A stretch of DNA of 64,000 bases from an uncultured Bacteroidales bacterium (GTDB lineage Bacteria > Bacteroidota > Bacteroidia > Bacteroidales > Muribaculaceae): assembly GCA_947644715.1 (NCBI GenBank), contig CANSAP010000003.1, forward strand, positions 62,001-126,000, in the 5' to 3' direction. This document shows, piece after piece, positions 1-64,000 of this stretch. Made by a program: the position numbers and the translations under genes. The notes beneath the pieces are model-generated. The model did no database searches. It was not told where the DNA came from and saw only the letters and a program-made list of their open reading frames with translations. Numbering within the stretch: the stretch's first letter is position 1; each line of letters starts with the position of its first letter.

Positions 1-968
1 GGCACGGCATAGTGGATATCTGTGGGTATCCCCTGCCGATGCAAATAATCGCGAAAAGCATCCCGCTCCCCGACACGCACCACATACTGATGCCACACGT
101 GGCTACACTCCGCGGCCACGACGGGCGTCAAAATCTTCGGATTGTCGATATGCGCCGAATATGCGTCAGCCACCTCTCTGCGCCGTGTGCTCTCCTCTTC
201 GAGATGCCGCAGTTTCACCCTCAGCATGGCAGCCTGCATCTCATCCATGCGGCAGTTAAATCCCTCATAGATATTATGATAGCGACGGTCGCTGCCATAG
301 TTGGCGAGCGCCCGCACGGCTCCGGCCAACTCCGCTGAATTGGTAGTCACAGCGCCGGCATCGCCGAGAGCACCTATGTTCTTGGTCGGATAGAAACTGA
401 AGGCGGCGGCATCCCCCATGGCGCCGGTGCTCACTCCGGCTTCGGTGGCTCCGATGGCCTGCGCGTTATCCTCGATGATGAGCAGACCATGCCTGTCGGC
501 AATTTCGCGGATAACCCGAGCTGCACAGGGGTGGCCATATAGGTGCACCTCCATGATAGCCCGCGTGCGGGGAGTGATAGCCCCCTTGATGCGTGTCGGG
601 TCGAGGTTGAAGGTGACAGGATCCGGCTCCACAAGCACAGGCACAAGTCCGGCATCAGTGATGGCCAGTATGGAGGCTATGTATGTGTTGGCAGCGACAA
701 TCACCTCGTCGCCGTCACGCAACATCCCCAGCTGCTTCCATGCGCGCAGAGTCAGGCGCAGAGCGTCAAGACCGTTGCTGACGGCCACTGCATAGCGCGC
801 GCCGCAACTTGCGGCCAGCTCCCGCTCAAAGGCCTCGGTTTCCGGGCCATGCAGAAACCACCCGCTGCGCACCACGCGGCTGCAGGCCTCAATCAGCTCT
901 TCGGCCAGCGGTGAGATGGTGGCTTTCAGGTCAACAAAAGGGAAAGGTTTATTCGAGGCTGCGCACAT
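1..968 (-). CDS. DegT/DnrJ/EryC1/StrS aminotransferase, partial (3' end outside window)
   Basis: PLP-dependent sugar aminotransferase, likely acting on a dTDP-3-keto-6-deoxyhexose made by the ketoisomerase encoded immediately upstream. The frame is open from an ATG at 968 to the window edge (322 codons seen), so the C-terminus is missing. Visible family signatures are PFVDLKA near the N-terminus, SNGLDALRL, the DNAQAIGA loop, and SFYPTKNIGALGDAGA with the PLP lysine at about residue 196. The ATG lies inside the end of the ketoisomerase gene (stop at 949), a 20-bp overlap that implies translational coupling. Which 3-aminosugar is made (for example Fuc3N, FdtB-like) is inference from the gene pair. 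Confidence 0.93.
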   Translation of the reverse strand, partial: MCAASNKPFPFVDLKATISPLAEELIEACSRVVRSGWFLHGPETEAFERELAASCGARYAVAVSNGLDALRLTLRAWKQLGMLRDGDEVIVAANTYIASILAITDAGLVPVLVEPDPVTFNLDPTRIKGAITPRTRAIMEVHLYGHPCAARVIREIADRHGLLIIEDNAQAIGATEAGVSTGAMGDAAAFSFYPTKNIGALGDAGAVTTNSAELAGAVRALANYGSDRRYHNIYEGFNCRMDEMQAAMLRVKLRHLEEESTRRREVADAYSAHIDNPKILTPVVAAECSHVWHQYVVRVGERDAFRDYLHRQGIPTDIHYAV

Positions 969-1368
969 ATTCGAGATACTCATCATAGTCACGTATGTAG
1001 TCCTCCTCCTCGTATGGATGCGAGGCGAGGGCGAGGGCCACACTGCCGGTGGTGAAGTCATGCATCGTATCCCAGACACCTGCCGGTATCAGCACACCCC
1101 GGTTGGCGCGGTTGAGACGCACAGTCATTTCATGCGTTCCGTCGGTCAGGCGCACGTCGAAAGAGCCGGCTATGGCCAGCAGCACAATCTCGCATTCGCG
1201 ATGGGCATGGCCGCCGCGGGTTTCGCCCCCCGGCACATCGTAGATGTAGAAGACTCGCTTGATGGAAAACGGAACGTGGCGCGCACTCTCGACAAACGAG
1301 AGGTTGCCGCGCGGATCGCATATCTTGGGAAATTCTATGATGCGAACCTTGTCAAGAAGATTTTGCAC
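949..1368 (-). CDS. fdtA: dTDP-4-keto-6-deoxyhexose 3,4-ketoisomerase (FdtA/QdtA/WxcM-like cupin)
   Basis: A 139-aa cupin of the sugar 3,4-ketoisomerase family, which moves the keto group of a dTDP-4-keto-6-deoxyhexose from C4 to C3. The RGGHAHRE motif (about residues 52-59) is the conserved active-site signature. PRGNLSF near residue 19 and the IPAGVWDTMHDF strand are also typical. The length matches single-domain family members. It lies directly upstream of, and overlaps, the DegT aminotransferase, giving the two-step route to a 3-amino-3,6-dideoxyhexose used in surface polysaccharide. FdtA versus QdtA specificity cannot be decided from sequence by eye. Confidence 0.88.
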   Translation of the reverse strand: MQNLLDKVRIIEFPKICDPRGNLSFVESARHVPFSIKRVFYIYDVPGGETRGGHAHRECEIVLLAIAGSFDVRLTDGTHEMTVRLNRANRGVLIPAGVWDTMHDFTTGSVALALASHPYEEEDYIRDYDEYLEYVRSLE

Positions 1369-1378
1369 GGTAAACAGA

Positions 1379-1442
1379 TAAAAACGGACTCCGCACGCGC
1401 GCCCCGGGAATTTTGCCTGTGGCTCCGGGCGCGTGCGTGCGG
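1379..1442 (-). terminator. Rho-independent terminator downstream of hpf
   Basis: Two GC-rich arms (1391-1409 and 1424-1442) pair almost fully around a 14-nt loop. On the minus strand the stem is followed by a short T run (A run at 1380-1384). It closes the rpsU-xerC-hpf transcript and separates it from the dTDP-sugar genes. Confidence 0.8.
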
Positions 1443-1454
1443 ATAAATGCGGTA

Positions 1455-1748
1455 TTACTTGTGAGCCTTAGCCTTCTCCAGAGGCTTTTCCAGAGCATCG
1501 AGAGCGAGGTCGATGGCCTCCTCAAAGCTGTCGGCGGTTTTGGATGCGAAGAGGTCGGCGGCGGGGGGCACGAGCAGCTTGATGGCAGCCTCCTTATTCA
1601 TGGCGGTCTCAGGCTTAACCACTTTCAGCGTGACTTCCACTTCCGTGATAGCTTCAAAGCGGCGGGTGATTTTGTCAATCTTCTTGTTGATGAAGGCCAC
1701 AAGGCGGTCATTGATGTCGAAATGAATGGCTTTGATTTTTACTTCCAT
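1455..1748 (-). CDS. hpf: Ribosome hibernation-promoting factor, short form (HPF/RaiA family)
   Basis: A 97-aa protein with the HPF/RaiA fold pattern. It opens with MEVKIKAIHFDINDRL, continues with KIDKITRRFEAIT, and has an acidic-basic helix near the end (FEEAIDLALDALEKPLEK). The family binds the 30S subunit at the mRNA/tRNA channel and stabilises inactive ribosomes. The length fits the short form, without the dimerisation tail of long HPF. It follows the recombinase gene by 5 bp, in the order rpsU, recombinase, hpf known from Bacteroidales. Confidence 0.9.
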   Translation of the reverse strand: MEVKIKAIHFDINDRLVAFINKKIDKITRRFEAITEVEVTLKVVKPETAMNKEAAIKLLVPPAADLFASKTADSFEEAIDLALDALEKPLEKAKAHK

Positions 1749-1753
1749 GGTGA

Positions 1754-2647
1754 TTACTTTTTTGAGGCTCGGGGATGAGCCAGTTGATAATTATGTTGTA
1801 ACTCGCTGAAAGAGAGATGTGTGTAGATTTGAGTCGTTGCCAGCGAAGAGTGTCCGAGCAGTTCCTTCACCGAGTCGAGGCGGGCATCATGGCGAAGCAT
1901 GGCCGTTGCGAAGGAGTGGCGCAGCACGTGAGGGGTCTTCCTGGAGGTCGAGGTCTGTGCGAGCTGTACCTTTACAATGCGCGACAGCGCTTGATTGTTC
2001 AGCGGCAGCCCGACATCCGAGAGCATAAAAGCATCGGTGGTCGGCGCCGGACGCAGGTCAGCACAAAGCCTCAGATACTTGCGTATGTGGCCACACACCT
2101 GCGGAGCCAAAGGGATGAGGCGCTGCTTGTTGCGCTTGCCGGTGATTTTCATCTCCCCCTTCGTCAAATCAACATCGCTGCGGCGCAACGCCAGCAGCTC
2201 GGAGCGACGGATGCCGGTGGTGTAAAGAATCTCTATAATGAGCTTGTCACGAAAGAGAGGGAACTCTTCAGTATCAAACTCCTCGGGGAGAAGAATCTGC
2301 TCCATCTCCTGTTCTCTGACAAACACGGGCAACGGCTGAGGCAAGCGGGGCAGAGGCAGGTCGGCAGCCGGATTGCGCTCAATCAGGCCCCCCTTGCGCA
2401 GGTAATGAAACAGGGCGCGGGCAGCCAGGGTTCGCCGGCGCAGGGTGCGGGGCGAGAGCCCTTGGGCAGCCTGTGCGGCTATCCAGGCACGCAGGTCGTT
2501 GAGCGTCACGGTCTCCGGCCGGAACGGCTCCCCGCTGTCTCCGGTCAGGAATCGGGCAAGATTCTCAAGGTCAGAGGCATAAGCGCAAACGGTGTGAGCC
2601 GAATAATTCAGCTCACACCGTATGTATGTCAAAAACCTATCTATCAT
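1754..2647 (-). CDS. xerC: Tyrosine recombinase, XerC/XerD type
   Basis: A 297-aa tyrosine recombinase with an N-terminal SAM-like core-binding domain (about 1-90) and a C-terminal catalytic domain. The catalytic set is complete: R147 in GIRRSEL, K171 in ITGKRNKQR, H240 and R243 in HVLRHSFA, H266 in LGHSSLATTQ and Y275 in IYTH. The family resolves chromosome dimers at dif. The setting between rpsU and hpf is a housekeeping context, so it is more likely the Xer housekeeping protein than a phage or island integrase. XerC versus XerD cannot be settled from this copy alone. Confidence 0.88.
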   Translation of the reverse strand: MIDRFLTYIRCELNYSAHTVCAYASDLENLARFLTGDSGEPFRPETVTLNDLRAWIAAQAAQGLSPRTLRRRTLAARALFHYLRKGGLIERNPAADLPLPRLPQPLPVFVREQEMEQILLPEEFDTEEFPLFRDKLIIEILYTTGIRRSELLALRRSDVDLTKGEMKITGKRNKQRLIPLAPQVCGHIRKYLRLCADLRPAPTTDAFMLSDVGLPLNNQALSRIVKVQLAQTSTSRKTPHVLRHSFATAMLRHDARLDSVKELLGHSSLATTQIYTHLSFSELQHNYQLAHPRASKK

Positions 2648-2825
2648 GCTTGTCGCCGTTCAGCGTGATTCCTTACGGAAAACGCAGGTTATACAGCGCG
2701 AAGATAGGCAAAAAAATCGGTATGTCAAAATAAAACTGTCAAAAAACAGATTTTTTCAATTCGCGCCGACTATGCGCGAATCCACACTCCACCCTCACAG
2801 GCGCAGCGCGACTCTGCTGATTGAC

Positions 2826-3017
2826 TTACTCTTCGTTCTGGCGCAGGTGCTGCACGTAAACCGCCTTCATCATCTTCTTGCGGTTGGCAACAGAGGGTTT
2901 CTCGAACGCCTGGCGGCTGCGGAGTTCCTTTACAACGCCGGTACGCTCGTATTTACGCTTGAACTTCTTGAGAGCCTTTTCGATGTTTTCGCCCTCTTTG
3001 ACTTGTACGATAATCAT
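2826..3017 (-). CDS. rpsU: 30S ribosomal protein S21
   Basis: A 63-aa basic protein starting MIIVQVKEGENIEKALKKFK, with the S21 pattern GVVKELRSRQAFEKPS. It is a small-subunit protein near the mRNA exit platform. It is the first gene of the rpsU-xerC-hpf cluster, behind a well-formed promoter at 3105-3135. The 180-bp gap to the recombinase gene may allow partial independent expression. Confidence 0.95.
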   Translation of the reverse strand: MIIVQVKEGENIEKALKKFKRKYERTGVVKELRSRQAFEKPSVANRKKMMKAVYVQHLRQNEE

Positions 3018-3104
3018 GTTTTATGTGTTGTAATTTAGAATTTTATGCGTTTACTATAAGCAAACGGCGTACATCAATGGCTGACGCGCGCACATTTAGC
3101 GGTG

Positions 3105-3135
3105 CAAAATTACAAAACAATCCTCAATCCACAAA
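3105..3135 (-). promoter_or_regulatory. Bacteroidetes-type promoter of rpsU
   Basis: Read on the minus strand, TTTG (3135-3132) is followed after 19 nt by TAATTTTG (3112-3105), matching TTTG-N19-TAnnTTTG. It gives a leader of roughly 80 nt before rpsU. Confidence 0.8.
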
Positions 3136-3283
3136 ATTTCACGGACTTTTTCCCGATTTTTTTATTTCTTCATCCTGATTATTCTCCAATCCAAGCAGCC
3201 TCCGCCCCCTGTTTTGAAGCCGGCCCGAGTCAATATTTTCCGGAAAACGGGCGGGAGGGTGCGCACGTCTCACATTTTTTTCG

Positions 3284-3291
3284 TAATTTTG
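3284..3291 (+). promoter_or_regulatory. -7 box of the pyrE promoter
   Basis: TAATTTTG matches the Bacteroidetes -7 consensus TAnnTTTG. The upstream region is T-rich (CATTTTTTT) instead of a clear TTTG. The expected leader to pyrE is about 100 nt. Confidence 0.65.
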
Positions 3292-3396
3292 CAAACTTAA
3301 AAGGGCACATCCCGTAAAGGCTTGCGGCATCCTCCGCTCCTCTGCGGTGCTTATCCCGCCTCTTTACAGCATATTAACCGTTAAAAATATAAGAAA

Positions 3397-4050
3397 ATGA
3401 AAAGCCCTGACCGTCAATTAGCAGAAAAACTGCTCCAGATTAGCGCAATCAAGCTCCAGCCCAACAACCCCTTCACTTGGGCATCAGGCTGGAATTCTCC
3501 TATATATACAGACAACCGTAAAACCCTCTCCTATCCCGATATCCGCTCCTTTATCAAGGTGGAACTCAGCCGCATCATCCTTGAGAACTTCCCCGAAGCC
3601 GAGGCTATTGCCGGCGTGGCTACCGGTGCCATCGCCATGGGTGCTCTCGTGGCCGACACGCTGGGCCTCCCCTATGTTTATGTGCGCTCCACTCCCAAGG
3701 ACCACGGCCTCGAGAATCTGATTGAAGGCAACCTGAAGCCCGGCCAGAAAGTAGTCGTAATCGAAGACCTCGTCAGCACCGGCGGCTCCTCCCTGAAAGC
3801 CGTTGAGGCCATCCGCGCCGCCGCTTGCGAAGTGCTCGGCATGTGCGCAATGTTCAGCTATGAGTTCCCCGTGTCAGTAAAGCGCTTCCGCGACGCAAAC
3901 GTGCAGCTCATCACCCTCTCCAACTACTCCGCAATGCTGGAGGCTGCCCTCGACACCAACTATATTCAGGAAAGCGAGCTGGAAACCCTCCGCGAATGGC
4001 GCAAAGACCCCGCTAACTGGGTGCCCGCCTCCAACAACGTCAACGCTTAA
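3397..4050 (+). CDS. pyrE: Orotate phosphoribosyltransferase
   Basis: A 217-aa enzyme that joins orotate and PRPP to give OMP in de novo pyrimidine synthesis. The PRPP-binding loop VIEDLVSTGGSS is at about 121-132. The N-terminal FTWASGWNSPIYTDNR segment and the RSTPKDHG flexible loop region (about 97-104) are typical of the family. It is first in a tightly packed plus-strand run (next start 6 bp on) ending with the gene at 5658. Confidence 0.97.
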   Translation: MKSPDRQLAEKLLQISAIKLQPNNPFTWASGWNSPIYTDNRKTLSYPDIRSFIKVELSRIILENFPEAEAIAGVATGAIAMGALVADTLGLPYVYVRSTPKDHGLENLIEGNLKPGQKVVVIEDLVSTGGSSLKAVEAIRAAACEVLGMCAMFSYEFPVSVKRFRDANVQLITLSNYSAMLEAALDTNYIQESELETLREWRKDPANWVPASNNVNA

Positions 4051-4056
4051 CGGAAG

Positions 4057-4494
4057 ATGGCATCAGAATTCAAGAGCCGCGAGGTGACGCTTCAGGCACC
4101 CATCGAGCGCATTTACTCGCGCATGAGCAATCCCGAGAATCTGCGCACCCTGCTGGAGAATGCGCCTGAAGACCGCATCCCGGCCGACAAGCTCGAACAG
4201 CTCAAGAAAATCATAATCACCCCCGACAGCATAACGCTGCCCGGAGGCCCCACAGGCGCTGTCACACTGCGCCTCGACCACTGTGAGGAGCCGACACTCG
4301 TGCGCCTCAAAGCTGCCGACCTCCCCATCGACATCATCCTGGAGCTGCACCTCAAAGCCCTCTCCCCGGAGAGCACCGAGGCGCAATGCATCATCAAGGC
4401 GGATGTGCCGATGATGCTCCGCCCCATGGTGAAGGGTCCGCTGCAGCAGGTGGCCGACAAGGTTGTGGAGCTCATGGCAGGCATACCATTCTGA
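4057..4494 (+). CDS. SRPBCC (START-like) family protein
   Basis: A 145-aa soluble protein with the SRPBCC/polyketide cyclase-like layout: a start like SREVTLQAPIERIYSRMSNPENL, a beta-rich middle (ITLPGGPTGAVTLRL), and a long C-terminal helix (LQQVADKVVELMAGIPF). The family makes a helix-grip fold with a hydrophobic pocket; the ligand here is unknown. It is 6 bp from pyrE, and the next gene begins 1 bp after its stop, so co-transcription is likely. No catalytic residues can be assigned. Confidence 0.75.
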   Translation: MASEFKSREVTLQAPIERIYSRMSNPENLRTLLENAPEDRIPADKLEQLKKIIITPDSITLPGGPTGAVTLRLDHCEEPTLVRLKAADLPIDIILELHLKALSPESTEAQCIIKADVPMMLRPMVKGPLQQVADKVVELMAGIPF

Positions 4495-4495
4495 C

Positions 4496-5020
4496 ATGAA
4501 AACTCTCAGCCGGATCATATCAGCAGCCGCGGCTCTCGCGGTGCTCTCGGGAGCGGGAGCGTGCAGCAACGAGCTGGACGACACCCGCATCCCGGCCTTC
4601 AACGTGCAGATTAATCTGGCTAACCCGGGGCTGTGGAACATCTACGGCGTGCATGGTTACGGCGACAATGTCTCCTTCATCCGCGACCAGCGCACCCCGG
4701 CATCCTTCCCCTTCACCGAAACCACCTACACCGGCTACGGGGGCGTGCTCCTCATCATGGGCATGAACCCCTTCGAGGCAGGCGCCGTCACCCCGCTTGC
4801 CTACGACCTTAGCTGCCCGGTGGAATGTCAACCCTCGATTCGTGTCTACATCGACCCGGCCAACTACGATGCCGTCTGTCCCGTCTGCGGCTCACATTAT
4901 GATGTGACGATGGCCGCCGGAGCACCCATCTCCGGCCCCGCCCTAACCGGCTCGGTGAAATACGGACTTCAACGCTACAACGCCTGGCCGCAGAATGGCG
5001 GCTACATGATTACCCGCTGA
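4496..5020 (+). CDS. Rieske-like lipoprotein with four cysteines in place of the Cys/His set
   Basis: A 174-aa exported protein. The start was chosen at 4496 because the hydrophobic signal and cysteine (ISAAAALAVLSGAGAC, C23) follow directly; a longer reading overlaps the upstream gene. The C-terminal half resembles the second Rieske cluster loop and following strand (CPVCGSHYD, then GAPISGPA, then LQRY). Both histidine ligands are replaced: the pairs are C107-x3-C111 and C128-xx-C131. It may bind iron-sulfur or zinc with four thiolates, or keep only the fold. Its TGA overlaps the ATG of the LysE gene. The function is unknown. Confidence 0.7.
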   Translation: MKTLSRIISAAAALAVLSGAGACSNELDDTRIPAFNVQINLANPGLWNIYGVHGYGDNVSFIRDQRTPASFPFTETTYTGYGGVLLIMGMNPFEAGAVTPLAYDLSCPVECQPSIRVYIDPANYDAVCPVCGSHYDVTMAAGAPISGPALTGSVKYGLQRYNAWPQNGGYMITR

Positions 5021-5661
5021 TGGAAATGCTTCTGTACACCATATTGCGTGCCCTCGTTGTGGGCATCGTCATCTCGGCTCCCATGGGACCCGTGGGTGTA
5101 CTCTGCATTCAGCGCACCCTCAACCGCGGACGCCTCGCCGGATTCTACACCGGTGTCGGCGCCGCCATCTCCGACTTCTGTTATTGTCTGCTCACCTGCT
5201 TCGGCCTCTCGCTCATAGAGGACCTCATCACCCGCAACCAGACAATAATCCAGCTCGTCGGTTCGCTCGTGCTCGTCGGATTCGGCATCTACCTCTTCCG
5301 CAAGAAGCCGGTGCCGGGCATCAAAAACGACCTCTCCTCCGGAGCCTCCCCAAAGAACGACATCCTGACCGGCTTCCTGTTCACGGCCAGCAACCCCCTG
5401 ATAATCTTCCTGATAATAGGTGTGTTTGCCCGGCTGAACTTCCTTGAGGCAGGCATGGTTTGGTATCATTATGTGGCCGGATTCATCTTCATTATCCTCG
5501 GCGCGCTGCTATGGTGGTGGGGCACCACATGGTGTGTCAACAAAGTGCGCGCCCACTTCAACCTGCGCTCCATGTGGCTGATTAACCGAATCACCGGCAC
5601 CATCATCCTCATCTTCGCTTTCGTCGGGATACTCACCTCTCTCAAAGCCATGTTGGCATGA
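5020..5661 (+). CDS. LysE family exporter
   Basis: A 213-aa integral membrane protein with about six hydrophobic segments and the LysE/RhtB-type N-terminal motif GPVGVLCIQRTLNRGRLAGFY. A second conserved stretch, FTASNPLIIFLIIG, lies mid-protein. The family exports amino acids or related small molecules; the substrate cannot be read from sequence. It overlaps both neighbours (TGATG on entry, ATGA on exit), so it is translationally coupled in the pyrE run. Confidence 0.85.
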   Translation: MEMLLYTILRALVVGIVISAPMGPVGVLCIQRTLNRGRLAGFYTGVGAAISDFCYCLLTCFGLSLIEDLITRNQTIIQLVGSLVLVGFGIYLFRKKPVPGIKNDLSSGASPKNDILTGFLFTASNPLIIFLIIGVFARLNFLEAGMVWYHYVAGFIFIILGALLWWWGTTWCVNKVRAHFNLRSMWLINRITGTIILIFAFVGILTSLKAMLA

Positions 5662-6800
5662 CCTCCGCCCGGCACATTGCAGTTCTGTTGACCTGCCTTC
5701 TCGCGGCTCTGCCTCTTCGGGCGGAGCATCTTTATTTTGATGCCACCTCCGGATTCGGCACCCTTGGAAGCGGAGAATATATCATCCTGAAAGCTGACCG
5801 CGCCCCCGCCCCGGCACGATTCCTGACCATTCCTCGCTCGCAAGACAACGAGCTGACTGTCATCACGCAGATTATCAACAGGAAAGGGGGACCGAGCGAC
5901 ACAGGCACCTTCCGCGACCCATCAGGTAAACGACAAATCGCCTCCCGCCCCGGGCTGACGCTGCTCCTCGTCAACGAAGCGGCCGACACAATGCGCATCC
6001 ATGTCAGCTCCCGACCCCTCCCGCCAAACGACTTGGCCACCCGCGAAGCATTCATGGCGAGCGCCGAACTGCAGGGCTACCCCCTCCCGCCCGAAACAGA
6101 GCAACCCCTGCTTACCCCTGACCGCCACCCGGCCGGCCACGACTCCCCCTTCCATTCCGGCAAGCCCGCCTGCATCACCCTCAGGGTCAACCCGGAAGAC
6201 CGGCGCAGTCGCCTCCAACTGTTTGAGGGTGACGAGACGCCGCAGCTCATTTGGGAAAGCGGCATGACTCAGGAACTGTCTGATTTCCTTTCCTCGCAGA
6301 TACGCGAAGTGGGCTTCGGGGCCATGCCGGGAGGCGAACTCCGCCTGCTCCGAGCCTGCATCTCAACCTTCGATGCCATTGACGATGAACTGCTTACCGC
6401 CCATGATGCCGACTCTGTCAAGACCCGTCTGACCACCTCGCGCGACCCCATGGAGGGCTATTGGGAGCTGCTCGACTATACCACCGACGACACTCTGCTC
6501 CGCTCCGGAGGCCGCTATATCTGCGCCTTGATAGCCGACTCCCGGGGTGGCTACAAACTCATCTACCTGAGCGGAGCCGAGCGCAACGATGCCCGCTGGA
6601 CCTTCGGCCGCATCAAAGCCCGCATGAGCCCCACTCGCCTGCCGAGCGCGTTTAGAGCCACATGGTATGACGCTGACGGTCAGAGCATTGACCCTGATTG
6701 CGAAATCAGAATCGACACTCCGCGCATCCTCTCAGTTCAGTTCCCGCACCTCGGTTCAACCCTGAGAATGCACAAAATTCCCCCTCCCGAACTTTTTTAG
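5658..6800 (+). CDS. Exported protein of unknown function
   Basis: A 380-aa protein with a signal peptide (MTSARHIAVLLTCLLAALPLRA) and no lipobox cysteine, so likely periplasmic. I do not recognise a family. It is rich in short beta-type segments and charged loops, with no clear catalytic motif; a mid-protein segment reads CITLRVNPEDRRSRLQLFEG. The ATG overlaps the LysE stop (ATGA), and it is the last gene of the pyrE-led run. The next gene, dut, has its own promoter. Confidence 0.75.
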   Translation: MTSARHIAVLLTCLLAALPLRAEHLYFDATSGFGTLGSGEYIILKADRAPAPARFLTIPRSQDNELTVITQIINRKGGPSDTGTFRDPSGKRQIASRPGLTLLLVNEAADTMRIHVSSRPLPPNDLATREAFMASAELQGYPLPPETEQPLLTPDRHPAGHDSPFHSGKPACITLRVNPEDRRSRLQLFEGDETPQLIWESGMTQELSDFLSSQIREVGFGAMPGGELRLLRACISTFDAIDDELLTAHDADSVKTRLTTSRDPMEGYWELLDYTTDDTLLRSGGRYICALIADSRGGYKLIYLSGAERNDARWTFGRIKARMSPTRLPSAFRATWYDADGQSIDPDCEIRIDTPRILSVQFPHLGSTLRMHKIPPPELF

Positions 6801-6801
6801 C

Positions 6802-6832
6802 TTGCTTTTTTGTTATATAATAGCTACCTTTG
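6802..6832 (+). promoter_or_regulatory. Promoter of dut
   Basis: The -7 box TACCTTTG is at 6825-6832. A weaker TTG at 6802-6804, 20 nt upstream, may be the -33 element. The leader is about 45 nt. Confidence 0.65.
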
Positions 6833-6884
6833 TAGTTCATTCTCCAAATATCCATAATAACGTCTCTCTTCCGAACATATAAAC

Positions 6885-7331
6885 ATGTCACCCATCAAGG
6901 TTCAATTAATAAACAAAAGCGGCAATCCTGCTCCGGCTTACGCCACAATGCAAAGTGCCGGCATGGATGTACGCGCCCATCTGCCGGAAGGCTCCCTGAC
7001 TCTCGCTCCCGGTGAACGTCGCCTTATCCCCACCGGGCTTTACATGGCTATTCCAGAGGGTTATGAATGCCAGGTGCGCCCCCGCTCCGGGCTGGCTCTG
7101 AAACATGGAGTGACCGTGCTCAACACCCCCGGCACCATTGATGCCGACTATCGCGGAGAGGTGGGAATCATACTCATTAACCTCGGCCAAAGTCCGTTTG
7201 AAATAGCCGATGGCGAACGCATCGCCCAACTCGTCTTTGCCCCCTGCATTCAGGTCGGTTTTGAAGTTGTGGAGAGCCTCCCCTCCACCGACCGTGGAGA
7301 GGGTGGCTTCGGCCATTCCGGCACAAAATAG
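6885..7331 (+). CDS. dut: dUTP diphosphatase
   Basis: A 148-aa homotrimeric dUTPase subunit that hydrolyses dUTP to dUMP and PPi. The motifs are in order: AGMDVRA (25-31), [10 protein letters not shown] (66-75), [13 protein letters not shown] (80-92, with the catalytic Asp) and the C-terminal [10 protein letters not shown] (137-146) that closes the active site. The length is normal. It leads a plus-strand group with the TPR and DUF4292 genes, 9 bp before the TPR gene. Confidence 0.97.
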
Positions 7332-7340
7332 CATAACCCT

Positions 7341-9122
7341 ATGAAAACGCGCAACTTAGCATATCCGCTGATAATCCTCCTGCTGTTGCTCGGAGTCGGC
7401 ATTGTCGAAGCCGTCTCCACCGAAGCACAACGCAAGAGCCGCCACTTCGCCCTGGCTGCCGCCGAGGCGGGAGTTAACGGCGACCCCGCATCAAGCCATG
7501 AGCTCTACAAGCGGGCATATCAGCTTGACCCCGGCAACCTCTCGGCCGGCTACGCCCTCGCCCTCGGCAACCTCTCAACCCTTGAGGAGGATGACTCCGT
7601 CGGGATGGCCGAATCCTTCCGAATGATGAAGGAATATGTTGACGCTTACCCCGCCGACAGCGACGAAGGGGAATATTACGCCTACCTTTGCAGCATGGTG
7701 GGGGACTATCCGGAGGCTGTGCGTGTCTCCAAACGCGTCTATAACCTCTACCCCAACAAGTCCGAGCTGCTCCCAACCATCGCTGACTATTACATGCGTC
7801 TTCAGCAGCTCGACTCCACGCTCGCTTACTATAACCTCTATGAGGAACGGGAGGGTGCCTCCACGCAGCTCACCATGCGCAAAGTGCTCGTCCACCTGAT
7901 GAAGCAGGACTCCGTGGCCGCCCTGCGCGAAGCCGGTGCCGGCATCGCCGCCAACCCTCATTCCCCGGACGGCTACCTGCTCAAGGGGATGCTCCTCCCC
8001 TACGTGGGCTATCCTGACTCGGCTCTGACATACATGCTCCGCGCCGAAGAGATTGCGCCCGACAATGGCGCCGTCAAAATTTCACTCGCACAGTATTATG
8101 AACAGCAGGGCGACAGCGCACTGTTCGACAAATATGTCTACGAAGCACTCCTGCTCGACGACCTTGAGCTGGAGCAGAAGCTTGAGCTGCTCTCATCATA
8201 TGTGGAGCCAGTGCTGGATGAAAAGAAAAACACGGCACAGGCTGACCTGCTCTTCAACACCCTGCGCGACCAATATCCGCATGAGGCTCAGATTCAAGAC
8301 TTTGCCGCCCGCTATTCCTATGCCAAAGGCAATTATTCAGAGGCAGCCGAACAGATTGGCTTCGCCATTGACCAGGATCCGGAGAACCCCGCCTACCGTC
8401 TTCAGCAGCTCACTTATCTGCTGGCCGGAGAGAAATATGCCGAGGCTGTCAAGGCCTACGAAGCCACCCCGCAGGAGATAGCCGCCGACCCCTCGATGAT
8501 GTATCTCGGCGCAGTCGCCTACGTCTCCGACGACCGCCCGGATGAAGCCATTGCCGCCGCCCGGCGAATGCTGAAAACTCTTGCGCCTGACTCTGAGCCG
8601 GGCGACACTCTGACCACCCGCGACCTGAAAGGACTGACCGACCGCCAAAGCCGCATGGTCAGCGACACATATACCCTCATTGGCGACACATACTACAAGA
8701 TGAAGGATTTCCCTCGCATGTATCTTGCCTATGACAATGCCCTGGTGGCCAATCCGGAAAATGTGGGTGCGCTCAACAACTATGCCTATTATCTCTCAGA
8801 GAATAACGGCGACCTCGACAAAGCTCTGAAAATGAGCAAAGAAGCCATTACGCTCGAACCGGGCAACGTGACTTATGTCGACACCTACGCATGGGTGCTC
8901 TTCCGTCGCGGAGAATATAAGGAAGCGCTTGAGTATCAACGCAGTGTGTTAGACAACGGCGAAGCCCCCTCAGCCGAATATTATGAGCACATGGGCGACA
9001 TACTATTCATGAACGGCCAGCCCGCAGAGGCTCTCGAAATGTGGGAAAAAGCCCTGCCGCTCGACCCCGACAATGAACTGCTGCGTCGGAAAATCAAGCA
9101 TAAGACCTATTTCTATGAGTAA
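7341..9122 (+). CDS. Large tetratricopeptide-repeat protein, probably exported
   Basis: 593 aa, with an N-terminal hydrophobic signal or anchor (LAYPLIILLLLLGVGIVEAVS) followed by TPR-like helical pairs along the whole chain. Clear units are ALAYDNALVANPENVGALNNYAYY-type near residue 475 and LEYQRSVLDNGEAPSAEYYEHMGD near the C-terminus. It probably scaffolds an envelope complex. The downstream DUF4292 lipoprotein overlaps it by 8 bp, and an EnvC-like factor follows. This order (dut, TPR, DUF4292, M23-type factor) is familiar from Bacteroidales, but the joint role is not established. Confidence 0.85.
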   Translation: MKTRNLAYPLIILLLLLGVGIVEAVSTEAQRKSRHFALAAAEAGVNGDPASSHELYKRAYQLDPGNLSAGYALALGNLSTLEEDDSVGMAESFRMMKEYVDAYPADSDEGEYYAYLCSMVGDYPEAVRVSKRVYNLYPNKSELLPTIADYYMRLQQLDSTLAYYNLYEEREGASTQLTMRKVLVHLMKQDSVAALREAGAGIAANPHSPDGYLLKGMLLPYVGYPDSALTYMLRAEEIAPDNGAVKISLAQYYEQQGDSALFDKYVYEALLLDDLELEQKLELLSSYVEPVLDEKKNTAQADLLFNTLRDQYPHEAQIQDFAARYSYAKGNYSEAAEQIGFAIDQDPENPAYRLQQLTYLLAGEKYAEAVKAYEATPQEIAADPSMMYLGAVAYVSDDRPDEAIAAARRMLKTLAPDSEPGDTLTTRDLKGLTDRQSRMVSDTYTLIGDTYYKMKDFPRMYLAYDNALVANPENVGALNNYAYYLSENNGDLDKALKMSKEAITLEPGNVTYVDTYAWVLFRRGEYKEALEYQRSVLDNGEAPSAEYYEHMGDILFMNGQPAEALEMWEKALPLDPDNELLRRKIKHKTYFYE

Positions 9123-9957
9123 CAAGTTTCTTCACATAGCAACCCTGCTGACCGCGCTACTCATCCTGACCGGCTGCCACTCTCAAAAGCAGGCGCTCTC
9201 AGCCCCCGACGGCATGTCGCGCGAGCTGAAAGCTGCCGGGCTAAACGTCGATGCCCTTAGTGCCAAGCAGGGTGACAAATGGCTGAAGGCTCTGGCCGGC
9301 ACCTATACCTCCTGGGAACGCATGAGCCTCGACGGCTCACTCAGCATAAAGGAATTGCCGCTGGATCCCTCCGTGAAAATCTACATGGAACGGGGCAAAC
9401 TCCTTATCCTCTCGCTGCGGGTGCCCCTGCTCGGCGAAGTCGGCCGCGCAGAGATTGCCGCTGACACAGCCCTCGTCGTCAACCGCCGGGGAAAGTGCTA
9501 CACTAAAATCCCCACCGCGTCGCTGCTCAACCGCGTCGGCGTCAGCCTCTCCGACTTTCAGGACCTGCTGCTCGGCCGCGTGTTCCTGGCCGGAAGTGCC
9601 CCACTGGCAAAAGATAACGTCGACCTTTTCCAGGTGAGCGAGGCTGCCGGCGGCAACTTCATTGTAACCCCCCGCAAGCAGCGGGATGATGCCGAATATG
9701 GCTTCACTCTCTATCCTGACGGCAAGATGCTTCTGGCCGTCGCCTTCACAACCGATGAGGCTTATCTGCTTCAGTCGCAGTACTCCTACAAGAATTCCGA
9801 CACATCACTCTCTCTCGACATAACCGCCGGCAAACGACACTACAACGGGACACTCACCTATGGCGCCCCCGATCTGAAAGCAAAACCGATGGAGCGCATC
9901 TCTCTCAACCCCAAGTGGAAAGCCGTCAGCCTGGCGAAACTGGTCACCTCCTTTTGA
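9115..9957 (+). CDS. DUF4292 lipoprotein
   Basis: A 280-aa SPII lipoprotein. The start at 9115 puts the lipobox LILTGC close behind the signal helix, and this ATG overlaps the TPR gene's stop. The mature part is beta-rich with a LolA/outer-membrane-carrier-like feel (ISIKELPLDPSVKIYMERGK, then LLILSLRVPLLGEVGRAEI), as in DUF4292 proteins. Its function is unknown. Gene position between the TPR protein and the EnvC-like factor suggests a role in outer membrane or peptidoglycan maintenance; that is inference. Confidence 0.82.
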   Translation: MSNKFLHIATLLTALLILTGCHSQKQALSAPDGMSRELKAAGLNVDALSAKQGDKWLKALAGTYTSWERMSLDGSLSIKELPLDPSVKIYMERGKLLILSLRVPLLGEVGRAEIAADTALVVNRRGKCYTKIPTASLLNRVGVSLSDFQDLLLGRVFLAGSAPLAKDNVDLFQVSEAAGGNFIVTPRKQRDDAEYGFTLYPDGKMLLAVAFTTDEAYLLQSQYSYKNSDTSLSLDITAGKRHYNGTLTYGAPDLKAKPMERISLNPKWKAVSLAKLVTSF

Positions 9958-10062
9958 ATCGAAAAATCACTTAGAGTGTATTTGGATTTCAATGGTTAAA
10001 TCCGGAAGGCAAGAGGACTTCCCGACTGAAATTCAAGACACGCCCTAACTAATTAACCAAAT

Positions 10063-11844
10063 ATGAGGCATCAACGCATCCTTCCGCTGATACTTGTCAT
10101 GTCGTTGCTCATGGGCGACGTCACGGGTGCTTGTATGCCCCTGGCGGCTGCCGAGGCTAATCCCAAGACGCAGAAACAAAGCTCAACCAAGCAGCAGGCA
10201 GCAAAGAAAGCCCCCGCCAAAGCAACAAAAAAGGATTCAAAACAGGCCGGAAAAACCTCCGGCGGCAAAGCATCGGCAAAGAAAAAATCAGGCGGTAAAA
10301 AGAAAGCCGCAAAGAAAGAAACCTCGGCCGGAGTGCAACGTCAGCAGCAGACGGTCAGCAAAGAAATTGCATTGACCCAACAGCAAATCGAAGCTAACGA
10401 CGTGGCTGTCAGCACTAACCTGGCTACTCTTCAAACCCTCGAGAGCGATGTGCAGGCTCAGCAGCAAAGAGTCTCCACCCTCCGCTCCCGCGAACAGCAG
10501 CTCCACACCAACATAGCCACCTGCAACCAATCCATTGCCCGCAGCGAACAGCGTCTGCAATCCATGCGCGAGGGATATGTGCGTGCCGTCAAAAAAATGC
10601 GCGCCGCCCGCAAACGCACTAACCCGCTCGCATTCGTCTTCTCTGCGAAAAACTTCTATCAGGCTCTGCGCCGAATGCGCTACCTGCGGAAATTCGCATC
10701 CTGGCGCCAGCGCCGCGAGGCCGAAATTAAAGAAGAGATTCTCCGGCTCGACAAGCAGAAGAAGGCTCTGGCAGCTAATGAGTCAGCCCTTCAGTCAACT
10801 CTCGTGCAACAGGAGGAGGCCACCCGCCAGCTCGCCATCAAGCAGCAGGAGCAGGCGGCCACCGTCAGCAAACTGCGCGCCAACGGCGATGCCCTGCGCG
10901 CTCATCTGGCCCACAAGCAGCAGGAGGCCAATGCCCTCAATGCCCGTGTGGCTCAGCTCATTGCCGCTGAACAGGCTGAAGCCGCCGCTGCCGAGCAACG
11001 CCGCAAGGAGCAAGCCGCAAGGGCTGCCGCCGAAAAAGCCGAGCGCGAACGCATAGCGGCCGAAAAGGCTGAGGCTGAACGCATTGCTGCCGAAAAGCGC
11101 GCCAAGGAACAGGCCGAACTCGCCCGCATCCAAAAGGAACAGGAGAAAAAAGAAGCGGCTCAGAAAGAGCAAGCGGCAAAAAAAGAACAGGCCAAGAAAG
11201 AAAAGGCTAAAAAGGAGCAAGAGAAAAAGCAACAAGCAAAAAAAGACGCTCCCAAGCAAGAGAAACAAAAGAAAGAGCAGGCCAAGAAACAGCCTGAGAA
11301 GAAGGGTGACGACAAGCGATATGCAGACGCACGTCGCCGCCGTCCGCGCCAGGATAAAGCCGACCCGGCTCCGAAAGCCACTACACCCAAGGAGAAGCAG
11401 CCTCAAACTGCTCCCAAAAGCAGCGCTCCCTCAGGCTTCGCAGCCGCCAAGGGGGGACTGCCCCGCCCCGTGGCCGGACAATTCAACATTGTCAGCCGAT
11501 TCGGTCGTCATCCGCTCCCCGACCTGCCCGAAGTCATGTATGACAATCCCGGCATCGATGCCGTTGTGGCCAAAGGCGCCTCTGCACAGGCCGTGTATCC
11601 CGGCACCGTCACCGGCGTCTACGCCCTGCCCGGCTACAGCACAGTCGTCATAGTCAGCCATGGTGAGTATTACACCGTCTACGGCAACATCGGTACCCCC
11701 GCCGTAAAGAAGGGGGACTCCGTGAAAGCCGGCCAGGCGCTTGGCAAGCTCGTGGCCGACGAAGCCGAAGGGGGGCGCACCACCATCCACTTTGAAGTCT
11801 GGAAGAACCGCGAGAAACAGAACCCTGAATCCTGGATTAAATAA
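10063..11844 (+). CDS. EnvC-like murein hydrolase activator with degenerate LytM domain
   Basis: 593 aa with a signal peptide, then a Lys/Ala-rich low-complexity segment (about 30-90), a long coiled coil (about 90-300), a second extended Lys/Glu/Gln/Ala-rich stretch (about 310-420), and a C-terminal LytM/M23 domain (about 465-593). The zinc site is incomplete: the HxxxD-type histidine is replaced in NPGID, and the usual HxH is reduced to TIHFE. That matches EnvC-type activators, which lack peptidase activity and switch on amidases in division. The charged repeats make the coiled-coil limits approximate. Confidence 0.85.
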   Translation: MRHQRILPLILVMSLLMGDVTGACMPLAAAEANPKTQKQSSTKQQAAKKAPAKATKKDSKQAGKTSGGKASAKKKSGGKKKAAKKETSAGVQRQQQTVSKEIALTQQQIEANDVAVSTNLATLQTLESDVQAQQQRVSTLRSREQQLHTNIATCNQSIARSEQRLQSMREGYVRAVKKMRAARKRTNPLAFVFSAKNFYQALRRMRYLRKFASWRQRREAEIKEEILRLDKQKKALAANESALQSTLVQQEEATRQLAIKQQEQAATVSKLRANGDALRAHLAHKQQEANALNARVAQLIAAEQAEAAAAEQRRKEQAARAAAEKAERERIAAEKAEAERIAAEKRAKEQAELARIQKEQEKKEAAQKEQAAKKEQAKKEKAKKEQEKKQQAKKDAPKQEKQKKEQAKKQPEKKGDDKRYADARRRRPRQDKADPAPKATTPKEKQPQTAPKSSAPSGFAAAKGGLPRPVAGQFNIVSRFGRHPLPDLPEVMYDNPGIDAVVAKGASAQAVYPGTVTGVYALPGYSTVVIVSHGEYYTVYGNIGTPAVKKGDSVKAGQALGKLVADEAEGGRTTIHFEVWKNREKQNPESWIK

Positions 11845-11852
11845 CGGACCCC

Positions 11853-12797
11853 GTGATTGAAATCATCCGCTATACACCTGAGTTTGCCACCCGCTGGGAT
11901 GAGTTCGTGCGCGCTTCGCGCAACGCCACCTTCCTGCTGGAACGGCGCTATATGGACTACCATGCCGACCGGTTTGCCGACTGCTCGCTCATAGCCCTGC
12001 GCTCCGGCAAGCCGGCGGCTCTGCTCCCCTGTTGCGCAACCGCCCCGGATGCAGTCAGTTCCCATGCCGGGCTGACATACGGCGGATGGATTCTTCCCCC
12101 CTCCCATACCGATGGCTCCACCCTGCTGGAAATCTTCGAGGCTTGGATTACTATGCTCCGCGCCTCCGGGGTGCGCTCCGTCACCTATAAACCACTACCG
12201 TTCATCTACGCCGACCGCCCTTCGCAGGAGGATCTCTACGCCCTCTGGCGCTGTGGCTTCAGCCTGCGAAGCCGCCTGCTCTCCAGCACCGTCGACCTGC
12301 GCTCGGCCTGGAAATTCGACATGAGCAAGCGCCAGCAAGTGCGCAAAGCGTTACGCAGCGAAGCCTGCGTGGGCGAATCCGAGCGTTGGGATGAGTTCTG
12401 GCAACTCCTCTGCGACTGCCTCAGAGAGCGGCATGAGGCTGCGCCCGTGCACACTCTGACTGAAATGCAGCTGCTCAAGTCGCGCTTCCCCGACAGGATT
12501 CGACTCTTCACAGCCACAACCCCCGACGGCACCATCCAGGCCGGCACAGTAATCTACGACACCGGCCTCGTGGCTCACTCCCAATATGCCGCCACAACCC
12601 CCGCCGGACGCAAGAACTACCTGCTCACCCTGCTCTATCATCATCTCATGACCGAGGTCTTCCCCTCGCGCCGATACTTCGACTTCGGCACCAGCAACGA
12701 GCAGAGTGGAGAGATTCTCAACTCAGGCCTGCTCGCCCAGAAATTTGCAATGGGAGGGACAGGCACGGCCTATGACACCTACACCCTAAACCTCTGA
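11853..12797 (+). CDS. GNAT/FemAB-like acyltransferase
   Basis: A 314-aa soluble protein starting with GTG at 11853, 8 bp after the EnvC-like gene. The layout resembles a double-GNAT protein: an N-terminal half with SLIALRSGKPAALLPCC and GLTYGGWI, and a C-terminal half with SKRQQVRKALRSE, LFTATTPDGTIQAGTVIY and YFDFGTSNE. Such proteins transfer an acyl or aminoacyl group to sugars or peptides. The flippase gene starts 3 bp downstream, pointing to surface glycan or cell wall work. The exact substrate is unknown. Confidence 0.75.
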   Translation: MIEIIRYTPEFATRWDEFVRASRNATFLLERRYMDYHADRFADCSLIALRSGKPAALLPCCATAPDAVSSHAGLTYGGWILPPSHTDGSTLLEIFEAWITMLRASGVRSVTYKPLPFIYADRPSQEDLYALWRCGFSLRSRLLSSTVDLRSAWKFDMSKRQQVRKALRSEACVGESERWDEFWQLLCDCLRERHEAAPVHTLTEMQLLKSRFPDRIRLFTATTPDGTIQAGTVIYDTGLVAHSQYAATTPAGRKNYLLTLLYHHLMTEVFPSRRYFDFGTSNEQSGEILNSGLLAQKFAMGGTGTAYDTYTLNL

Positions 12798-12799
12798 GC

Positions 12800-14248
12800 A
12801 TGAAGAGCAAGCGCGCCACACACTCTTCCTCCCGACTCACAGCCACGGTGCTCAAAGCCATGGGGCTCTTCTCAGGGCTTCAGATGGTGGGCATCATCTG
12901 CGCCGTGGTCAAGATGAAGCTCGTGGCCATCTGGCTCCATGCCTCCGGAGTAGGTCTGTTCAGCATCTACCAGTCAGTGGTCGACACCATCGCCACCCTC
13001 TCCGACCTCGGCATCCGCCAAAGCGCCGTGCGCGACGTCGCCTCCCATCGCACCCTCTCCTCCCGCCTCTCGACCATAGCCTTCGTGGTGCGCCGCTGGA
13101 GCGCCTTTGCCGGCCTGCTCGGTGCCGTAGTCATCATGGGGGGTGCACCATTTCTCTCCCGCTGGCTCTTCCATTCCTGGACAGCCGTCTGGGGCTTCAT
13201 GCTCCTTGGGGGAGCAATGTTCTTCAACTCGCTCACCGGGGGCGAGCAGGCACTGCTCCAGGGTGACGGCAAGCTGAAAGCCCTGGCGCGAGGCAACCTT
13301 TGGGGCACCCTCTCCGGGCTGGCGGTCTCCATCCCTCTCTTCTACCTGCTGGGCGAAAAATCAGTGGCACTGAGCATCGTGGTCTACGCCCTGACCATGT
13401 ACGTGGCCACCCGCCGCTTCCGCCTGCGCACCATGCGCCCCTCGCCGGCCATCGGGCTGCGCGCCGTCTGGGAAAGCGGCCGCGGATTCGCCCGCCTCGG
13501 CCTCTACATGGCCTTCGCCGCATTCGTCACCAACACGGCCCACACACTCTTCGTGGCGCTGCTCAACAGCTTTGCCGGCACCGAGCAGGTGGGCTACGTC
13601 CAGGCCGGCGACACAATCATAGTGCGCTACCTGGGGCTCGTCTTCACCGCCATAGGCATGGAGTTCTATCCACGCATGGCCGCAGCATGCCGCCACCGCC
13701 GTGCCATGCAGACCTACGTGAACCACGAGATAAGTCTGCTGTTGCTCATCCTCACCCCCCTGCTCCTGCTCTTCATCATGCTGCGATGCACCGTCGTGCA
13801 GTTCCTCTACACGAGCGACTTCATGGTCATCGTCCCCTTCATCACCTGGGGGGCACTGGCCAGCATTCCCAAGGCCGTCAGCTGGTGCATGGCCTTCACA
13901 ATCATCAGCAAAGGGGATGGACGCACCTACATCCTGACCGAAGTGCTCGATGCCCTCATCAGCGTTCCGCTCTGCTATTATGCCTACGTCATGCATGGAC
14001 TCACCGGGCTTGGCGTGGCCTACATTCTCTGGTATCTGATCTACACCCTGATTACCGGCTTCGTCTACCGCGGGCGCTACGGCATGAAGCTATATCGCTC
14101 CACCCTGCTGCTATCCATCCTCTCGCTGCTGATATGCTCCGGAGGGATTCTGTCCATGGACCATCTGCCCCCGCTTCTCTCCCATCCGCTGCTGCTGCTG
14201 GCTGCCGCCGGCTTCATTCCTCCACTGCGCCGTCTGCTGCGCCGCTAA
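12800..14248 (+). CDS. Oligosaccharide flippase (Wzx-like, MOP superfamily)
   Basis: A 482-aa polytopic protein with about 12 membrane segments and the MOP-type opening LKAMGLFSGLQMVGIICAVVKMK. Inner regions such as GVGLFSIYQSVVDTIATLSDLGIRQ-like sequence and FAGTEQVGYVQAGDTII match O-antigen translocases that flip lipid-linked glycan units. It is packed between the acyltransferase-like gene and the lipid kinase. No polymerase or glycosyltransferase is adjacent on this side, so its glycan may come from elsewhere, possibly the dTDP-sugar locus at the left edge. Confidence 0.87.
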   Translation: MKSKRATHSSSRLTATVLKAMGLFSGLQMVGIICAVVKMKLVAIWLHASGVGLFSIYQSVVDTIATLSDLGIRQSAVRDVASHRTLSSRLSTIAFVVRRWSAFAGLLGAVVIMGGAPFLSRWLFHSWTAVWGFMLLGGAMFFNSLTGGEQALLQGDGKLKALARGNLWGTLSGLAVSIPLFYLLGEKSVALSIVVYALTMYVATRRFRLRTMRPSPAIGLRAVWESGRGFARLGLYMAFAAFVTNTAHTLFVALLNSFAGTEQVGYVQAGDTIIVRYLGLVFTAIGMEFYPRMAAACRHRRAMQTYVNHEISLLLLILTPLLLLFIMLRCTVVQFLYTSDFMVIVPFITWGALASIPKAVSWCMAFTIISKGDGRTYILTEVLDALISVPLCYYAYVMHGLTGLGVAYILWYLIYTLITGFVYRGRYGMKLYRSTLLLSILSLLICSGGILSMDHLPPLLSHPLLLLAAAGFIPPLRRLLRR

Positions 14249-14262
14249 CGTCTTGACCCGCC

Positions 14263-15159
14263 ATGAGCCAATACCCTCGCATCATAGTCATAGTCAACCC
14301 TATTTCCGGCACCAAAGATAAAGAGAACATCGTTGAGACTCTCCGGCACAACCCGCTCTGCCAGGTGATGCTCACCGAGGGGCCGGGCGATGCCGTGCGC
14401 TTCGCAAAAATGGCGGCCCGCACCGGAGCTCGCGCAGTAATAGCCGTCGGGGGGGATGGCACTGTGCGCGAAACAGCTCTCGGGCTGCTCGGCTCCGACA
14501 CCCCTTTGGGCATCATTCCCGCCGGCTCCGGCAACGGGCTGGCCCGCCACCTCGGAATCCCCCTCAACCCCTCGCAGGCGCTCGAGGTGCTGGGGAAATG
14601 CCACGTGGTCAGATGCGACTACGGGCTGGCGCTCGGGCGCCCCTTCTTCTGCACCATGGGGGTGGGGTTTGATGCCGAAGTGAGCGATTGCTTTGCCCGC
14701 AGCGCCCGACGTGGCCCGATTTCCTACGTCAAGTCAGTGCTCTCCGTCTACCACTCCTACAAGGCTGAAGACTACCGCATTACGCTTCCCGACAGAGTGA
14801 TTGAGCGCCGCGCGATGCTGGTGACCGTGGCCAACGCCGCTCAATACGGCAACAACGCGATGATAGCCCCCGACGCATCCGTGACCGACGGAATGCTCGA
14901 CGTGACCATCCTGCTTGACGGCAACCGAATCCACACCATCGAGGCCGCCCTGCAGCTCTTCACGGGGCGCGTCTATCGCAATCCGCTCGTGGAGACCTTC
15001 CGCGTCTCCCATCTGACCATCGAACGCATCTCCGCCCCGGCGGACTCCCTCATAACCGCACACCTCGATGGTGAGCCCACCCGCCTGCCTAACCGCATTG
15101 ATGTGGGGCTGCGATGTGCCTCCCTGCCGATAATCACTCTCCCCGGCCGCAAAGTGTAG
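14263..15159 (+). CDS. Diacylglycerol/lipid kinase family protein
   Basis: A 298-aa DAGK-catalytic-domain protein of the YegS/DgkB type. ATP-binding signatures are GGDGTVRE (63-70) and PAGSGNGLARH (86-96). An acidic/beta C-terminal domain follows (AQYGNNAMIAPDASVTDG). It phosphorylates a lipid such as diacylglycerol or a sphingoid base; the substrate cannot be fixed. It is the last gene before the MITE-containing gap. Confidence 0.88.
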   Translation: MSQYPRIIVIVNPISGTKDKENIVETLRHNPLCQVMLTEGPGDAVRFAKMAARTGARAVIAVGGDGTVRETALGLLGSDTPLGIIPAGSGNGLARHLGIPLNPSQALEVLGKCHVVRCDYGLALGRPFFCTMGVGFDAEVSDCFARSARRGPISYVKSVLSVYHSYKAEDYRITLPDRVIERRAMLVTVANAAQYGNNAMIAPDASVTDGMLDVTILLDGNRIHTIEAALQLFTGRVYRNPLVETFRVSHLTIERISAPADSLITAHLDGEPTRLPNRIDVGLRCASLPIITLPGRKV

Positions 15160-15162
15160 GAA

Positions 15163-15194
15163 TTTGCCCGCCTCGAAAGTTTTTGCTATTTTTG
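15163..15194 (+). promoter_or_regulatory. Promoter of purT, upstream of the MITE
   Basis: TTTG at 15163-15166, a 20-nt spacer, then TATTTTTG at 15187-15194. A transcript from here would run through the MITE at 15211-15401 and carry it as an approximately 190-nt folded leader before purT. Confidence 0.7.
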
Positions 15195-15205
15195 CAGCTT
15201 CAAAA

Positions 15206-15406
15206 CACAGAAGTCATCTTGACTTTTTTCGAGGTTATGCTTTATTAAGATTTTGAGCAGATTTCAATTCTTGAAGAGGGAGCATAGCGGGCTATGCGAC
15301 TGATGAAAGGATTGGAAGATGCCAAAATATTAATGAAGAATGACCTCGAAGAAAACGATTTTATTCTATTTTTAAGTTTTCGTAAAAAGTCAAGATGACT
15401 TCACAG
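15206..15406. mobile_element. MITE-like element, 191 bp, with terminal inverted repeats and 5-bp target duplication
   Basis: The element is 15211-15401. Its ends are inverted copies of AAGTCATCTTGACTTTTT (15211-15228 and the complement at 15384-15401). It is flanked on both sides by the same 5 bp, CACAG (15206-15210 and 15402-15406), as expected of a target-site duplication. Internally it is an imperfect long palindrome centred on the perfect hairpin GCATAGCGGGCTATGC; inner arms TTCGAGGT/ACCTCGAA and a TTATTAAGATTTTG-like stretch also pair. It has no ORF, so any movement needed a transposase in trans. It sits in the purT leader. Confidence 0.85.
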
Positions 15407-15433
15407 CTTTTATTAATAAATCAGCCCTAAGTT

Positions 15434-16624
15434 ATGGCTCAGATTGGATCTGTTATGACTTCGGCGGGGCGCAAAGCGCTCCTGCTTGGAAGTGGAGAAC
15501 TTGGTAAGGAAGTAGCAATTGAACTTCAGAGACTCGGAGTGGAGGTCGTGGCCTGCGACCGTTATCCCAATGCTCCGGCAATGCAGGTGGCCCACCGGCA
15601 TCACGTGATTAACATGCTCGACCCCGAGCAGCTCCGCAACGTCATCGAACAGGAAAAGCCTGACCATATTATTCCCGAAGTGGAGGCGATAGCCACCCCC
15701 GTGCTCGTGGAGCTTGAGAAACTCGGCTATAACGTTACCCCCACCGCCCAAGCCACCCTGCTCACAATGAACCGCGAGGGGATACGCCGCCTGGCCGCTG
15801 AAGAATTAGGTGTCCCCACTTCTCCCTACCGCTTTGCCGGCAACTATGAGGAATTCCGCGAGGCTATCAAGGAAGTAGGCATCCCCTGTGTCGTGAAGCC
15901 CATCATGAGTTCCTCCGGTCATGGTCAGTCAACCATCAAATCAGAGGCCGACATTGATGCCGCCTGGCATGAGGCTCAGGAGGGTGGTCGTGCCGGAGCC
16001 GGCCGCGTAATTGTAGAGGGATTCGTTGACTTCGACTATGAGATTACTCTGCTGACGGTGCGCTCCGTGAGCGGCACCCGCTTCTGCGAACCGGTGGGAC
16101 ATATTCAGGTCTCCGGCGACTATCGCTACTCCTGGCAGCCACAGCCCATGAGCACCGAAGCGCTCGAAAGTGCCCGCGAGATTGCCGGCAAGGTCACAGA
16201 TGCCCTCGGCGGCTACGGCATCTTCGGCGTCGAGCTCTTCGTCAAGGATAACAAAGTGATTTTCAGCGAAGTCTCACCCCGCCCGCATGACACCGGCATG
16301 GTCACAATGATTTCGCAGGATGTGAGCGAATTCGGCCTGCACGCCCGTGCGCTGCTCGGCCTGCCCGTGCCTGACATACGCTTCCTCGGCCCATCTGCAT
16401 CCCGCGCAATAGTAGTGGAGGGTGACACCGACAAAATCATTATGAAGAACCTGGAGAAAGTGCTGGCCGAACCCGGAGTGCAACTCCGCATCTTCGGCAA
16501 GCCGGAGGTCAAGGGACATCGCCGCATGGGGGTCATCCTGGCCACCGACGAGAGCGTGGATGCAGCCCGCGAAAAAGCCGAGCGCGCCTACAAAGCCCTT
16601 GAAGTGGAGGTGCTTCCACGATGA
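15434..16624 (+). CDS. purT: Formate-dependent phosphoribosylglycinamide formyltransferase
   Basis: A 396-aa ATP-grasp enzyme that makes formyl-GAR from GAR, formate and ATP (purine synthesis step 3). It opens with [22 protein letters not shown], followed by PEVEAIAT, the ATP-grasp segment [16 protein letters not shown] and the metal-binding region [14 protein letters not shown]. Full length. The start lies 33 bp past the MITE, and the stop overlaps ribD (ATGA). Confidence 0.97.
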
Positions 16625-17625
16625 ATACAGCCACATCTTTCGACGAACGCATGATGCGGCGGGCGCTTCAGCTCGCCACCTTCGGACGCGGCTTCGCCTC
16701 CCCTAACCCTATGGTGGGGGCCGTCATCACTGACCCTGACGGTCGCATCGTGGGGGAAGGGTGGCACCGGCGCTGGGGAGGCCCCCATGCCGAGGTCAAT
16801 GCAGTAGCCTCTGCCCGCGCACGCGGAGTGGAGCTTCAGGACTGCACCATCTACGTCACCCTCGAACCCTGCGCCCACTACGGCAAGACTCCACCCTGCG
16901 CCCGGCTGCTGGCCGAGTGCAGGTTCCGCCGCGCCGTCATCGGCTGCGTGGATCCCTTCCCGAAAGTTGACGGCCGAGGCATCGGGATTCTGCGTGAGGC
17001 CGGCATTGAGGTCACCTGCGGAGTGCTCGAAAGGGAATGCCGCGAACTGAACCGACGCTTCTTCTTCGCCCACACTCATCGCCGCCCTTGGGTGCAACTT
17101 AAATGGGCACAGAGCCTCGACGGCTTCATGGCTGCCGAGGGGGGGTATCCCGTGCAGCTATCCTCGCCCGTCAGCCGCGTGTTGATGCACCGCGAGCGAG
17201 CAGCCGCAGATGCCATACTCGTGGGCACCGGCACAATCCTCTCCGATGATCCGGCGCTGACCGTGCGCTGCTGGCCTCACCGGCACCTTCGCCCGGTCGT
17301 AATCCAAAGCCACCGCCTGCCGCGCGCAGCACAGCTGCTCCGCAACCCCGACCTCATCAGCTATCCGCACGGCACTCCGCTAAGCCGCCTGCTCGATTCC
17401 CTATACGCCGACCATGGCATAACCTCGCTCATGGTCGAGGGGGGCGCCGCGCTGCTCTGCAGCTTCCTCGACGAAAACCTCTGGCAGGAGCTTCGCATCG
17501 AAGTGTCACCCGTCAGGCTTCACAAGGGTGTGTCCGCTCCCGAAGTCCCGCTTTCCGGGCTGAGCGTCACCGAGACAGATTCCCGCCACATATTCTCAGG
17601 CGTAAACAATCAATTCTTCCCCTGA
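16621..17625 (+). CDS. ribD: Bifunctional riboflavin deaminase/reductase
   Basis: 334 aa. The N-terminal deaminase domain has the zinc site HAE (H56-E58) and [11 protein letters not shown] (C84, C93). The C-terminal reductase domain (about 150-334) contains [32 protein letters not shown] and [10 protein letters not shown]. It carries out the second and third steps from GTP to riboflavin. It overlaps the purT stop by 4 bp, so the two are translationally coupled. Confidence 0.95.
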
Positions 17626-17782
17626 TTTCGAACTCTGTGCGCGCAGATTATTGTTGCGCTTGAGGGGCCGAGGGGGAACAGGTGCACCCGAAAGACAGTG
17701 TAAACGGGCGTTAAAAACACATAAAAAAGCCTTTATTCTCACTTTCGCGCCCCGAGAGTGTCCGTAATTCGCCAAGAAATAT

Positions 17783-17790
17783 TAATTTTG
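17783..17790 (+). promoter_or_regulatory. -7 box upstream of the DUF6242 gene
   Basis: TAATTTTG matches TAnnTTTG and lies 70 bp before the start at 17860. No clear TTTG is seen at the -33 distance, so the call rests on the -7 box alone. Confidence 0.55.
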
Positions 17791-17859
17791 CAATTTGAAT
17801 AGTGCCGGAAACCCAGCTGTGCTGCCGCTCCGGAACAAATTGGAATTGATATTTACGCA

Positions 17860-19389
17860 ATGCAAAGACATACATTTCACCCCCTCTGCCTGCTGGCCGG
17901 CCTGATAGTCACGCTCGCTGCGTTAACTGCCTGTAACAGCAAGGAATCCAACGAGGATGCCGACACTCTCTACGCTCCTCCAACCGACGTTGCCATCAAC
18001 AGCTTCAAGCTTAACGCCAATGCCAATCTGTTGCGCGGGCTCGACTCCGTGTACTTCTCCATTGACCTGCAAAAAGCGCTCGTGTTCAATGCCGACTCTC
18101 TGCCTAAGGGAACCGACATTACCAAGCTCGTGCCCAACATAACCTATTCGCAATACATCACCTCGGCCATCATTGAGATGACCGGCGGCAAGGTGCGCAC
18201 CGGCACCGTGGACTACAAGAAACAGCCGGGCGACTCCATCGACTTCTCCGGACGCGTGACCATCACGCTCACCTCCACCTCCGGCAACTCCCGCTCATAT
18301 GAGCTGAAAGTCAACGTGCATGAGACCGAGCCTGACTCCCTCTGCTGGGGCAAGACGGCTCTCTCCACCCTCCCCTCACGCAGCGCCTCCCCCCGCAGCC
18401 AGCGCACCGTGATGATGGGCACACGCACCATCTGCATGCTTCAGGAGGCCGACGGCTCATACACCCTCGCCTCCACTGACCATCCCGACACTAAAGATTG
18501 GGAACGCCGCGCCGTGACGCTCCCCTTCACCCCCCGCCTGCGCACCCTGAACGCAACCTCGTCCGCGCTCTACATGCTTGACTCTCAAGGCAAGCTGCAC
18601 ACCTCTGCCGACGGCATCAATTGGAGCGAGACCTCAGCCACATGGACCAACATCATCGGCGCCTATGGGGATCAGCTGCTCGGCCTGCGTCAGACCGCCG
18701 ACGGGCAGGCTATAACAAGCCTCTCAGGGATATATCCTGAGGTTCCCTTGACCGGCGAGATGGCTTCCTTCCCGATTGAAGACTACACCAACCTCTTCTG
18801 CTATCAGTCAAAATGGATGGCGGAACCGATAGCCGTAATCACCGGTGGCATCACCCGCGACGGCGAGGTGAGCGACTGCGTATGGGGATTCGACGGCACC
18901 ACCTGGGCTCTCCTCTCAAAGGGGCAGCTTCCCGCATTGCGCGGCGCCACACTGGTTCCCTACTATTCCTATCTCCGAACCGGAGGCACCTGGATTTACG
19001 ATGAGTTCTCCACACTGCTCGTCCTGGGTGGCATGGACGCTGAGGGGGAATTCAACAAAGACCTTTACCTCTCCTATAATAACGGTGTTACCTTCACAAA
19101 GGGCACCGGCCTCATGCAGATGCCTGAGTTCATTCCCGGCATGTGGATGCTTGACAATGTCATTGCCACCCGCCCCAGATCGGCTGACATCGTGCCGCAG
19201 GGCTGGACCGAGATGCCCTCGACCAAGCTTCATCCCTGGTATCGCATCAGCACCGAAGTCTCCGGCGGCAACATCTATTGGGAATGCCCTTACATCTACC
19301 TCTTCGGCGGCTGCGATGAAACCGGCCGGCTCTACGACACCGTGTGGCGCGGAGTAATCAACCGTCTCACTTTCACTCCGATTATCTGA
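17860..19389 (+). CDS. DUF6242-type lipoprotein with propeller-like C-terminus
   Basis: A 509-aa SPII lipoprotein (lipobox LAALTAC). The N-terminal third has two beta-sandwich-like repeats including DVAINSFKLNANANLLRGLDSVYFSIDL-type text, as in DUF6242. The rest has repeated short beta segments with Kelch-like signatures (VITGGITRDGEVSDCVWGFDG, LLVLGGMDAEGEFN, IYLFGGCDETGRLYD). It is probably surface or periplasmic. It is the first gene of a run leading to uppS and bamA, and its stop overlaps the next start. Confidence 0.78.
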   Translation: MQRHTFHPLCLLAGLIVTLAALTACNSKESNEDADTLYAPPTDVAINSFKLNANANLLRGLDSVYFSIDLQKALVFNADSLPKGTDITKLVPNITYSQYITSAIIEMTGGKVRTGTVDYKKQPGDSIDFSGRVTITLTSTSGNSRSYELKVNVHETEPDSLCWGKTALSTLPSRSASPRSQRTVMMGTRTICMLQEADGSYTLASTDHPDTKDWERRAVTLPFTPRLRTLNATSSALYMLDSQGKLHTSADGINWSETSATWTNIIGAYGDQLLGLRQTADGQAITSLSGIYPEVPLTGEMASFPIEDYTNLFCYQSKWMAEPIAVITGGITRDGEVSDCVWGFDGTTWALLSKGQLPALRGATLVPYYSYLRTGGTWIYDEFSTLLVLGGMDAEGEFNKDLYLSYNNGVTFTKGTGLMQMPEFIPGMWMLDNVIATRPRSADIVPQGWTEMPSTKLHPWYRISTEVSGGNIYWECPYIYLFGGCDETGRLYDTVWRGVINRLTFTPII

Positions 19390-20084
19390 TGCCCCGCAGC
19401 CTGCGAAATATCCTGCTCTTCTGCCTGCTCTCGCTGCCGGTGCTGACACCTCTGTGCGCACACGCGCAGGAGGACTACCGCTTTGAGGTGGGTGGCGGTC
19501 TTGGCATGACCGGATATCTCGGTGATGCCAACACAGCCAACCTATGGGGGCACCCGGGCTGGGACATCACTGCACTCATGCGCTATCTGCCCAACAATCG
19601 GTTTGCCTTCAAGACAAATCTATACGTTGGCTCCGTCTCCGGCAATTCCGCCGACATGGAGAATGTCTTTCCCGACATGGCCACCTATAAATTCCGCACC
19701 ACCTTTTATGAATTGGGCGAGTTGGTGGAATTCAACTTCTTCAAATATGGCATGGGGGAGAACTACCGCAAGCTGAAGCGCTGGAGCCCTTACATTACAG
19801 CCGGACTCAGTCTGCTGGTCTGGAGCAACGACGGCCATGCCAACGCGACGCTGGCCATCCCTCTGGGAGGCGGCGTGAAGTTCAAGCTCAACCGTCGAGT
19901 GAACCTCGGCATGGAGTTCCTGATGAAGAAAACGCTCTCCGACAAGGTTGACGGGCAACAACTCTCCGACCCCTACGGCATCCGCCACGCGTTCATGAAG
20001 AACACTGACTGGATTTCCACCCTCTCCTTCACTGTAACTTACGAATTTTCAGAGCGCTGTCGCGCCTGCAACTATAAGGAATGA
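19389..20084 (+). CDS. DUF6089-type outer membrane beta-barrel protein
   Basis: 231 aa. The start at 19389 was preferred because it overlaps the previous stop (TGATG) and places a signal peptide (LLFCLLSLPVLTPLCAHAQ) at the N-terminus. The mature part reads YRFEVGGGLGMTGYLGDANTAN, then alternating beta strands typical of an 8-stranded barrel of the DUF6089 group. It overlaps uppS by 4 bp. The function is unknown; the context with uppS and bamA suggests envelope biogenesis. Confidence 0.8.
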   Translation: MPRSLRNILLFCLLSLPVLTPLCAHAQEDYRFEVGGGLGMTGYLGDANTANLWGHPGWDITALMRYLPNNRFAFKTNLYVGSVSGNSADMENVFPDMATYKFRTTFYELGELVEFNFFKYGMGENYRKLKRWSPYITAGLSLLVWSNDGHANATLAIPLGGGVKFKLNRRVNLGMEFLMKKTLSDKVDGQQLSDPYGIRHAFMKNTDWISTLSFTVTYEFSERCRACNYKE

Positions 20085-20875
20085 CTATGAATCTGCAAGC
20101 ACCCGGCATGAGTGAGCTGAAAGAGCAGCTCGACCGGCTCGACCTGAGCCGCCTCCCCCGCCATGTGGCCATGATTATGGATGGCAACGGACGCTGGGCC
20201 AAGGCCCGCGGCCTGGAGCGCTCCGTCGGACACTACGAGGGAGTTAAGAGTGTGCGCCGTGCCACGGAGCTATCCTCCGACCTGGGAATAGAATTCCTTA
20301 CCCTCTATGCCTTCTCGACCGAGAACTGGAATCGCCCGCAGCGCGAAGTGGATATCCTCATGCATCTCATCGGCATGGCCATTCAGCAGGAGACTCCTGA
20401 TCTGGTCAAGAACAATGTGCACCTGCGCCTCATAGGCGACATCGAGCGGATGCCCAAGGAGGCTTGGGATCGCCTCCATGCCTGCGAGGTGGCCACACAG
20501 CATTGCGACGGCCTCACACTCACGCTGGCTCTCTCCTATTCCGGACGCCGGGAGCTGACCCGCGCCGCCCGCCTCATTGCCGAGGAGGTGGCTTCCGGAC
20601 GCCTTCGCACCGAAGATATTGACGAGCAGGCTCTGGCCTCCCGCCTCTTTACCAACGGCATGCCTGACCCTGACCTGCTCATCCGCACCGGCGGCGAAGA
20701 GCGAGTCTCAAATTATCTGCTTTGGCAGACGGCTTACTCCGAACTGTATTTCACCGATGTGCTTTGGCCCGACTTCGACAAACCGGCCTATCTCGATGCT
20801 CTGATTGACTATCAACGGCGCGAGCGGCGCTTCGGCAAAACCGGCGACCAAATCAAAGCCACCACAAAATCCTGA
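20081..20875 (+). CDS. uppS: Isoprenyl transferase (undecaprenyl diphosphate synthase)
   Basis: A 264-aa cis-prenyltransferase that builds undecaprenyl-PP, the lipid carrier for peptidoglycan and surface glycans. Signatures are IMDGNGRWAKARG (catalytic Asp34), YAFSTENWNRP and IRTGGEERVSNYLLWQ. Two ATGs lie close together at the N-terminus; the first overlaps the DUF6089 stop and was used. Confidence 0.96.
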   Translation: MTMNLQAPGMSELKEQLDRLDLSRLPRHVAMIMDGNGRWAKARGLERSVGHYEGVKSVRRATELSSDLGIEFLTLYAFSTENWNRPQREVDILMHLIGMAIQQETPDLVKNNVHLRLIGDIERMPKEAWDRLHACEVATQHCDGLTLTLALSYSGRRELTRAARLIAEEVASGRLRTEDIDEQALASRLFTNGMPDPDLLIRTGGEERVSNYLLWQTAYSELYFTDVLWPDFDKPAYLDALIDYQRRERRFGKTGDQIKATTKS

Positions 20876-20925
20876 CCCATCCCTCTCTCTCTGCAACTAT
20901 ATTGACCTACCCCACAATTATCGAC

Positions 20926-23565
20926 ATGAAGTCTGCAATCAAGATACTACTCCTGCTGGTGATGCTTCCGGCCTTCTCCGTGGCCCGGGCTCTTGACATC
21001 CTTCCGGCACAGGACACCATCTACAATCCAAACGTCATCTATACCCCCATGCCCAAGAGCTACGAGATAGCCGGCATCAAGGTGAGCGGACTCCCCGCCG
21101 GTTCTGATGACTACTACGTTATCGGCTACACGGGGCTGACCGTGGGCGACAAGGTGGAGGTGCCCGGCACGACTATAACCAACGCCGTCAAACGTCTGTA
21201 CCGTCAGGGTCTGTATTCCAGCGTGCAGATTAAGGCTGAGAAATTCGTGGGTGACAAGGTGTGGCTCGAAATCTGCCTCAAGCAGCAGCCCCGTCTCTCC
21301 ACCATGCAGTTCCAGGGAGCCAAGTCAGGCGAAATCAAAGATCTCAAGGAGCGGCTGAACATGCCTGACGGCTATCAGCTGACCCCCAACGGCATTGCCC
21401 GCGCCAAGCAGATTGTCGAGAAGTATTACGCCGACAAGGGCTTCAAAAACGCGCAGGTCAATGTAATCCAGCAGCCTGACCTCAGCCATGAGAATCAGGT
21501 AATCCTCATCTTCGACATCAACCGCGCCAACAAGATGAAGGTGCACAAAATCTATATCGAAGGCAACGAGGTGCTCTCTGACGGCGCCGTGAAGCGCGCC
21601 ATGAAGAAGACCAACGAGAACGGCAACCTGCTCAACCTCTTCAAGCAGAAGAAATTCGTGGATCAGGATTATGCCGACGACAAGGTGCGCATCATTCAGA
21701 AATACAATGAATTAGGCTATCGCGATGCCCGCATCGTCTCCGATACGGTGGTCTCCTATTCCGACAACCGCGTGGATGTGCATCTGCGTGTGGATGAGGG
21801 CCAGCGCTACTATATCTCCGACATCAACTGGGTGGGCAACACCGTCTATCCCACCGAAGTGCTCCAGGAGCTGCTCGGCATCTACCCCGGCGAGGTCTAC
21901 AATCAGAAGCGCCTCATCAAGCGCACTCAGGAGGATGACGATGCCGTGGCCAACCTCTACATGGACAACGGCTATCTCTTCTTCCAGCTCATCCCCATCG
22001 AAGAGAATATCCACGGCGACTCCATCGCTCTGCAAATGCGCGTCATGGAGGGTCCGCAGGCTCGCATCAACAACGTTATCATCAACGGTAACGACCGCCT
22101 CTATGAGAAGGTAATCCGCCGCGAGCTGCGTGTGCGTCCCGGCGAGCTCTTCAATAAGACCGACCTTATCCGCTCCGCCCGCGAAATCGCTCAGAGCGGC
22201 CACTTCAACCCGGAGACCATCTCCCCCGTACCGCGCCCCAACGAGGATGACGGCACCGTTGACATCGTCTTCGACCTCGAGTCCAAAGCCAACGACCAGA
22301 TTGAGTTCTCGGCCGGTTGGGGTCAGACCGGCATCACCGGTAAACTGGCGCTGAAGTTCACCAACTTCTCCATCAAGAATCTCTTCCACCCCTCGACCTA
22401 CCGAGGCCTCATTCCGCAGGGTGAGGGTCAGACATTCACCATCTCGGCGCAGACCAACGCCAAGTACTATCAGAGCTACTCCATCTCCTTCCTCGACCCC
22501 TGGTTTGGCGGCAAGCGCCCGAACGCACTGAGCGTGAGCGCTTACTATTCACGCCAGACCGGCATCAACTCCTCCTACTACAATGACAACTGGGGCAACG
22601 TCCTGAACAACGCCATGTGGGGCACCTCCTACGGCCATGGTTCCGACTCCTATAACTATTCCTATCAGAACGCCTATGACCCCAACAAGGTGCTTCAGAT
22701 GGCTGCTGTGACCGTAGGCTTCGGCAAACGTCTCTCCTGGCCCGATGACTACTTCACCTTCAATGCCGACCTCACGTATCAGTGGTACTACCTCAAGAAC
22801 TGGGACTACCTCTATTACATGAACAACGGCACCTCCAACTCTCTCACCCTCGGCCTCACTCTCTCCCGCTCCTCAATTGACAACCCGCTCTACACCCGCC
22901 GCGGCTCAACCTTCTCTCTCGGCCTGCAGATTACTCCCCCCTGGAGCGTGTTCCGCAACAAGAATTGGGCACAGCTCTACGAGCAGGCCACCGAGCAGAA
23001 CTCCACCCCGGCCAAGAAGGAGATGTATCGCTGGATTGAATACTGGAAACTGAAGTTCAAGGCTCGCACCTACACCCCGCTCACCGACCCCGACGGACAG
23101 TGGACCCTCGTGCTGATGACCCGTGCCGACTTCGCTCTGCTCGGCTCCTACAACAAGTATCTGCGCACCCCCTTCGAGACCTTCTACGTAGGTGGCGACG
23201 GCATGACCGGCGGTTATACCTACGCTCAGGAGACTGTGGGCATGCGTGGTTATGAGAACGGTCAGTTCACCCCCTGGGGCAAAGAGGGCTACGCCTACGG
23301 ACGCTTCACCTTCGAGCTCCACTTCCCGCTCATGCTCCAACCCTCGACCACCATCTACGCCATAGCCTTCGCCGAGGCCGGCAACGCCTGGACCTCCGTC
23401 AAGGACTTCTCTCCCTTCGACCTGAAGCGTTCGGCCGGTGTGGGTGCCCGCATTTACCTCCCCATGGTGGGCTATCTGGGCATTGACTGGGCCTATGGCT
23501 TCGACTACGTCTACGGCCAGAAAGGAGGCAGCCATTTCCACTTCATCCTCGGTCAGGAATTCTAA
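20926..23565 (+). CDS. bamA: Outer membrane protein assembly factor BamA
   Basis: 879 aa. The ATG at 20926 gives a signal peptide (IKILLLLVMLPAFSVARA) and was chosen over an upstream TTG. Five POTRA domains (about 45-420) precede a 16-stranded barrel. The barrel lid motif appears in VGMRGYENGQF, and the chain ends in Phe (ILGQEF), as needed for barrel recognition. It inserts beta-barrel proteins into the outer membrane. The position after uppS and before two ompH genes is conserved in Bacteroidetes. Confidence 0.96.
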   Translation: MKSAIKILLLLVMLPAFSVARALDILPAQDTIYNPNVIYTPMPKSYEIAGIKVSGLPAGSDDYYVIGYTGLTVGDKVEVPGTTITNAVKRLYRQGLYSSVQIKAEKFVGDKVWLEICLKQQPRLSTMQFQGAKSGEIKDLKERLNMPDGYQLTPNGIARAKQIVEKYYADKGFKNAQVNVIQQPDLSHENQVILIFDINRANKMKVHKIYIEGNEVLSDGAVKRAMKKTNENGNLLNLFKQKKFVDQDYADDKVRIIQKYNELGYRDARIVSDTVVSYSDNRVDVHLRVDEGQRYYISDINWVGNTVYPTEVLQELLGIYPGEVYNQKRLIKRTQEDDDAVANLYMDNGYLFFQLIPIEENIHGDSIALQMRVMEGPQARINNVIINGNDRLYEKVIRRELRVRPGELFNKTDLIRSAREIAQSGHFNPETISPVPRPNEDDGTVDIVFDLESKANDQIEFSAGWGQTGITGKLALKFTNFSIKNLFHPSTYRGLIPQGEGQTFTISAQTNAKYYQSYSISFLDPWFGGKRPNALSVSAYYSRQTGINSSYYNDNWGNVLNNAMWGTSYGHGSDSYNYSYQNAYDPNKVLQMAAVTVGFGKRLSWPDDYFTFNADLTYQWYYLKNWDYLYYMNNGTSNSLTLGLTLSRSSIDNPLYTRRGSTFSLGLQITPPWSVFRNKNWAQLYEQATEQNSTPAKKEMYRWIEYWKLKFKARTYTPLTDPDGQWTLVLMTRADFALLGSYNKYLRTPFETFYVGGDGMTGGYTYAQETVGMRGYENGQFTPWGKEGYAYGRFTFELHFPLMLQPSTTIYAIAFAEAGNAWTSVKDFSPFDLKRSAGVGARIYLPMVGYLGIDWAYGFDYVYGQKGGSHFHFILGQEF

Positions 23566-23651
23566 CCTGAACAAGACGAAAGAAACAATGGTTAAACTTT
23601 CCGCCCCGGATGGTTGTCTATAACTTTAGAACCTAAAAACTCTCTTACAAT

Positions 23652-24167
23652 ATGAAAAAGATACTCTTCACACTGATAATCGCGCTGGCCGCCGGCCTGA
23701 GCGCATCGGCTCAGAAGTTTGCGATGGTCGACATGGAATACATCCTGCGCAATGTGCCTGCCTACGAAATGGCTAACGAGCAGCTGAACCAGGTCTCCCT
23801 GCGTTGGGAGAAAGAGGTGACCGAGCTGAGCAAGGAGGCCGAGACCATGTATAAGAACTATCAGAGCGAACGCGTCTTCCTCACCGACGACCAGAAGAAA
23901 AAGCGCGAGGAGGAAATCGTGGCCAAAGAGAAAGAGGTGACTGACCTTAAATACAAATACTTCGGACCCGAGGGTGAGCTTTACAAGAAGCGCCAGTCGC
24001 TCATGAAGCCGATTCAGGAGGAGGTCTACAACGCCATCAAGAAAGTGGCTGAAGAGAAAGGCTATCAGGCCATCTTCGACCGCGCCTCCTCGCAAAGCAT
24101 AGTCTTTGCCAGCCCCCGCATTGACGTCAGCAACGATGTGCTGGCCAAGCTCGGCTATTCCAAGTAA
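23652..24167 (+). CDS. OmpH/Skp family periplasmic chaperone, copy 1
   Basis: 171 aa with a signal peptide ending ASAQKFA. It follows the OmpH pattern: an N-terminal strand AMVDMEYILRNVPAYE, a long charged coiled coil (about 45-125), and a C-terminal YQAIFDRASSQSIVFA strand. Skp trimers hold unfolded outer membrane proteins with their coiled-coil arms. It is 86 bp after bamA and one of a tandem pair. Confidence 0.92.
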   Translation: MKKILFTLIIALAAGLSASAQKFAMVDMEYILRNVPAYEMANEQLNQVSLRWEKEVTELSKEAETMYKNYQSERVFLTDDQKKKREEEIVAKEKEVTDLKYKYFGPEGELYKKRQSLMKPIQEEVYNAIKKVAEEKGYQAIFDRASSQSIVFASPRIDVSNDVLAKLGYSK

Positions 24168-24229
24168 CCCTGCCGCCCCCTGCGGCTGCATTCCCACAAG
24201 AAAATCAAAACCAAAACAATATCACAGCA

Positions 24230-24730
24230 ATGTTCAAAAAAATCTTAGTAGCCCTCGCGCTGGCTCTTCCCTTCATCGCCGGTGCGCAGACAATTAAAAT
24301 CGGCTTGGTAGATGCTCAGTCTCTGCTTCAGGATCTGCCCTCTTACAAGACTGCTTCCGCCTCCGTAGAGGCCAAGGCAAAGAAATATGACGAAGAATAT
24401 CAGAAGCTCGTCAAGGAGGCTCAGGCAAAGCTCGATGAGTTCCAGGCTCTGCCGGCTGACACCCCCGATGCAGTGAAGGAGCGTCGTGCCCAGGAGCTGC
24501 AAACATTCGACCAGAAGATCAGCGAGTTCCAGCAGATGGCTCAGCAGGACCTGCAGAAGGCTCAGAACGAGGCTCTCGCTCCCGTGTACCAGGAAATCCA
24601 GAGCGCCATCCAAGCAATCGGCAAGGAGGGTGGTTACACCATCATCCAGGAGAAGGGTGCCGTTCTCTACTTCGGCTCTCCCGCTGAAGACATCACCCCT
24701 CAGGTGAAGACTCGCCTCGGCATCAAGTAA
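24230..24730 (+). CDS. OmpH/Skp family periplasmic chaperone, copy 2
   Basis: 166 aa. The signal peptide ends FIAGAQT; then KIGLVDAQSLLQDLPSYK, a coiled coil (about 45-120) rich in Lys/Glu/Gln, and a C-terminal YTIIQEKGAVLYFG strand. It is a diverged paralogue of the preceding gene, so the pair arose by an old duplication. A strong terminator follows directly, ending the envelope run. Confidence 0.92.
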   Translation: MFKKILVALALALPFIAGAQTIKIGLVDAQSLLQDLPSYKTASASVEAKAKKYDEEYQKLVKEAQAKLDEFQALPADTPDAVKERRAQELQTFDQKISEFQQMAQQDLQKAQNEALAPVYQEIQSAIQAIGKEGGYTIIQEKGAVLYFGSPAEDITPQVKTRLGIK

Positions 24731-24759
24731 AACAGCCCCAACTACAACCTGATATAACG

Positions 24760-24805
24760 ACAGCATTGAGAGCCGACTTAGTTCGGTTCCAATGCTGTTT
24801 GTGTT
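24760..24805 (+). terminator. Terminator after the uppS-bamA-ompH run
   Basis: ACAGCATT at 24760-24767 pairs with AATGCTGT at 24791-24798, and the inner arms GAGCCGA/TCGGTTC extend the stem (one G-T pair). A T-rich tail (TTTGTGTT) follows. Confidence 0.8.
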
Positions 24806-24869
24806 AACCGCCAAATACGCAGAGCCTTTTTTCTCAAAGGCCTATTTACCACTAATCCCATATAACTCA

Positions 24870-25904
24870 ATGCGTTCTTCTTTTTTCGCTTTATTACTTC
24901 TTCTGATCTGCTGCGGATGCTCCACCGGTAGCGATGAACAGCGTGCGCTCTATGACCCACAGACGTCCAACAGAAGCACTCCCACCTGGAGCGGCTTCAA
25001 TAACGACTGTGAATATCTGGCTGTCATGGGAGATGTACAAACCTACGTCAGCATCCGCGCCAACATTCCTTACTTCGTAAGCACAATGGAGTGGGTGCGC
25101 AATCAGGTCAAGCGCGGGGCACCGCTCAAGGCTATGCTTTTCGTGGGCGATCTGACTGATAACAACGCTGACCGGCAACAATGGATCAACTGCCGCGACT
25201 GCATGAACATAGCCGCTGACGTGCTTCCCACGGTGACCGTATCCGGCAATCATGATTTCGATTGGTCGCGCGACACGCAGGGGGTCTACTCCGGTATCAG
25301 CGACCGCAACAGTTGTCATCTGAGCGAGTATGCCGACACGCGGCTGTTTCATAAACGGATAGTTGACACCTTCACTCCCGACTCAATCGATAATGTCGTC
25401 TTCAGCAATGAGATTCATGGGGAGCGCATCGATATCGTAGCCTTGGAATTCGGCCCGCGTCCCGAAGTGCTGGAATGGGCTGAAAGGCATATCCGGCTAC
25501 ATCCCGACAGACGCTTCATTATCCTCACTCATGAGCTGCTGAATGCCGACGGCAGCTTTGTGACGTCAGCCTATTCCACTCAACAATTCGGAGCCTACGG
25601 GCTCCCCCATTCCACCCCCGAGCAGGTCTTTCAGACACTTGCCTATCCCCATAAGAATGTTATAGCAATGCTCTGCGGTCACAACGGATTTTCCCGCATG
25701 AATACCACCCGCAGGAACTCCTCGGGGGTGTCGGTGCCCATTGTGCTGTTCAATCTCCAGTATCAGCTGAACGGTGGCGACGGCATGATTGAGTTGTGGG
25801 AATTCCCCAAAGACACCCGCACCGTGAACATCAAAATAGTCGACACCAAGACCGGCGACATAGTCGAAGGGGAAGACACCGCCTTCTCATTCACTTACCG
25901 GTGA
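24870..25904 (+). CDS. Calcineurin-like metallophosphoesterase lipoprotein
   Basis: 344 aa. The ATG at 24870 places the lipobox cluster LLLICCGC right behind the signal helix; an earlier in-frame ATG would bury it. Metallophosphoesterase motifs are in order: MGDVQTY, FVGDLTDNN, VSGNHDFDW, ILTHELL and MLCGHNGF, supplying the two-metal site. It hydrolyses a phosphomonoester or diester outside the cytoplasm; the substrate is unknown. It is convergent with the HAD gene, sharing 14 bp at the 3' ends. It is the first gene of the segment separating ompH from murI. Confidence 0.86.
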   Translation: MRSSFFALLLLLICCGCSTGSDEQRALYDPQTSNRSTPTWSGFNNDCEYLAVMGDVQTYVSIRANIPYFVSTMEWVRNQVKRGAPLKAMLFVGDLTDNNADRQQWINCRDCMNIAADVLPTVTVSGNHDFDWSRDTQGVYSGISDRNSCHLSEYADTRLFHKRIVDTFTPDSIDNVVFSNEIHGERIDIVALEFGPRPEVLEWAERHIRLHPDRRFIILTHELLNADGSFVTSAYSTQQFGAYGLPHSTPEQVFQTLAYPHKNVIAMLCGHNGFSRMNTTRRNSSGVSVPIVLFNLQYQLNGGDGMIELWEFPKDTRTVNIKIVDTKTGDIVEGEDTAFSFTYR

Positions 25905-26481
25905 CCCGATGCGGCCAGCTGGCAATCGCCAGCAATTCGTCGTCGCCCGAAGAATCGCCGTAGGCCGTCAGCTCGCACTCATCAAGCGCCGTCTCCATCT
26001 CCCGGAGGCGGCGCACTTTTTCCGCCCCGGCACAATTGGGGGTTGCGAAGCGCCCGGTGAGGCATCCCTGCGAATCGCTCTCCGCTTCGGTGCAGATTAC
26101 CTTTACCCCTCCGAGGCCCTCAGCCCAAGGCTCGACCCACTCCCTCACACTGGCGCTCACTATATAGGTATTCCCGCGTCGCAAGGCCTCGCGCAAAGCG
26201 GCCAGAGTCTCCGGCTTCTCGCGCTTACTGAGTGTGGAGGCAAACCGGCGTCCCAGCTCGGCAAAGCGCTCGCGCGGCATTCCCTTATACAGAAATCCGA
26301 ACAAACGCTCCTTTGCCGTGCCCCCTTTGATAAGCCCGGTCTTCCAAGCCAATAACCAGGGGACAGCTTTCAGCATGGCCCACACAAACCGGCACCTCCC
26401 CCGGGCATACATCCCGAAGAGGATAAAACTGTCGCCATGAATCAGCGTGCCGTCGAAATCAAAAGCCGCAACTTGCTTCAT
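25891..26481 (-). CDS. HAD-IB family phosphatase
   Basis: A 196-aa HAD hydrolase. The start at 26481 puts the catalytic motif DFDGT (D8, D10) at residues 8-12. Later motifs are VSASVREW (motif II Ser) and YGDSSGDDELL (acidic motif IV). Its ATG overlaps the stop of the UbiA gene (ATGA), so the two are made together. HAD-IB enzymes next to UbiA-type phosphoribosyltransferases are thought to remove the 5-phosphate from polyprenyl-phosphate ribose; that role here is inference. Confidence 0.85.
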   Translation of the reverse strand: MKQVAAFDFDGTLIHGDSFILFGMYARGRCRFVWAMLKAVPWLLAWKTGLIKGGTAKERLFGFLYKGMPRERFAELGRRFASTLSKREKPETLAALREALRRGNTYIVSASVREWVEPWAEGLGGVKVICTEAESDSQGCLTGRFATPNCAGAEKVRRLREMETALDECELTAYGDSSGDDELLAIASWPHRVTGK

Positions 26482-27356
26482 AAGTAAATGATTAAAGAGA
26501 ACGTAAGAAGCCACCCAATCACACAGAGCTGCAGAAACCGATCCCTCAGCACGACATCCGTAGGGCTGCCGCTCCGCTGAAAGACTATCGTTATCTGCAA
26601 ATAGCGCATCAGGGCAGCGAGCACGAAAATAGCCGTCAGATAGACATTACGGCTTCCGAAACGCAGCATGACCTCGGAGGAGAGTGTATAGAGGATGTAG
26701 CCCACGAGTGTGACCGAGGCCAACACTCCGAGCGTCACATTGATAAACTCCACATTATAACATTCCGATGCCCGGCGCACTGCCAATCCCTCTTTCTGCA
26801 TCAGGAGGGCATCATCCCTGCGCTTGGCGACAGCCAGGAACATCGCTATCAGAAAGGTCATTACTATTATCCAGGGGGAGGGAAGCACGTCGCACATCTC
26901 GGCGCCGAGCAGAATGCGCAGCACAAAGCCAAGCGACACGACCATGACATCAAGCAGTGCCACCTGCTTGAGGCGGTAACAGTAAGCCACGTTCAGAATC
27001 CAATAGCCAAAGAGAATTACCGGGGGAATCCAAGAGTGCACACCGGCGCATAACAGCACCGACATTCCGAGCGCCATCAGGCACCACATCAGCCCCCGCG
27101 CCCTCCCTGTGCTGACCGCTCCGGAGGCCACCGGGCGTTTATGCTTCACCGGATGACGGCGGTCAGCTTCCGCGTCCTTCACATCGTTCAGACAATAGAC
27201 TGACGAGGCCACACAGCAAAAGGCCACAAACGCCACCCCCGACATCAACAGGCAATGCTTATCAGTCATCCGCCCGTCGAAAAACATCGGCAGAAACACG
27301 AGGAGATTCTTTATCCACTGCGCCGGGCGCAAAAGGCGTAATACAGAGGTAGTCAT
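26478..27356 (-). CDS. UbiA-family polyprenyl-phosphate phosphoribosyltransferase-like protein
   Basis: 292 aa, with about eight membrane segments. The opening LLRPAQWIKNLLVFLPMFF and the first aspartate motif NDVKDAEADRRHPVKHKRP match decaprenyl-phosphate phosphoribosyltransferase (DprE-pathway DPPR synthase) more than menaquinone MenA. A second acidic motif lies in KRRDDALLMQKEG. The start at 27356 (ATG) was chosen: a TTG four codons earlier would sit at the transcription start predicted from the promoter box. It is translationally coupled to the HAD phosphatase. The product may be a lipid-linked pentose donor. Confidence 0.82.
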   Translation of the reverse strand: MTTSVLRLLRPAQWIKNLLVFLPMFFDGRMTDKHCLLMSGVAFVAFCCVASSVYCLNDVKDAEADRRHPVKHKRPVASGAVSTGRARGLMWCLMALGMSVLLCAGVHSWIPPVILFGYWILNVAYCYRLKQVALLDVMVVSLGFVLRILLGAEMCDVLPSPWIIVMTFLIAMFLAVAKRRDDALLMQKEGLAVRRASECYNVEFINVTLGVLASVTLVGYILYTLSSEVMLRFGSRNVYLTAIFVLAALMRYLQITIVFQRSGSPTDVVLRDRFLQLCVIGWLLTFSLIIYL

Positions 27357-27375
27357 AAATGCAGTCAATTCACTG

Positions 27376-27406
27376 CAAAGTTACAGAATAAATCCTCAGC
27401 CACAAA
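27376..27406 (-). promoter_or_regulatory. Promoter of the UbiA-HAD pair
   Basis: On the minus strand TTTG (27406-27403), a 19-nt spacer and TAACTTTG (27383-27376). It implies a short leader and supports the ATG at 27356. Confidence 0.75.
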
Positions 27407-27411
27407 ACCAA

Positions 27412-27451
27412 GACGGCTCCGAAAGCATGTAATAATGCTTTCGGAGCCGTC
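27412..27451 (-). terminator. Terminator of the leucine-rich-repeat protein gene
   Basis: A perfect 17-bp stem (27412-27428 with 27435-27451) with a 6-nt loop, 18 bp after the stop at 27470. On the minus strand a T-rich stretch (TTGGTTTTG) follows. Confidence 0.88.
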
Positions 27452-27469
27452 AAATTACGCTAACAGAAA

Positions 27470-28858
27470 TTACAGGTCACCTACGATTGAGGCGAATGCT
27501 GCAGCCCACACCGGGTCTGCCTTATAGTTGGCAAGTGCTGCGGCACGCACATGCAGCACGCATCCGGCAGGGAGTCCGGCAAACGCACCGGAGGCTGTCA
27601 CGGGAGGTTGCTGCGCCTCGCAGTAAATATTGGCCAGCGCCTCAGAGCCTGTAAAGAGCGCTGTTCCTATCTTGTAGCAGGCATTGCCGATTCGCAACTC
27701 CGTCAGAGCAGCACAGTCGTTAAAGGTCTTATCCTCAATCACTTCACAGGCGGGAAGAGAAATAGTGCGCAGATTGCTGCCGGTGAAGCCGTTACGATTA
27801 ACAGTCTTGCAGGCAGGCAGTGATATTTCCTTCACGAGCTCGAAGGGCCAAACAGATACTGTTTCGCAAGCAGGAAGAGAAAGCTCGGTAACTTTATTCG
27901 CACTGAAAGCTCCAGATTCAATCGCCTTCAAAGCCGGCACATCCAACGTTTCGATATTGGGACAGTTACGGAAGCCGTAACCGACATATTCGCATACCGG
28001 CAAAACGACTTTCTTCAGATTGGCATTATTGGCACAGCCCTCAATGTTGATTCGTTTGCACTTGGGAAGATACAACTCCTCCATGGCGCAATTCTGAAAA
28101 CCGCGAGCCTCGGTGCATTCGGGTGCTGAGATTTCCGTCAATGCAGTGCAGTCGGCAAACGCGTAGTCCCCTACGTACCTACAAACAGGGAGGCTAATGC
28201 TCTTCAGTGCAGTACAACCGCGGAAAGATTCACGATAAATCTGAGTGCATGTTGGCAGAGACACCGAGCTGAGCGATGTACAATCGTAGAAAGCAGCAGA
28301 GGGCACAGTCGTGAGATTCGAGGGCCATACCACAGAGGTCAACGACGTGCAGCCATGGAAGCAACCATCACCCATTTCTTTCAATGCTGTGATATCCGGC
28401 ATTTCTGTCAATGATGTACACTGGAGGAATACGCCTGCACCGATAGAGGTCACAGTGGCCGGCATATCGAAACTCTTCAAGGTTGTACAACGAGAGAACG
28501 CATAACTGTCAATACTTGTCACATCATATTTAACACCTTGATATGTCACATGAGCATAAGGCTTCACATCAATCAGGGTCACGCCATCGGCATATCCCAC
28601 AAGCGCCATTTGGTCCTCCTTAATCTCATATTTCAAATCGCCGATTTGGAACAGGTTTTCATCAAGGCGGCGGAAAGTAGCGCCATCACTGGCCACTCCA
28701 TCCACGATAGTAACCTCACTGTTGTTCTGAGGCAATTGCCCCGTATCCGGCTGTTCCGTATCCGGCTGTTCCGGCCCGGGATTAGGTTCATCGTCTGAAC
28801 ACGCAGTCAGGGTAAACCCGAACAACATGCAGAGCAAGAATGCATTAATCAATTTCAT
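27470..28858 (-). CDS. BspA-like leucine-rich-repeat lipoprotein
   Basis: 462 aa. The start at 28858 places the lipobox FTLTAC after a signal helix. A Pro/Asp/Gln/Thr linker with a short repeat (PDTEQPDTGQ) follows, then about a dozen BspA-type repeats of roughly 23 aa, for example YAFSRCTTLKSFDMPATVTSI, VFLQCTSLTEMPDITAL and SFRGCTALKSISLPVC. BspA repeats in Bacteroidales bind host proteins or other bacteria; the ligand here is unknown. It has its own promoter and terminator, so it is a single-gene unit. Base composition is lower in GC than the housekeeping genes. Confidence 0.88.
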   Translation of the reverse strand: MKLINAFLLCMLFGFTLTACSDDEPNPGPEQPDTEQPDTGQLPQNNSEVTIVDGVASDGATFRRLDENLFQIGDLKYEIKEDQMALVGYADGVTLIDVKPYAHVTYQGVKYDVTSIDSYAFSRCTTLKSFDMPATVTSIGAGVFLQCTSLTEMPDITALKEMGDGCFHGCTSLTSVVWPSNLTTVPSAAFYDCTSLSSVSLPTCTQIYRESFRGCTALKSISLPVCRYVGDYAFADCTALTEISAPECTEARGFQNCAMEELYLPKCKRINIEGCANNANLKKVVLPVCEYVGYGFRNCPNIETLDVPALKAIESGAFSANKVTELSLPACETVSVWPFELVKEISLPACKTVNRNGFTGSNLRTISLPACEVIEDKTFNDCAALTELRIGNACYKIGTALFTGSEALANIYCEAQQPPVTASGAFAGLPAGCVLHVRAAALANYKADPVWAAAFASIVGDL

Positions 28859-28882
28859 AGTAATAATTGTATTTGTGTTCGG

Positions 28883-28913
28883 CAAAGATAGCAATAAATC
28901 TACGCGTTACAAA
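28883..28913 (-). promoter_or_regulatory. Promoter of the BspA-like gene
   Basis: Minus strand TTTG (28913-28910), 19-nt spacer, TATCTTTG (28890-28883). The leader is about 20 nt. Confidence 0.75.
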
Positions 28914-28945
28914 AACAATCTTCAGTTTTAACAATTATTTAATAA

Positions 28946-29030
28946 CAGACCTGCCTTTCGCTGCCTGCAAGCAGACATGCCAAAGGCAGGTCTGAGAGTG
29001 TGTCTTAACATATATTTTTAGACACACTCT
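28946..29030 (-). terminator. Two adjacent hairpins after the beta-helix gene
   Basis: AGAGTGTGTCT (28995-29005) pairs with AGACACACTCT (29020-29030). Beside it, CAGACCTGCCTTT (28946-28958) pairs with its complement at 28982-28994 around a nested CTGC/GCAG hairpin. In the minus direction both lie 26-110 bp past the stop at 29056, and an AT-rich stretch follows. A double terminator is the simplest reading. Confidence 0.65.
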
Positions 29031-29055
29031 GAGTATTAGGGTCTTATTTTATACA

Positions 29056-30831
29056 CTAATTGGTGGTATTCCCGGCAATAACTGTTGTGACGGCGGTGGG
29101 GAACGTAAGTGTGCCCAACGTTCGTTCTCCGGTCACGACATTGTCTATGAACGTTATGCGAGACAGATCCCAGGTTGCGCCGGTGGTGTAGTTGGCAAAG
29201 ATTTTGACTCCGCTGCTTGATGTGGGGGTCGGCTTAATGGTCTCCCATACGTTCTCGCTGGCCCAGATAGCACCGGTGGGTGGTGCTCCCTGAAGCATAA
29301 GCTCATAGCTCGTGCTTCGGAAGTAATTGTTCTCCACACGCAAATCCGTTTCCGGCGCGCCGGAGAAAGCAATCCGACTCCCGCCTTCCACATAGTTTCC
29401 TCGAATCCGCACAGTTACCGCAGCATTGTCAGTTGAGTTTCGTATGTAGCCGAAGGATCCCGTATTGTAGCACTTGTTATTCACGAACTCCAAAGTTGCA
29501 GCATAGTTTTCGATTGAAAAGGGGAGAATTCCGGTAGACTGATAGCTGTAAGGATTCTCCACCTTAAAGTCCGTTCCGTCAATCAGGTTATCATGCACAT
29601 TCAGGCTCAGCCCGCTCTGAAATATACCGATGTGGCCTATGTTGGAAGGGCCAATGGTTTCCGCCATCTCTATCTCATTACCGGCTATCTCTATCGGCTC
29701 CTGAGGCTGAACGGAACCATCGCCTGACATCCAGAAGTCATACGCCCAACCATCGGCCGAAGTATAGGTGTACGCGTGACGGATTTTATTGCCGAAGAAG
29801 CGGAAATTCTTGTATTCACGCGAGTTCTGAGTATTCTGCACCCACACGATTCTGCGCACAAGGTCTTCTGCAAGAATCGTGTTGTAAGCAAAAAGGACAT
29901 TCTCCCAATAGCAGTTCTTGAAACTGTCAAAGGTAATCATGACATCCATTGTGTTGGAGGGTCGGAGGGTTGAAGAGTCCGCGCTCACAGTGGGCCGGCG
30001 ATAGTGGAACGTGTTGTTCGTAATGCGGATATTACGCCTCACGCTCAGCTCTTTTTCAGCATCCGGCACCCCGTCACTCAACGATGGTTCAGGCACCGGG
30101 TTACCCGCAACCCACAGCATCTCATCGTTGCCGTATTTGGTGAAAGTGCTGTTGGAGATAATCACGTCGTTCATGATGCCTCGCACCATCATTATCCCAC
30201 CGGTGCGGTTGCCGCTCATCACCCCGTTGTTGTTCGTAAACTCGCATTCGTTTACCCTGATGCCATCACACGTGCGGAAATCGACATTTGAGATGATTCC
30301 ATTTTCCAGGAAGGATGTAACCTTATACAGAGTGGCCTTCCGGGCAAAATAGATTTTAATCAAGTGCGCTTCAGTGGTAAAATTTGTGGCGGAAGAGGAA
30401 ACGAAGGTTGTTCCTGCCACAGCCCCTACCGGCATGAATTCCAGATTCTCGAAACTCACTTCGATACGTCGCGCCATCGACTCTCCATAAAAGGATAGTA
30501 TGGAGTCGCCGAGTCCTGTCTGAGTCACGACACTCTTGGAGATGTAGATTTTCGACTTGGCGGTGCCTGCACCCTTGAGATGAAAGTTGCAGCGGATGCG
30601 CCCGTACCGGCTGGAGATGGTGGCGGCATAGCCGGAGGCGATGGTGATGTTCCAAGTGTGCTCCCGATTGTAGACGGGGCGCGTCACCGTCACACCGTTC
30701 TCCTGCACCTGCTCTGTGCGCACGATTTCAGCGAGCACAGAGTCAAGGGTCTTGGAGGCATTGACAGTTACGTCATGGACGTAGGCGGAGTCAGCCGCAG
30801 CCCGTTCCGCAATTTGCTTTGTGTTTTTCAT
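29056..30831 (-). CDS. Right-handed parallel beta-helix protein without recognisable signal peptide
   Basis: 591 aa. The start at 30831 (MKNTKQIAERAAADS) gives a hydrophilic, helical N-terminus; the few extra upstream codons in frame are not a signal peptide either. From about residue 90 the chain is made of short beta rungs with Asn ladders (FTNNNGVMSGN, NVHDNLIDG, FVNNKCYNTG, RVENNYFRST), the pectate-lyase/NosD-like solenoid pattern. No catalytic triad was recognised. It is lower in GC than flanking genes. It could be a polysaccharide-binding or lyase-like protein; its export route is unclear. Confidence 0.78.
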   Translation of the reverse strand: MKNTKQIAERAAADSAYVHDVTVNASKTLDSVLAEIVRTEQVQENGVTVTRPVYNREHTWNITIASGYAATISSRYGRIRCNFHLKGAGTAKSKIYISKSVVTQTGLGDSILSFYGESMARRIEVSFENLEFMPVGAVAGTTFVSSSATNFTTEAHLIKIYFARKATLYKVTSFLENGIISNVDFRTCDGIRVNECEFTNNNGVMSGNRTGGIMMVRGIMNDVIISNSTFTKYGNDEMLWVAGNPVPEPSLSDGVPDAEKELSVRRNIRITNNTFHYRRPTVSADSSTLRPSNTMDVMITFDSFKNCYWENVLFAYNTILAEDLVRRIVWVQNTQNSREYKNFRFFGNKIRHAYTYTSADGWAYDFWMSGDGSVQPQEPIEIAGNEIEMAETIGPSNIGHIGIFQSGLSLNVHDNLIDGTDFKVENPYSYQSTGILPFSIENYAATLEFVNNKCYNTGSFGYIRNSTDNAAVTVRIRGNYVEGGSRIAFSGAPETDLRVENNYFRSTSYELMLQGAPPTGAIWASENVWETIKPTPTSSSGVKIFANYTTGATWDLSRITFIDNVVTGERTLGTLTFPTAVTTVIAGNTTN

Positions 30832-31129
30832 ATATAAATATAAAAGATTAAGTAATTCAGCTTCCAATATGGAAGCGTCACAGAGATTAAAACCTTTTCG
30901 CTCACTAACAGTTCAATCTTTAGCGTTACTTTACTCTTTAATAACATTTAGCAGATGTATATTAATATTTCATCTGCTGCTCCGCCAAAAAATCCACTTA
31001 AATTACACAAATGTTAAAATTGAAATATTCGCATTGTGTAATCAAAATAAAGTCGTACCTTTGCACCGATTTTCGTACTGAATCTACACGTCCATTTTTT
31101 AGAACAAAAATATTATCCATTTTGCCAAA
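30832..31129. other. AT-rich divergent intergenic region
   Basis: It separates the leftward beta-helix gene from the rightward SGNH/CotH group and is the most AT-rich stretch nearby. It holds the rightward promoter at 31034-31063. A possible leftward -7 box (TATTTTTG, 31112-31105) has no good -33 partner. A 15-nt palindrome overlaps the start of the gene at 31130. Confidence 0.6.
31034..31063 (+). promoter_or_regulatory. Promoter of the 31130-34080 gene group
   Basis: TTG at 31034-31036, 19-nt spacer, TACCTTTG at 31056-31063. It implies a leader of about 60 nt. Confidence 0.75.
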
Positions 31130-31132
31130 ATG
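31118..31132 (+). promoter_or_regulatory. Palindrome overlapping a start codon
   Basis: CATTTTGCCAAAATG has perfect 7-nt arms around one base; its last three bases are the ATG of the gene at 31130. In RNA it could form a small hairpin over the start, or in DNA serve as an operator. Confidence 0.5.
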
Positions 31133-31624
31133 CGTAAAATCCATGCTATATTAGCAATCAATCGCAAATCGCTACTCCGGACTCTATTCGTGGCAGTAAC
31201 GCTTTGTTGTTGTCTTACCAATATGGCTGCGCAGAAGTACGTTATGGTGGTAGAATACAAAGATGGATTAAGCGCAGAGATTTCGATTGAAGAGAACGCT
31301 TCAATGAATTTTCAGAATGGGACACTGTCATTCGCGGATTTTTCAGAAGAGGTAAACCGGATAGCATCATTGTCATTCAAGAAGGATTCGGCCTCAGTGT
31401 CCGCTTGTGACATCTCAATCACCATCAACAAATCTTTCATATCCGTGAGAGGTCAAGCAATTAATCCCGGCGATATAATCTTGAGTGACTCACATGCGCG
31501 GACTTTCCCTGCAAACGTAACCTCGCTGTCATCACAAGATTTTATTATCTCATTAGAAGAATTGCCTACCGGCATCTATATCTTTTCCATTAAAGGGAAA
31601 TCAATCAAATTCATGAAACAATGA
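31130..31624 (+). CDS. Small secreted protein with sorting-domain-like C-terminus
   Basis: 164 aa. A long signal peptide (core LLRTLFVAVTLCCCLTNMAAQ) is followed by a beta-rich mature part. The opening KYVMVVEYKDGLSAEISI resembles the start of the mature SGNH protein downstream (DEVMTMTVTSTSGETTDF), suggesting a shared N-terminal module. The end, LPTGIYIFSIKGKSIKFMKQ, has the GxYxxxxKGxxxKxxK shape of type IX sorting or anchoring tails. Its stop overlaps the SGNH start (ATGA). The function is unknown. Confidence 0.7.
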   Translation: MRKIHAILAINRKSLLRTLFVAVTLCCCLTNMAAQKYVMVVEYKDGLSAEISIEENASMNFQNGTLSFADFSEEVNRIASLSFKKDSASVSACDISITINKSFISVRGQAINPGDIILSDSHARTFPANVTSLSSQDFIISLEELPTGIYIFSIKGKSIKFMKQ

Positions 31625-32472
31625 CTATAAAATACATTCTACTCTTAATCCTGACCTGTTCGGCTTTCTTCCCCTGCTTTGCCGGTCAAGATGAGGTTAT
31701 GACTATGACTGTAACCTCCACTTCCGGGGAGACGACTGATTTTCCGCTTGATGGAATCTCTGAAGTGCAGTTCAGTACTAAAATTCCTATCGAGTCTAAC
31801 CCCGCAGTGTCACCTCTCGCAAATAAATTTATATGTTATAATGGAGACTCGCTTATGGAAGGGCGGAGTTCCGGAGCCATGGATAATGGAGGCGGCGCGC
31901 CGGCAATCATTTGCTCTCTGACAAACTCATCAGCCGAAAACAGAGCAAAAAGTGGAGCCTCAATATCCCGCACCACAGATGGCAGACATAACGTAGTGGC
32001 AGACATAGAAAACATGTCTGACAATACGGATTTAATCTGCATTGAAGGTGGTGTAAACGACTTTTGGATTAATGTCCCGTTAGGCGAAATCACAGCCGCC
32101 GGCGACTTTTCCGGTGCGTTGGACGAAACCACCTTTATCGGTGCTTTGGAATCAGTTTTCCGTCAGGCCATCGCCAAATGGGAGGGGAAACCGATTGTAT
32201 ATATAATTCCTCACAAGATTAAGGATGCCTACGCTCGGTCAAATGCCGGTGGCACCAGCTTTGCATCGTTCATGAATGGTGCTCGCGCAGTTTGCGAAAA
32301 ATATGGCATTCCATACGTTGATGGAGAAAAAGTGTTTAATTTGAACGGACAACTCCAACTACATAGAGATTTATTCTTCTGCAACAACGATGGAATTCAC
32401 CCTAATGCAGATGGATACCGAAGGTACTGGGTTGGCCCTATGTTAAGCCTGTTCGAGTCTCTGTTACGGTAA
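31621..32472 (+). CDS. SGNH/GDSL-type secreted hydrolase
   Basis: 283 aa with a signal peptide (IKYILLLILTCSAFFPCFAG). A short beta-rich module (about 22-60) precedes the SGNH domain. Its blocks are present: YNGDSLMEG (block I Ser), CIEGGVNDFW (block III Gly-x-Asn-Asp) and DGIHPNADGY (block V Asp-x-x-His). Such enzymes remove acetyl or other ester groups from polysaccharides or lipids. It is coupled to the gene before it and 42 bp before the CotH gene. Confidence 0.87.
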   Translation: MTIKYILLLILTCSAFFPCFAGQDEVMTMTVTSTSGETTDFPLDGISEVQFSTKIPIESNPAVSPLANKFICYNGDSLMEGRSSGAMDNGGGAPAIICSLTNSSAENRAKSGASISRTTDGRHNVVADIENMSDNTDLICIEGGVNDFWINVPLGEITAAGDFSGALDETTFIGALESVFRQAIAKWEGKPIVYIIPHKIKDAYARSNAGGTSFASFMNGARAVCEKYGIPYVDGEKVFNLNGQLQLHRDLFFCNNDGIHPNADGYRRYWVGPMLSLFESLLR

Positions 32473-32514
32473 TACACTCATTATATCACATTGAAAAAAA
32501 CATCTTATAATCAT

Positions 32515-34080
32515 ATGAATCTACGAAACATCTCAACCCTTATTGCTCTTGTCCTCCTGACTCTGTCAGCAAGTCCGGACATCCGAGCAGATGAAACGAC
32601 ACCCGATGAAACCGCATGGCCTGCGACTATGGTTAGCGGCACATTGCCGGTAGTCTACATTAACACCGAGGATGCCAAGCCCATTGTGGACAAGATTAAT
32701 CCCATTCCCGCCGGTTTTTGGCTCGATCCCATGGGACATTCCGAGATAGAAGCCGTGGGTAGCGCCGAAGCTCCTATCGCTCTCACTATCCGCGGACGCG
32801 GCAATGCTTCTTGGAAATTTGTCAAAAAACCATATAAGCTCAAATTCGACAAAAAGACCTCCCTGTTCGGTTTGCCTAAGAGTAAACATTATGCCATCTT
32901 GGGACACATTTCCGGCACCGGAAAGACATGGGCTTCCAATGTAACCGGATTTGAAATGGCGCGTCAAGTTGGAATGCCTTGGGCTCCCCATCTCTATCCC
33001 GTGGAATTTATACTTAACGGCGAATACCAAGGTGTATATTTTATACAGGAAACCATTAAGATTGATTCCGGACGCTTGAATATTTTCGAGCAAGCGGAGG
33101 GTGAAACCGATCCTGAGATTATCCCCTACGGATGGCTGCTTGAGATTGATAATTACACCGACGAGAATCAATTCGTCATACAGGAAAACCCGACTCAATG
33201 GATTGCTTTCACCCGACAATCACCCGAAGTCGTGTCTGAAGAACAGGACCAATGGATTCGGGCAGAGATGAAAAAAATCAATGACTTGATTTACGATTCT
33301 CCTCTTGATGACCCCCAATGGACGGATTACATTGATGTCCGCTCTGTCGTCCAATACTTCATCGTGCGTGAAATTTTGATGGACAACGATGCCTATAACG
33401 GTTCTTTTTATCTTTACAAAGATAAAGAAGAGAATGCGAAATGGCACTTCGGCCCGGTATGGGATTGCGAAAGTTATACCAGTTATAAGAGTGACTATCT
33501 CTGCTATGACAACAATCGTCCCGCAGGGTTCTCATTCACAGCCAAATGGATGAAGCGACTGATGGATTTCCCCATATTTACCGAGACGTTTAAGGAAGTA
33601 TGGGCTGAATTCTATACTCCCGAGAAAATGAAAGCTATCGAAGACTATCTCACAGAGTATGCTGCTCCTCTGGATCCGGCATTTGAGATTAGCAATCGAC
33701 GCTGGTATGATGAACTCATGGCCACCTCAGAACCATACGGACATGACCAACATGTCTCGGATATGGATTACCACATTCGCATGCTGCGCAATGCTACTGC
33801 CTGGATGAATGATCATCAGGACATCGCAGAATATGTGAAAGGTGTGACCGGCGTTGAGGAGGTGATTGCCGCATCCGATTTTATCTCTGTGAAGGGCAAC
33901 ATTGTCACCTTTAACGCTGACGCTCTCCAGCCCGGCTCAGCCATCGTGACCGACGCTGCCGGCCGCGTGATGTTCACTCCCGCTGACGGCTGCGACCTGA
34001 GCGAGCTGCAGCCCGGCCTTTACATCATCTCTGCCCGCACTCTGAAGGGGCAGACCGTGAGCCAAAAGCTCGTGAAGTAA
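32515..34080 (+). CDS. CotH-type protein kinase-fold secreted protein with C-terminal sorting-like domain
   Basis: 521 aa. The ATG at 32515 gives a compact signal peptide (LRNISTLIALVLLTLSASPDIRA); an upstream TTG is less likely. CotH signatures are GRGNASW, KKPYKLKFDKK, GLPKSKHYAILGH, PVEFILNGEYQGVYFIQE, VREILMDNDAYNGSFYLYKD and WHFGPVWDCE. The last 60 residues (SVKGNIVTFNADALQPGSAI, then LQPGLYIISARTLKGQT and QKLVK) look like a type IX secretion sorting tail. CotH family members can phosphorylate proteins; activity here is inferred. It is the end of the SGNH/CotH group. Confidence 0.86.
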   Translation: MNLRNISTLIALVLLTLSASPDIRADETTPDETAWPATMVSGTLPVVYINTEDAKPIVDKINPIPAGFWLDPMGHSEIEAVGSAEAPIALTIRGRGNASWKFVKKPYKLKFDKKTSLFGLPKSKHYAILGHISGTGKTWASNVTGFEMARQVGMPWAPHLYPVEFILNGEYQGVYFIQETIKIDSGRLNIFEQAEGETDPEIIPYGWLLEIDNYTDENQFVIQENPTQWIAFTRQSPEVVSEEQDQWIRAEMKKINDLIYDSPLDDPQWTDYIDVRSVVQYFIVREILMDNDAYNGSFYLYKDKEENAKWHFGPVWDCESYTSYKSDYLCYDNNRPAGFSFTAKWMKRLMDFPIFTETFKEVWAEFYTPEKMKAIEDYLTEYAAPLDPAFEISNRRWYDELMATSEPYGHDQHVSDMDYHIRMLRNATAWMNDHQDIAEYVKGVTGVEEVIAASDFISVKGNIVTFNADALQPGSAIVTDAAGRVMFTPADGCDLSELQPGLYIISARTLKGQTVSQKLVK

Positions 34081-34111
34081 TCCCTATACCTAATATATAG
34101 AGCATAGTTAC

Positions 34112-34143
34112 ACATCGCCCGGGGCACCCGCCTCGGGCGATGT
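34112..34143 (+). terminator. Hairpin after the CotH gene
   Basis: ACATCGCCCG (34112-34121) pairs with CGGGCGATGT (34134-34143) around a 12-nt loop, 32 bp past the stop. The T run is weak. Confidence 0.55.
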
Positions 34144-34146
34144 CGC

Positions 34147-34178
34147 TTTGGTGCTTACGTGAAAGTTTTGTAACTTTG
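34147..34178 (+). promoter_or_regulatory. Promoter of murI
   Basis: TTTG at 34147-34150, 20-nt spacer, TAACTTTG at 34171-34178, 24 nt before the ATG. Confidence 0.78.
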
Positions 34179-34202
34179 CATCTGCAATAATCACGCGGCT
34201 AT

Positions 34203-35024
34203 ATGAACCATCCAATTGGCGTTTTTGACTCCGGATTCGGCGGACTCACTATTCTGCGACAGTTGCGCAAGCTGCTGCCGCAGTATGACTATCTATACCT
34301 GGGTGACAATGCCCGCGCCCCCTATGGCACCCGCTCCTTCGAACTGGTGCTGGAGTTCTCGCGTCAGGCCGTCGATTTTCTGTTTGCCCGCGGATGCCCG
34401 CTGGTGCTCTTTGCCTGCAACACAGCCTCGGCCAAGGCCCTGCGCTCAATCCAGCAGCAGGTGCTCCCGATGAGCGACGACCCCTCGCGACGCGTGTTGG
34501 GTGTAATCCGCCCCACAGTGGAGGCGCTGCCCGACATTTCCCGGTCAGGACACGTCGGGGTGCTGGCCACCCCCGGCACAGTCGCCTCGCATTCCTATCG
34601 GATGGAGGTGGAGAAGCTCGCGCCGCAACTCTCGATTACAGAGGTGGCGGCCCCGATGTGGGTGCCCCTCGTGGAAAACCGCGAAAGCGAGGGGGAGGGT
34701 GCCGACTTCTTCGTGCGCAAATATCTGAACGCGCTGATGCTGGCCGACCCTCAGATTGACACCATCGTGCTTGGATGCACCCATTATCCCCTCCTGCTCA
34801 ACAAGATACGCCGCTACGCGCCGGCATCTTGCCGCATACTCTCACAGGGGGAGCTGGTCAGCACCAGCCTTCAGGACTACCTGAGCCGCCATCCGGAGAT
34901 GAATGTGCGCCTGTCGCGCGGAGGCTCCTGCAATTATCTGACCACTGAGACTCCGGAAAAATTCGACCTGCTTGCCTCGCATTTCATGGGGGAACAGGTA
35001 AAGTCAACTCACATAGAATTATAA
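34203..35024 (+). CDS. murI: Glutamate racemase
   Basis: A 273-aa enzyme that supplies D-glutamate for peptidoglycan. The active-site parts are complete: FDSGFGGLT (D9, S10), ACNTASA (C72) and GCTHYPLL (C192, H194), the two cysteines being the proton-shuttling pair. It would be expected directly after the ompH pair; here about 9.4 kb intervenes. It has its own promoter. Confidence 0.97.
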   Translation: MNHPIGVFDSGFGGLTILRQLRKLLPQYDYLYLGDNARAPYGTRSFELVLEFSRQAVDFLFARGCPLVLFACNTASAKALRSIQQQVLPMSDDPSRRVLGVIRPTVEALPDISRSGHVGVLATPGTVASHSYRMEVEKLAPQLSITEVAAPMWVPLVENRESEGEGADFFVRKYLNALMLADPQIDTIVLGCTHYPLLLNKIRRYAPASCRILSQGELVSTSLQDYLSRHPEMNVRLSRGGSCNYLTTETPEKFDLLASHFMGEQVKSTHIEL

Positions 35025-35042
35025 CTTAATTCCGATATCTTA

Positions 35043-35837
35043 ATGAAAATCCGTTCAATCCGCTTCCTCCTACCGCTGCTTTTGCTGGCAGTGCTCCCCT
35101 CTTGTAACAATGATGATGACCCGGTGCTCATCACCACTAACATGGGTCAGGCCAACCTGCACTATGATGCCGACGGCACCTGGACTGAGGTGGCTTCCAA
35201 TCAGAGCTTTGCTCTTAATTACCTGTGGTTCAACCATGAAGGCGAAATCGGACCCTGGGGCCTGACCTGGCGCGGCTTCACTCCGGCACGCTGGACTGAC
35301 CTCGACTACGAAGGAATAACTTCCTGGCTTCCTCACCAGTTCCAGATTCCTACCCGCGGTGGTGTGGCCGGCGTAGGCACCCCCTACGTAGTGGCCTTCT
35401 GGGACAATCAGGAGACCGACGAAACCCCGGCCGAGACCCGCAGCTGCCGCATCACTTACCGCAAGGATGCCACCTCGCCGGCTCTTGAGTTCCACCCCAT
35501 GCAGGTATATCTGCAACTCACCTGCTACACCCGCCATGCAATCATGGCAGGCGATGACTTCACCCGCCCCTTCACCACCGGCGACTGGCTGCTGCTCACA
35601 GCTCATGGCGTGCGTGCCGACGGCACTGAAACCACGCAGGATATTTACTTGGCCGACTTCCGCGGCGAGGAGCACACTCTCATGGACACCTGGACTCAGG
35701 TGAACCTTCAGGACCTCGGTTATGTTACAGAGGTGTACTTCACCATGGCCTCCAGCGACACCGGTCAGTGGGGCATGAACACGCCTTCATACTTCGCGCT
35801 TGACCGACTCACCGTGCAGGCCGAATTACCCGAATAA
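35043..35837 (+). CDS. DUF4465-like lipoprotein
   Basis: 264 aa, lipobox LAVLPSC after a signal helix. The mature chain is beta-rich. Its C-terminal segment DTGQWGMNTPSYFALDRLTV is the hallmark of DUF4465 carbohydrate-binding-like jelly rolls, and the earlier GITSWLPHQFQIPTRGGVAG and YVVAFWDNQE fit as well. It probably binds a ligand at the cell surface; the function is not known. It is 18 bp after murI and 3 bp before the small TPR gene. Confidence 0.77.
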   Translation: MKIRSIRFLLPLLLLAVLPSCNNDDDPVLITTNMGQANLHYDADGTWTEVASNQSFALNYLWFNHEGEIGPWGLTWRGFTPARWTDLDYEGITSWLPHQFQIPTRGGVAGVGTPYVVAFWDNQETDETPAETRSCRITYRKDATSPALEFHPMQVYLQLTCYTRHAIMAGDDFTRPFTTGDWLLLTAHGVRADGTETTQDIYLADFRGEEHTLMDTWTQVNLQDLGYVTEVYFTMASSDTGQWGMNTPSYFALDRLTVQAELPE

Positions 35838-35840
35838 ACG

Positions 35841-36128
35841 ATGACTGAAACTATCACCCGAATCAAAGCTGCTTTCGAAGCTGACAGCGAGGCCGCCAAG
35901 GCCATTGCCGCCTACTCGCAAGTAATTGCCTCCCCAGCCTCAGCCGAAGAGCAGGAGGATGCCCTCGTGGAGCGAGGCATGCTCTACTGGCGCGGCGGCG
36001 AACGCGCCCTCGCCATCAATGACTACAATGCCGCCCTGCGCCTCAACCCCGAGTCGCGCGCATTGCAGCTGCGCAAGTCCTGCTACGAGATTCTGGACTT
36101 CTACCACCGCGACCTCTATAATCCCTGA
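35841..36128 (+). CDS. Small TPR-like protein
   Basis: A 95-aa cytoplasmic protein with two helical pairs. The second, ALVERGMLYWRGGERALAINDYNAALRLNPES, is a recognisable TPR unit. It probably mediates protein contacts; no partner is evident. It follows the DUF4465-like gene by 3 bp, and its last 13 bp overlap the 3' end of the convergent fucosyltransferase gene. Confidence 0.72.
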   Translation: MTETITRIKAAFEADSEAAKAIAAYSQVIASPASAEEQEDALVERGMLYWRGGERALAINDYNAALRLNPESRALQLRKSCYEILDFYHRDLYNP

Positions 36129-37087
36129 CCGAGGACGCGCTTCAACAGCTTGAGCGCCCTGCGCGTTGCCCGCTTCTCATAGAGCGGCACGCACAGGGCG
36201 TTCCGCTCATGCAGCACGGCTATCTCGCCGTAGCGCCGCACGTAGCGCACCGGATTATCGGCTATCCCGCCGAGGAATTCAGCCAAGGCCGAGTCAAGGC
36301 GCGCGGCAGTCTCTGCCACGCCGGCACGGGCGCGAAGCATCTTCAGGTAAAGCTCCGGCGACTCATCCACCCGGCGAAGCTCTCTGACGAATGAGTCAAG
36401 ATTCTCATAATCAGACACATTTATATACGATTCCGGATTAAAGTCCCTCCGCACCGCCTCATTGCCCCAGAAGATGGGCACCGTGGCGGCTGCCAACGGC
36501 TCGAGGATTTTCTCGGTGACATAGCCCGGCATGTCGGAATTCTCAAGCGCGAGATTGAATTTATAGCCGGCGATGAAGTCGAGCTTATCATCCACACGTC
36601 CATCCACATTGTTGCGGAAGGCTCCGCCATAAGCCACAGGCCGATAGCTCTCAACGGCATCAATCACCTGAATGCGCATCGGATGGCAAAGGGTGGAATT
36701 ACTCATCACCAAGCTGCAAAAACCGCGGTCAAGCGCCTGACAATCAGTAAGGCGCGCAGGATTTGCCGCCTGCTCCACCTCATAGAACATGTAGAGGGGA
36801 TAACGCAGGTTGCGCCCCCCGCAGTCATAGTCATAGAAGGAGATAGCGTAGTCACACTCATTCAAATTCGGGAAATCATTCTCCCCGGTGAAATAGACCT
36901 TCAGGCAATCGTAGCGGTAATGTTCCGCCCCGCAACGGGAATAGAACAGAATATCAGGCACTTGAGCCGACTGCGCCGGGAGCACCGTCACCTGTCGCCC
37001 CGCGCGCAACGCCCGCACTATCGGATTATTCTCTGCATCAAACGTGGGCCAGAAGTCCACAAACTTAACCGTAACTGACTTACTCAT
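36116..37087 (-). CDS. GT10 alpha-1,3/4-fucosyltransferase-like glycosyltransferase
   Basis: 323 aa. The GT10 signature is the donor-site stretch KFNLALENSDMPGYVTEKI followed by AATVPIFWG, with FTGENDFPNLNECDYAISF earlier. It transfers fucose from GDP-fucose to a GlcNAc- or Glc-containing acceptor, as in Lewis-type antigens on bacterial surface glycans. The ATG at 37087 was chosen; a TTG four codons upstream overlaps the -7 box. It stands alone among unrelated genes. Confidence 0.86.
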   Translation of the reverse strand: MSKSVTVKFVDFWPTFDAENNPIVRALRAGRQVTVLPAQSAQVPDILFYSRCGAEHYRYDCLKVYFTGENDFPNLNECDYAISFYDYDCGGRNLRYPLYMFYEVEQAANPARLTDCQALDRGFCSLVMSNSTLCHPMRIQVIDAVESYRPVAYGGAFRNNVDGRVDDKLDFIAGYKFNLALENSDMPGYVTEKILEPLAAATVPIFWGNEAVRRDFNPESYINVSDYENLDSFVRELRRVDESPELYLKMLRARAGVAETAARLDSALAEFLGGIADNPVRYVRRYGEIAVLHERNALCVPLYEKRATRRALKLLKRVLGQGL

Positions 37088-37096
37088 AATTCCCTG

Positions 37097-37104
37097 CAAA
37101 AGTA
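37097..37104 (-). promoter_or_regulatory. -7 box of the fucosyltransferase gene; very short leader
   Basis: Minus strand TACTTTTG matches TAnnTTTG and ends only 10 nt before the ATG at 37087, so the mRNA leader would be a few nt at most. No -33 element is clear. Confidence 0.5.
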
Positions 37105-37198
37105 ATGAAATATCTCCAACATCGCCTACTTTCGGACAAAAATTAAGCCTCCCGTCGCAAAGACAAGAGGCATTAATCTTTCTAACTGTGGTCGGCGA

Positions 37199-37366
37199 TT
37201 AGCCCTCGCTGATTGCTTCGGAGGGGCAAACCTCGGCGCAGCTACCGCAGGAGATGCAGGTATCCGGGTCGATGTGATAGATATCGCCCTCGGAGATTGC
37301 CTCCACGGGGCACACGGGCTGGCAGGTGCCGCAAGCCACACAGTTGTCACCAATTACGTAAGCCAT
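37199..37366 (-). CDS. Dicluster 2[4Fe-4S] ferredoxin, 55 aa
   Basis: 55 aa, reading MAYVIGDNCVACGTCQPVCP at the start and CISCGSCAEVCPSEAISEG at the end. Two CxxCxxCxxxCP motifs supply eight cysteines for two [4Fe-4S] clusters, the classic clostridial-type ferredoxin. It is a low-potential electron carrier for anaerobic redox enzymes such as PFOR. A well-formed promoter lies upstream at 37405-37435. No redox enzyme is adjacent. Confidence 0.95.
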   Translation of the reverse strand: MAYVIGDNCVACGTCQPVCPVEAISEGDIYHIDPDTCISCGSCAEVCPSEAISEG

Positions 37367-37404
37367 TTCTGTAATTTTTAGTGGGGTTAATATTATTCTG
37401 AGGG

Positions 37405-37435
37405 CAAAATTACAGCTTTTAATCTCCCCCGCAAA
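37405..37435 (-). promoter_or_regulatory. Promoter of the ferredoxin gene
   Basis: Minus strand TTTG (37435-37432), 19-nt spacer, TAATTTTG (37412-37405). The leader is about 35 nt. Confidence 0.8.
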
Positions 37436-37527
37436 GCGTTGCGGGGAAAATCAGCCTTAATTTAGAATTAATCTAAACAACCCCCTGTGAACCCGCCTCC
37501 CTGACCATACGTTATAAATTCACAATG

Positions 37528-37542
37528 AAGTCAAGATGACTT
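37528..37542. repeat. Solo AAGTCA-N3-TGACTT dyad at the MFS start
   Basis: AAGTCAAGATGACTT, the complement of the outermost 15 bp of the MITE at 15211. It overlaps the first ATG of the MFS gene (37536). Flanks are CAATG on the left and CAATA on the right, a 4/5 match, so it may be the scar of a lost element. Confidence 0.7.
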
Positions 37543-38816
37543 CAATATCTGAAAATATGAAAAACACCACCTCCGGCTCCGACCATCCTTCCGGTCTTCC
37601 GAACAGTTACTACTGGTTCTTCATCATATACATGGCTGCGCTCAGCGCCTTCGGCTCTTTCGTCAACGATATGTATGTCCCCTCGCTGCCGGAGATGTGC
37701 CGCCACTTCCACGCCTCGACCCCTACCGTGCAGCTCGGTCTTTCCTTCGGTATGCTCGGCCTGGGACTGGGGCAGATGATTCTCGGTCCCATCAGCGACC
37801 ACACGGGGCGCAAACCGGTGCTCATCGGTGCCACGATTCTCTTCACGGTGGCCTGCGTCATAAGCATGTTCTCCCCAACCATCAGCTTCTTCCTCGTCTG
37901 CCGATTCTTTCAGGGCTTCGGAGCCAGCGGAGGTTACTTTCTGGCCCGAACAATGCCGGCTGACATTACCGGCGGAAAAGTGCTCGCCAAGATGATGGCT
38001 ATCATCGGCGCCATCAACGGCATTGCCCCGGCATCGGCTCCGGTCATCGGCGGCTTCATGGCCGACTGGCAGGGGTGGCGCGGCACCTTCGCCCTGCTCA
38101 CAGTGATTGGCATTGTGCTCCTGCTCTTCACCTCGCGGCTTAAAGAAACGCTTCCGGCTCCCCGCCGCGAGACAGGTTCGCTACTCCGCTCCTACCTCGC
38201 CTACGGCCGCCTTTTTCGCAACCGCCGCTTCATGATTCATGTCACGCTTAAGGGTGCATCGCTCGGCCTGCTCTTCGCCTACATCTCCTCCGCACCCTTC
38301 ATCCTCCAGACCCATTACGGACTCTCGCAGAGCCTCTTCGGAGTGGTCATGGGCATCAATGCACTCTTCATCGCCCTGGGAAGCATGGTGGCTCTACGCT
38401 TCCGCTATCTGAAAACGGCGGCACTCGTCGGCGCCAGGGTGCTCCTGTTCTCAATCATCGGCGAGGCCGTCAGCCTCTGGTGTGTGCACAGCTTTTGGGT
38501 CTACGAGCTTTGGATTATTCCGGCCATCTTCGGCATGGGGCTTATCTTCACGGCCGGCAACACGCTGGCCATGAACGAAGGGCGTGCCGATGCCGGCTCC
38601 GCCTCAGCCGTGCTCGGATTGGGGGGCTACGCCTTCGGAATGATTGCCAGCCCGCTCGTGGGGCTGGGTGACCTGCTCCACTCCACTGCCATCACCTTCC
38701 TGGCGCTGGCGCTGATCACCATCATAGTGGCCCGCGCATCCGCTCGCCTCGCCCCCGACCTATCGCCCGCGCCCTCCGGACAAACGAATGCGTCAACCGG
38801 ACAAAAATCAGACTGA
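37536..38816 (+). CDS. Bcr/CflA-type MFS drug exporter, copy 1
   Basis: A 426-aa, 12-segment MFS protein. Motif A-like GPISDHTGRKPVLIG lies after segment 2, and the opening FVNDMYVPSLPEMCRHFHAS is typical of the Bcr/CflA group. QGFGASGGYFLARTMPAD is motif C-like. It probably exports a drug or small molecule with proton coupling; the substrate is unknown. The first ATG lies within a repeated 15-bp dyad; an ATG at 37557 is a possible start that leaves the dyad in the leader. It is followed by a paralogue at 38883. Confidence 0.88.
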   Translation: MTSISENMKNTTSGSDHPSGLPNSYYWFFIIYMAALSAFGSFVNDMYVPSLPEMCRHFHASTPTVQLGLSFGMLGLGLGQMILGPISDHTGRKPVLIGATILFTVACVISMFSPTISFFLVCRFFQGFGASGGYFLARTMPADITGGKVLAKMMAIIGAINGIAPASAPVIGGFMADWQGWRGTFALLTVIGIVLLLFTSRLKETLPAPRRETGSLLRSYLAYGRLFRNRRFMIHVTLKGASLGLLFAYISSAPFILQTHYGLSQSLFGVVMGINALFIALGSMVALRFRYLKTAALVGARVLLFSIIGEAVSLWCVHSFWVYELWIIPAIFGMGLIFTAGNTLAMNEGRADAGSASAVLGLGGYAFGMIASPLVGLGDLLHSTAITFLALALITIIVARASARLAPDLSPAPSGQTNASTGQKSD

Positions 38817-38824
38817 ACTGAACC

Positions 38825-38855
38825 TTTGCCACCCGGAAATCTTTTGGTAATTTTG
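38825..38855 (+). promoter_or_regulatory. Promoter of the second MFS gene
   Basis: TTTG at 38825-38828, 19-nt spacer, TAATTTTG at 38848-38855. The two MFS paralogues can therefore be controlled separately. Confidence 0.78.
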
Positions 38856-38882
38856 CAGCCGAAAAAATAGCAAGATTTCCCT

Positions 38883-40064
38883 ATGACATCTGAAGAAAAG
38901 CAGCCCGGCATCTACTCCGGACATATCCTGCTCATCATCCTCATGGGTGCGCTCACAGCGTTCGCCCCCTTTGTCACCGACATGTATCTGCCGGCTCTTC
39001 CCCGCATGGTCAGCCAATTCCATGCCTCGGAATCGCTGGTGCAGCTCACTCTGACCGCCTGCATGATCGGGCTGGCTTTGGGGCAGCTCCTGTTCGGCTC
39101 ACTCAGCGACCGCTTCGGGCGCCGTCCCGTGCTGATAGTCTCCCTGAGTGTCTTCATCGTAGCCTGCGCCCTGTGTCTGATTCCGGCCGGCATCGGAGTC
39201 TTCATTATGTGGCGCTTCATGCAAGGACTTTCAGCCGCAGGCAGCGTCGTCATCGCCCGCTCAATCGCAACTGACTACTACACCGGCAACGCGCTGGCAA
39301 AAATCATGGGTGCCGTCGGTGCCGTAAACGGCCTCGCACCCATCCTCGCACCCGTCATCGGCGGCGCATTGGCCGAGACCCTCGGCTGGACCAGCGTCTT
39401 CTGGGTGCTGCTGGCTCTTGGCATCCTGCTCTGCATCTGCTGCATCTGCATGAAAGAATCCCTCCCCCCTCACATGCGCGCAAAGGACGGAGTTATCAAA
39501 ATGGTGCGCTACTTCGTACCCCTGTTCCGCAACCGCCGATATATGGGCTACATGCTCCAGCTCGGCCTCGCTCAGGGGGTGCTCTTCGTCAATATAGCCT
39601 CCTCCCCCTTCATCATTCAGAACCACTTTGGCTTCGGCACCTTCCAGTTCAGCCTCATCTTTGCCCTGAACGCCTTCGTGCTCACCCTCTTCGCCTTCCT
39701 TGGCTCCAAATTCCGTAACGTCGAGACAGGCACACTGACGGGTGGATTGCTGCTGCTCGGCTTCGCCATAGTGCAATTCATAGCCCTTTACTATGGCCGG
39801 AGCTTCCTGCTCTACGAAATCATGGTGGCCGGACTGATGGCCGGCATGGGCATCTGCTTCACAACCTCCACCACCCTGGCCATGGAGGCCGGGCGCGAAA
39901 ACTCCGGCACCGCCTCAGCACTGCTCGGTGCCACCGGCTTCACCATAGGTGGTGTAGTCAGCCCTCTCTGCGGCCTGGGGAACCCTCTGCACTCCACCGC
40001 CATCATGTTCCTGCTCTGCGCCCTGCTCTCAATGGGAGCCATCCTGCTGGCCCGCAAAAAATAA
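38883..40064 (+). CDS. Bcr/CflA-type MFS drug exporter, copy 2
   Basis: 393 aa, 12 membrane segments. Family signatures are FVTDMYLPALPRMVSQFHAS, GSLSDRFGRRPVLIV (motif A) and QGLSAAGSVVIARSIATDYY. It is clearly a paralogue of the preceding gene, diverged throughout but with the same plan, so an old tandem duplication. The substrate is unknown. Confidence 0.9.
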   Translation: MTSEEKQPGIYSGHILLIILMGALTAFAPFVTDMYLPALPRMVSQFHASESLVQLTLTACMIGLALGQLLFGSLSDRFGRRPVLIVSLSVFIVACALCLIPAGIGVFIMWRFMQGLSAAGSVVIARSIATDYYTGNALAKIMGAVGAVNGLAPILAPVIGGALAETLGWTSVFWVLLALGILLCICCICMKESLPPHMRAKDGVIKMVRYFVPLFRNRRYMGYMLQLGLAQGVLFVNIASSPFIIQNHFGFGTFQFSLIFALNAFVLTLFAFLGSKFRNVETGTLTGGLLLLGFAIVQFIALYYGRSFLLYEIMVAGLMAGMGICFTTSTTLAMEAGRENSGTASALLGATGFTIGGVVSPLCGLGNPLHSTAIMFLLCALLSMGAILLARKK

Positions 40065-40122
40065 AATTTAAGAGTGTGTCTAAGCCCCCGGAGGCGCGGT
40101 GGAATTTTGACACCCCTGCGGG

Positions 40123-41013
40123 TTAGCGGGCGTCGAGGCGGAAGGCCGTCGGCGACTGGCCGCTGTGGTGCTTGAAATACTTTCCGAAGAAGCTCTGGTT
40201 AGTGAAGTTCAAGCGGGTGGTTATCTCCTGAATCGTCAGATCAGTGGTGCGCAGCAGCATCTTCGCTTCCATCATTACGTAGGAGTCTATCCATTCGCCG
40301 GCGGTTCGACCGCTGGTTTCCTTGACTACGGTGCTGAGATGCTTGGGCGTGATGCAGAGCTGCTTGGCATAGAACCCCACCTGACGCTCGGTGCGGAAAT
40401 TCTCAGTGACAGAGAGTATGAAACGAGCCATGATTTCCTCCTTGCGGGTGTGAGTGATGCCGGCGGCATCCTCTCGCGCCAGGCGTATGTCCATCATCTC
40501 AAACAGGGCTGCCTGCAACATGCTGAGCACCTTGGCATGCAGGAAGGGGGTGCGGGGACCGTCGAGCTTCAGTTTTATGAACTTATAGAAGGCCTTGATT
40601 CCTTCAGCCTCACTAACGGTGAGCTCAGTGGCGGGCATGAGGCGATGCTGCATCAGCAGCGGGAGCATGTCGGTCAGCTTGGGCAGGATGGATTGCACCG
40701 TGTTGACAGAACAAAGCACGCAGCAGGACTCGAAGTCATCCGAGGTGCGCACGCGGCGCATGTAGTTGTTGGGCTGCACTATGAGCAGCGAATTTTCGCG
40801 AAGCTTATAGGTCGTCAGGTCGATGCCGATTTCCCCCTCCCCTTTCGTGCACAGGATGATTGCCAGCCCATCAATGCGGATGGGAGCAACGTCATCCACA
40901 TCGCCGGGTCGCATGGAGTCGAAGGCGAGCACTTCGCTGTCGGGCGATGCATTGAGGGCGAGAGCTATATCTCTCAGCGACACAGTATTATCTATTTCTA
41001 CCGGCAGACTCAT
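40123..41013 (-). CDS. AraC family transcriptional regulator
   Basis: 296 aa. The N-terminal cupin-like sensor half (about 1-170) contains DVAPIRIDGLAIILCTKGEGEIGIDL. The C-terminal double HTH (about 195-296) contains ITPKHLSTVVKETSGRTAGEWI and LNFTNQSFFGKYFKHHSGQSPTAFR. Its ATG overlaps the stop of the thioredoxin-fold lipoprotein gene (ATGA), so the two are co-expressed. Targets are unknown; nearby candidates are the MFS pair and the TonB/DUF4249 unit. Confidence 0.9.
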   Translation of the reverse strand: MSLPVEIDNTVSLRDIALALNASPDSEVLAFDSMRPGDVDDVAPIRIDGLAIILCTKGEGEIGIDLTTYKLRENSLLIVQPNNYMRRVRTSDDFESCCVLCSVNTVQSILPKLTDMLPLLMQHRLMPATELTVSEAEGIKAFYKFIKLKLDGPRTPFLHAKVLSMLQAALFEMMDIRLAREDAAGITHTRKEEIMARFILSVTENFRTERQVGFYAKQLCITPKHLSTVVKETSGRTAGEWIDSYVMMEAKMLLRTTDLTIQEITTRLNFTNQSFFGKYFKHHSGQSPTAFRLDAR

Positions 41014-42077
41014 AGGTATTTCTTGATGTCCGATTCCTTGCCGGTGCTCTGCACGAGGTCGCCGGAGGCATCATAGATAAAGAATGCCGGCAGTGAGCCT
41101 ACATTATATTTGAGAGCGACCGTGGAGCGGGCGCCGTCAGGGTCAAGCACGACGGTCCAGGGGAGTGCGCGCGAAGCCTCACGCCAGGCAAACTGGTCGG
41201 CATCCAAACAGACTTCATACACATCAGCTCGCCCCCCGTCATAGAGGCTGCGCAGCTCGCGATTGATTGCAGGAGCATCCTCGCGGGTCATGGCCACAAA
41301 GGCCACCACCACCGGTTTCCCCTTGCCGAGCAACGATGAGAGCGCCACCTCCTTGCCATCAATTCCGGGCAGAGAGATTGGAATCACCCCGGTAGCCGTA
41401 GCCTGCAAGCGGGTGCCTGCACCGGCAGAACGGCGACGCTCGCTGACACCCTCCTTGGCGCGGGCTGAAAGCTGCGCGGTGTGAGGGTCAGAGGGGCGAT
41501 AGGTCTCAAAAGCGGTAGCCACGGCGGCATACAGCGGATCAGTATAGTCAATCAGCCAGCCGGAGCCCATGGGGCGGGTCAGGATATGATAGCTGAGAAT
41601 GTTTCCGCGCGCGTCGCGCAGATAATTGTTATAGACACGCTTGCGGAAAGCAGCTGTGGAGTCGGGATTAGCCAGGGCTTCCACCCGCATGGCCTCATGC
41701 TCAAAGGTGGTCAACTGCTCAGCCTGCTTCGAGCCGCTGAGACGGAAATCGGTATCGAAATTCTTCAGAGAGCCGGTGAGCGTGAGAGCCTCGATGCTGT
41801 CAACGGGCAGATAGACATAGCGGCCGTCGAGCTGCAAGCGATACATCTCAGGATTCTCAGGAGCGGGCGCCTCGAAACGGAACGAGCCGTCGGCATCGAC
41901 CTTCAGCGAGTCCAGGGGCAGCCAACCGGCCACCGGGTCCTGACGCTCCAGCACCATCGTCCGGCCGCCGGCATCCTTCACGGAGCCTTCCACTGAAAAT
42001 TCCGGACCGCCGCAAGCTGCAAGCAGCGGGAGCAGAGTCGCACACAAAGATATTCGGTAAAACAATTGTTTAGTCAT
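41010..42077 (-). CDS. TlpA-like thioredoxin-fold lipoprotein lacking the CxxC motif
   Basis: 355 aa, lipobox LLPLLAAC. An N-terminal DUF4369-like beta domain (about 25-125) precedes a C-terminal thioredoxin fold (about 215-355). Where TlpA has WCxPC this protein reads VAMTREDAP, so the redox cysteines are absent. The cis-proline loop SLPAFFIYDASGD is kept. It cannot act as a disulfide reductase and may bind or sense instead. Stop and AraC start overlap by 4 bp. Confidence 0.82.
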   Translation of the reverse strand: MTKQLFYRISLCATLLPLLAACGGPEFSVEGSVKDAGGRTMVLERQDPVAGWLPLDSLKVDADGSFRFEAPAPENPEMYRLQLDGRYVYLPVDSIEALTLTGSLKNFDTDFRLSGSKQAEQLTTFEHEAMRVEALANPDSTAAFRKRVYNNYLRDARGNILSYHILTRPMGSGWLIDYTDPLYAAVATAFETYRPSDPHTAQLSARAKEGVSERRRSAGAGTRLQATATGVIPISLPGIDGKEVALSSLLGKGKPVVVAFVAMTREDAPAINRELRSLYDGGRADVYEVCLDADQFAWREASRALPWTVVLDPDGARSTVALKYNVGSLPAFFIYDASGDLVQSTGKESDIKKYL

Positions 42078-42178
42078 CGTTACTGCTTATTTATCATCCC
42101 GGCAACCGCACCCGATTACCCTGGAACAAATCATCCGCGAAGTTACGAAAAAAACTCTAATCCGAAAAATCAGCCCGG

Positions 42179-42193
42179 AAGTCATCTTGACTT
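42179..42193. repeat. Solo AAGTCA-N3-TGACTT dyad between the redoxin and TonB genes
   Basis: AAGTCATCTTGACTT, identical to the MITE end. The 5-bp flanks CCCGG and CACGG match at 4 of 5. It lies about 45 bp upstream of the TonB promoter's -33 box and about 100 bp upstream of the redoxin start. Confidence 0.7.
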
Positions 42194-42237
42194 CACGGCC
42201 TCTTTTGTCGCCAATAATTCATGTTTCGTCTAAATAA

Positions 42238-42269
42238 TTTGCTGCAAAACAGGATTCTTAATAATTTTG
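42238..42269 (+). promoter_or_regulatory. Promoter of the TonB receptor/DUF4249 operon
   Basis: TTTG at 42238-42241, 20-nt spacer, TAATTTTG at 42262-42269. The leader is about 85 nt. Confidence 0.78.
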
Positions 42270-42360
42270 CAGCGTAAAAACAGCAGTTTAGCCTATCGCG
42301 AAGCCATCCTCAATGAGCTTCTGAAATAGAAAGAGAATTATAGACGTAGATTAGAAAAGA

Positions 42361-44451
42361 ATGTTTTACAGATTTGTTTTAGGTATGGGTCTGCTGGCAG
42401 GCTCCCCGCTCGCCGCATTCCCGCAATCTGCCGGGGCGGCGGCCGAGACCGACTCCGTCGGCGCGCAAGTGCTCGAGGAGGTCGTCGTCACCGGCCAGTC
42501 CACTACGCAACGCATCGACAATGTGCAGTTGGGAGCCGAGCGGCTGGAGATGAAAGTGCTGGAGAAAGCGCCGGTGCTCTTCGGCGAAGTGGACATCATA
42601 AAGTCAATCACTCTGTTGCCCGGAGTGCGGCAGGAGAGTGAAGGCTCGGGGGGCTACATGGTGCGCGGAGGCACCGCCTCTCAAAACCTCGTGCAGCTCG
42701 ACGGAGCCACACTCTTCAATCCCTCGCATGTGATGGGCATCTTCTCAACCTTCAACGAGGATGCCCTCGGGGGTGCCACTCTCTACAAGGGGCTGATGCC
42801 CGCCTGCTTCGGTGGTGCCACCTCCTCCGTGCTCGACATTCAGCTCGCGCCGGGAGATATGGAGCGCTGGCACGGGGGTGGAACCATCGGGCTGCTGGCC
42901 GCAAAGCTCTTTGCCTCCGGCCCTATCCTGAAGGAGAAGCTCTCGCTGGCCGTCAGCGCCCGCCGCTCCTATGCCGACCTCTTTCTGAAGATGGTGCCGA
43001 AATACCGCAGCACCGTGCTCCACTTCTATGATGTGAATGCCAAGGTGCGCTATCGTCCCCGCCCCGATGACTATATCGACGCCTCCTTCACACTGACTCA
43101 CGACAACATGGGCATCTCCGACATAATGTGGATGGATTGGGGCAACCTCGCTGCCTCCCTGAAATGGACGGCGCGCCGCGGCGACCGCTGGACATTCATC
43201 ACGACCGGAGCCTGGACCGGATATTCCGGAGATATGTGGATGGATATCATGGGCAACAATCAGCGCCTCGACGAATACATCCGCACGGTCTCAGTAAATG
43301 AACGCGCATCATTCTCCATCAGCGACGGGCATAAGCTGGAGGCCGGATTCCGCTCGGAGCTTTTCCGCGTCAAGTCAGGCGAATGGGTGGTCAACTCTAC
43401 CCGCGAAAAGGAGATTCGTTCCGGATGGGAGAATGGTGTCTGGGTGGATTACAGCGGCGAGATAACCGATTGGTTTTCGCTCGAAGGGGGAATGAGGCTC
43501 AGCATCTTCTCCGCGCTGCAGGGGAGTTCGTTTTCCGAGTTAGAGGATTATTATAATCCCACCCCTGCCCGCGAGAATAACGGCATAGCCAAAACCTACT
43601 TCAGCCCGGAGCCACGCCTGAGCCTGAAATTCCGTGTGGCGGAGCAGCATGTGCTCAAAGGAGCCGTCACCGCAAGCTCGCAAAACCTCCATGCCATCCG
43701 CACCTCCACCAATACGTTCCCCTTTGACCGCTACGCAATCACCTCCGCCCGAGTACGCCCGGAAAAGGCCTGGCAATATTCGCTGGGTTACACCGGCACG
43801 ACCGATGCCGGGATGTGGGAATGGTCAGTCGAGGGCTATTGGAAAACCATGCGCAATGTCTATGACTACCGCTCGGGAGTGACTATTTTCACTGACATCA
43901 ATCTGGAGAATCTGATTCTCGGCGGCACGGGGCGCTCCTACGGCCTGGAGCTGATGCTGCGCAAAAACCGCGGACGACTCACCGGGTGGGTCTCTTACAC
44001 ACTCTCCAAAACACAGACCCGCATCAACGGCATCAACGACGGCCGCTGGTATGACGCCTCCAATGACCGCCGCCATGACCTGAACATCGTGGCCATGCTC
44101 AGCCTCACGAAGCAGTGGAGCCTCTCGGCCTCATTCCTGCTTGCCTCGGGGCAGGCGCTCTCCGTGCCCGATGCCAAGTATCAGCTCTCCGGCGCTACAA
44201 TCTACTATTACAGTCAGCGAAACAGTTACCGCACCCCCGCCACCCATCGTCTTGACATCTCGGCCACCTATAAGCATGTGGGCAAGAAGTTCACCTACGA
44301 ATGGTCCTTCGGCATCTATAATCTCTACAATCACTATAACCCTTACATGATATACTTCGAGGATTGTCCTGACAACATCTCCGGCACCCGCGCCGTGCAG
44401 TATTCCATGTATGGCATCGTCCCCTCCGTTTCCTACACTCTTAAATTCTGA
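42361..44451 (+). CDS. TonB-dependent receptor
   Basis: A 696-aa outer membrane receptor. After the signal peptide comes a TonB-box-like EEVVVTG (about 40-46), then a plug domain (LLPGVRQESEGSGGYMVRGG, LVQLDGATLFNPSHVMGIFS) and a 22-strand-type barrel ending YTLKF. There is no N-terminal carboxypeptidase-like repeat and no partner SusD; the partner is a DUF4249 lipoprotein 5 bp downstream. It imports a large or scarce nutrient; the substrate is unknown. Confidence 0.92.
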   Translation: MFYRFVLGMGLLAGSPLAAFPQSAGAAAETDSVGAQVLEEVVVTGQSTTQRIDNVQLGAERLEMKVLEKAPVLFGEVDIIKSITLLPGVRQESEGSGGYMVRGGTASQNLVQLDGATLFNPSHVMGIFSTFNEDALGGATLYKGLMPACFGGATSSVLDIQLAPGDMERWHGGGTIGLLAAKLFASGPILKEKLSLAVSARRSYADLFLKMVPKYRSTVLHFYDVNAKVRYRPRPDDYIDASFTLTHDNMGISDIMWMDWGNLAASLKWTARRGDRWTFITTGAWTGYSGDMWMDIMGNNQRLDEYIRTVSVNERASFSISDGHKLEAGFRSELFRVKSGEWVVNSTREKEIRSGWENGVWVDYSGEITDWFSLEGGMRLSIFSALQGSSFSELEDYYNPTPARENNGIAKTYFSPEPRLSLKFRVAEQHVLKGAVTASSQNLHAIRTSTNTFPFDRYAITSARVRPEKAWQYSLGYTGTTDAGMWEWSVEGYWKTMRNVYDYRSGVTIFTDINLENLILGGTGRSYGLELMLRKNRGRLTGWVSYTLSKTQTRINGINDGRWYDASNDRRHDLNIVAMLSLTKQWSLSASFLLASGQALSVPDAKYQLSGATIYYYSQRNSYRTPATHRLDISATYKHVGKKFTYEWSFGIYNLYNHYNPYMIYFEDCPDNISGTRAVQYSMYGIVPSVSYTLKF

Positions 44452-44456
44452 CCACA

Positions 44457-45266
44457 ATGCATTTCCATAAATATATCCTTGCCGCGGCCACCCTGCTCGT
44501 TTTGGCCTCCTGCGAGAAAGAGATTGACTTTGAATATCACGACATTGAGCAGCAACAGGTTATCGAAGGACTGCTCACGGAGGAGGGGTGCGGAGTGCGC
44601 CTGACGAAAACGGTGTCCACCGATGAGCCGTTTGAGAACAATGCAGTCACTGATGCGTTGGTGACCATCGCTGACCTTACCGAGCCGGAGACGTTCCTCC
44701 TGCTCCCGGATGAGTCGGGATTCTTCTCGGCCGAAGGAGTGGCCGGCACACCGGGCCATGAGTATGAACTGACCGTGAGAATAGGCACCGACACCTATTC
44801 CTCCATAAGCCGTATGCTTCCCCCCACGGAGATTGTCTCGGCGCAATTCAATTGGATCAAGATGCCCTATGACGATGTGGCTGTGCTGAAAGTGGAGTTC
44901 ACCCAAGTAGCCGACCCTCGCGTAAACTACTGGCTGAAGGTCTATCGCAACGGCGAGATTTACGACTGGCAGGCGCTTGAATCGCGCAATGCCGTAGATG
45001 GAATCGTGACCGGAATGCTGCTGACCTCCCGCAAAGATACCGAAGAGGAGGATGAGGACTCCGTGCTCAAAGAGGGTGACAGGATTGACATTGAGGTGCT
45101 GACCATCTCGGAGGCTATGGCTGACTATCTTGACTCGCTGAATAATGGCGACTATAACGGCAACCGCATGTTCTCCGGCTCCTTCTGCCTCGGTTACTTC
45201 CTGGCCGCCCCCCTGGCCAAAACTCAAATCATATTTCACCCTGACCAAATCCCCTACGACGAATGA
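44457..45266 (+). CDS. DUF4249 lipoprotein, partner of the TonB receptor
   Basis: 269 aa, lipobox LLVLASC. The DUF4249 pattern is VIEGLLTEEGCGVRLTKT, then LVTIADLTEPETFLLLPDESG and TPGHEYELTVRIGTDTYSS. Such proteins regularly sit after TonB receptors and probably cap or dock on the barrel, in a SusD-like way. The stop overlaps the CPBP gene start (ATGA). Confidence 0.88.
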   Translation: MHFHKYILAAATLLVLASCEKEIDFEYHDIEQQQVIEGLLTEEGCGVRLTKTVSTDEPFENNAVTDALVTIADLTEPETFLLLPDESGFFSAEGVAGTPGHEYELTVRIGTDTYSSISRMLPPTEIVSAQFNWIKMPYDDVAVLKVEFTQVADPRVNYWLKVYRNGEIYDWQALESRNAVDGIVTGMLLTSRKDTEEEDEDSVLKEGDRIDIEVLTISEAMADYLDSLNNGDYNGNRMFSGSFCLGYFLAAPLAKTQIIFHPDQIPYDE

Positions 45267-46102
45267 AGCCCCTTCTCAAGAGAATCTTATGGCTCACGGC
45301 AGTGCTCCTGAGCGCGGCCATCCTTATAATGCTCTTCACCGGAATCGTGCAGTCAGGCATGAAGCTTGCCGCCGAAACCCGTGGTAGCGAAATCCCCGAA
45401 AACATCCTCTTCGGCATCAGCGGCACCATCGGCTCGGGCCTGGGCGCCTGCGTGATGTGGATTGCTATCCGCAAAGTGAAACGCCTCGGCTTCTATCACT
45501 GCCCGAAGCCAATCGGCTCCGCACGAGCTGCCGCCCTGATTATCTTCACCTTCACCCTCTGCCGCATCGTGCTCCCGGACATATGGACCTACGCCACAGC
45601 AGGCACCCCCGCTCCTCCATCGGCCACTGCCGCCGACCCTGACCCGCTCTGGATGATGCTGCTCTTCGGAGTCGTGCTCGCCCCTCTCTGCGAGGAGCTG
45701 CTCTTCCGCAAAGACCTCTTCTCGCTCCTGCTGAAACGCATCCCGATGCCCGGGACAATCCTTCTGACAGCCCTCATCTTCGCACTCATTCATGGATACA
45801 GCGCCGAGGGATTCGTCTCATGCCTCGTGGTCGGCATCCTGCTGGCTGTGCTGATGGCGCGCACAGGAAGCCTGACGCTCTGCATCGCCACCCACATGCT
45901 CTGCAATCTCGAAGCATTCATCTTCAACCGGCTCGAGACAATCGGCAGTCCGCTCATTGCAACCCTCAATGGCCACACCACCTACAACCCGACCATCTTC
46001 ACCCTCTCCGCACTTCTGATGCTCGCCTCCCTCCTCTTCCTTGTTTCCCCGCGCACCCGCCGGAAAAGCGCCGGAATCTTACAATTGGGGGTGTCGAAAT
46101 AG
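45263..46102 (+). CDS. CPBP-family intramembrane protease, C-terminus formed by a repeat end
   Basis: 279 aa, about eight membrane segments. Abi/CPBP motifs are CEELLFRKDLF (EExxxR), LIFALIHGYSAEGF (second His) and THMLCNLEAF (HxxxN). Family roles include prenyl-protein processing and self-immunity. The last residues (LGVSK) and the TAG stop are encoded by the end of an inverted repeat beginning at 46089, so the native C-terminus was probably replaced. It is coupled to the DUF4249 gene. Confidence 0.85.
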   Translation: MKPLLKRILWLTAVLLSAAILIMLFTGIVQSGMKLAAETRGSEIPENILFGISGTIGSGLGACVMWIAIRKVKRLGFYHCPKPIGSARAAALIIFTFTLCRIVLPDIWTYATAGTPAPPSATAADPDPLWMMLLFGVVLAPLCEELLFRKDLFSLLLKRIPMPGTILLTALIFALIHGYSAEGFVSCLVVGILLAVLMARTGSLTLCIATHMLCNLEAFIFNRLETIGSPLIATLNGHTTYNPTIFTLSALLMLASLLFLVSPRTRRKSAGILQLGVSK

Positions 46103-46131
46103 GAATTCGACGCTGCATGGCGCGGAGCGCC
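46089..46131. repeat. Left arm of inverted repeats bracketing the 83-aa gene
   Basis: The 43-bp arm contains GTGTCGAAATAGGAA, CGACGCTG and ATGGCGCGGAGCGCC. The same blocks occur inverted at 46763-46806, with only two substitutions and one indel between them. It overlaps the 3' end of the CPBP gene. Confidence 0.78.
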
Positions 46132-46145
46132 TTCCCATTGTTAGG

Positions 46146-46410
46146 AGGGTGTATCAAAATGTGAACCCGACGCTGAATGGCGCGGAGCGCCTATCCTCTG
46201 TTAGCCGGGGGGCTTCAGCCCCCCGGTATGCATGAAGCGACGACCCAGCCCCGGAAGGGCTGCCCTATATCGTTGGTTGTCAATGTATTGGACAGCCCTT
46301 CCCGGGCTGGCTCCGTCCGCCGGGCTACCGGGGGGCTGAAGCCCCCCGGCTAACAAGGGATAGGCGCTCCGCGCCATGCGTTTGCTTCAATAAGAATTTT
46401 GACACACCCT
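46146..46410. repeat. MITE-like repeat, 265 bp, with AGGGTGTGTCAAAA-type ends
   Basis: The ends AGGGTGTATCAAAA (46146-46159) and TTTTGACACACCCT (46397-46410) are inverted with 13 of 14 matching. Inside are the hairpin GGCGCGGAGCGCC, the palindrome GGGGGGCTTCAGCCCCCC (and its copy at 46330-46347) and a long imperfect stem between CAGCCCCGGAAGGGCTG and CAGCCCTTCCCGGGCTG. It has no ORF and no clear target duplication. It occupies most of the 365-bp gap before the 83-aa gene. Confidence 0.78.
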
Positions 46411-46444
46411 ATTCTTTACCTCACAATATTCTTTACCTCACAAC
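46411..46444. repeat. 17-bp tandem duplication
   Basis: ATTCTTTACCTCACAAT (46411-46427) is directly followed by ATTCTTTACCTCACAAC (46428-46444). It abuts the repeat ending at 46410 and precedes the 83-aa gene by 23 bp. Confidence 0.8.
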
Positions 46445-46467
46445 CGGAATAAAAAACAGATAACGAA

Positions 46468-46719
46468 ATGACTGAATCAAAGACTAAACCCATTAAAATC
46501 CTGACGCTGTTTGGCTCCTATCTTGTCCTCATCGCATTGACCGGGGCTGCCGTCGCACTGCTGAACCGCTATCTTCGTCTGCATGACCTGGCCACACCGT
46601 TCACGCTCGGCCTGCTGGTTGTAGTCCTGATTATTGTCTACTACCTTCTCTGGCGATGGCTACGCCGCATGATTGACCGCACAAGCGCCTCCGGACAGTC
46701 CACCGAAAAAGAGAACTGA
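46468..46719 (+). CDS. Small two-segment membrane protein, 83 aa
   Basis: 83 aa. Two hydrophobic helices (LTLFGSYLVLIALTGAAVAL and LGLLVVVLIIVYYLLW) are separated by RYLRLHDLATPFT; the tail is basic then acidic. No family recognised. It is isolated between repeat elements and enclosed by inverted arms at 46089 and 46763, so it could be cargo of a composite repeat or a short native gene hemmed in by insertions. Confidence 0.65.
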   Translation: MTESKTKPIKILTLFGSYLVLIALTGAAVALLNRYLRLHDLATPFTLGLLVVVLIIVYYLLWRWLRRMIDRTSASGQSTEKEN

Positions 46720-46729
46720 CCTGAGCCTA

Positions 46730-46910
46730 CCGGGGCTGAAGCCCCCCGGCTAACAGAGGATAGGCGCTCCGCGCCATCAGCGTCGGGTTCCTATTTCGAC
46801 ACAGCCTATAGCCCGGCGGACGAATCCAGCCCCGGCGGGACTACCCAATACATTGACGACCAATGATATAGGGTAGCCCTTCCGGGGCTGGGTTGTCGCT
46901 ACACGCTTAC
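46730..46910. repeat. Partial copies of the GC-rich repeat family
   Basis: It contains the module with GGGGCTGAAGCCCC, then CGGCTAACAGAGGATAGG and GGCGCTCCGCGCCAT (46730-46777), also present at 46328-46376 and 62780-62830. The right arm of the outer inverted repeat is 46763-46806. A CAGCCCCGGCGGG / GTAGCCCTTCCGGGGCTG hairpin with a long loop (about 46832-46891) follows. It fills the gap before the last fimbrillin gene. Confidence 0.72.
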
Positions 46911-46944
46911 CGGAATTAATTGCTGATTACGCCGGCGGTCGCCG

Positions 46945-48498
46945 TCAGAGATTCGCCACGGGGCGGATGGTCAGACCGTAGGCGCGCTCTTCCCATACGG
47001 GAATTCGTATTTCGGGGCGCATGGTAATTTCGCTAACCTCAAAAGTGTATTTGTATGAATAGAATTCGTGGTCAATAGCTGTCGCCGTCCACGATGCGCA
47101 CTGATTTCGGAGTACCACACCACCGTCGAACATGCCTACAGTAGGAAGGAATATCTCTCCACCTGTGTCAGACGACCTGATGAGAAAACCGGGAACGGAA
47201 TCGTAGTAAGGGATAATCACGCAATAACGTTCCACCCATTCCATATCTTCAAGAGTGGGCATACGCCAGAGGCCACCCCAATGCTGAGATGCGGCATCAT
47301 GTTGGGGAACAAGGTTGTGATTGGCATCGATGTATCCGTTGGCTATAAGTGTCTCTAAATCTCCATATGATGGTAGGCCATATTGGTTATAAGGGAAGTC
47401 GTCGGCACCGAGGGGGTAGCCTTTGGTCATGCCCCACTGGAAATATAGACCGGTCTCCGAAGGGGTTTCGGCTCCGATATTCGTAGTTGCGAAGTACAGG
47501 GCGGGGACGTAATCGGGGTCACCATATTTCCCGACCGATGCACGCATCAGCACGGCTTCGTGGCCATTGATGTCAATGTTTTCAGGTTTATCGGGATGGG
47601 CTGTACCGGAAATTGTGCCATACTCACCTTCAATCCAGTCGCCGATGCTGACCTGACCGAGAATGAGGCCTGAGCGCTTGAGGGTGAAGTTGGCTGTGTA
47701 GCTTTTGCCGGCTTCGAGTTTTGGAGTGAAGGTGCAGACGTAGTTGTCACCCTCAAACTCTATGCTGAGTTCGACATCACCGGCGGTCTGAGGGAAGAAG
47801 ATTAGCTTGTATGTGGCCGTTCTATCGTTGATTTCCGTAAGGCCCGGGTGCAGCGCCACGTTGTCGGGAGTGCCGGTGGCCTTAGCTTGTCCGGAGGCGG
47901 TATCAAACTCTCCATCTTGGATTATGCCGCTTAGGTTGCATATCCCGGCATTAAGCACGTCGGTACTCTCGAAGCCCCAATCGGAACTCGCAGTGATATT
48001 GACTATCAGCTGCGCCATACTGTGCTTGAAGGCAGCCGTGCCAGTGAAATTCAGCTCAGGCTTGTCTTGGCTGCCCGTGGCCCCTGATGCGAAGAGGAAG
48101 TCGAACTCCGGGGCGTCAAATTGTTCGCCGGTAGAGGCGGTGATTAACCTATTCTCGGCGGTAACCTCCTTGTTATATGGATAATAGGCCGAGAACAAGG
48201 CTGTCCTGTTATCTTGAAAAAAGATTCCTTTACCTGTCCCGAAGAACGCCTCGAAACGGCCTGAGCCATCGGTGGTATAAGGCACATTGCAGTAAGCCAC
48301 CGAGCCGGAAGTGCCTGTGATGCCTATTTTGTCGTCGAGCGACCACTGTGTGCCGGAAGCACGGCTCTTAACTATGCCGGCAATGTCGGCAGAGACCACC
48401 GCAGCGCCGTCAGCGCCGTCGCTCTGCCACGGTTCGTCGGCGGCACAGGAGGCGAGAAGCAGTGCCGGGAGAACATATAATAGAGTTTTTGTTTTCAT
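46945..48498 (-). CDS. Fimbrillin-like lipoprotein with FISUMP-like C-terminal domain (last gene of operon)
   Basis: 517 aa. The start at 48498 (MKTKTLLYVLPALLLASC) was chosen by likeness to the 51012 start context. N-terminal Mfa-like half (about 20-300): VKSRASGTQWSLDDKIGI, YCNVPYTTDGSGRFEAFFG, LFSAYYPYNK. C-terminal FISUMP-like domain (about 310-517): NGHEAVLMRASVG, YFATTNIGAETPSETGLYFQWG, HWGGLWRMPTLEDMEW, ending GLTIRPVANL. It is a candidate fimbrial subunit or tip with an adhesive head. Confidence 0.83.
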   Translation of the reverse strand: MKTKTLLYVLPALLLASCAADEPWQSDGADGAAVVSADIAGIVKSRASGTQWSLDDKIGITGTSGSVAYCNVPYTTDGSGRFEAFFGTGKGIFFQDNRTALFSAYYPYNKEVTAENRLITASTGEQFDAPEFDFLFASGATGSQDKPELNFTGTAAFKHSMAQLIVNITASSDWGFESTDVLNAGICNLSGIIQDGEFDTASGQAKATGTPDNVALHPGLTEINDRTATYKLIFFPQTAGDVELSIEFEGDNYVCTFTPKLEAGKSYTANFTLKRSGLILGQVSIGDWIEGEYGTISGTAHPDKPENIDINGHEAVLMRASVGKYGDPDYVPALYFATTNIGAETPSETGLYFQWGMTKGYPLGADDFPYNQYGLPSYGDLETLIANGYIDANHNLVPQHDAASQHWGGLWRMPTLEDMEWVERYCVIIPYYDSVPGFLIRSSDTGGEIFLPTVGMFDGGVVLRNQCASWTATAIDHEFYSYKYTFEVSEITMRPEIRIPVWEERAYGLTIRPVANL

Positions 48499-48513
48499 TG
48501 TCATTCAAAGGGA

Positions 48514-49965
48514 TTAAAGGTTTGCAACCGGACGGATGGAAAGACCGGAATATGTTTCAGCCGGCGTCAGGTTGCTATAACTAAAAAGATCTTTAAGTAT
48601 AATATATGCAATCCCCCAACAACTTCCACCACGCGAACTCTCTTGTACCTGCGAACACCAGTACATGGCACCACCTCCATATTCAGACTCCGGACTACCG
48701 GCCCATGGCTCGTAAAAAAATCCGGTTAAAGGCAAAATAATACTATTGCCGGTCTCTTTACTCGTATACTTAACATAGGCACAGTGGCCTGAAGCTTCGT
48801 CTGAGGGACAGAGCTCCTGCTCGGTTTCAGTCCATAGCCACTGGAGTTCGCTAAATGTCATCATGCGCCATGGGCTGCCGTAGTGCTGTACGGCGGCATC
48901 ATATTCAGGAGTGAGTGTCCCGTCACTTACATTCTCAGTTGTAAGAGGGCTGGTTAACATACCATTATCAAAATATTCTTGGCATGAATCGAACATCTTG
49001 ATTTCGCTATTGTTTTTTGAGAAATCAAATCCGGAGTCGGCTGTATGCCCTTTGGTATCACCCCACCAGAAGAGCAGGCCGCCGTCATAGGGTGTGTCGG
49101 CTCCCACATTGCAGGTGGCGAAGTAGAGGGGGGGCACGTAGTCAGCCGAACCGGGAGTGCCGGAAGCGTTGCGCATCAGCACGGCTTCGTGGCCGTTGAT
49201 CTTTAATGCAGGTTTCTCGGATTCGAGATCAAAGGTGTAGACCTGTCCGGCCTTAATATCGTAATCGTATGAGAAATTATCTCCTGAGCCGTTGTAGAAA
49301 TAGAAAAGAGGGACAGCGGCAGTTGTGATTCTGCCGGGGCCTACGTTCGCAATAAAGTAGCCGCTCGTCCGGTCATAGTACATGGTGATGTAACCGCGTC
49401 CGTTCTTATCTTTTGTGGTAAACCCGTCCTCGTCAAGCGTATAGTAGACATAGCCGTAGAACATGGCATTACCGTAGTCCTCAGGATTAAAGCCGGAGAG
49501 TTTCATACGGATTTGCGCCAGCTGATGCTCCATATTCAGCTGCACGCATCGGCCGAACTCAGCAGTAGTGGTAGCCTTCATTGAGTATGCGAGCCCGTCG
49601 CTCTGATTGGTGTACCGGACAAAGGTAATGTTATGGTATATAGCCTTCACGTCGGCGGGAGCAGTGCTTGTCCAATAGATGGTCGGTGTGCAATCGGTGA
49701 TGTTGCCGTTGGCATCGAGGGTGGCGGTAGCTGTCTGCACCTGACCGTTTTGCGTGACCGTGATTGTGATTTTGTCGCCGTCATTCCAGGTGCAGCTCAT
49801 GCCGTCATCGGAGGCCGACACACGCGTCTGAGGAGCGAAGTCCACAGAGAACTCCATCGGGTACTTACCCTCGGGCAAAGTTTCGACGCCGGGTTCATCG
49901 GTGCTGCATGAGGCCAGCGCCGGAACCGCCAAAGCGAATAATAGGTATTTATAAATTGGTTTCAT
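48514..49965 (-). CDS. Diverged fimbrillin-like lipoprotein with FISUMP-like C-terminal domain
   Basis: 483 aa, lipobox PALASC. The N-terminal half is the most diverged of the set: PQTRVSASDDGMSCTWNDGD keeps the Arg and Trp-x-x-GD pattern, but the usual FSAYYPY is replaced by VKAIYHNITFV. The C-terminal domain starts NGHEAVLMRNASG and has YFATCNVGADTPYDGGLLFWWG, HYGSPWRMMTFSELQW and the end GLSIRPVANL. It is preceded by a 135-bp gap holding two hairpins. Confidence 0.78.
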   Translation of the reverse strand: MKPIYKYLLFALAVPALASCSTDEPGVETLPEGKYPMEFSVDFAPQTRVSASDDGMSCTWNDGDKITITVTQNGQVQTATATLDANGNITDCTPTIYWTSTAPADVKAIYHNITFVRYTNQSDGLAYSMKATTTAEFGRCVQLNMEHQLAQIRMKLSGFNPEDYGNAMFYGYVYYTLDEDGFTTKDKNGRGYITMYYDRTSGYFIANVGPGRITTAAVPLFYFYNGSGDNFSYDYDIKAGQVYTFDLESEKPALKINGHEAVLMRNASGTPGSADYVPPLYFATCNVGADTPYDGGLLFWWGDTKGHTADSGFDFSKNNSEIKMFDSCQEYFDNGMLTSPLTTENVSDGTLTPEYDAAVQHYGSPWRMMTFSELQWLWTETEQELCPSDEASGHCAYVKYTSKETGNSIILPLTGFFYEPWAGSPESEYGGGAMYWCSQVQESSRGGSCWGIAYIILKDLFSYSNLTPAETYSGLSIRPVANL

Positions 49966-49990
49966 TTGCTAAAATTTACTATTTGCGCCA

Positions 49991-50052
49991 CCGGCGGAGG
50001 CGAATCCGCCGGGCTACCATTTACTGATATGACCCTCCGTGCTTAACGCAAC
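49991..50052 (-). other. Intercistronic hairpins between fimbrillin genes
   Basis: CCGGCGGA (49991-49998) pairs with TCCGCCGG (50005-50012). Nearby, CCGTGC and GCACGG form a second stem (about 50028-50052). They could attenuate transcription, or stabilise the upstream mRNA, within the long operon. Confidence 0.5.
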
Positions 50053-50100
50053 GGCGCACGGCGGTGGCCGGGTCTAAGCGCCTATGCGGGCGCGGGTTCA

Positions 50101-51012
50101 TTACATTTCAGCATCGACGTTACCTCCGGGCTGGTTGGTCCAGTCGTTGATGGTTGCGGAGGTCACTTCGAGTCCCTGCTTCTTCACGGTGACGGTGTAG
50201 GAGTAGGAGGTGCCGGCCTCGAGGGCCGGAGCGATTGTGGCGAAGTATTCTTCGTTGTCGATGATTACGCGGTACTTCAGTTCGCCGGCTGCCTGCGGAT
50301 AGAGGATTACGCTGCTAACCATTGTTTCGGCGTCAGAGCCTGCAGTGGCGGGGATGGTCCAGAAGTCGGCAGCGGGATTGCCCGTGGCCTGAGCCAAGCC
50401 GGTGGCTGTGTCGAAGGTACCGTCAAGCTTCAGACCCTTGAGGGCGAATGCGCCGGAGGCGACCTCGGCGGGGGTGAAGCCGGCGTCGGGGTCGACCTTT
50501 ACGGTGATGACCAGGCGCGTCATGCAGTGGTTGAAGGCGTTGGCCCCGGTGAAGGAGATGGAGGAAGCGGTGCGGGAACCGATAGCCTCCTTGGCAAAGA
50601 GATAGTCAAACTCCTTCTGCTTCGACTGGTCGGCTGTTGAACCGGTGAGCACACCTGCGGCAGTCCCCTCGGAGCCGCTGAAGGGATAGTAGGCCGAGAA
50701 GGTGACCTCTTCGGTGTCCTGGAAGAAGATGCCGGTGGGTTTGCCTCCGACGTGGGCGAAGATGCCGTCGCCGCCGGTCTCGTAGGCCATGTTGGCATAC
50801 TCAGTCTTGCCGTTGGCCGATGTGCAGGAGATGCCGATTTGGTCCCCCTGTTCCCAGGAGGTGTCGTAGGCGCGCGATTTTACGCCGGCAATGTCGGCAG
50901 AGAAACTTGCGGCGATGAGTTCGCCATCCTGAGCCGCACCGGGCTCTTCACTCGAGCAGCTTGCAAGCATCAGAGTTGCAGCTGCGAAAACGATGTATTT
51001 TGTTGTTTTCAT
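50101..51012 (-). CDS. Fimbrillin-like lipoprotein, short form
   Basis: 303 aa, lipobox LMLASC. Mfa-like core: VKSRAYDTSWEQGDQIGISC, YANMAYETGGDGIFAHVGG, VTFSAYYPFSG and FNHCMTRLVITVKV. There is no C-terminal accessory domain; it ends ATINDWTNQPGGNVDAEM, close to the ends of the first fimbrillin gene and the Mfa2-type gene of this operon. Probably a structural subunit that polymerises by strand exchange after lipoprotein export and proteolysis. Confidence 0.85.
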   Translation of the reverse strand: MKTTKYIVFAAATLMLASCSSEEPGAAQDGELIAASFSADIAGVKSRAYDTSWEQGDQIGISCTSANGKTEYANMAYETGGDGIFAHVGGKPTGIFFQDTEEVTFSAYYPFSGSEGTAAGVLTGSTADQSKQKEFDYLFAKEAIGSRTASSISFTGANAFNHCMTRLVITVKVDPDAGFTPAEVASGAFALKGLKLDGTFDTATGLAQATGNPAADFWTIPATAGSDAETMVSSVILYPQAAGELKYRVIIDNEEYFATIAPALEAGTSYSYTVTVKKQGLEVTSATINDWTNQPGGNVDAEM

Positions 51013-51021
51013 TGTCAGGGA

Positions 51022-52740
51022 TTATTCTGTTATTTCGAAGTAAGTCGCCATTTGGTATGTGGGTTTATAGGGGTACGGGTCGGGATTGGCTATTGTAACC
51101 GGTGTATAGAATTTGAACGTACCGCCATTCACGGCTACACCCTCGCAGGTTCCACTGCCTGAAGCTCCAAACACCACAGCACGTTTCGGCTTGCTGCCGT
51201 CACTATAAAAAGTGCCATCATTTACTGTTATGACGCCGCAAGTTCCATTCAGAGTGCCGAAAAGAGAACCGGCCTCATTACCTTCGCAATAGTTATTGTA
51301 CAGATAGGTGCCTCCATTGATAGTGATATTGCCTATGGTGGCATCTATCGACCCGACATTGCAATCATTCAGTCGATCTAAGAAATAGTACACACCTGAT
51401 TCAAACACTATATCACCACCTTCTTCTCCATCTCGCACTCCGATGAATATTGGTGTTTCCCATTGATTGGGAGGTCCGAATGTGGTATGATTAGAGTTTT
51501 CGTATGACCAGACATGCCAAGGCATCAGTGTGTCATCCTGGTTAATCCCTTTCAGGGTCAATGTCGTGCCCTTTGGACCAGGCTGGATGCATGGTTTGGA
51601 AGAATAGCCTGTGAAATCATTTTTGCCATCAAAGGTTATGGTTGCATTCCCTTCACAAATGATGGGCTTGTCTACCATTTGCACTCCTCTTACAGTTAAT
51701 TCAGCGTCATTCGCCAATGTGACTGTGAAGTTTGGAAGAGAAGGTTTGCCGGTGAGTGTCACAGTACCATCAACTATCAGGCGCTTCTTCAAAGTTGAAA
51801 GGTCAACCTCCCCTTCGGTGGCGAGTACGTAATCGGGTGGGATGGTTGCGTCGCCGGTGAAGGAGCCGTTCTCTTCCCAGTCAGTAATCTCCGCATTGCC
51901 GACGGTGAGGCCGGTTTTGCGCAGGGTGATATTGGTGGTGCAGCGTTTGCCGGCTACGAGCGTCGGGATGAATGTGCAGCGGTAAAAGTTGCCGTTGTAT
52001 TCAAGGAGTAGCTCGACATTATCGGCGGTCTGCGGGAAGAGAATCAAGGAATATTTGGCGGTGTCGCCATCGATGTCTGCATTACTGAGGATGAAGTTGG
52101 CGGTGGTTCCGCTTGCTGAGGCGATACCTGTGGCGGTGTCAAACTCACCCTCCTTCACGAGGCCGCCGAGGGTGATTCGGCCCTTGTCCGTCACTGTCTC
52201 CACACCCTCGTTGAAACCGTCATTGCGGTCAACCGAGAGCGTGATAACCAACTGTGCCATGCGGTGGCTGAAGGCTGCATTCCCGATGAAGTTCAGCGCC
52301 GGAGAGCTCAGGCTCCCCTTGGCGCCTGTGGCATACAGGAAGTCGAAGGTCTCGGCCTGTGTCTGGTCAGCGGTAGAAGCGCTGATGACGGAATTGTCGG
52401 CAGTCACATCCGCGCTGTAAGGATAGTAGGCGGAGAATGCTGCCGGATTGCTATCCTGGAAGAATATGCCGGCGGCTACGCCATTGAGGGGGGCGAAGGT
52501 GCCGTCACCTGCGGCGGTGACATACGGGACATTAGTATAGGTCACCGAGCCGGTTGTGCCGGAGATGCCGATGCAGTCGCCGGAGGCCCACTGCGTGCCG
52601 GAAGCGCGGCTTGTCACCGCTCCGATATTGGCCGTGACTACTGCTGCACCGTCGGCGCCGGCCATCTGCCCCGGTTCGTCGCTCGAACAGGAGGCGAGAA
52701 GCAACGCCGGAAGAGCGTATAAGAGATATTTTGTTCTCAT
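51022..52740 (-). CDS. Fimbrillin-like lipoprotein with beta-helix-like C-terminal domain
   Basis: 572 aa. The N-terminal half (1-300) is nearly identical in long runs to the next gene upstream (shared VTSRASGTQW, GISGTTGSVTYTNVPYVTA, FAPLNGVAAGIFFQD). The C-terminal half is different: repetitive beta rungs such as LIVDGTVTLTGKPSLPNFTV, ITFDGKNDFTGYS, ITINGGTYLYNNYC and VAVNGGTFKFY, ending YFEITE. The fold suggests a solenoid binding domain replacing the FISUMP-like domain. It is 10 bp upstream of the short fimbrillin gene. Confidence 0.83.
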   Translation of the reverse strand: MRTKYLLYALPALLLASCSSDEPGQMAGADGAAVVTANIGAVTSRASGTQWASGDCIGISGTTGSVTYTNVPYVTAAGDGTFAPLNGVAAGIFFQDSNPAAFSAYYPYSADVTADNSVISASTADQTQAETFDFLYATGAKGSLSSPALNFIGNAAFSHRMAQLVITLSVDRNDGFNEGVETVTDKGRITLGGLVKEGEFDTATGIASASGTTANFILSNADIDGDTAKYSLILFPQTADNVELLLEYNGNFYRCTFIPTLVAGKRCTTNITLRKTGLTVGNAEITDWEENGSFTGDATIPPDYVLATEGEVDLSTLKKRLIVDGTVTLTGKPSLPNFTVTLANDAELTVRGVQMVDKPIICEGNATITFDGKNDFTGYSSKPCIQPGPKGTTLTLKGINQDDTLMPWHVWSYENSNHTTFGPPNQWETPIFIGVRDGEEGGDIVFESGVYYFLDRLNDCNVGSIDATIGNITINGGTYLYNNYCEGNEAGSLFGTLNGTCGVITVNDGTFYSDGSKPKRAVVFGASGSGTCEGVAVNGGTFKFYTPVTIANPDPYPYKPTYQMATYFEITE

Positions 52741-52766
52741 ATAAATAAATTTATTAGCTGAGGAGG

Positions 52767-54305
52767 TTAAAGTGTTGCTACGGGGCGCAGGTTAAGACCA
52801 TTTGTGCGCGTTGCATCGTGCGAGCCGTTGTGCGCCGATGGAACCATGCTTATCCCGTAAAATCGGTCGTTGTTAACATTGACAGGCTCATCTTCAGGGA
52901 AAATCGTTGCACCGCCGTAGACAGTCATTGAATCCACTCCATAAAGCATCGAATCTGACATGTATCCGGAATGACGGAGCCTAATCTCACCTCCGGTTGA
53001 TTTGGATTTAACAATCCAAACCAGTCCGTTATTACTACCTATATTCCCGCTAATGGTCCAGGTGCAATTCTCGGTGTCACCTAACCAAGCCCAATCTTCG
53101 TGGGTCGGCAGTCTCCATCGTCCTCCCCACTTAACTGAGGCGGCATCATATTCCGGCAGCAGGTTACCATTGGCATCGATGATGCCCTCCTCGAAGAGTT
53201 GCTTGCGAGTCTTGCCATTAGTGATAATCTCGGGATTATCACTGTCAAAACCGGAGTAATGGCCCTCAACGTCGCCCCACCAGAAGTAACCGCCTATCTC
53301 ATCGGGCATGGTTGCGCCGATGTTGCAGGTGGCGAAGTAGAGGGCAGGCTCGGTGTCGGTGGCGGCGCGCATCAGGACAGCTTCGTGACCGTTGAAGGGG
53401 TCATACCAAGAGGCCTCGTCGTTGAAGGAGTCGCCCGATTCCCAGTCGGTGATTTCGGAGCCTCCGACGGTGAGGCCGCTTTTGCGCAGAGTGATGTTGG
53501 CGGTGTAGCGTTTGCCGGCGGCGAGCGTCGGGAGGAAGGTGCAGCTGTATGTGACGCCTTCATATTCGATGCTCAACTCGACGTTTTCGGCAGTCTGCGG
53601 AAAGAGAATCAGGAGGTAATCGGCGGTGTTGCCGGCGATCTCCGGATTGCTCAGAGTGAAGTCAGAGGCAGAACCTGTGGCGGAAGCTATGCCTGTCGAG
53701 GTGTTAAACTCACCCTCCTGCGCGATGCCGCCAAGGGTGATTGTGCCCTTGGCCGTCACTGCATCCATCCCTTCGCTGAAACCGTCATTGCGGTCAACCG
53801 AGAGGTTGATGGCCAACTGCGCCATGCGGTGGTTGAAGGCTGCATTGCCGGTGAAGTTCAGCGCCGGGGAGCTCAGGCTTCCCTTGGCGCCTGTGGCATA
53901 GAGAAAGTCGAAGGTCTCGGTCTGCGTCTGGTCGGCTGTAGAAGCTTTGATGACGGAATTGTCGGCGGTCACATCCGCGCTGTAAGGATAGTATGCGGAG
54001 AATGTAGCATCATGGCCATCCTGGAAGAATATGCCGGCGGCCACACCATTGAGGGGTGCGAAGGTGCCGTCACCTGCAGCTGTGACATACGGGACATTGG
54101 TATAGGTCACCGAGCCGGTTGTGCCGGAGATGCCGATGCGGTCGTCGGCAGTCCACTGCGTGCCGGATGCGCGGCTTGTCACCGCTCCGATATTGGCCGT
54201 GACTACTGCTGCGCCCGGGGCGCCGCTCCCCAGCCCCGGTTCGTCGTTCGAACAGGAGGCAAGGAGCAAGGCCGGAAGGGTGTATAAGAGATATTTGAAT
54301 TTCAT
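52767..54305 (-). CDS. Fimbrillin-like lipoprotein with FISUMP-like C-terminal domain
   Basis: 512 aa, lipobox LLLASC. Mfa-like N-terminal half shared with the next gene downstream (VTSRASGTQWTADDRIGIS, TYTNVPYVTAAGDGTF). C-terminal domain from PFNGHEAVLMRAATDTEPAL, with YFATCNIGATMPDEIGGYFW, KWGGRWRLPTHEDWAW and the end GLNLRPVATL. The FISUMP-like call rests on the W-R-[LM]-P-T motif and closing RPV; relatedness to C-type-lectin-like folds is possible. Confidence 0.83.
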   Translation of the reverse strand: MKFKYLLYTLPALLLASCSNDEPGLGSGAPGAAVVTANIGAVTSRASGTQWTADDRIGISGTTGSVTYTNVPYVTAAGDGTFAPLNGVAAGIFFQDGHDATFSAYYPYSADVTADNSVIKASTADQTQTETFDFLYATGAKGSLSSPALNFTGNAAFNHRMAQLAINLSVDRNDGFSEGMDAVTAKGTITLGGIAQEGEFNTSTGIASATGSASDFTLSNPEIAGNTADYLLILFPQTAENVELSIEYEGVTYSCTFLPTLAAGKRYTANITLRKSGLTVGGSEITDWESGDSFNDEASWYDPFNGHEAVLMRAATDTEPALYFATCNIGATMPDEIGGYFWWGDVEGHYSGFDSDNPEIITNGKTRKQLFEEGIIDANGNLLPEYDAASVKWGGRWRLPTHEDWAWLGDTENCTWTISGNIGSNNGLVWIVKSKSTGGEIRLRHSGYMSDSMLYGVDSMTVYGGATIFPEDEPVNVNNDRFYGISMVPSAHNGSHDATRTNGLNLRPVATL

Positions 54306-54323
54306 TTTGTCGGTTCCAAATTG

Positions 54324-54434
54324 TTAAATATTGAACTCATGCGGCTGCTCGATGCAGAGGTTGCATGTCGCGAATAGCGCGGGTTCGGAATCGGTTGCGA
54401 CACGCATCATTAGAACCTCGGGGCCGTTGAAGGG
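54324..54434 (-). pseudogene. Frameshifted relic of a FISUMP-like domain
   Basis: In a frame different from the fimbrillin gene at 54410, the minus strand reads PFNGPEVLMMRVATDSEPAL, then FATCNLCIEQPHEFNI and a stop at 54324-54326. This aligns with PFNGHEAVLMRAATDTEPAL and YFATCNIGATMP in the neighbouring gene. It is the start of the accessory domain, broken by a frameshift near 54434 and deleted beyond about 37 residues. Confidence 0.82.
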
Positions 54435-55354
54435 GCAGCGGGTTCCATGCCGGCGTCGATATCCTGTGCAGGCTCATCCTCCCAGTCGGTGATGGTGGAT
54501 GAGGCTACAGTGAGGCCGGTCTTCTTGAGGGTGACGTTGTAGGTGTAGCGCTTGCCGGGGGCGAGTGCGGGAGTGAGCGTGCAGCTGTAGACAGCGCCAC
54601 CATACTCGATGCGGTAGGTGATGCCACCGTTGACCGTCTGCGGGAAGAGAATCATCGCGAAGGTGATGGTGCTCTCTTCGGTGACGGGGGTGACGTTGCC
54701 ATTGAGAGTCCAGTCGGCTGCCTCACCTGTGGCGGTGGCTTCACCGGTGGCGGTGTTGAACTCACCTTCAGACTTCAGGCCACTGAGGGTGCTGACCCCA
54801 TCAGTGAGCGCGGCGGATGCGTCGAAGCCTGAATTGTTGTCCGGAGTCACTTTGATTACGAGCTGCGTCATCCGGTGAGAGAAGGCGGCATCGCCGGTGA
54901 ACTTGATAGCCGGGTTGGCCACACTGCCGGTGGCACCGGAGGCGAAGAGGAAGTCGAATTCTTTTGATTTCGACTGGTCGGCAGTAACGGCTGTGATTTC
55001 GGTCTTGTCAGCGGTCACAGCGGCTTTATAGGGGTAATAGGCTGAGAAGGTGGCTGTCTCCTTATTCTGGAAGAAGATGCCGTTCTCAATGCCATTAGCC
55101 GCGGAGAAGACTCCGTCGCCGGTGGTGCTGTAAGGCACGTTGATGTAGTCCACCGTGCCGGAGGTACCGGAGATACCGATGCGGTCGCCGGCATCCCACA
55201 CGTTGTCATGGGCGCGGCTCTTCATCACCCCGGCAATGTCAGCGGTAACCACCGCTGCGCCGTCGGCACCCGCGTCGCCAATAGCAGGCTCCTCATTGGA
55301 GCAGGCCGCCAGCATCAGTGCCGGCACTGCATATAACAGATATTTTAGTTTCAT
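54410..55354 (-). CDS. Fimbrillin-like lipoprotein, truncated by frameshift
   Basis: 314 aa, lipobox LMLAAC. The Mfa-like core is intact: MKSRAHDNVWDAGDRIGISG, VDYINVPYSTTGDGVFSA, TFSAYYPYKAAV and FSHRMTQLVIKVTP. It ends ITDWEDEPAQDIDAGMEP followed by AAPSTAPRF, nine residues translated from the wrong frame of a decayed accessory domain (54324-54434). The core may still work as a short subunit, like the other single-domain members. Confidence 0.85.
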   Translation of the reverse strand: MKLKYLLYAVPALMLAACSNEEPAIGDAGADGAAVVTADIAGVMKSRAHDNVWDAGDRIGISGTSGTVDYINVPYSTTGDGVFSAANGIENGIFFQNKETATFSAYYPYKAAVTADKTEITAVTADQSKSKEFDFLFASGATGSVANPAIKFTGDAAFSHRMTQLVIKVTPDNNSGFDASAALTDGVSTLSGLKSEGEFNTATGEATATGEAADWTLNGNVTPVTEESTITFAMILFPQTVNGGITYRIEYGGAVYSCTLTPALAPGKRYTYNVTLKKTGLTVASSTITDWEDEPAQDIDAGMEPAAPSTAPRF

Positions 55355-55373
55355 ATAGGTCTTGAGATTGGGG

Positions 55374-56318
55374 TTATTCTGCGTCTACGTTGCCACCGTC
55401 GGTCTGAATCCAGGGGGTGATGGTGCAGCCGTTGACGGTGAGGGAGGTCTTGTGGAGAGTCACAGTGATGGTGTACTGGCGGCCTGCAATCCATTCGTTA
55501 GCGGCTGTGGCATCGCCGGCGGCGCTGTTGCCGGCAGTAAAGTCAAGGACTGCCTTGAACTCCTGACGGCCGTCGAGGGTGGCTACGATGGGCAGGGTTG
55601 CGTTGAAGGACTGCGGGAAATGAATCATCGAATAGCTTACGGTCTCAGCAGCATCGTCGATGGTGAAGGGTGCGTTGAACGAGGCATCGGCGTTGCCGGC
55701 GAAGGTGTAAAGCTCAGAAGCTGCGCCGGTGGCTGTGGCTGTGCCGGCAGCCGGGTCAAACTGACCCTCATTGATGAATCCGCCGAAGGCAATCTTAGCC
55801 TCCTTGACCTCCTCGAAGCTGACATCAGCGCCACGCTTGATGACCAGCACGACCTTGCTCATCTTGTGGGCGAAGTTGAAGGCCACGTTGGGCTGAGCCT
55901 TGCTGCCCTGAGCCTGCGACCAAAGGTAATCAAACCTCTTCTGGTTGGCCTGCTCGTGTGTGTCAGCGAGGATTACGTCGGCGTTCAGCATCTGCTCATA
56001 GGGATAATAAGCTGTGAAGGTGACCGGGGCGTCAGTCTGATAATAGATTTCAGATCCGGGAGTAACCACGGTGAAATCGCCTGAGCCGTCGGTGGCGTAA
56101 GCCACGTTCTTGTAGGTCTTTTCGCCTGAAGTGCCGGTGATGCCTATTTGGTCGCCTGCCTCCCACACGGCATCATATGCACGTGTATTATGAGAATTGA
56201 TAGTGGCAAAGAAGCGAGCCTCGTTGCCATTAGTTGCCTCGGGAGTGTCACCCTCGCTTGAGCAAGAAGCCAAAGCCAAGACTGCCAGGGGACAAAGCAT
56301 TAAAACTTTCTGAATCAT
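55374..56318 (-). CDS. Fimbrillin-like lipoprotein, first of the fimbrillin series
   Basis: 314 aa. The start at 56318 (MIQKVLMLCPLAVLALASC) gives a good lipobox; a longer frame reading into the previous gene lacks one. Core motifs: SHNTRAYDAVWEAGDQIGIT, YKNVAYATDGSGDFTV, VTFTAYYPYEQ and FAHKMSKVVLVIK. It ends CTITPWIQTDGGNVDAE. Position right after the Mfa2-type gene suggests that this is the major or stalk-proximal subunit; that is inference. Confidence 0.86.
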   Translation of the reverse strand: MIQKVLMLCPLAVLALASCSSEGDTPEATNGNEARFFATINSHNTRAYDAVWEAGDQIGITGTSGEKTYKNVAYATDGSGDFTVVTPGSEIYYQTDAPVTFTAYYPYEQMLNADVILADTHEQANQKRFDYLWSQAQGSKAQPNVAFNFAHKMSKVVLVIKRGADVSFEEVKEAKIAFGGFINEGQFDPAAGTATATGAASELYTFAGNADASFNAPFTIDDAAETVSYSMIHFPQSFNATLPIVATLDGRQEFKAVLDFTAGNSAAGDATAANEWIAGRQYTITVTLHKTSLTVNGCTITPWIQTDGGNVDAE

Positions 56319-56370
56319 TGTTATAAATGTTGATATAGATTGATTGTTTATTTCGTTTAATGAGCATCGA

Positions 56371-57216
56371 CTAATGAGCATCGACGTTGCCGCCATCCAC
56401 GGCGTGCCAGTTTTCAATCGTTGACGAAAACCCGGGTTGCTTGGGCAAGCTCAGAGATGCGGAGAGTGTGAGCGGCTCAATGTCGTCATGAAAGTCGGTT
56501 AACTGCCCGGTGAGGTCACTGACGATGGTCTGCGTGTCGCCGTTGCTGAACATTATATGAGTAGTCAGGGTTTTCGCATCGCCGGGCACAAGACCGAGCA
56601 AATGATAGGTTATGGTGAACTTATCGGAGCCGACTTCGTAGTCGTTAACCACTGTGGCCGCCCGTGCCAAGCGTTCCCCGGTCAGCAGGTTTACCGCACT
56701 CTCCACCCCTTCCAGCGTTCCGGTGGAGCCGGTGACCCGCGACACATCACCATCGGCTATGCGCAGCTCGATGCGAAGGGTGCGCACATACTGGGTCATG
56801 GGAGCCGTAACGCGCAGGGTATCATCAGCGGCAACGGCAATTTCCGCCGAATAGCCGAACAGGAAACCGGGGAGCGGATGGATTCGATTGGAGGCTCGAG
56901 AATAACTCGCAACGGTGGCTATGTTTCCGGAGATGTTGATACCCTCCGGTTGATTATACACGAGCATCCTGTGTTGGCCGGGGTTTAACAGTGACCCGAA
57001 GGTATTGGTCAGTCCTGAAACCTCCTGCGCCTGCTCACCGATGCGGATAACATAGTCCTCCGGAATAGCGGCATTGCTGCTGCGCCCCTCCCAGTCGGTA
57101 GTTACGACCAGGGCGCCGGCTGTGGGATGCGGTGTGTCAAAAAGTTCGTCCTTGACACACGATGTCATCAAGGCTGCAGCCGCAGTTGCAAAGAGAAGAA
57201 GTGAAGTCTTATTCAT
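56371..57216 (-). CDS. FimB/Mfa2-type fimbrial anchor or tip subunit
   Basis: 281 aa, lipobox AALMTSC. The layout fits the FimB/Mfa2 group: ALVVTTDWEGRSSNAAIPEDYVIRIG-like opening, FGSLLNPGQHRMLVYNQPEGI, then PMTQYVRTLRIELRIADGD and a C-terminal LTGQLTDFHDD domain. Such proteins stay lipid-anchored and end or limit the fimbria. The C-terminal WHAVDGGNVDAH matches the tails of two fimbrillins in the operon. Confidence 0.84.
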   Translation of the reverse strand: MNKTSLLLFATAAAALMTSCVKDELFDTPHPTAGALVVTTDWEGRSSNAAIPEDYVIRIGEQAQEVSGLTNTFGSLLNPGQHRMLVYNQPEGINISGNIATVASYSRASNRIHPLPGFLFGYSAEIAVAADDTLRVTAPMTQYVRTLRIELRIADGDVSRVTGSTGTLEGVESAVNLLTGERLARAATVVNDYEVGSDKFTITYHLLGLVPGDAKTLTTHIMFSNGDTQTIVSDLTGQLTDFHDDIEPLTLSASLSLPKQPGFSSTIENWHAVDGGNVDAH

Positions 57217-57277
57217 CGTAAGTTGCTGGTCAAGCTTAAAAATATAATTTTCGTAGCGGTTTAATTTGAACAGCTAC

Positions 57278-58360
57278 TTATAGTATTTTCCAAGTTAAGG
57301 TTACAGCAGCGGAGATTGGTCCCCACCAATCTTTCTCTCCTCTGCCCTGATGCACGCGTACTCCGTCAATCACATTGTAGCGGTCATAATTGGCGTGTAG
57401 GTAGCCCAAGCCGAGTGAGAAGTCAAGACTGAGGCAACGATTGAGTGGAAGCGCATAACCGCCGGTGATGCCGCCCCCGAGGATGTTGCCCTGCTTGCCA
57501 TATTCGGAGAATTTATAGTTGAAGGCTCCGACCTTATACATCGCCCCCACATAGCCACGGCACTTCTTGCCGATATAGTAGCGGAATTCCGGAGCAATCT
57601 CGCGCAGTGCGTAGCGACGGTCTTTGTCGTTCCAGCTCCATGAGGTCCAAGAGCCGTTGACCACCAGGGCGTAACGCTGCTTGAAGCGCAGCTCCAGCCC
57701 CAAGTCTGGAGTCAGGGTTGCCCAGCGCAGCAGATTGGCACGGAGGTAGAGGCCGATCTGATTCCTGTTATCCGAAGCCCCGTCAACAGTGAGAGGGAAG
57801 AGTTTGTTGTAATATTTCACAATCTTGCCCTGCATGATGTTGAGAGCGGCTTCGATTGCCGCCTCCTCGGAATTAAAGTAATGGGAATCGTCTCCGCCGG
57901 TGAATTTATGTGTACGGGTTTGTCCGGTGGCAGCATCAGTGAGTGCAAGCGAAACGGCTACTGAAGCGGAATGGGTGGTAATGGTTTTCTTAACCATCTC
58001 TCCATCAGAGCCTTTCAATTCCGCAGTTCGTGATTTTGTACGGGTATCGATGTCAATGACCTCTCCGGAGAGATTAAACTGACCGGCGCCATCAACGGGC
58101 GTCAACCGGGGCACATCAGCAAAAGCGGTGCTGACCACTGCATTGATATATGACACCACTTCCGGATGACGGTTATTGTCGTTTTGGCCGGGAGCCGCTT
58201 GTGCGTCAGTGGCCGAAGCGGAGCCGTCGGGATTGCTTTTTGTCGGCTCAGCATAAGTCAACGGGTCTATATGCAGACTATACGCCTCATTCATATTCTG
58301 CCCGAATGAGGGGGTTATCATACATACAAATAATATCGCTAATAAAAATTGTTTCTTCAT
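57278..58360 (-). CDS. DUF3575 beta-barrel protein of the fimbrial locus
   Basis: 360 aa with a signal peptide (KKQFLLAILFVCMITPSFGQ). The N-terminal half carries a periplasmic region with KTITTHSASVAVSLALTDAA. The C-terminal half is the DUF3575 barrel: IGLYLRANLLRWATLTPDLG, LEQ-type strands and RYALREIAPEFRYYIGKKCR, ending VTLTWKIL. DUF3575 proteins commonly precede Mfa-type genes in Bacteroidales and may help assembly or anchoring. The gap of 54 bp to the previous gene includes one repeat end at 58392-58405. Confidence 0.84.
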   Translation of the reverse strand: MKKQFLLAILFVCMITPSFGQNMNEAYSLHIDPLTYAEPTKSNPDGSASATDAQAAPGQNDNNRHPEVVSYINAVVSTAFADVPRLTPVDGAGQFNLSGEVIDIDTRTKSRTAELKGSDGEMVKKTITTHSASVAVSLALTDAATGQTRTHKFTGGDDSHYFNSEEAAIEAALNIMQGKIVKYYNKLFPLTVDGASDNRNQIGLYLRANLLRWATLTPDLGLELRFKQRYALVVNGSWTSWSWNDKDRRYALREIAPEFRYYIGKKCRGYVGAMYKVGAFNYKFSEYGKQGNILGGGITGGYALPLNRCLSLDFSLGLGYLHANYDRYNVIDGVRVHQGRGEKDWWGPISAAVTLTWKIL

Positions 58361-58391
58361 CCTTATCATAGAATTGTTCTGTGGTCAGTCA

Positions 58392-58405
58392 TTTTGATAC
58401 ACCCT
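58392..58405. repeat. Solo end of the AGGGTGTGTCAAAA repeat family
   Basis: TTTTGATACACCCT is the complement of AGGGTGTATCAAAA, the exact left end of the repeat at 46146. It lies alone in the 54-bp gap between the DUF3089 and DUF3575 genes. Confidence 0.6.
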
Positions 58406-58414
58406 CTGACTGTG

Positions 58415-59395
58415 TTACTGTCGTTGTCTGTAAGCGTCGATTCTCTGATGGAAGTTCTGGCGAAGGCATTCGCTGTAAACCCACGGCTCAATGCCATGGT
58501 AGTCCCCCACGTTGAGAATGTCGAGTATGTTTGGAAGGTAGCTGCCGTCAAACCCGTCAAGCACAAGCACCTTTGCCTGAGGGTCGAGTGTCACCGTTAT
58601 TGTGTCATTGAGGATAGCCGGAGTTGCATCGGTGCGCCAGTTCACGGGATTGATGCACATTACATTAGGCGCACTGACCACCGGTTTCATGTATTTCACA
58701 TCCGACACGGAGTTATAGCAAATCACTACCCCTGTGTCGATGGCATTCTGAGCTGCCTTGATATATGGATGTGCAGCCACATCGTCGGGCGTCACTTTAT
58801 ATCCTAAGACATAGGCTGCAATCATTCGTTGGCGGGTTGCATCATCCATGATTTTAAGCAGCTCGACAACTGATTTACCACCCTGGCTGAACCCGGCCAG
58901 GATGAATGGCCGGTTATGGTTTTCCTTCTCAATGAAATGAGTGAATGCGTTTTTGACGTCAACGAAAGCCACATCGTGATAGCGGCGGTTAATCGTGTCT
59001 TCATTGAGCGTGGCCCAAGAATCCAGTGTAATATGCCGATAATAGGGTGAATAGAAATTATTCCCCTCCGCCATATATTCGGCAACGTTATCAATCTCGA
59101 TGGACATGTGGTCACGGTGAGCGGCAAGCGACGGATCGGCGTGGTGACTCACCAAGTTGTTCTCGGTGCGCCAATCATATTCCCAGGTGGAGGGAATATA
59201 GAAGACATCTGCGCCGGTGCCGTCAACATCGTTTTTGAGCACGGTCCACATCAGAGCATCCGAGTAGTCAGGCTTAATCGGCACATAGACTTGCTCATCC
59301 GCCCTCACATCAGCGAGGGATTCATTGCAACCTGAGGCATAAAAGATAGCCAAGGCGCATAGAAAAGAGATTGACAGTTGTCGCAATATTTTCAT
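58415..59395 (-). CDS. DUF3089 alpha/beta-hydrolase lipoprotein
   Basis: 326 aa. The start at 59395 places the lipobox YASGC (C23) after a signal helix. DUF3089 features: DVFYIPSTWEYDW near residue 63, then FILAGFSQGGKSVVELL with nucleophile S170 in GFSQGG, and YVLGYKVTPDD. It is an esterase/lipase-like serine hydrolase anchored in the envelope. It lies in the fimbrial operon between small lipoproteins and DUF3575, an unusual partner for fimbriae. The substrate is unknown. Confidence 0.83.
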   Translation of the reverse strand: MKILRQLSISFLCALAIFYASGCNESLADVRADEQVYVPIKPDYSDALMWTVLKNDVDGTGADVFYIPSTWEYDWRTENNLVSHHADPSLAAHRDHMSIEIDNVAEYMAEGNNFYSPYYRHITLDSWATLNEDTINRRYHDVAFVDVKNAFTHFIEKENHNRPFILAGFSQGGKSVVELLKIMDDATRQRMIAAYVLGYKVTPDDVAAHPYIKAAQNAIDTGVVICYNSVSDVKYMKPVVSAPNVMCINPVNWRTDATPAILNDTITVTLDPQAKVLVLDGFDGSYLPNILDILNVGDYHGIEPWVYSECLRQNFHQRIDAYRQRQ

Positions 59396-59462
59396 TATTT
59401 GATACATTTGTCCTTGACCGTCATTCGACAGTCAAGGACAGCGGTCATTAATTGGTTAAGAA

Positions 59463-59849
59463 TTAATTGCTTCCCCGATTGAATGTGTAGGAATATACTA
59501 CCTGATTAGAATTTTGCTCGCGGACAGCGAAGGTGGCGGTGAACCCCCACTCTTTGTCCTTCAACGTCTGCTCAACTTTCTCGCAGGCAGCTTTTACTCT
59601 GGCATCACATTCGCTCCGGGTACCGTTCAAGATAAACGGGCTATCCTCAACGCCAAGTGCGGTTGCGTAAGCTTCTTCAACAATTGCCATGTCAGGAATC
59701 ATCGACGCACCGCCGCTAATTTTACCTTCCCAGCCATAGGTGTAAATCACCTGGCCCGGCTCATCATCATCACTGCAAGCAGTGAGAGAGAGGCTTGCCA
59801 ACACTACTAAGAGCGCAAGCATGAGTTTTGTCAAAAGTTCTTTTTTCAT
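59463..59849 (-). CDS. Small lipoprotein of unknown function (128 aa)
   Basis: 128 aa. The start at 59849 gives a signal helix and lipobox LSLTAC, then a Cys-Ser-Asp-Asp-Asp-Glu tail. Mature part: VIYTYGWEGKISGGASMIPD, then DARVKAACEKVEQTLKDKEW and a strand pair ending VVYSYTFNRGSN. No family recognised. It is conserved in position only as far as this window shows, in the leading part of the fimbrial operon. Confidence 0.75.
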   Translation of the reverse strand: MKKELLTKLMLALLVVLASLSLTACSDDDEPGQVIYTYGWEGKISGGASMIPDMAIVEEAYATALGVEDSPFILNGTRSECDARVKAACEKVEQTLKDKEWGFTATFAVREQNSNQVVYSYTFNRGSN

Positions 59850-59885
59850 TGATTGTTTTAAGTTCTTTAAGAAACTGTTCTCCAC

Positions 59886-60434
59886 TTATTTCAACTCAGG
59901 AATAAACTTGAAGTCAAGGATTGTTTGCGTGCCTTTGTTAATGAGCTTTTGGAGTTCATAGGCTGAAACATTGCCTGCGGTTATTTTATTTGAGCCCCTG
60001 CTGCCATAATCAGGCAACGTCTCCCCTTTGGCGTTCTTACCCGTGACGATGCATTGCACATCCATAGTCACATCATAAAGCTTTTCCGGGTCGATGGCCG
60101 GAGCATCCTTTTTGGGAGTGGCCTCTACCAGGCAGATGATGGGATTGGGGGCAGCAGCCAACGGAAATGTAAAAGTGCCCTTTGCATTGGAAGTAAGCAT
60201 CAGCGACTGAGTACCCGTATCGGTGGTAAGTGTTACTTTGATATCGAAATAGTCGTACCAAGCCTGGCCGAACTTAAGATAGTCAAAGACTTCAACCGTA
60301 GCAACGATATTATCGTTGTTTACAGGGGCATCCGGTTCATCATCATTTCCGCATGAAGTCAAAGCAACTGCCGGAAGGAGGAGCAGAAGGAATGTGAGTA
60401 CACTCCAAGTGTTTTTGAAAATATTCTTTGTCAT
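59886..60434 (-). CDS. Lipoprotein of unknown function (182 aa)
   Basis: 182 aa, lipobox VALTSC followed by GNDDEPD, typical of surface-exposed Bacteroidales lipoproteins. The mature part is a beta-sandwich-like chain: IVATVEVFDYLKFGQAWYDY, IKVTLTTDTGTQSLMLTS, IICLVEATPKKDAP and a C-terminal TILDFKFIPELK. No family recognised. It is the second gene of the operon, 69 bp after the 45-aa peptide gene and 36 bp before the 128-aa lipoprotein gene. Confidence 0.77.
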   Translation of the reverse strand: MTKNIFKNTWSVLTFLLLLLPAVALTSCGNDDEPDAPVNNDNIVATVEVFDYLKFGQAWYDYFDIKVTLTTDTGTQSLMLTSNAKGTFTFPLAAAPNPIICLVEATPKKDAPAIDPEKLYDVTMDVQCIVTGKNAKGETLPDYGSRGSNKITAGNVSAYELQKLINKGTQTILDFKFIPELK

Positions 60435-60503
60435 AATTCCAAAGTGTTTATAACATATCCATCATATAAGTGACTCTTCTATCGCGACACTTATGCCCTT
60501 GAG

Positions 60504-60641
60504 TCAAGCTAAAACGTTGGCAAGTTTCAGCAGGCTAAATATCATGACTATTCCAAGAATGCAAGCGATAATCAATGCTATGCCGGAGAGAACCGGCAAG
60601 CCTGCTTTTACTTTGTCGATGAATGATTCCTTTTCAAGCAT
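60504..60641 (-). CDS. 45-aa single-pass membrane peptide, first gene of the fimbrial operon
   Basis: 45 aa: MLEKESFIDKVKAGLPVLSG followed by one membrane helix (IALIIACILGIVMIFSLLKL) and ANVLA. Charged N-terminus, hydrophobic C-terminus. It lies between the operon promoter and the first lipoprotein gene, in the same direction. No family recognised. It could be a regulatory or assembly micropeptide or a leader peptide; coding is supported by the clean helix pattern and by its place, not by homology. Confidence 0.6.
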   Translation of the reverse strand: MLEKESFIDKVKAGLPVLSGIALIIACILGIVMIFSLLKLANVLA

Positions 60642-60662
60642 AGGCGTTCGGTTTAGGGAGTG

Positions 60663-60677
60663 AAGTCATCTTGACTC
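60663..60677. repeat. Solo dyad in the leader of the fimbrial operon
   Basis: AAGTCATCTTGACTC differs from the MITE end in one base. It is located between the operon's -7 box (60698-60705) and the 45-aa gene, thus in the 5' leader. Unlike the other solo copies, the flanks (GAGTG/CGGTC) do not match. Confidence 0.65.
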
Positions 60678-60697
60678 CGGTCTGTCAATTCACGCTG

Positions 60698-60727
60698 CAA
60701 AATTAGTAATGAAACGAGATGTGCACA
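60698..60727 (-). promoter_or_regulatory. Promoter of the fimbrial operon
   Basis: Minus strand TTG (60727-60725), 19-nt spacer, TAATTTTG (60705-60698). No equally good promoter was seen further down the operon, so it may drive 46945-60641. Confidence 0.72.
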
Positions 60728-60744
60728 AGAAATCACACTTCGGG

Positions 60745-60820
60745 TTTGTACTCTCTCCGGTAAAAACCTCCCGGAACCGGAGTACAAATGCTGAAAAATT
60801 TGTACTCTCGCGTGTACTCT
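60745..60820. promoter_or_regulatory. Cluster of TGTACTCT repeats between operon and regulator
   Basis: TTTGTACTCTC occurs at 60745-60755 and 60799-60809, TGTACTCT again at 60813-60820, and an inverted AGTACAAA at 60781-60788. The first and inverted copies also pair as CTCCGGT/ACCGGAG-like arms. They sit just upstream of the operon's -33 box and 94-170 bp before the regulator -7 box, as expected of activator sites for the divergent AraC-type regulator. Confidence 0.65.
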
Positions 60821-60913
60821 TTTTGATTATAAACTGATAATGAGCCACATACAACCGAAGCTCTAATCTCCACCTATTCCTGATTTCATAGCTTTTGAAT
60901 GCAGTTTTTTTGT

Positions 60914-60921
60914 TAATTTTG
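60914..60921 (+). promoter_or_regulatory. -7 box of the regulator gene; probable leaderless transcript
   Basis: TAATTTTG is followed by only four bases before the ATG at 60926. The expected transcription start falls at or within a base or two of the start codon. TTTG at 60894-60897 is closer than usual (16 nt). Confidence 0.6.
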
Positions 60922-60925
60922 CAGT

Positions 60926-62596
60926 ATGAAATATCGCTGTATCTTACCTCTGCTACTCTCTCTAACGTTTATATTGAATGGCTATGCAGCCACTTCCGGC
61001 AACACGGATTTGGCTCAGACGCTACGCGCCAAAATCGTCGATTCCCCGGATTCTGTTATTGCTGAGTTGGATAAGATTGAGGCACAGAAGCGTCCCGGGC
61101 TTCCGGCCTACCAAATCAATCTGCTGCGTGGCATTGCTTACAACGAAAAGCGTATGTTCTCCCTGGTCGAGCGGTATGCCCGGAAGGCACTCGCTTCCGA
61201 CTCAATATCAACACACCCGCAGGAGTATCTTAATGCGCTGACTCTTCTGGCTGTTGCTCAATCATACTTTGGGGACTACCAAGGCAGCATCGACACCTCC
61301 ATCAAGGGTATGGAATTGGCACGTAAGGAGGGTAACAAAGCAGCCGAATACAATATCCTCACTACAATGGCGAAAACTTCGTTCACAATGGGAAATCGGA
61401 AACAGGGATATGAGTATCTTGACCAAATAATTTCGGAAGGCTCAAAATCTACTGATGCCCGGGTGCTTGCCAATGTATCTGCCGCCTACGGGGTTAAGAT
61501 AGTGGAATTATATGCCGATGACAAATTTGCCGAAGGCCTTTCTCAGGGGAGGAAACGTCTTGCGCTGATTGATGAAATAGAGAAGGTTGGGGGTAGTCCC
61601 GCAGGCTTTACCGATCAACAACGCGCCTACGCTTATGCCCGGATAGCATCATGCGCAGAACGCCTCGGCATGAAGGCAGACGCCGCCCGGGCCTACAACG
61701 ATTTCATGGCCACTGATTATGCGAAGAATCCTGTCGGCCGAATCTACATTATGGACTATCTTCTTGACTCCGGACAATGGGGAAAAGTGCTTGAGTTCAC
61801 GGCGCCGCTATATCCCATGTTTGAGGGTGCCGACACAATAAACGGCGACTATCATAGCCTCCTTATTTCAGATGGACGTGCGCAGGCCGGACTTGGAAAC
61901 TATCGGGAGGGCTACGGATTGATTCAGCGTGCTGCGGCAATACAGGATTCTCTTTACATGAGAGAAAAAACTACCAGAGCACAGGAATTGGCCTCCGTGT
62001 TCGCCCTTAACGAGAAGGAGCTCTCGCTCGTCAACGAGAAAGCAAAATCTCAACGCAAGCATTTGTTACTGATAGCTGCAAGCGGTATCGCAGTTCTTAT
62101 TCTCATTATCCTTCTGTTGGTTTGGAGAGCATACCGTATTTCGGTCAAGCAACAACGCATCGCGGCTAAACGCATTGATGAACTTAGTGCACAACGGCCT
62201 CTTGATGTGGATGCCACACCGGAGAACCAAAAAGATTACGCCCTATTCGCAGAGATGCAGTCAAAGATAATCAGCGAGGCTCTTTTCAAATCGCCTGAAT
62301 TCAATCGTGACAGCATAGCTGAGGCAACCGGATTAAGCTGGGCAAAAGTTTCGCAATTAATCGGCCAATTCACGAGTCTTTCTCCCAATGAATATATCTC
62401 AAAACTGCGAGTGGAATACTCCGTTAAAATGATTAAGGAGCATCCGGAGTGGACAATCGACGCAATTGCAGAGAGCTGCGGCTACGTGCGCAGGGCAACA
62501 TATTACAGCCACTTCAATAAATTCTTTGGAATCTCTCCGGCGCAATACCGTAAAGAAAAAAGCAAAGCAGAATCGCAGAACGAAGAGACAGCATAG
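60926..62596 (+). CDS. TPR-transmembrane-AraC regulator, probable controller of the fimbrial operon
   Basis: 556 aa. Signal-like N-terminus (1-21), periplasmic helical TPR-like region (about 28-350), one membrane helix (about 379-401), then a cytoplasmic linker and AraC-type HTH (about 455-545) with GLSWAKVSQLIGQFTSLSPN and CGYVRRATYYSHFNKFFGIS, PAQYRKEK. It has no kinase or receiver domain, so a periplasmic signal would pass to a membrane-tethered DNA-binding domain. It is divergent from the fimbrial operon. The signal is unknown. Confidence 0.87.
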   Translation: MKYRCILPLLLSLTFILNGYAATSGNTDLAQTLRAKIVDSPDSVIAELDKIEAQKRPGLPAYQINLLRGIAYNEKRMFSLVERYARKALASDSISTHPQEYLNALTLLAVAQSYFGDYQGSIDTSIKGMELARKEGNKAAEYNILTTMAKTSFTMGNRKQGYEYLDQIISEGSKSTDARVLANVSAAYGVKIVELYADDKFAEGLSQGRKRLALIDEIEKVGGSPAGFTDQQRAYAYARIASCAERLGMKADAARAYNDFMATDYAKNPVGRIYIMDYLLDSGQWGKVLEFTAPLYPMFEGADTINGDYHSLLISDGRAQAGLGNYREGYGLIQRAAAIQDSLYMREKTTRAQELASVFALNEKELSLVNEKAKSQRKHLLLIAASGIAVLILIILLLVWRAYRISVKQQRIAAKRIDELSAQRPLDVDATPENQKDYALFAEMQSKIISEALFKSPEFNRDSIAEATGLSWAKVSQLIGQFTSLSPNEYISKLRVEYSVKMIKEHPEWTIDAIAESCGYVRRATYYSHFNKFFGISPAQYRKEKSKAESQNEETA

Positions 62597-62677
62597 TCAG
62601 ACACACTCGTAGCCCAACTGCCGGTCTATTCTAAGTTCGCGGTATCTCCATACTAATTTCCCTAATTCAGATGTCAT

Positions 62678-62955
62678 GAGGGTGTGTCAAAAGAGGCAGC
62701 CCCGGCGTGGCTGGCCAATCCATTGACACACAACAATATAGGGCAGCCCTTCCGGGGCTGGGTTGTCGCTACATGCATACCGGGGGGGCTGAAGCCCCCC
62801 GGCTAACAAGGGATAGGCGCTCCGCGCCATGCAGCGTCGGGTTCACGTTTTGACACACCATGCAACGTCGGGCTCGCATTTTAGCGCGCCATGCAGCGTC
62901 GGGTTCACATTTTGACACGCCATGCAGCGTCGGGTTCTCGTTTTAACACACCCTC
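62678..62955. repeat. MITE-like repeat, 278 bp, with GAGGGTGTGTCAAAA-type ends
   Basis: GAGGGTGTGTCAAAA (62678-62692) and TTTTAACACACCCTC (62941-62955) are inverted with 14 of 15 matching; the flanking AT/AT extends the match. Internal modules (CAGCCCTTCCGGGGCTG, GGGGGGCTGAAGCCCCCC, GGCGCTCCGCGCCATG) are those of the 46146-46910 cluster. It has no ORF. The right end carries four tandem 31-bp units. Confidence 0.78.
62827..62950. repeat. Four tandem 31-bp repeats
   Basis: Units start at 62827, 62858, 62889 and 62920. Each begins CCATGCAGCGTCGGGTTC or a close variant, and ends in a TTTTGACAC[AG]-like stretch. Unit 2 is the most diverged. The unit equals the terminal module of the repeat family (the end of 46146-46410 inverted), so the element's end has been amplified. 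Confidence 0.88.
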
Positions 62956-63034
62956 ATCACTACTTGATGCCTGACTTTCTTCTTTGGGTTTGGCCGGTTA
63001 TCTGTGCGGAAGCCCGATGGGCTTGGCTCGCCAA

Positions 63035-63598
63035 TTATTTTTCTATCCATTCTTTGATTTGGTCGGCACCGGCCGGAAGTCGGAGGCCGGTGTGCCATTT
63101 GAGGTCAGGATAACCTTTCTGCAAAGTTGCGTCAGCTTCTGACATCGGACTTTCGTAAGATGTGCAGAAGGGATACAGTTCCTTGCCCCTCAAATCAGTG
63201 TTATCAAGGAAGGTGCGGATTACAGCCGGCTCTTCGTGCCACCATATAGGGAAACCGATAAACACAGTGTCATATTGGCTGAAATCCACATCCAATGGTT
63301 GGATTGCGGGACGCAGTGTTTGGTTCAGATGCTCCTGTGTGCAACGTGATTGTTCGTTTACCCAATCTACATCTTCAGCACTGTATGGTTCTGCCGGAAG
63401 TATTCTAACAATCGGCGAGCCGGTCACTTCCGCCAATTTCTTGGCTGCCAGCTCGGTATTAGCTGTATGGGTGAAATATACAATTATTGATTTCATATCT
63501 TTCCCGGTGTTTGCGGTCGGTTCGGTCGCTGAAAGGTTGAAACTGAACAACAGAGCGGCTATCGCCATGACCGAGTTTATTATGGTTTTTATCTTCAT
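63035..63598 (-). CDS. Exported flavodoxin-like protein
   Basis: 187 aa. A signal peptide (TIINSVMAIAALLFSFNLSA) precedes a flavodoxin domain. FMN-binding elements: IVYFTHTANTELAAKKLAE (phosphate loop, with T/S-x-T-x-N-T form), FIGFPIWWHEEPAVIRTFL and FCTSYESPMSEAD. Export of a flavodoxin is unusual but recurrent in Bacteroidales next to aldo/keto reductases. It lies 23 bp after the AKR gene and is probably co-transcribed. Confidence 0.85.
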   Translation of the reverse strand: MKIKTIINSVMAIAALLFSFNLSATEPTANTGKDMKSIIVYFTHTANTELAAKKLAEVTGSPIVRILPAEPYSAEDVDWVNEQSRCTQEHLNQTLRPAIQPLDVDFSQYDTVFIGFPIWWHEEPAVIRTFLDNTDLRGKELYPFCTSYESPMSEADATLQKGYPDLKWHTGLRLPAGADQIKEWIEK

Positions 63599-63621
63599 AT
63601 TCTGATATTCAAATATGCATA

Positions 63622-64000
63622 TTACTTCCAGCCCATGAACATCTTGACTACTTCCGGAGAATGGTGGTCGAAGAAGAGGCTCGACCGTGTGTCAAGAGCT
63701 GCAATAGCCACCATATCTTCCTGCGACAGTTCAAAGTCGAGAATATCGAGGTTCTGCTCCATTCGGTCAACATGAACTGACTTCGGGATAATAATCACAT
63801 CCCGCTGCAAGAGCCAGCGCAGCGCAATCTGGGCGATGGTCTTGCCATGTTTCTTTGCTATTACGGCAAGCAATGAATTGGAGAATAATCCATTACGCCC
63901 CTCGGCCAGCGGTGCCCACGCCATCATGTGGGTGCCATATTCTTTCATGTATTCCTGAGCCTCAATCTGCTGGTCGAACACATGGGTTTCAACCTGATTG
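63622..64000 (-). CDS. Aldo/keto reductase, partial (5' end outside window)
   Basis: The frame is open to the right edge (126 codons seen; NQVETHVFDQQIEAQEYMKE at the edge), so the N-terminus with the catalytic Asp/Tyr/Lys is missing. Visible AKR signatures: AWAPLAEGRNGLFSN, IALRWLLQRDVIIIPKSVH and the NADPH-site-like RMEQNLDILDFELSQEDM. It reduces carbonyls with NADPH. It runs toward the flavodoxin gene on the same strand, suggesting a small redox operon. Confidence 0.9.
   Translation of the reverse strand, partial: NQVETHVFDQQIEAQEYMKEYGTHMMAWAPLAEGRNGLFSNSLLAVIAKKHGKTIAQIALRWLLQRDVIIIPKSVHVDRMEQNLDILDFELSQEDMVAIAALDTRSSLFFDHHSPEVVKMFMGWK

Follow-up and report, generated by a model that had tools for sequence, protein, structure and literature searches.

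A type V pilus operon probably joined to a regulator-linked front end with exchangeable cargo in a Muribaculaceae genome

We analysed a 64,000-nucleotide stretch of DNA from an uncultured member of the Muribaculaceae (the window). Between 46945 and 60641, its minus strand carries 12 genes and a 45-aa open reading frame (ORF), with intergenic gaps of 9–135 nt. All ORFs of an earlier note on this DNA are present and the same-strand run that it described stands, but with 12 lipoprotein and barrel genes beside the 45-aa gene, not eleven: 11 of the 12 genes have a lipobox, by sequence, and one encodes a barrel. A divergent regulator gene, not included in the operon of the earlier note, lies upstream. 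The features are:

60926–62596, plus strand: AraC-type regulator, 556 aa, divergent from the operon (Pfam HTH_18/HTH_AraC)
60745–60819, minus: operator-like array GAGTACA, GAGTACAAA, inverted TTTGTACTC, GAGTACAAA; spacing kept in relatives
60698–60705, minus: promoter −7 box TAATTTTG, Bacteroidetes −7 type; same place in relatives
60504–60641, minus: pep45, encoding a 45-aa peptide with a single hydrophobic stretch; linked to the regulator
59886–60434, minus: LP1, small lipoprotein, 182 aa, predicted beta sandwich
59463–59849, minus: LP2, small lipoprotein of a second family (trimmed HMM; mature part 61% identical to LP2 in the G230 divergon)
59409–59440, minus: RNA hairpin between LP2 and DUF3089, without a T run (by folding)
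58415–59407, minus: DUF3089 lipoprotein, predicted esterase
58390–58406, minus: MITE-like end, solo copy, between DUF3089 and the fused gene
57785–58369, minus: N-terminal domain of the fused gene, relative of a regulator-linked CsgG/FlgT-like gene (59.8% to L244; GC3 0.51)
57278–57784, minus: DUF3575 barrel of the fused gene, fimbrial type (50–69% to fimbrial barrels of other genera; GC3 0.66)
56371–57216, minus: Mfa2/FimB-like anchor pilin (Pfam 18.5 bits, cut-off 21.2; position and relatives agree)
55374–56324, minus: fimbrillin A, without extra domain, exact start uncertain
54410–55354, minus: fimbrillin B, C-terminal domain lost
54306–54409, minus: C-terminal domain remnant 3' of fimbrillin B (72.9% to fimbrillin C over 59 nt, E = 3e-5)
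52767–54305, minus: fimbrillin C, extra C-terminal domain of a type common to F and G
51022–52740, minus: fimbrillin D, first 884 nt 83.6% identical in DNA to those of C, C-terminal domain unrelated
50101–51012, minus: fimbrillin E, without extra domain
48514–49965, minus: fimbrillin F, divergent pilin domain plus extra domain
46945–48504, minus: fimbrillin G, extra domain

Judged by its genes, the portion that starts at 57784 and runs downstream is a type V pilus operon (Mfa/FimA type), a known kind and the familiar Bacteroidales theme that the earlier note had recognized. Pfam matches Mfa_like_1 in seven genes (six at 147–175 bits; 48514–49965 at 26.4, cut-off 27), DUF3575 in the gene at 57278–58369 (115 bits, C-terminal half only) and, weakly, Mfa2 in the anchor gene, which among 111 genus genomes occurs in the present one alone. 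All seven fimbrillins carry a lipobox and the Arg site [TS]R[AVI], which we take to be the surface-protease cleavage site of pilins; this site was not found in the anchor pilin. The extra C-terminal domains of four pilins (C, D, F and G) gave no Pfam match above cut-off. The claim of seven subunits with exchanged C-terminal domains held, C and D being similar over the first 884 nt and unrelated in their C-terminal domains. Diversification of a tip pilin by a diversity-generating retroelement was considered and rejected: the genome, 97.85% complete, has no RVT_1 (reverse transcriptase) match at E 0.001, and the window has no template-like copy of the pilin gene ends.

The DUF3575 gene is, by the matches of its two parts, a chimera with its joint near 57784. 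Residues 1–195 of its product are of the regulator-linked type, with residues 6–193 being 59.8% identical to the product of a gene adjoining the regulator of G249 (the two regulators are 83% identical), and residues 196–363 match fimbrial barrels. Among fimbrial N-termini, no convincing match to the N-terminal domain was found (best E = 0.03). The GC3 step within the gene coincides with the domain joint (p = 0.004), and the two blocks have GC3 values of 0.53 and 0.64 (p = 3e-9). Over the final 60 codons of the fused gene, GC3 is again as low as 0.53, and the values for pilins D, F and G (0.57–0.59) overlap that of DUF3089 (0.57). A single assembly shows the fusion.

Upstream, the regulator combines an AraC-type DNA-binding region with, by inspection of its sequence, a TPR-like N-terminal half, unmatched by Pfam TPR, and one transmembrane segment. 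Its family has eight members at ≥54% identity in 111 genus genomes, the present one included, the next match being at 24%; the seven orthologs in other genomes are 54–83% identical. The spaced GTAC-site array recurs in seven of the eight genus divergons, ours among them, and was not found in that of G157; the pattern, picked after the alignment had been viewed, occurs at one place only in the present genome. One promoter box, TAATTTTG, which we take to be a Bacteroidetes −7 box, precedes the whole run, in keeping with the earlier claim of one good leading promoter. Boxes of this type are about as frequent in the region as expected by chance (3 seen versus 2.4 expected), and that at 60705–60698 is positionally kept in relatives. 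Between LP1 and fimbrillin A, the gaps contain neither a TAnnTTTG box nor a terminator-like site. A scan with the E. coli promoter consensus, which, according to the part of PMC12632263 available to us, does not work in Bacteroides, returned 29 sites versus 14 expected in shuffles, including two minus-strand sites in the intergenic stretches that precede the DUF3575 and Mfa2 genes (58392–58365 and 57270–57241).

The 45-aa ORF is, on comparative grounds, a real gene: two congeners have ORFs with 73% and 61% identity to it, and it occurs in four of 111 genus genomes, its own included, always next to this regulator (with a partial match in G157). For LP2, the ATG at 59849 is a more probable start than the GTG at 59885. 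The 71-nt stretch that holds the hairpin between LP2 and DUF3089 folds at −25.1 kcal/mol (z −6.0). Models of the mature parts found LP1 or LP2 in five of seven congener divergons, compared with 3 hits among the 1622 genes of 115 background loci (Fisher p = 1.7e-5), although two of the five matches, LP1 of G215 and G174, had gone into building the LP1 model; LP1 of G174 was not recovered by plain tblastn. The lipoproteins at the LP2 place in G249 and G157 are LP2-like in the signal peptide only (mature part E = 0.04 and 0.9).

In all seven congener divergent operons examined, the cargo is other than pili: three encode LRR_5 proteins (BspA-LRR), one has three MACPF genes, two have Bmp and C13-peptidase fusions and one has a CsgG/FlgT-like gene; tblastn found neither a pilin nor a DUF3575 barrel in any of the seven. 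LP1 and LP2 would serve the cell surface generally. The present locus has the orthologous regulator, the operator array and LP1/LP2 in a divergent operon, the features of what we call the AraC-pep45-LP divergon, a class defined in the present analysis. The divergons of G157, G246, G167, G215 and G174 differ little or not at all in GC3 from the DNA around them.

Conversely, pep45, LP1, LP2 and DUF3089 were not found in six related fimbrial loci of the family (L111–L116), two of which, L113 and L116, run off their contigs. The leading block is as odd as the earlier note had suggested, but the idea that it belongs as a whole to the fimbrial machinery was not supported, as pep45, LP1 and LP2 go with the regulator and with other cargo. 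In the loci examined, the absence from similar loci extends to these three genes and not to DUF3089, which lies near pilins in four loci of the Bacteroides group.

We consider it likely that two systems are joined here in one transcription unit, a pilus operon having been taken over by a front end whose cargo is exchangeable. The DNA itself shows which genes are present, the fused gene with its GC3 step, the retained spacing of the operator sites and a regulator whose orthologs face different cargo. The upstream system would comprise the divergent AraC-type regulator, four-site operator, promoter, 45-aa membrane peptide, LP1 and LP2, a front end that in relatives faces other surface or secreted cargo; the downstream system would consist of the DUF3575 barrel, an anchor pilin, the pilins of the stalk and several alternative tip pilins whose C-terminal domains are exchangeable. 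Recombination inside a gene would have joined the two, leaving the in-frame fusion of a CsgG/FlgT-like N-terminal domain and a DUF3575 barrel. The regulator would bind the operator and control the pili, and the transcript would run through to the last pilin, although the last two pilins, after the 135-nt gap, may be expressed apart.

DUF3089 is the gene whose place in this scheme is ambiguous, since it could have come either with the front end or as a pilus-serving gene. Most likely, it is a short-chain esterase lipoprotein, as predicted from its 162-bit Pfam match (cut-off 23.4) and from S174 and H304, kept in 97 of 97 aligned sequences (the present copy and the 96 of 100 loci with an ORF of 281–449 aa), and the earlier reading as a serine hydrolase stands. 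No constant neighbour was found across the 100 loci; LP1/LP2 precede DUF3089 in three. Pilin-like genes lie 0.1–1 kb from it in 4 of 80 GTDB loci (L218, L222, L224 and L232, all Bacteroides or Mediterranea), on both sides in L218 and L222, and a link between DUF3089 and fimbriae is therefore possible; as it adjoins pilin genes in these loci, DUF3089 may belong to the pilus system rather than to the front end. The present copy shares only 53–54% identity with its counterparts in L218 and L222, so DUF3089 and pilin genes may have come together more than once.

This pairing, together with the shared strand, short gaps and single promoter, would also fit an alternative in which the leading genes are dedicated fimbrial accessories, LP1/LP2 acting as minor subunits or surface chaperones and DUF3089 processing pilins, pilin lipid or a glycan receptor. 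We regard this as unlikely, given that the six related fimbrial loci lack all four genes, that members of the LP1/LP2 families stand ahead of MACPF, LRR and peptidase genes where no pilin is present, and that the four DUF3089-pilin loci come from one bacterial group and may represent one inherited case. Still less probable is a chance neighbourhood of a regulator island and a fimbrial operon with its own promoter, the fusion being accidental: the low-GC3 block does adjoin genome-like genes, a MITE-like end lies at 58390–58406 and two E. coli-type promoter matches precede the DUF3575 and anchor genes, but the fusion continues the reading frame of the island's gene into the barrel and the gaps from LP1 to fimbrillin A are free of −7-type boxes and terminator-like sites.

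The capture of a pilus operon by the front end would offer a concrete case of such an operon under the regulator of a different system, the joint being visible within one gene, and a warning that operon neighbours are not to be read as parts of one machine. More tentatively, the regulator, four-site operator, pep45 and LP1/LP2 could form a 'socket' of the bacterial family. This would be a conserved unit of control elements and surface lipoproteins that receives alternative surface or secreted systems by recombination. If so, a lineage would swap its surface tool (MACPF, LRR adhesins, peptidases or a whole pilus operon) while retaining the commanding signal. The regulator, operator, pep45 and LP1/LP2 provide a handle for finding more surface and secreted systems in the family.

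Compared with known systems, the congener regulator divergons (L244, L286–L289, L248 and L254) have the same regulator, with the operator spacing in six of seven, pep45 in three and LP1 or LP2 in five, but carry LRR, MACPF, peptidase or CsgG-like cargo in place of the pilus operon. The DUF3575-Mfa2-fimbrillin loci of other genera (L111–L116) and of Bacteroides (L222) have the same order as the pilus part (barrel 50–69%, anchor 26–41% identity), but their DUF3575 proteins have an N-terminal domain unrelated to that of the fused gene; L222, covered to 0.9 kb upstream, likewise lacks pep45, LP1 and LP2 but has DUF3089, and the regulator beside L113 and L114 is a different AraC protein (24–31%). 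Esterase activity has been reported for DUF3089 relatives; in the part of the source available to us, the family XV esterase Est10 (PMC4431682) shares the Pfam domain and GxSxG nucleophile with the present protein, but was obtained from a rumen metagenome and carries a signal peptide, whereas here the gene encodes a lipoprotein inside an operon. With the type V pili of Bacteroidales (Mfa1/FimA; PDB 3ufi, BACOVA_04980, which matches fimbrillin C at 2.7e-14), the locus has in common lipoprotein pilins, the Arg site, a probable anchor pilin and pilins with extra C-terminal domains, and it differs in its seven pilins, four of them with extra domains, its fused DUF3575 gene and its foreign front end.

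Twelve genes and a 45-aa open reading frame (pep45) occupy 60641–46945 of the minus strand, with gaps of 9–135 nt between them, in a genome of 2.4 Mb. They comprise a leading block of pep45, two small lipoprotein genes (LP1 and LP2) and a DUF3089 gene, a fused gene with a DUF3575 barrel, an Mfa2/FimB-like anchor pilin and seven fimbrillins, A to G. Pfam recognized DUF3089, DUF3575 in the C-terminal half only of its gene, Mfa2 below threshold, and Mfa_like_1 clearly in six fimbrillins and just under the cut-off in a seventh. The 135-nt gap (49966–50100), ahead of fimbrillin F, contains a GC-rich inverted repeat, and the last two pilins beyond it may be expressed separately. On each side of the region lies a MITE-like repeat with GAGGGTGTGTCAAAA-type ends (46145–46411 and 62678–62955), and a solo MITE-like end lies at 58390–58406.

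Most of the unusual front of this operon is probably a borrowed regulatory unit. In the sampled family, six loci (L111–L116; L111 and L112 closely related, L113 and L116 reaching a contig end) carry a barrel gene, its product 50–66% identical to that of the window, along with an anchor in five and fimbrillins in four. None of pep45, LP1, LP2 and DUF3089 has a match in any of them, which weighs against the earlier note's view if the leading block as a whole is taken as a fimbrial part. Among 111 genus genomes, the divergently transcribed regulator has seven relatives at 54–83% identity, the next match falling to 24%. All seven divergent operons were inspected, and most of their larger proteins scanned.

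The regulator and the cargo of its relatives' divergons (regulator plus oppositely transcribed operon)
Window, from 60926, plus strand: AraC-type domain protein (Pfam), 556 aa, divergent from the operon
G230: pep45, LRR_5 protein, small lipoprotein, LP2, Bmp, periplasmic-binding/C13 peptidase, uncharacterised protein
G246 and G167: LRR_5 protein, LP2
G215 (L248:1-10376): pep45, LP1, three MACPF in a row, uncharacterised protein, Bmp, last protein like C13 fusions as judged by eye
G174: Bmp, C13 fusion, two uncharacterised proteins, LP1
G157: partial pep45, uncharacterised 497-aa lipoprotein, small lipoprotein
G249: protein labelled CsgG/FlgT-like from a weakly matched relative (L247:12726), itself without a Pfam match; small lipoprotein

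In our reading, the N-terminal half of the regulator would be TPR-like, with a single transmembrane segment; PADLOC gave a weak TPR match and Pfam none. No pilin or barrel was matched in the seven divergons by tblastn at E 0.001, and the anchor gene is absent from all other genomes of the 111 at the same threshold. Two family-level loci retrieved by LP1, one with a leukocidin match exactly at the cut-off (L037) and the other with a C10 peptidase (L038), also adjoin a regulator relative (47–58%). That such front ends serve generally as a socket for exchangeable cargo is a tentative idea, based on eight divergons, to which we give somewhat less than even credence.

Pep45, LP1 and LP2 go with the regulator. 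With mature sequences scored, LP1 or LP2 occurs in five of the seven relatives' divergons, against 3 of 1622 background genes in 115 loci (p 1.7e-5, two of the LP1 matches in divergons being sequences used in building the LP1 model); all three background genes lie beside or near DUF3089. The LP2 likeness of the small lipoproteins of G249 and G157 is confined to the signal peptide. Every copy of pep45, found in four of 111 genus genomes, lies inside a regulator divergon; codon changes between the window and G230 copies are 17 synonymous and 12 other, and the G157 copy (L287:3711-3839), a partial match, may be broken. In another genus, L039:4633-7860 holds a tandem of five small lipoprotein genes, one of them LP1 by the trimmed model and the remaining four by the untrimmed model only.

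The joint between the two parts falls inside the fused gene. Its product's N-terminus is 59.8% identical over 189 positions to the gene adjoining the 83% identical regulator of G249, and fimbrial DUF3575 proteins match this part with a best E of only 0.03; residues 196–363 are 50–69% identical to fimbrial barrels. GC3 is 0.46–0.57 in the regulator, pep45, LP1, LP2, DUF3089 and the N-domain, and 0.57–0.75 in the barrel, anchor and pilins (mean of 35 other window genes, 0.69). Within the fused gene it steps from 0.51 to 0.66 (p 0.004) at about codons 160–200 in a sliding window, falling again to 0.53 in the final 60 codons. The divergons of G249 and G230 also lie below their surroundings in GC3, the contrast being small or absent in the remaining five.

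In the control region, the window's sites at 137, 149, 168 and 203 from the regulator start recur within one base in G249, G230 and G157, and G246, G167, G215 and G174 retain the 12-nt step between the first two. The pattern AGTAC-N7-AGTAC-N15-17-GTAC, defined after viewing the alignment, is present in seven of eight divergons, G157 being the exception. Its four matches in 2.56 Mb of other retrieved loci comprise three overlapping copies of divergon sites and one locus that had been retrieved with the pattern. The N16 form occurs in 2 of 148 genomes (the window's own, with one match, and an unrelated one), the reversed control in six.

The proposed fimbrial role keeps some ground for DUF3089, which is present in 23 of 149 family genomes and could have come from either side, with the front end or with the pilus part, because it lies within 0.1–1 kb of pilin-like genes in 4 of 80 GTDB loci (L218, L222, L224, L232; Bacteroides and Mediterranea) and immediately downstream of an LP1- or LP2-family gene in 3 of 100 (L186, L191, L212). 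Pilin-like genes stand on either side of it in L218 and L222; the latter, from Bacteroides sp. ET71, has the nearest barrel overall (69%), with DUF3089 behind the pilins. The contexts of 100 loci revealed no constant neighbour elsewhere.

The rest of the operon bears out the earlier assignment to a known Bacteroidales fimbrial type: Pfam domains agree with a lipobox and an Arg site close to the N-terminus in all seven fimbrillins (the anchor lacks the Arg site) and with a match of fimbrillin C to PDB 3ufi at 2.7e-14. The mix-and-match C-terminal domains proposed for the seven subunits are likewise upheld. Fimbrillins C and D share 83.6% DNA identity across 884 nt and are unrelated thereafter, and a decayed C-type end domain (72.9% across 59 nt) lies downstream of fimbrillin B at 54306–54409, suggesting that the set expanded by duplication, with the end domain gained, exchanged and lost. 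No end domain reaches a Pfam cut-off; from motifs, we presume that they resemble C-type-lectin-like 'FISUMP' domains. A diversity-generating retroelement was rejected as the source of variation because the window's genome (97.85% complete) yielded no reverse transcriptase. Type V pili, as described in passages of a 2025 review (PMC12632263), combine an anchor pilin, a stalk pilin and a tip pilin with a C-terminal ligand-binding domain; the predicted fimbriae here are of this ordinary kind, yet with many putative tip variants.
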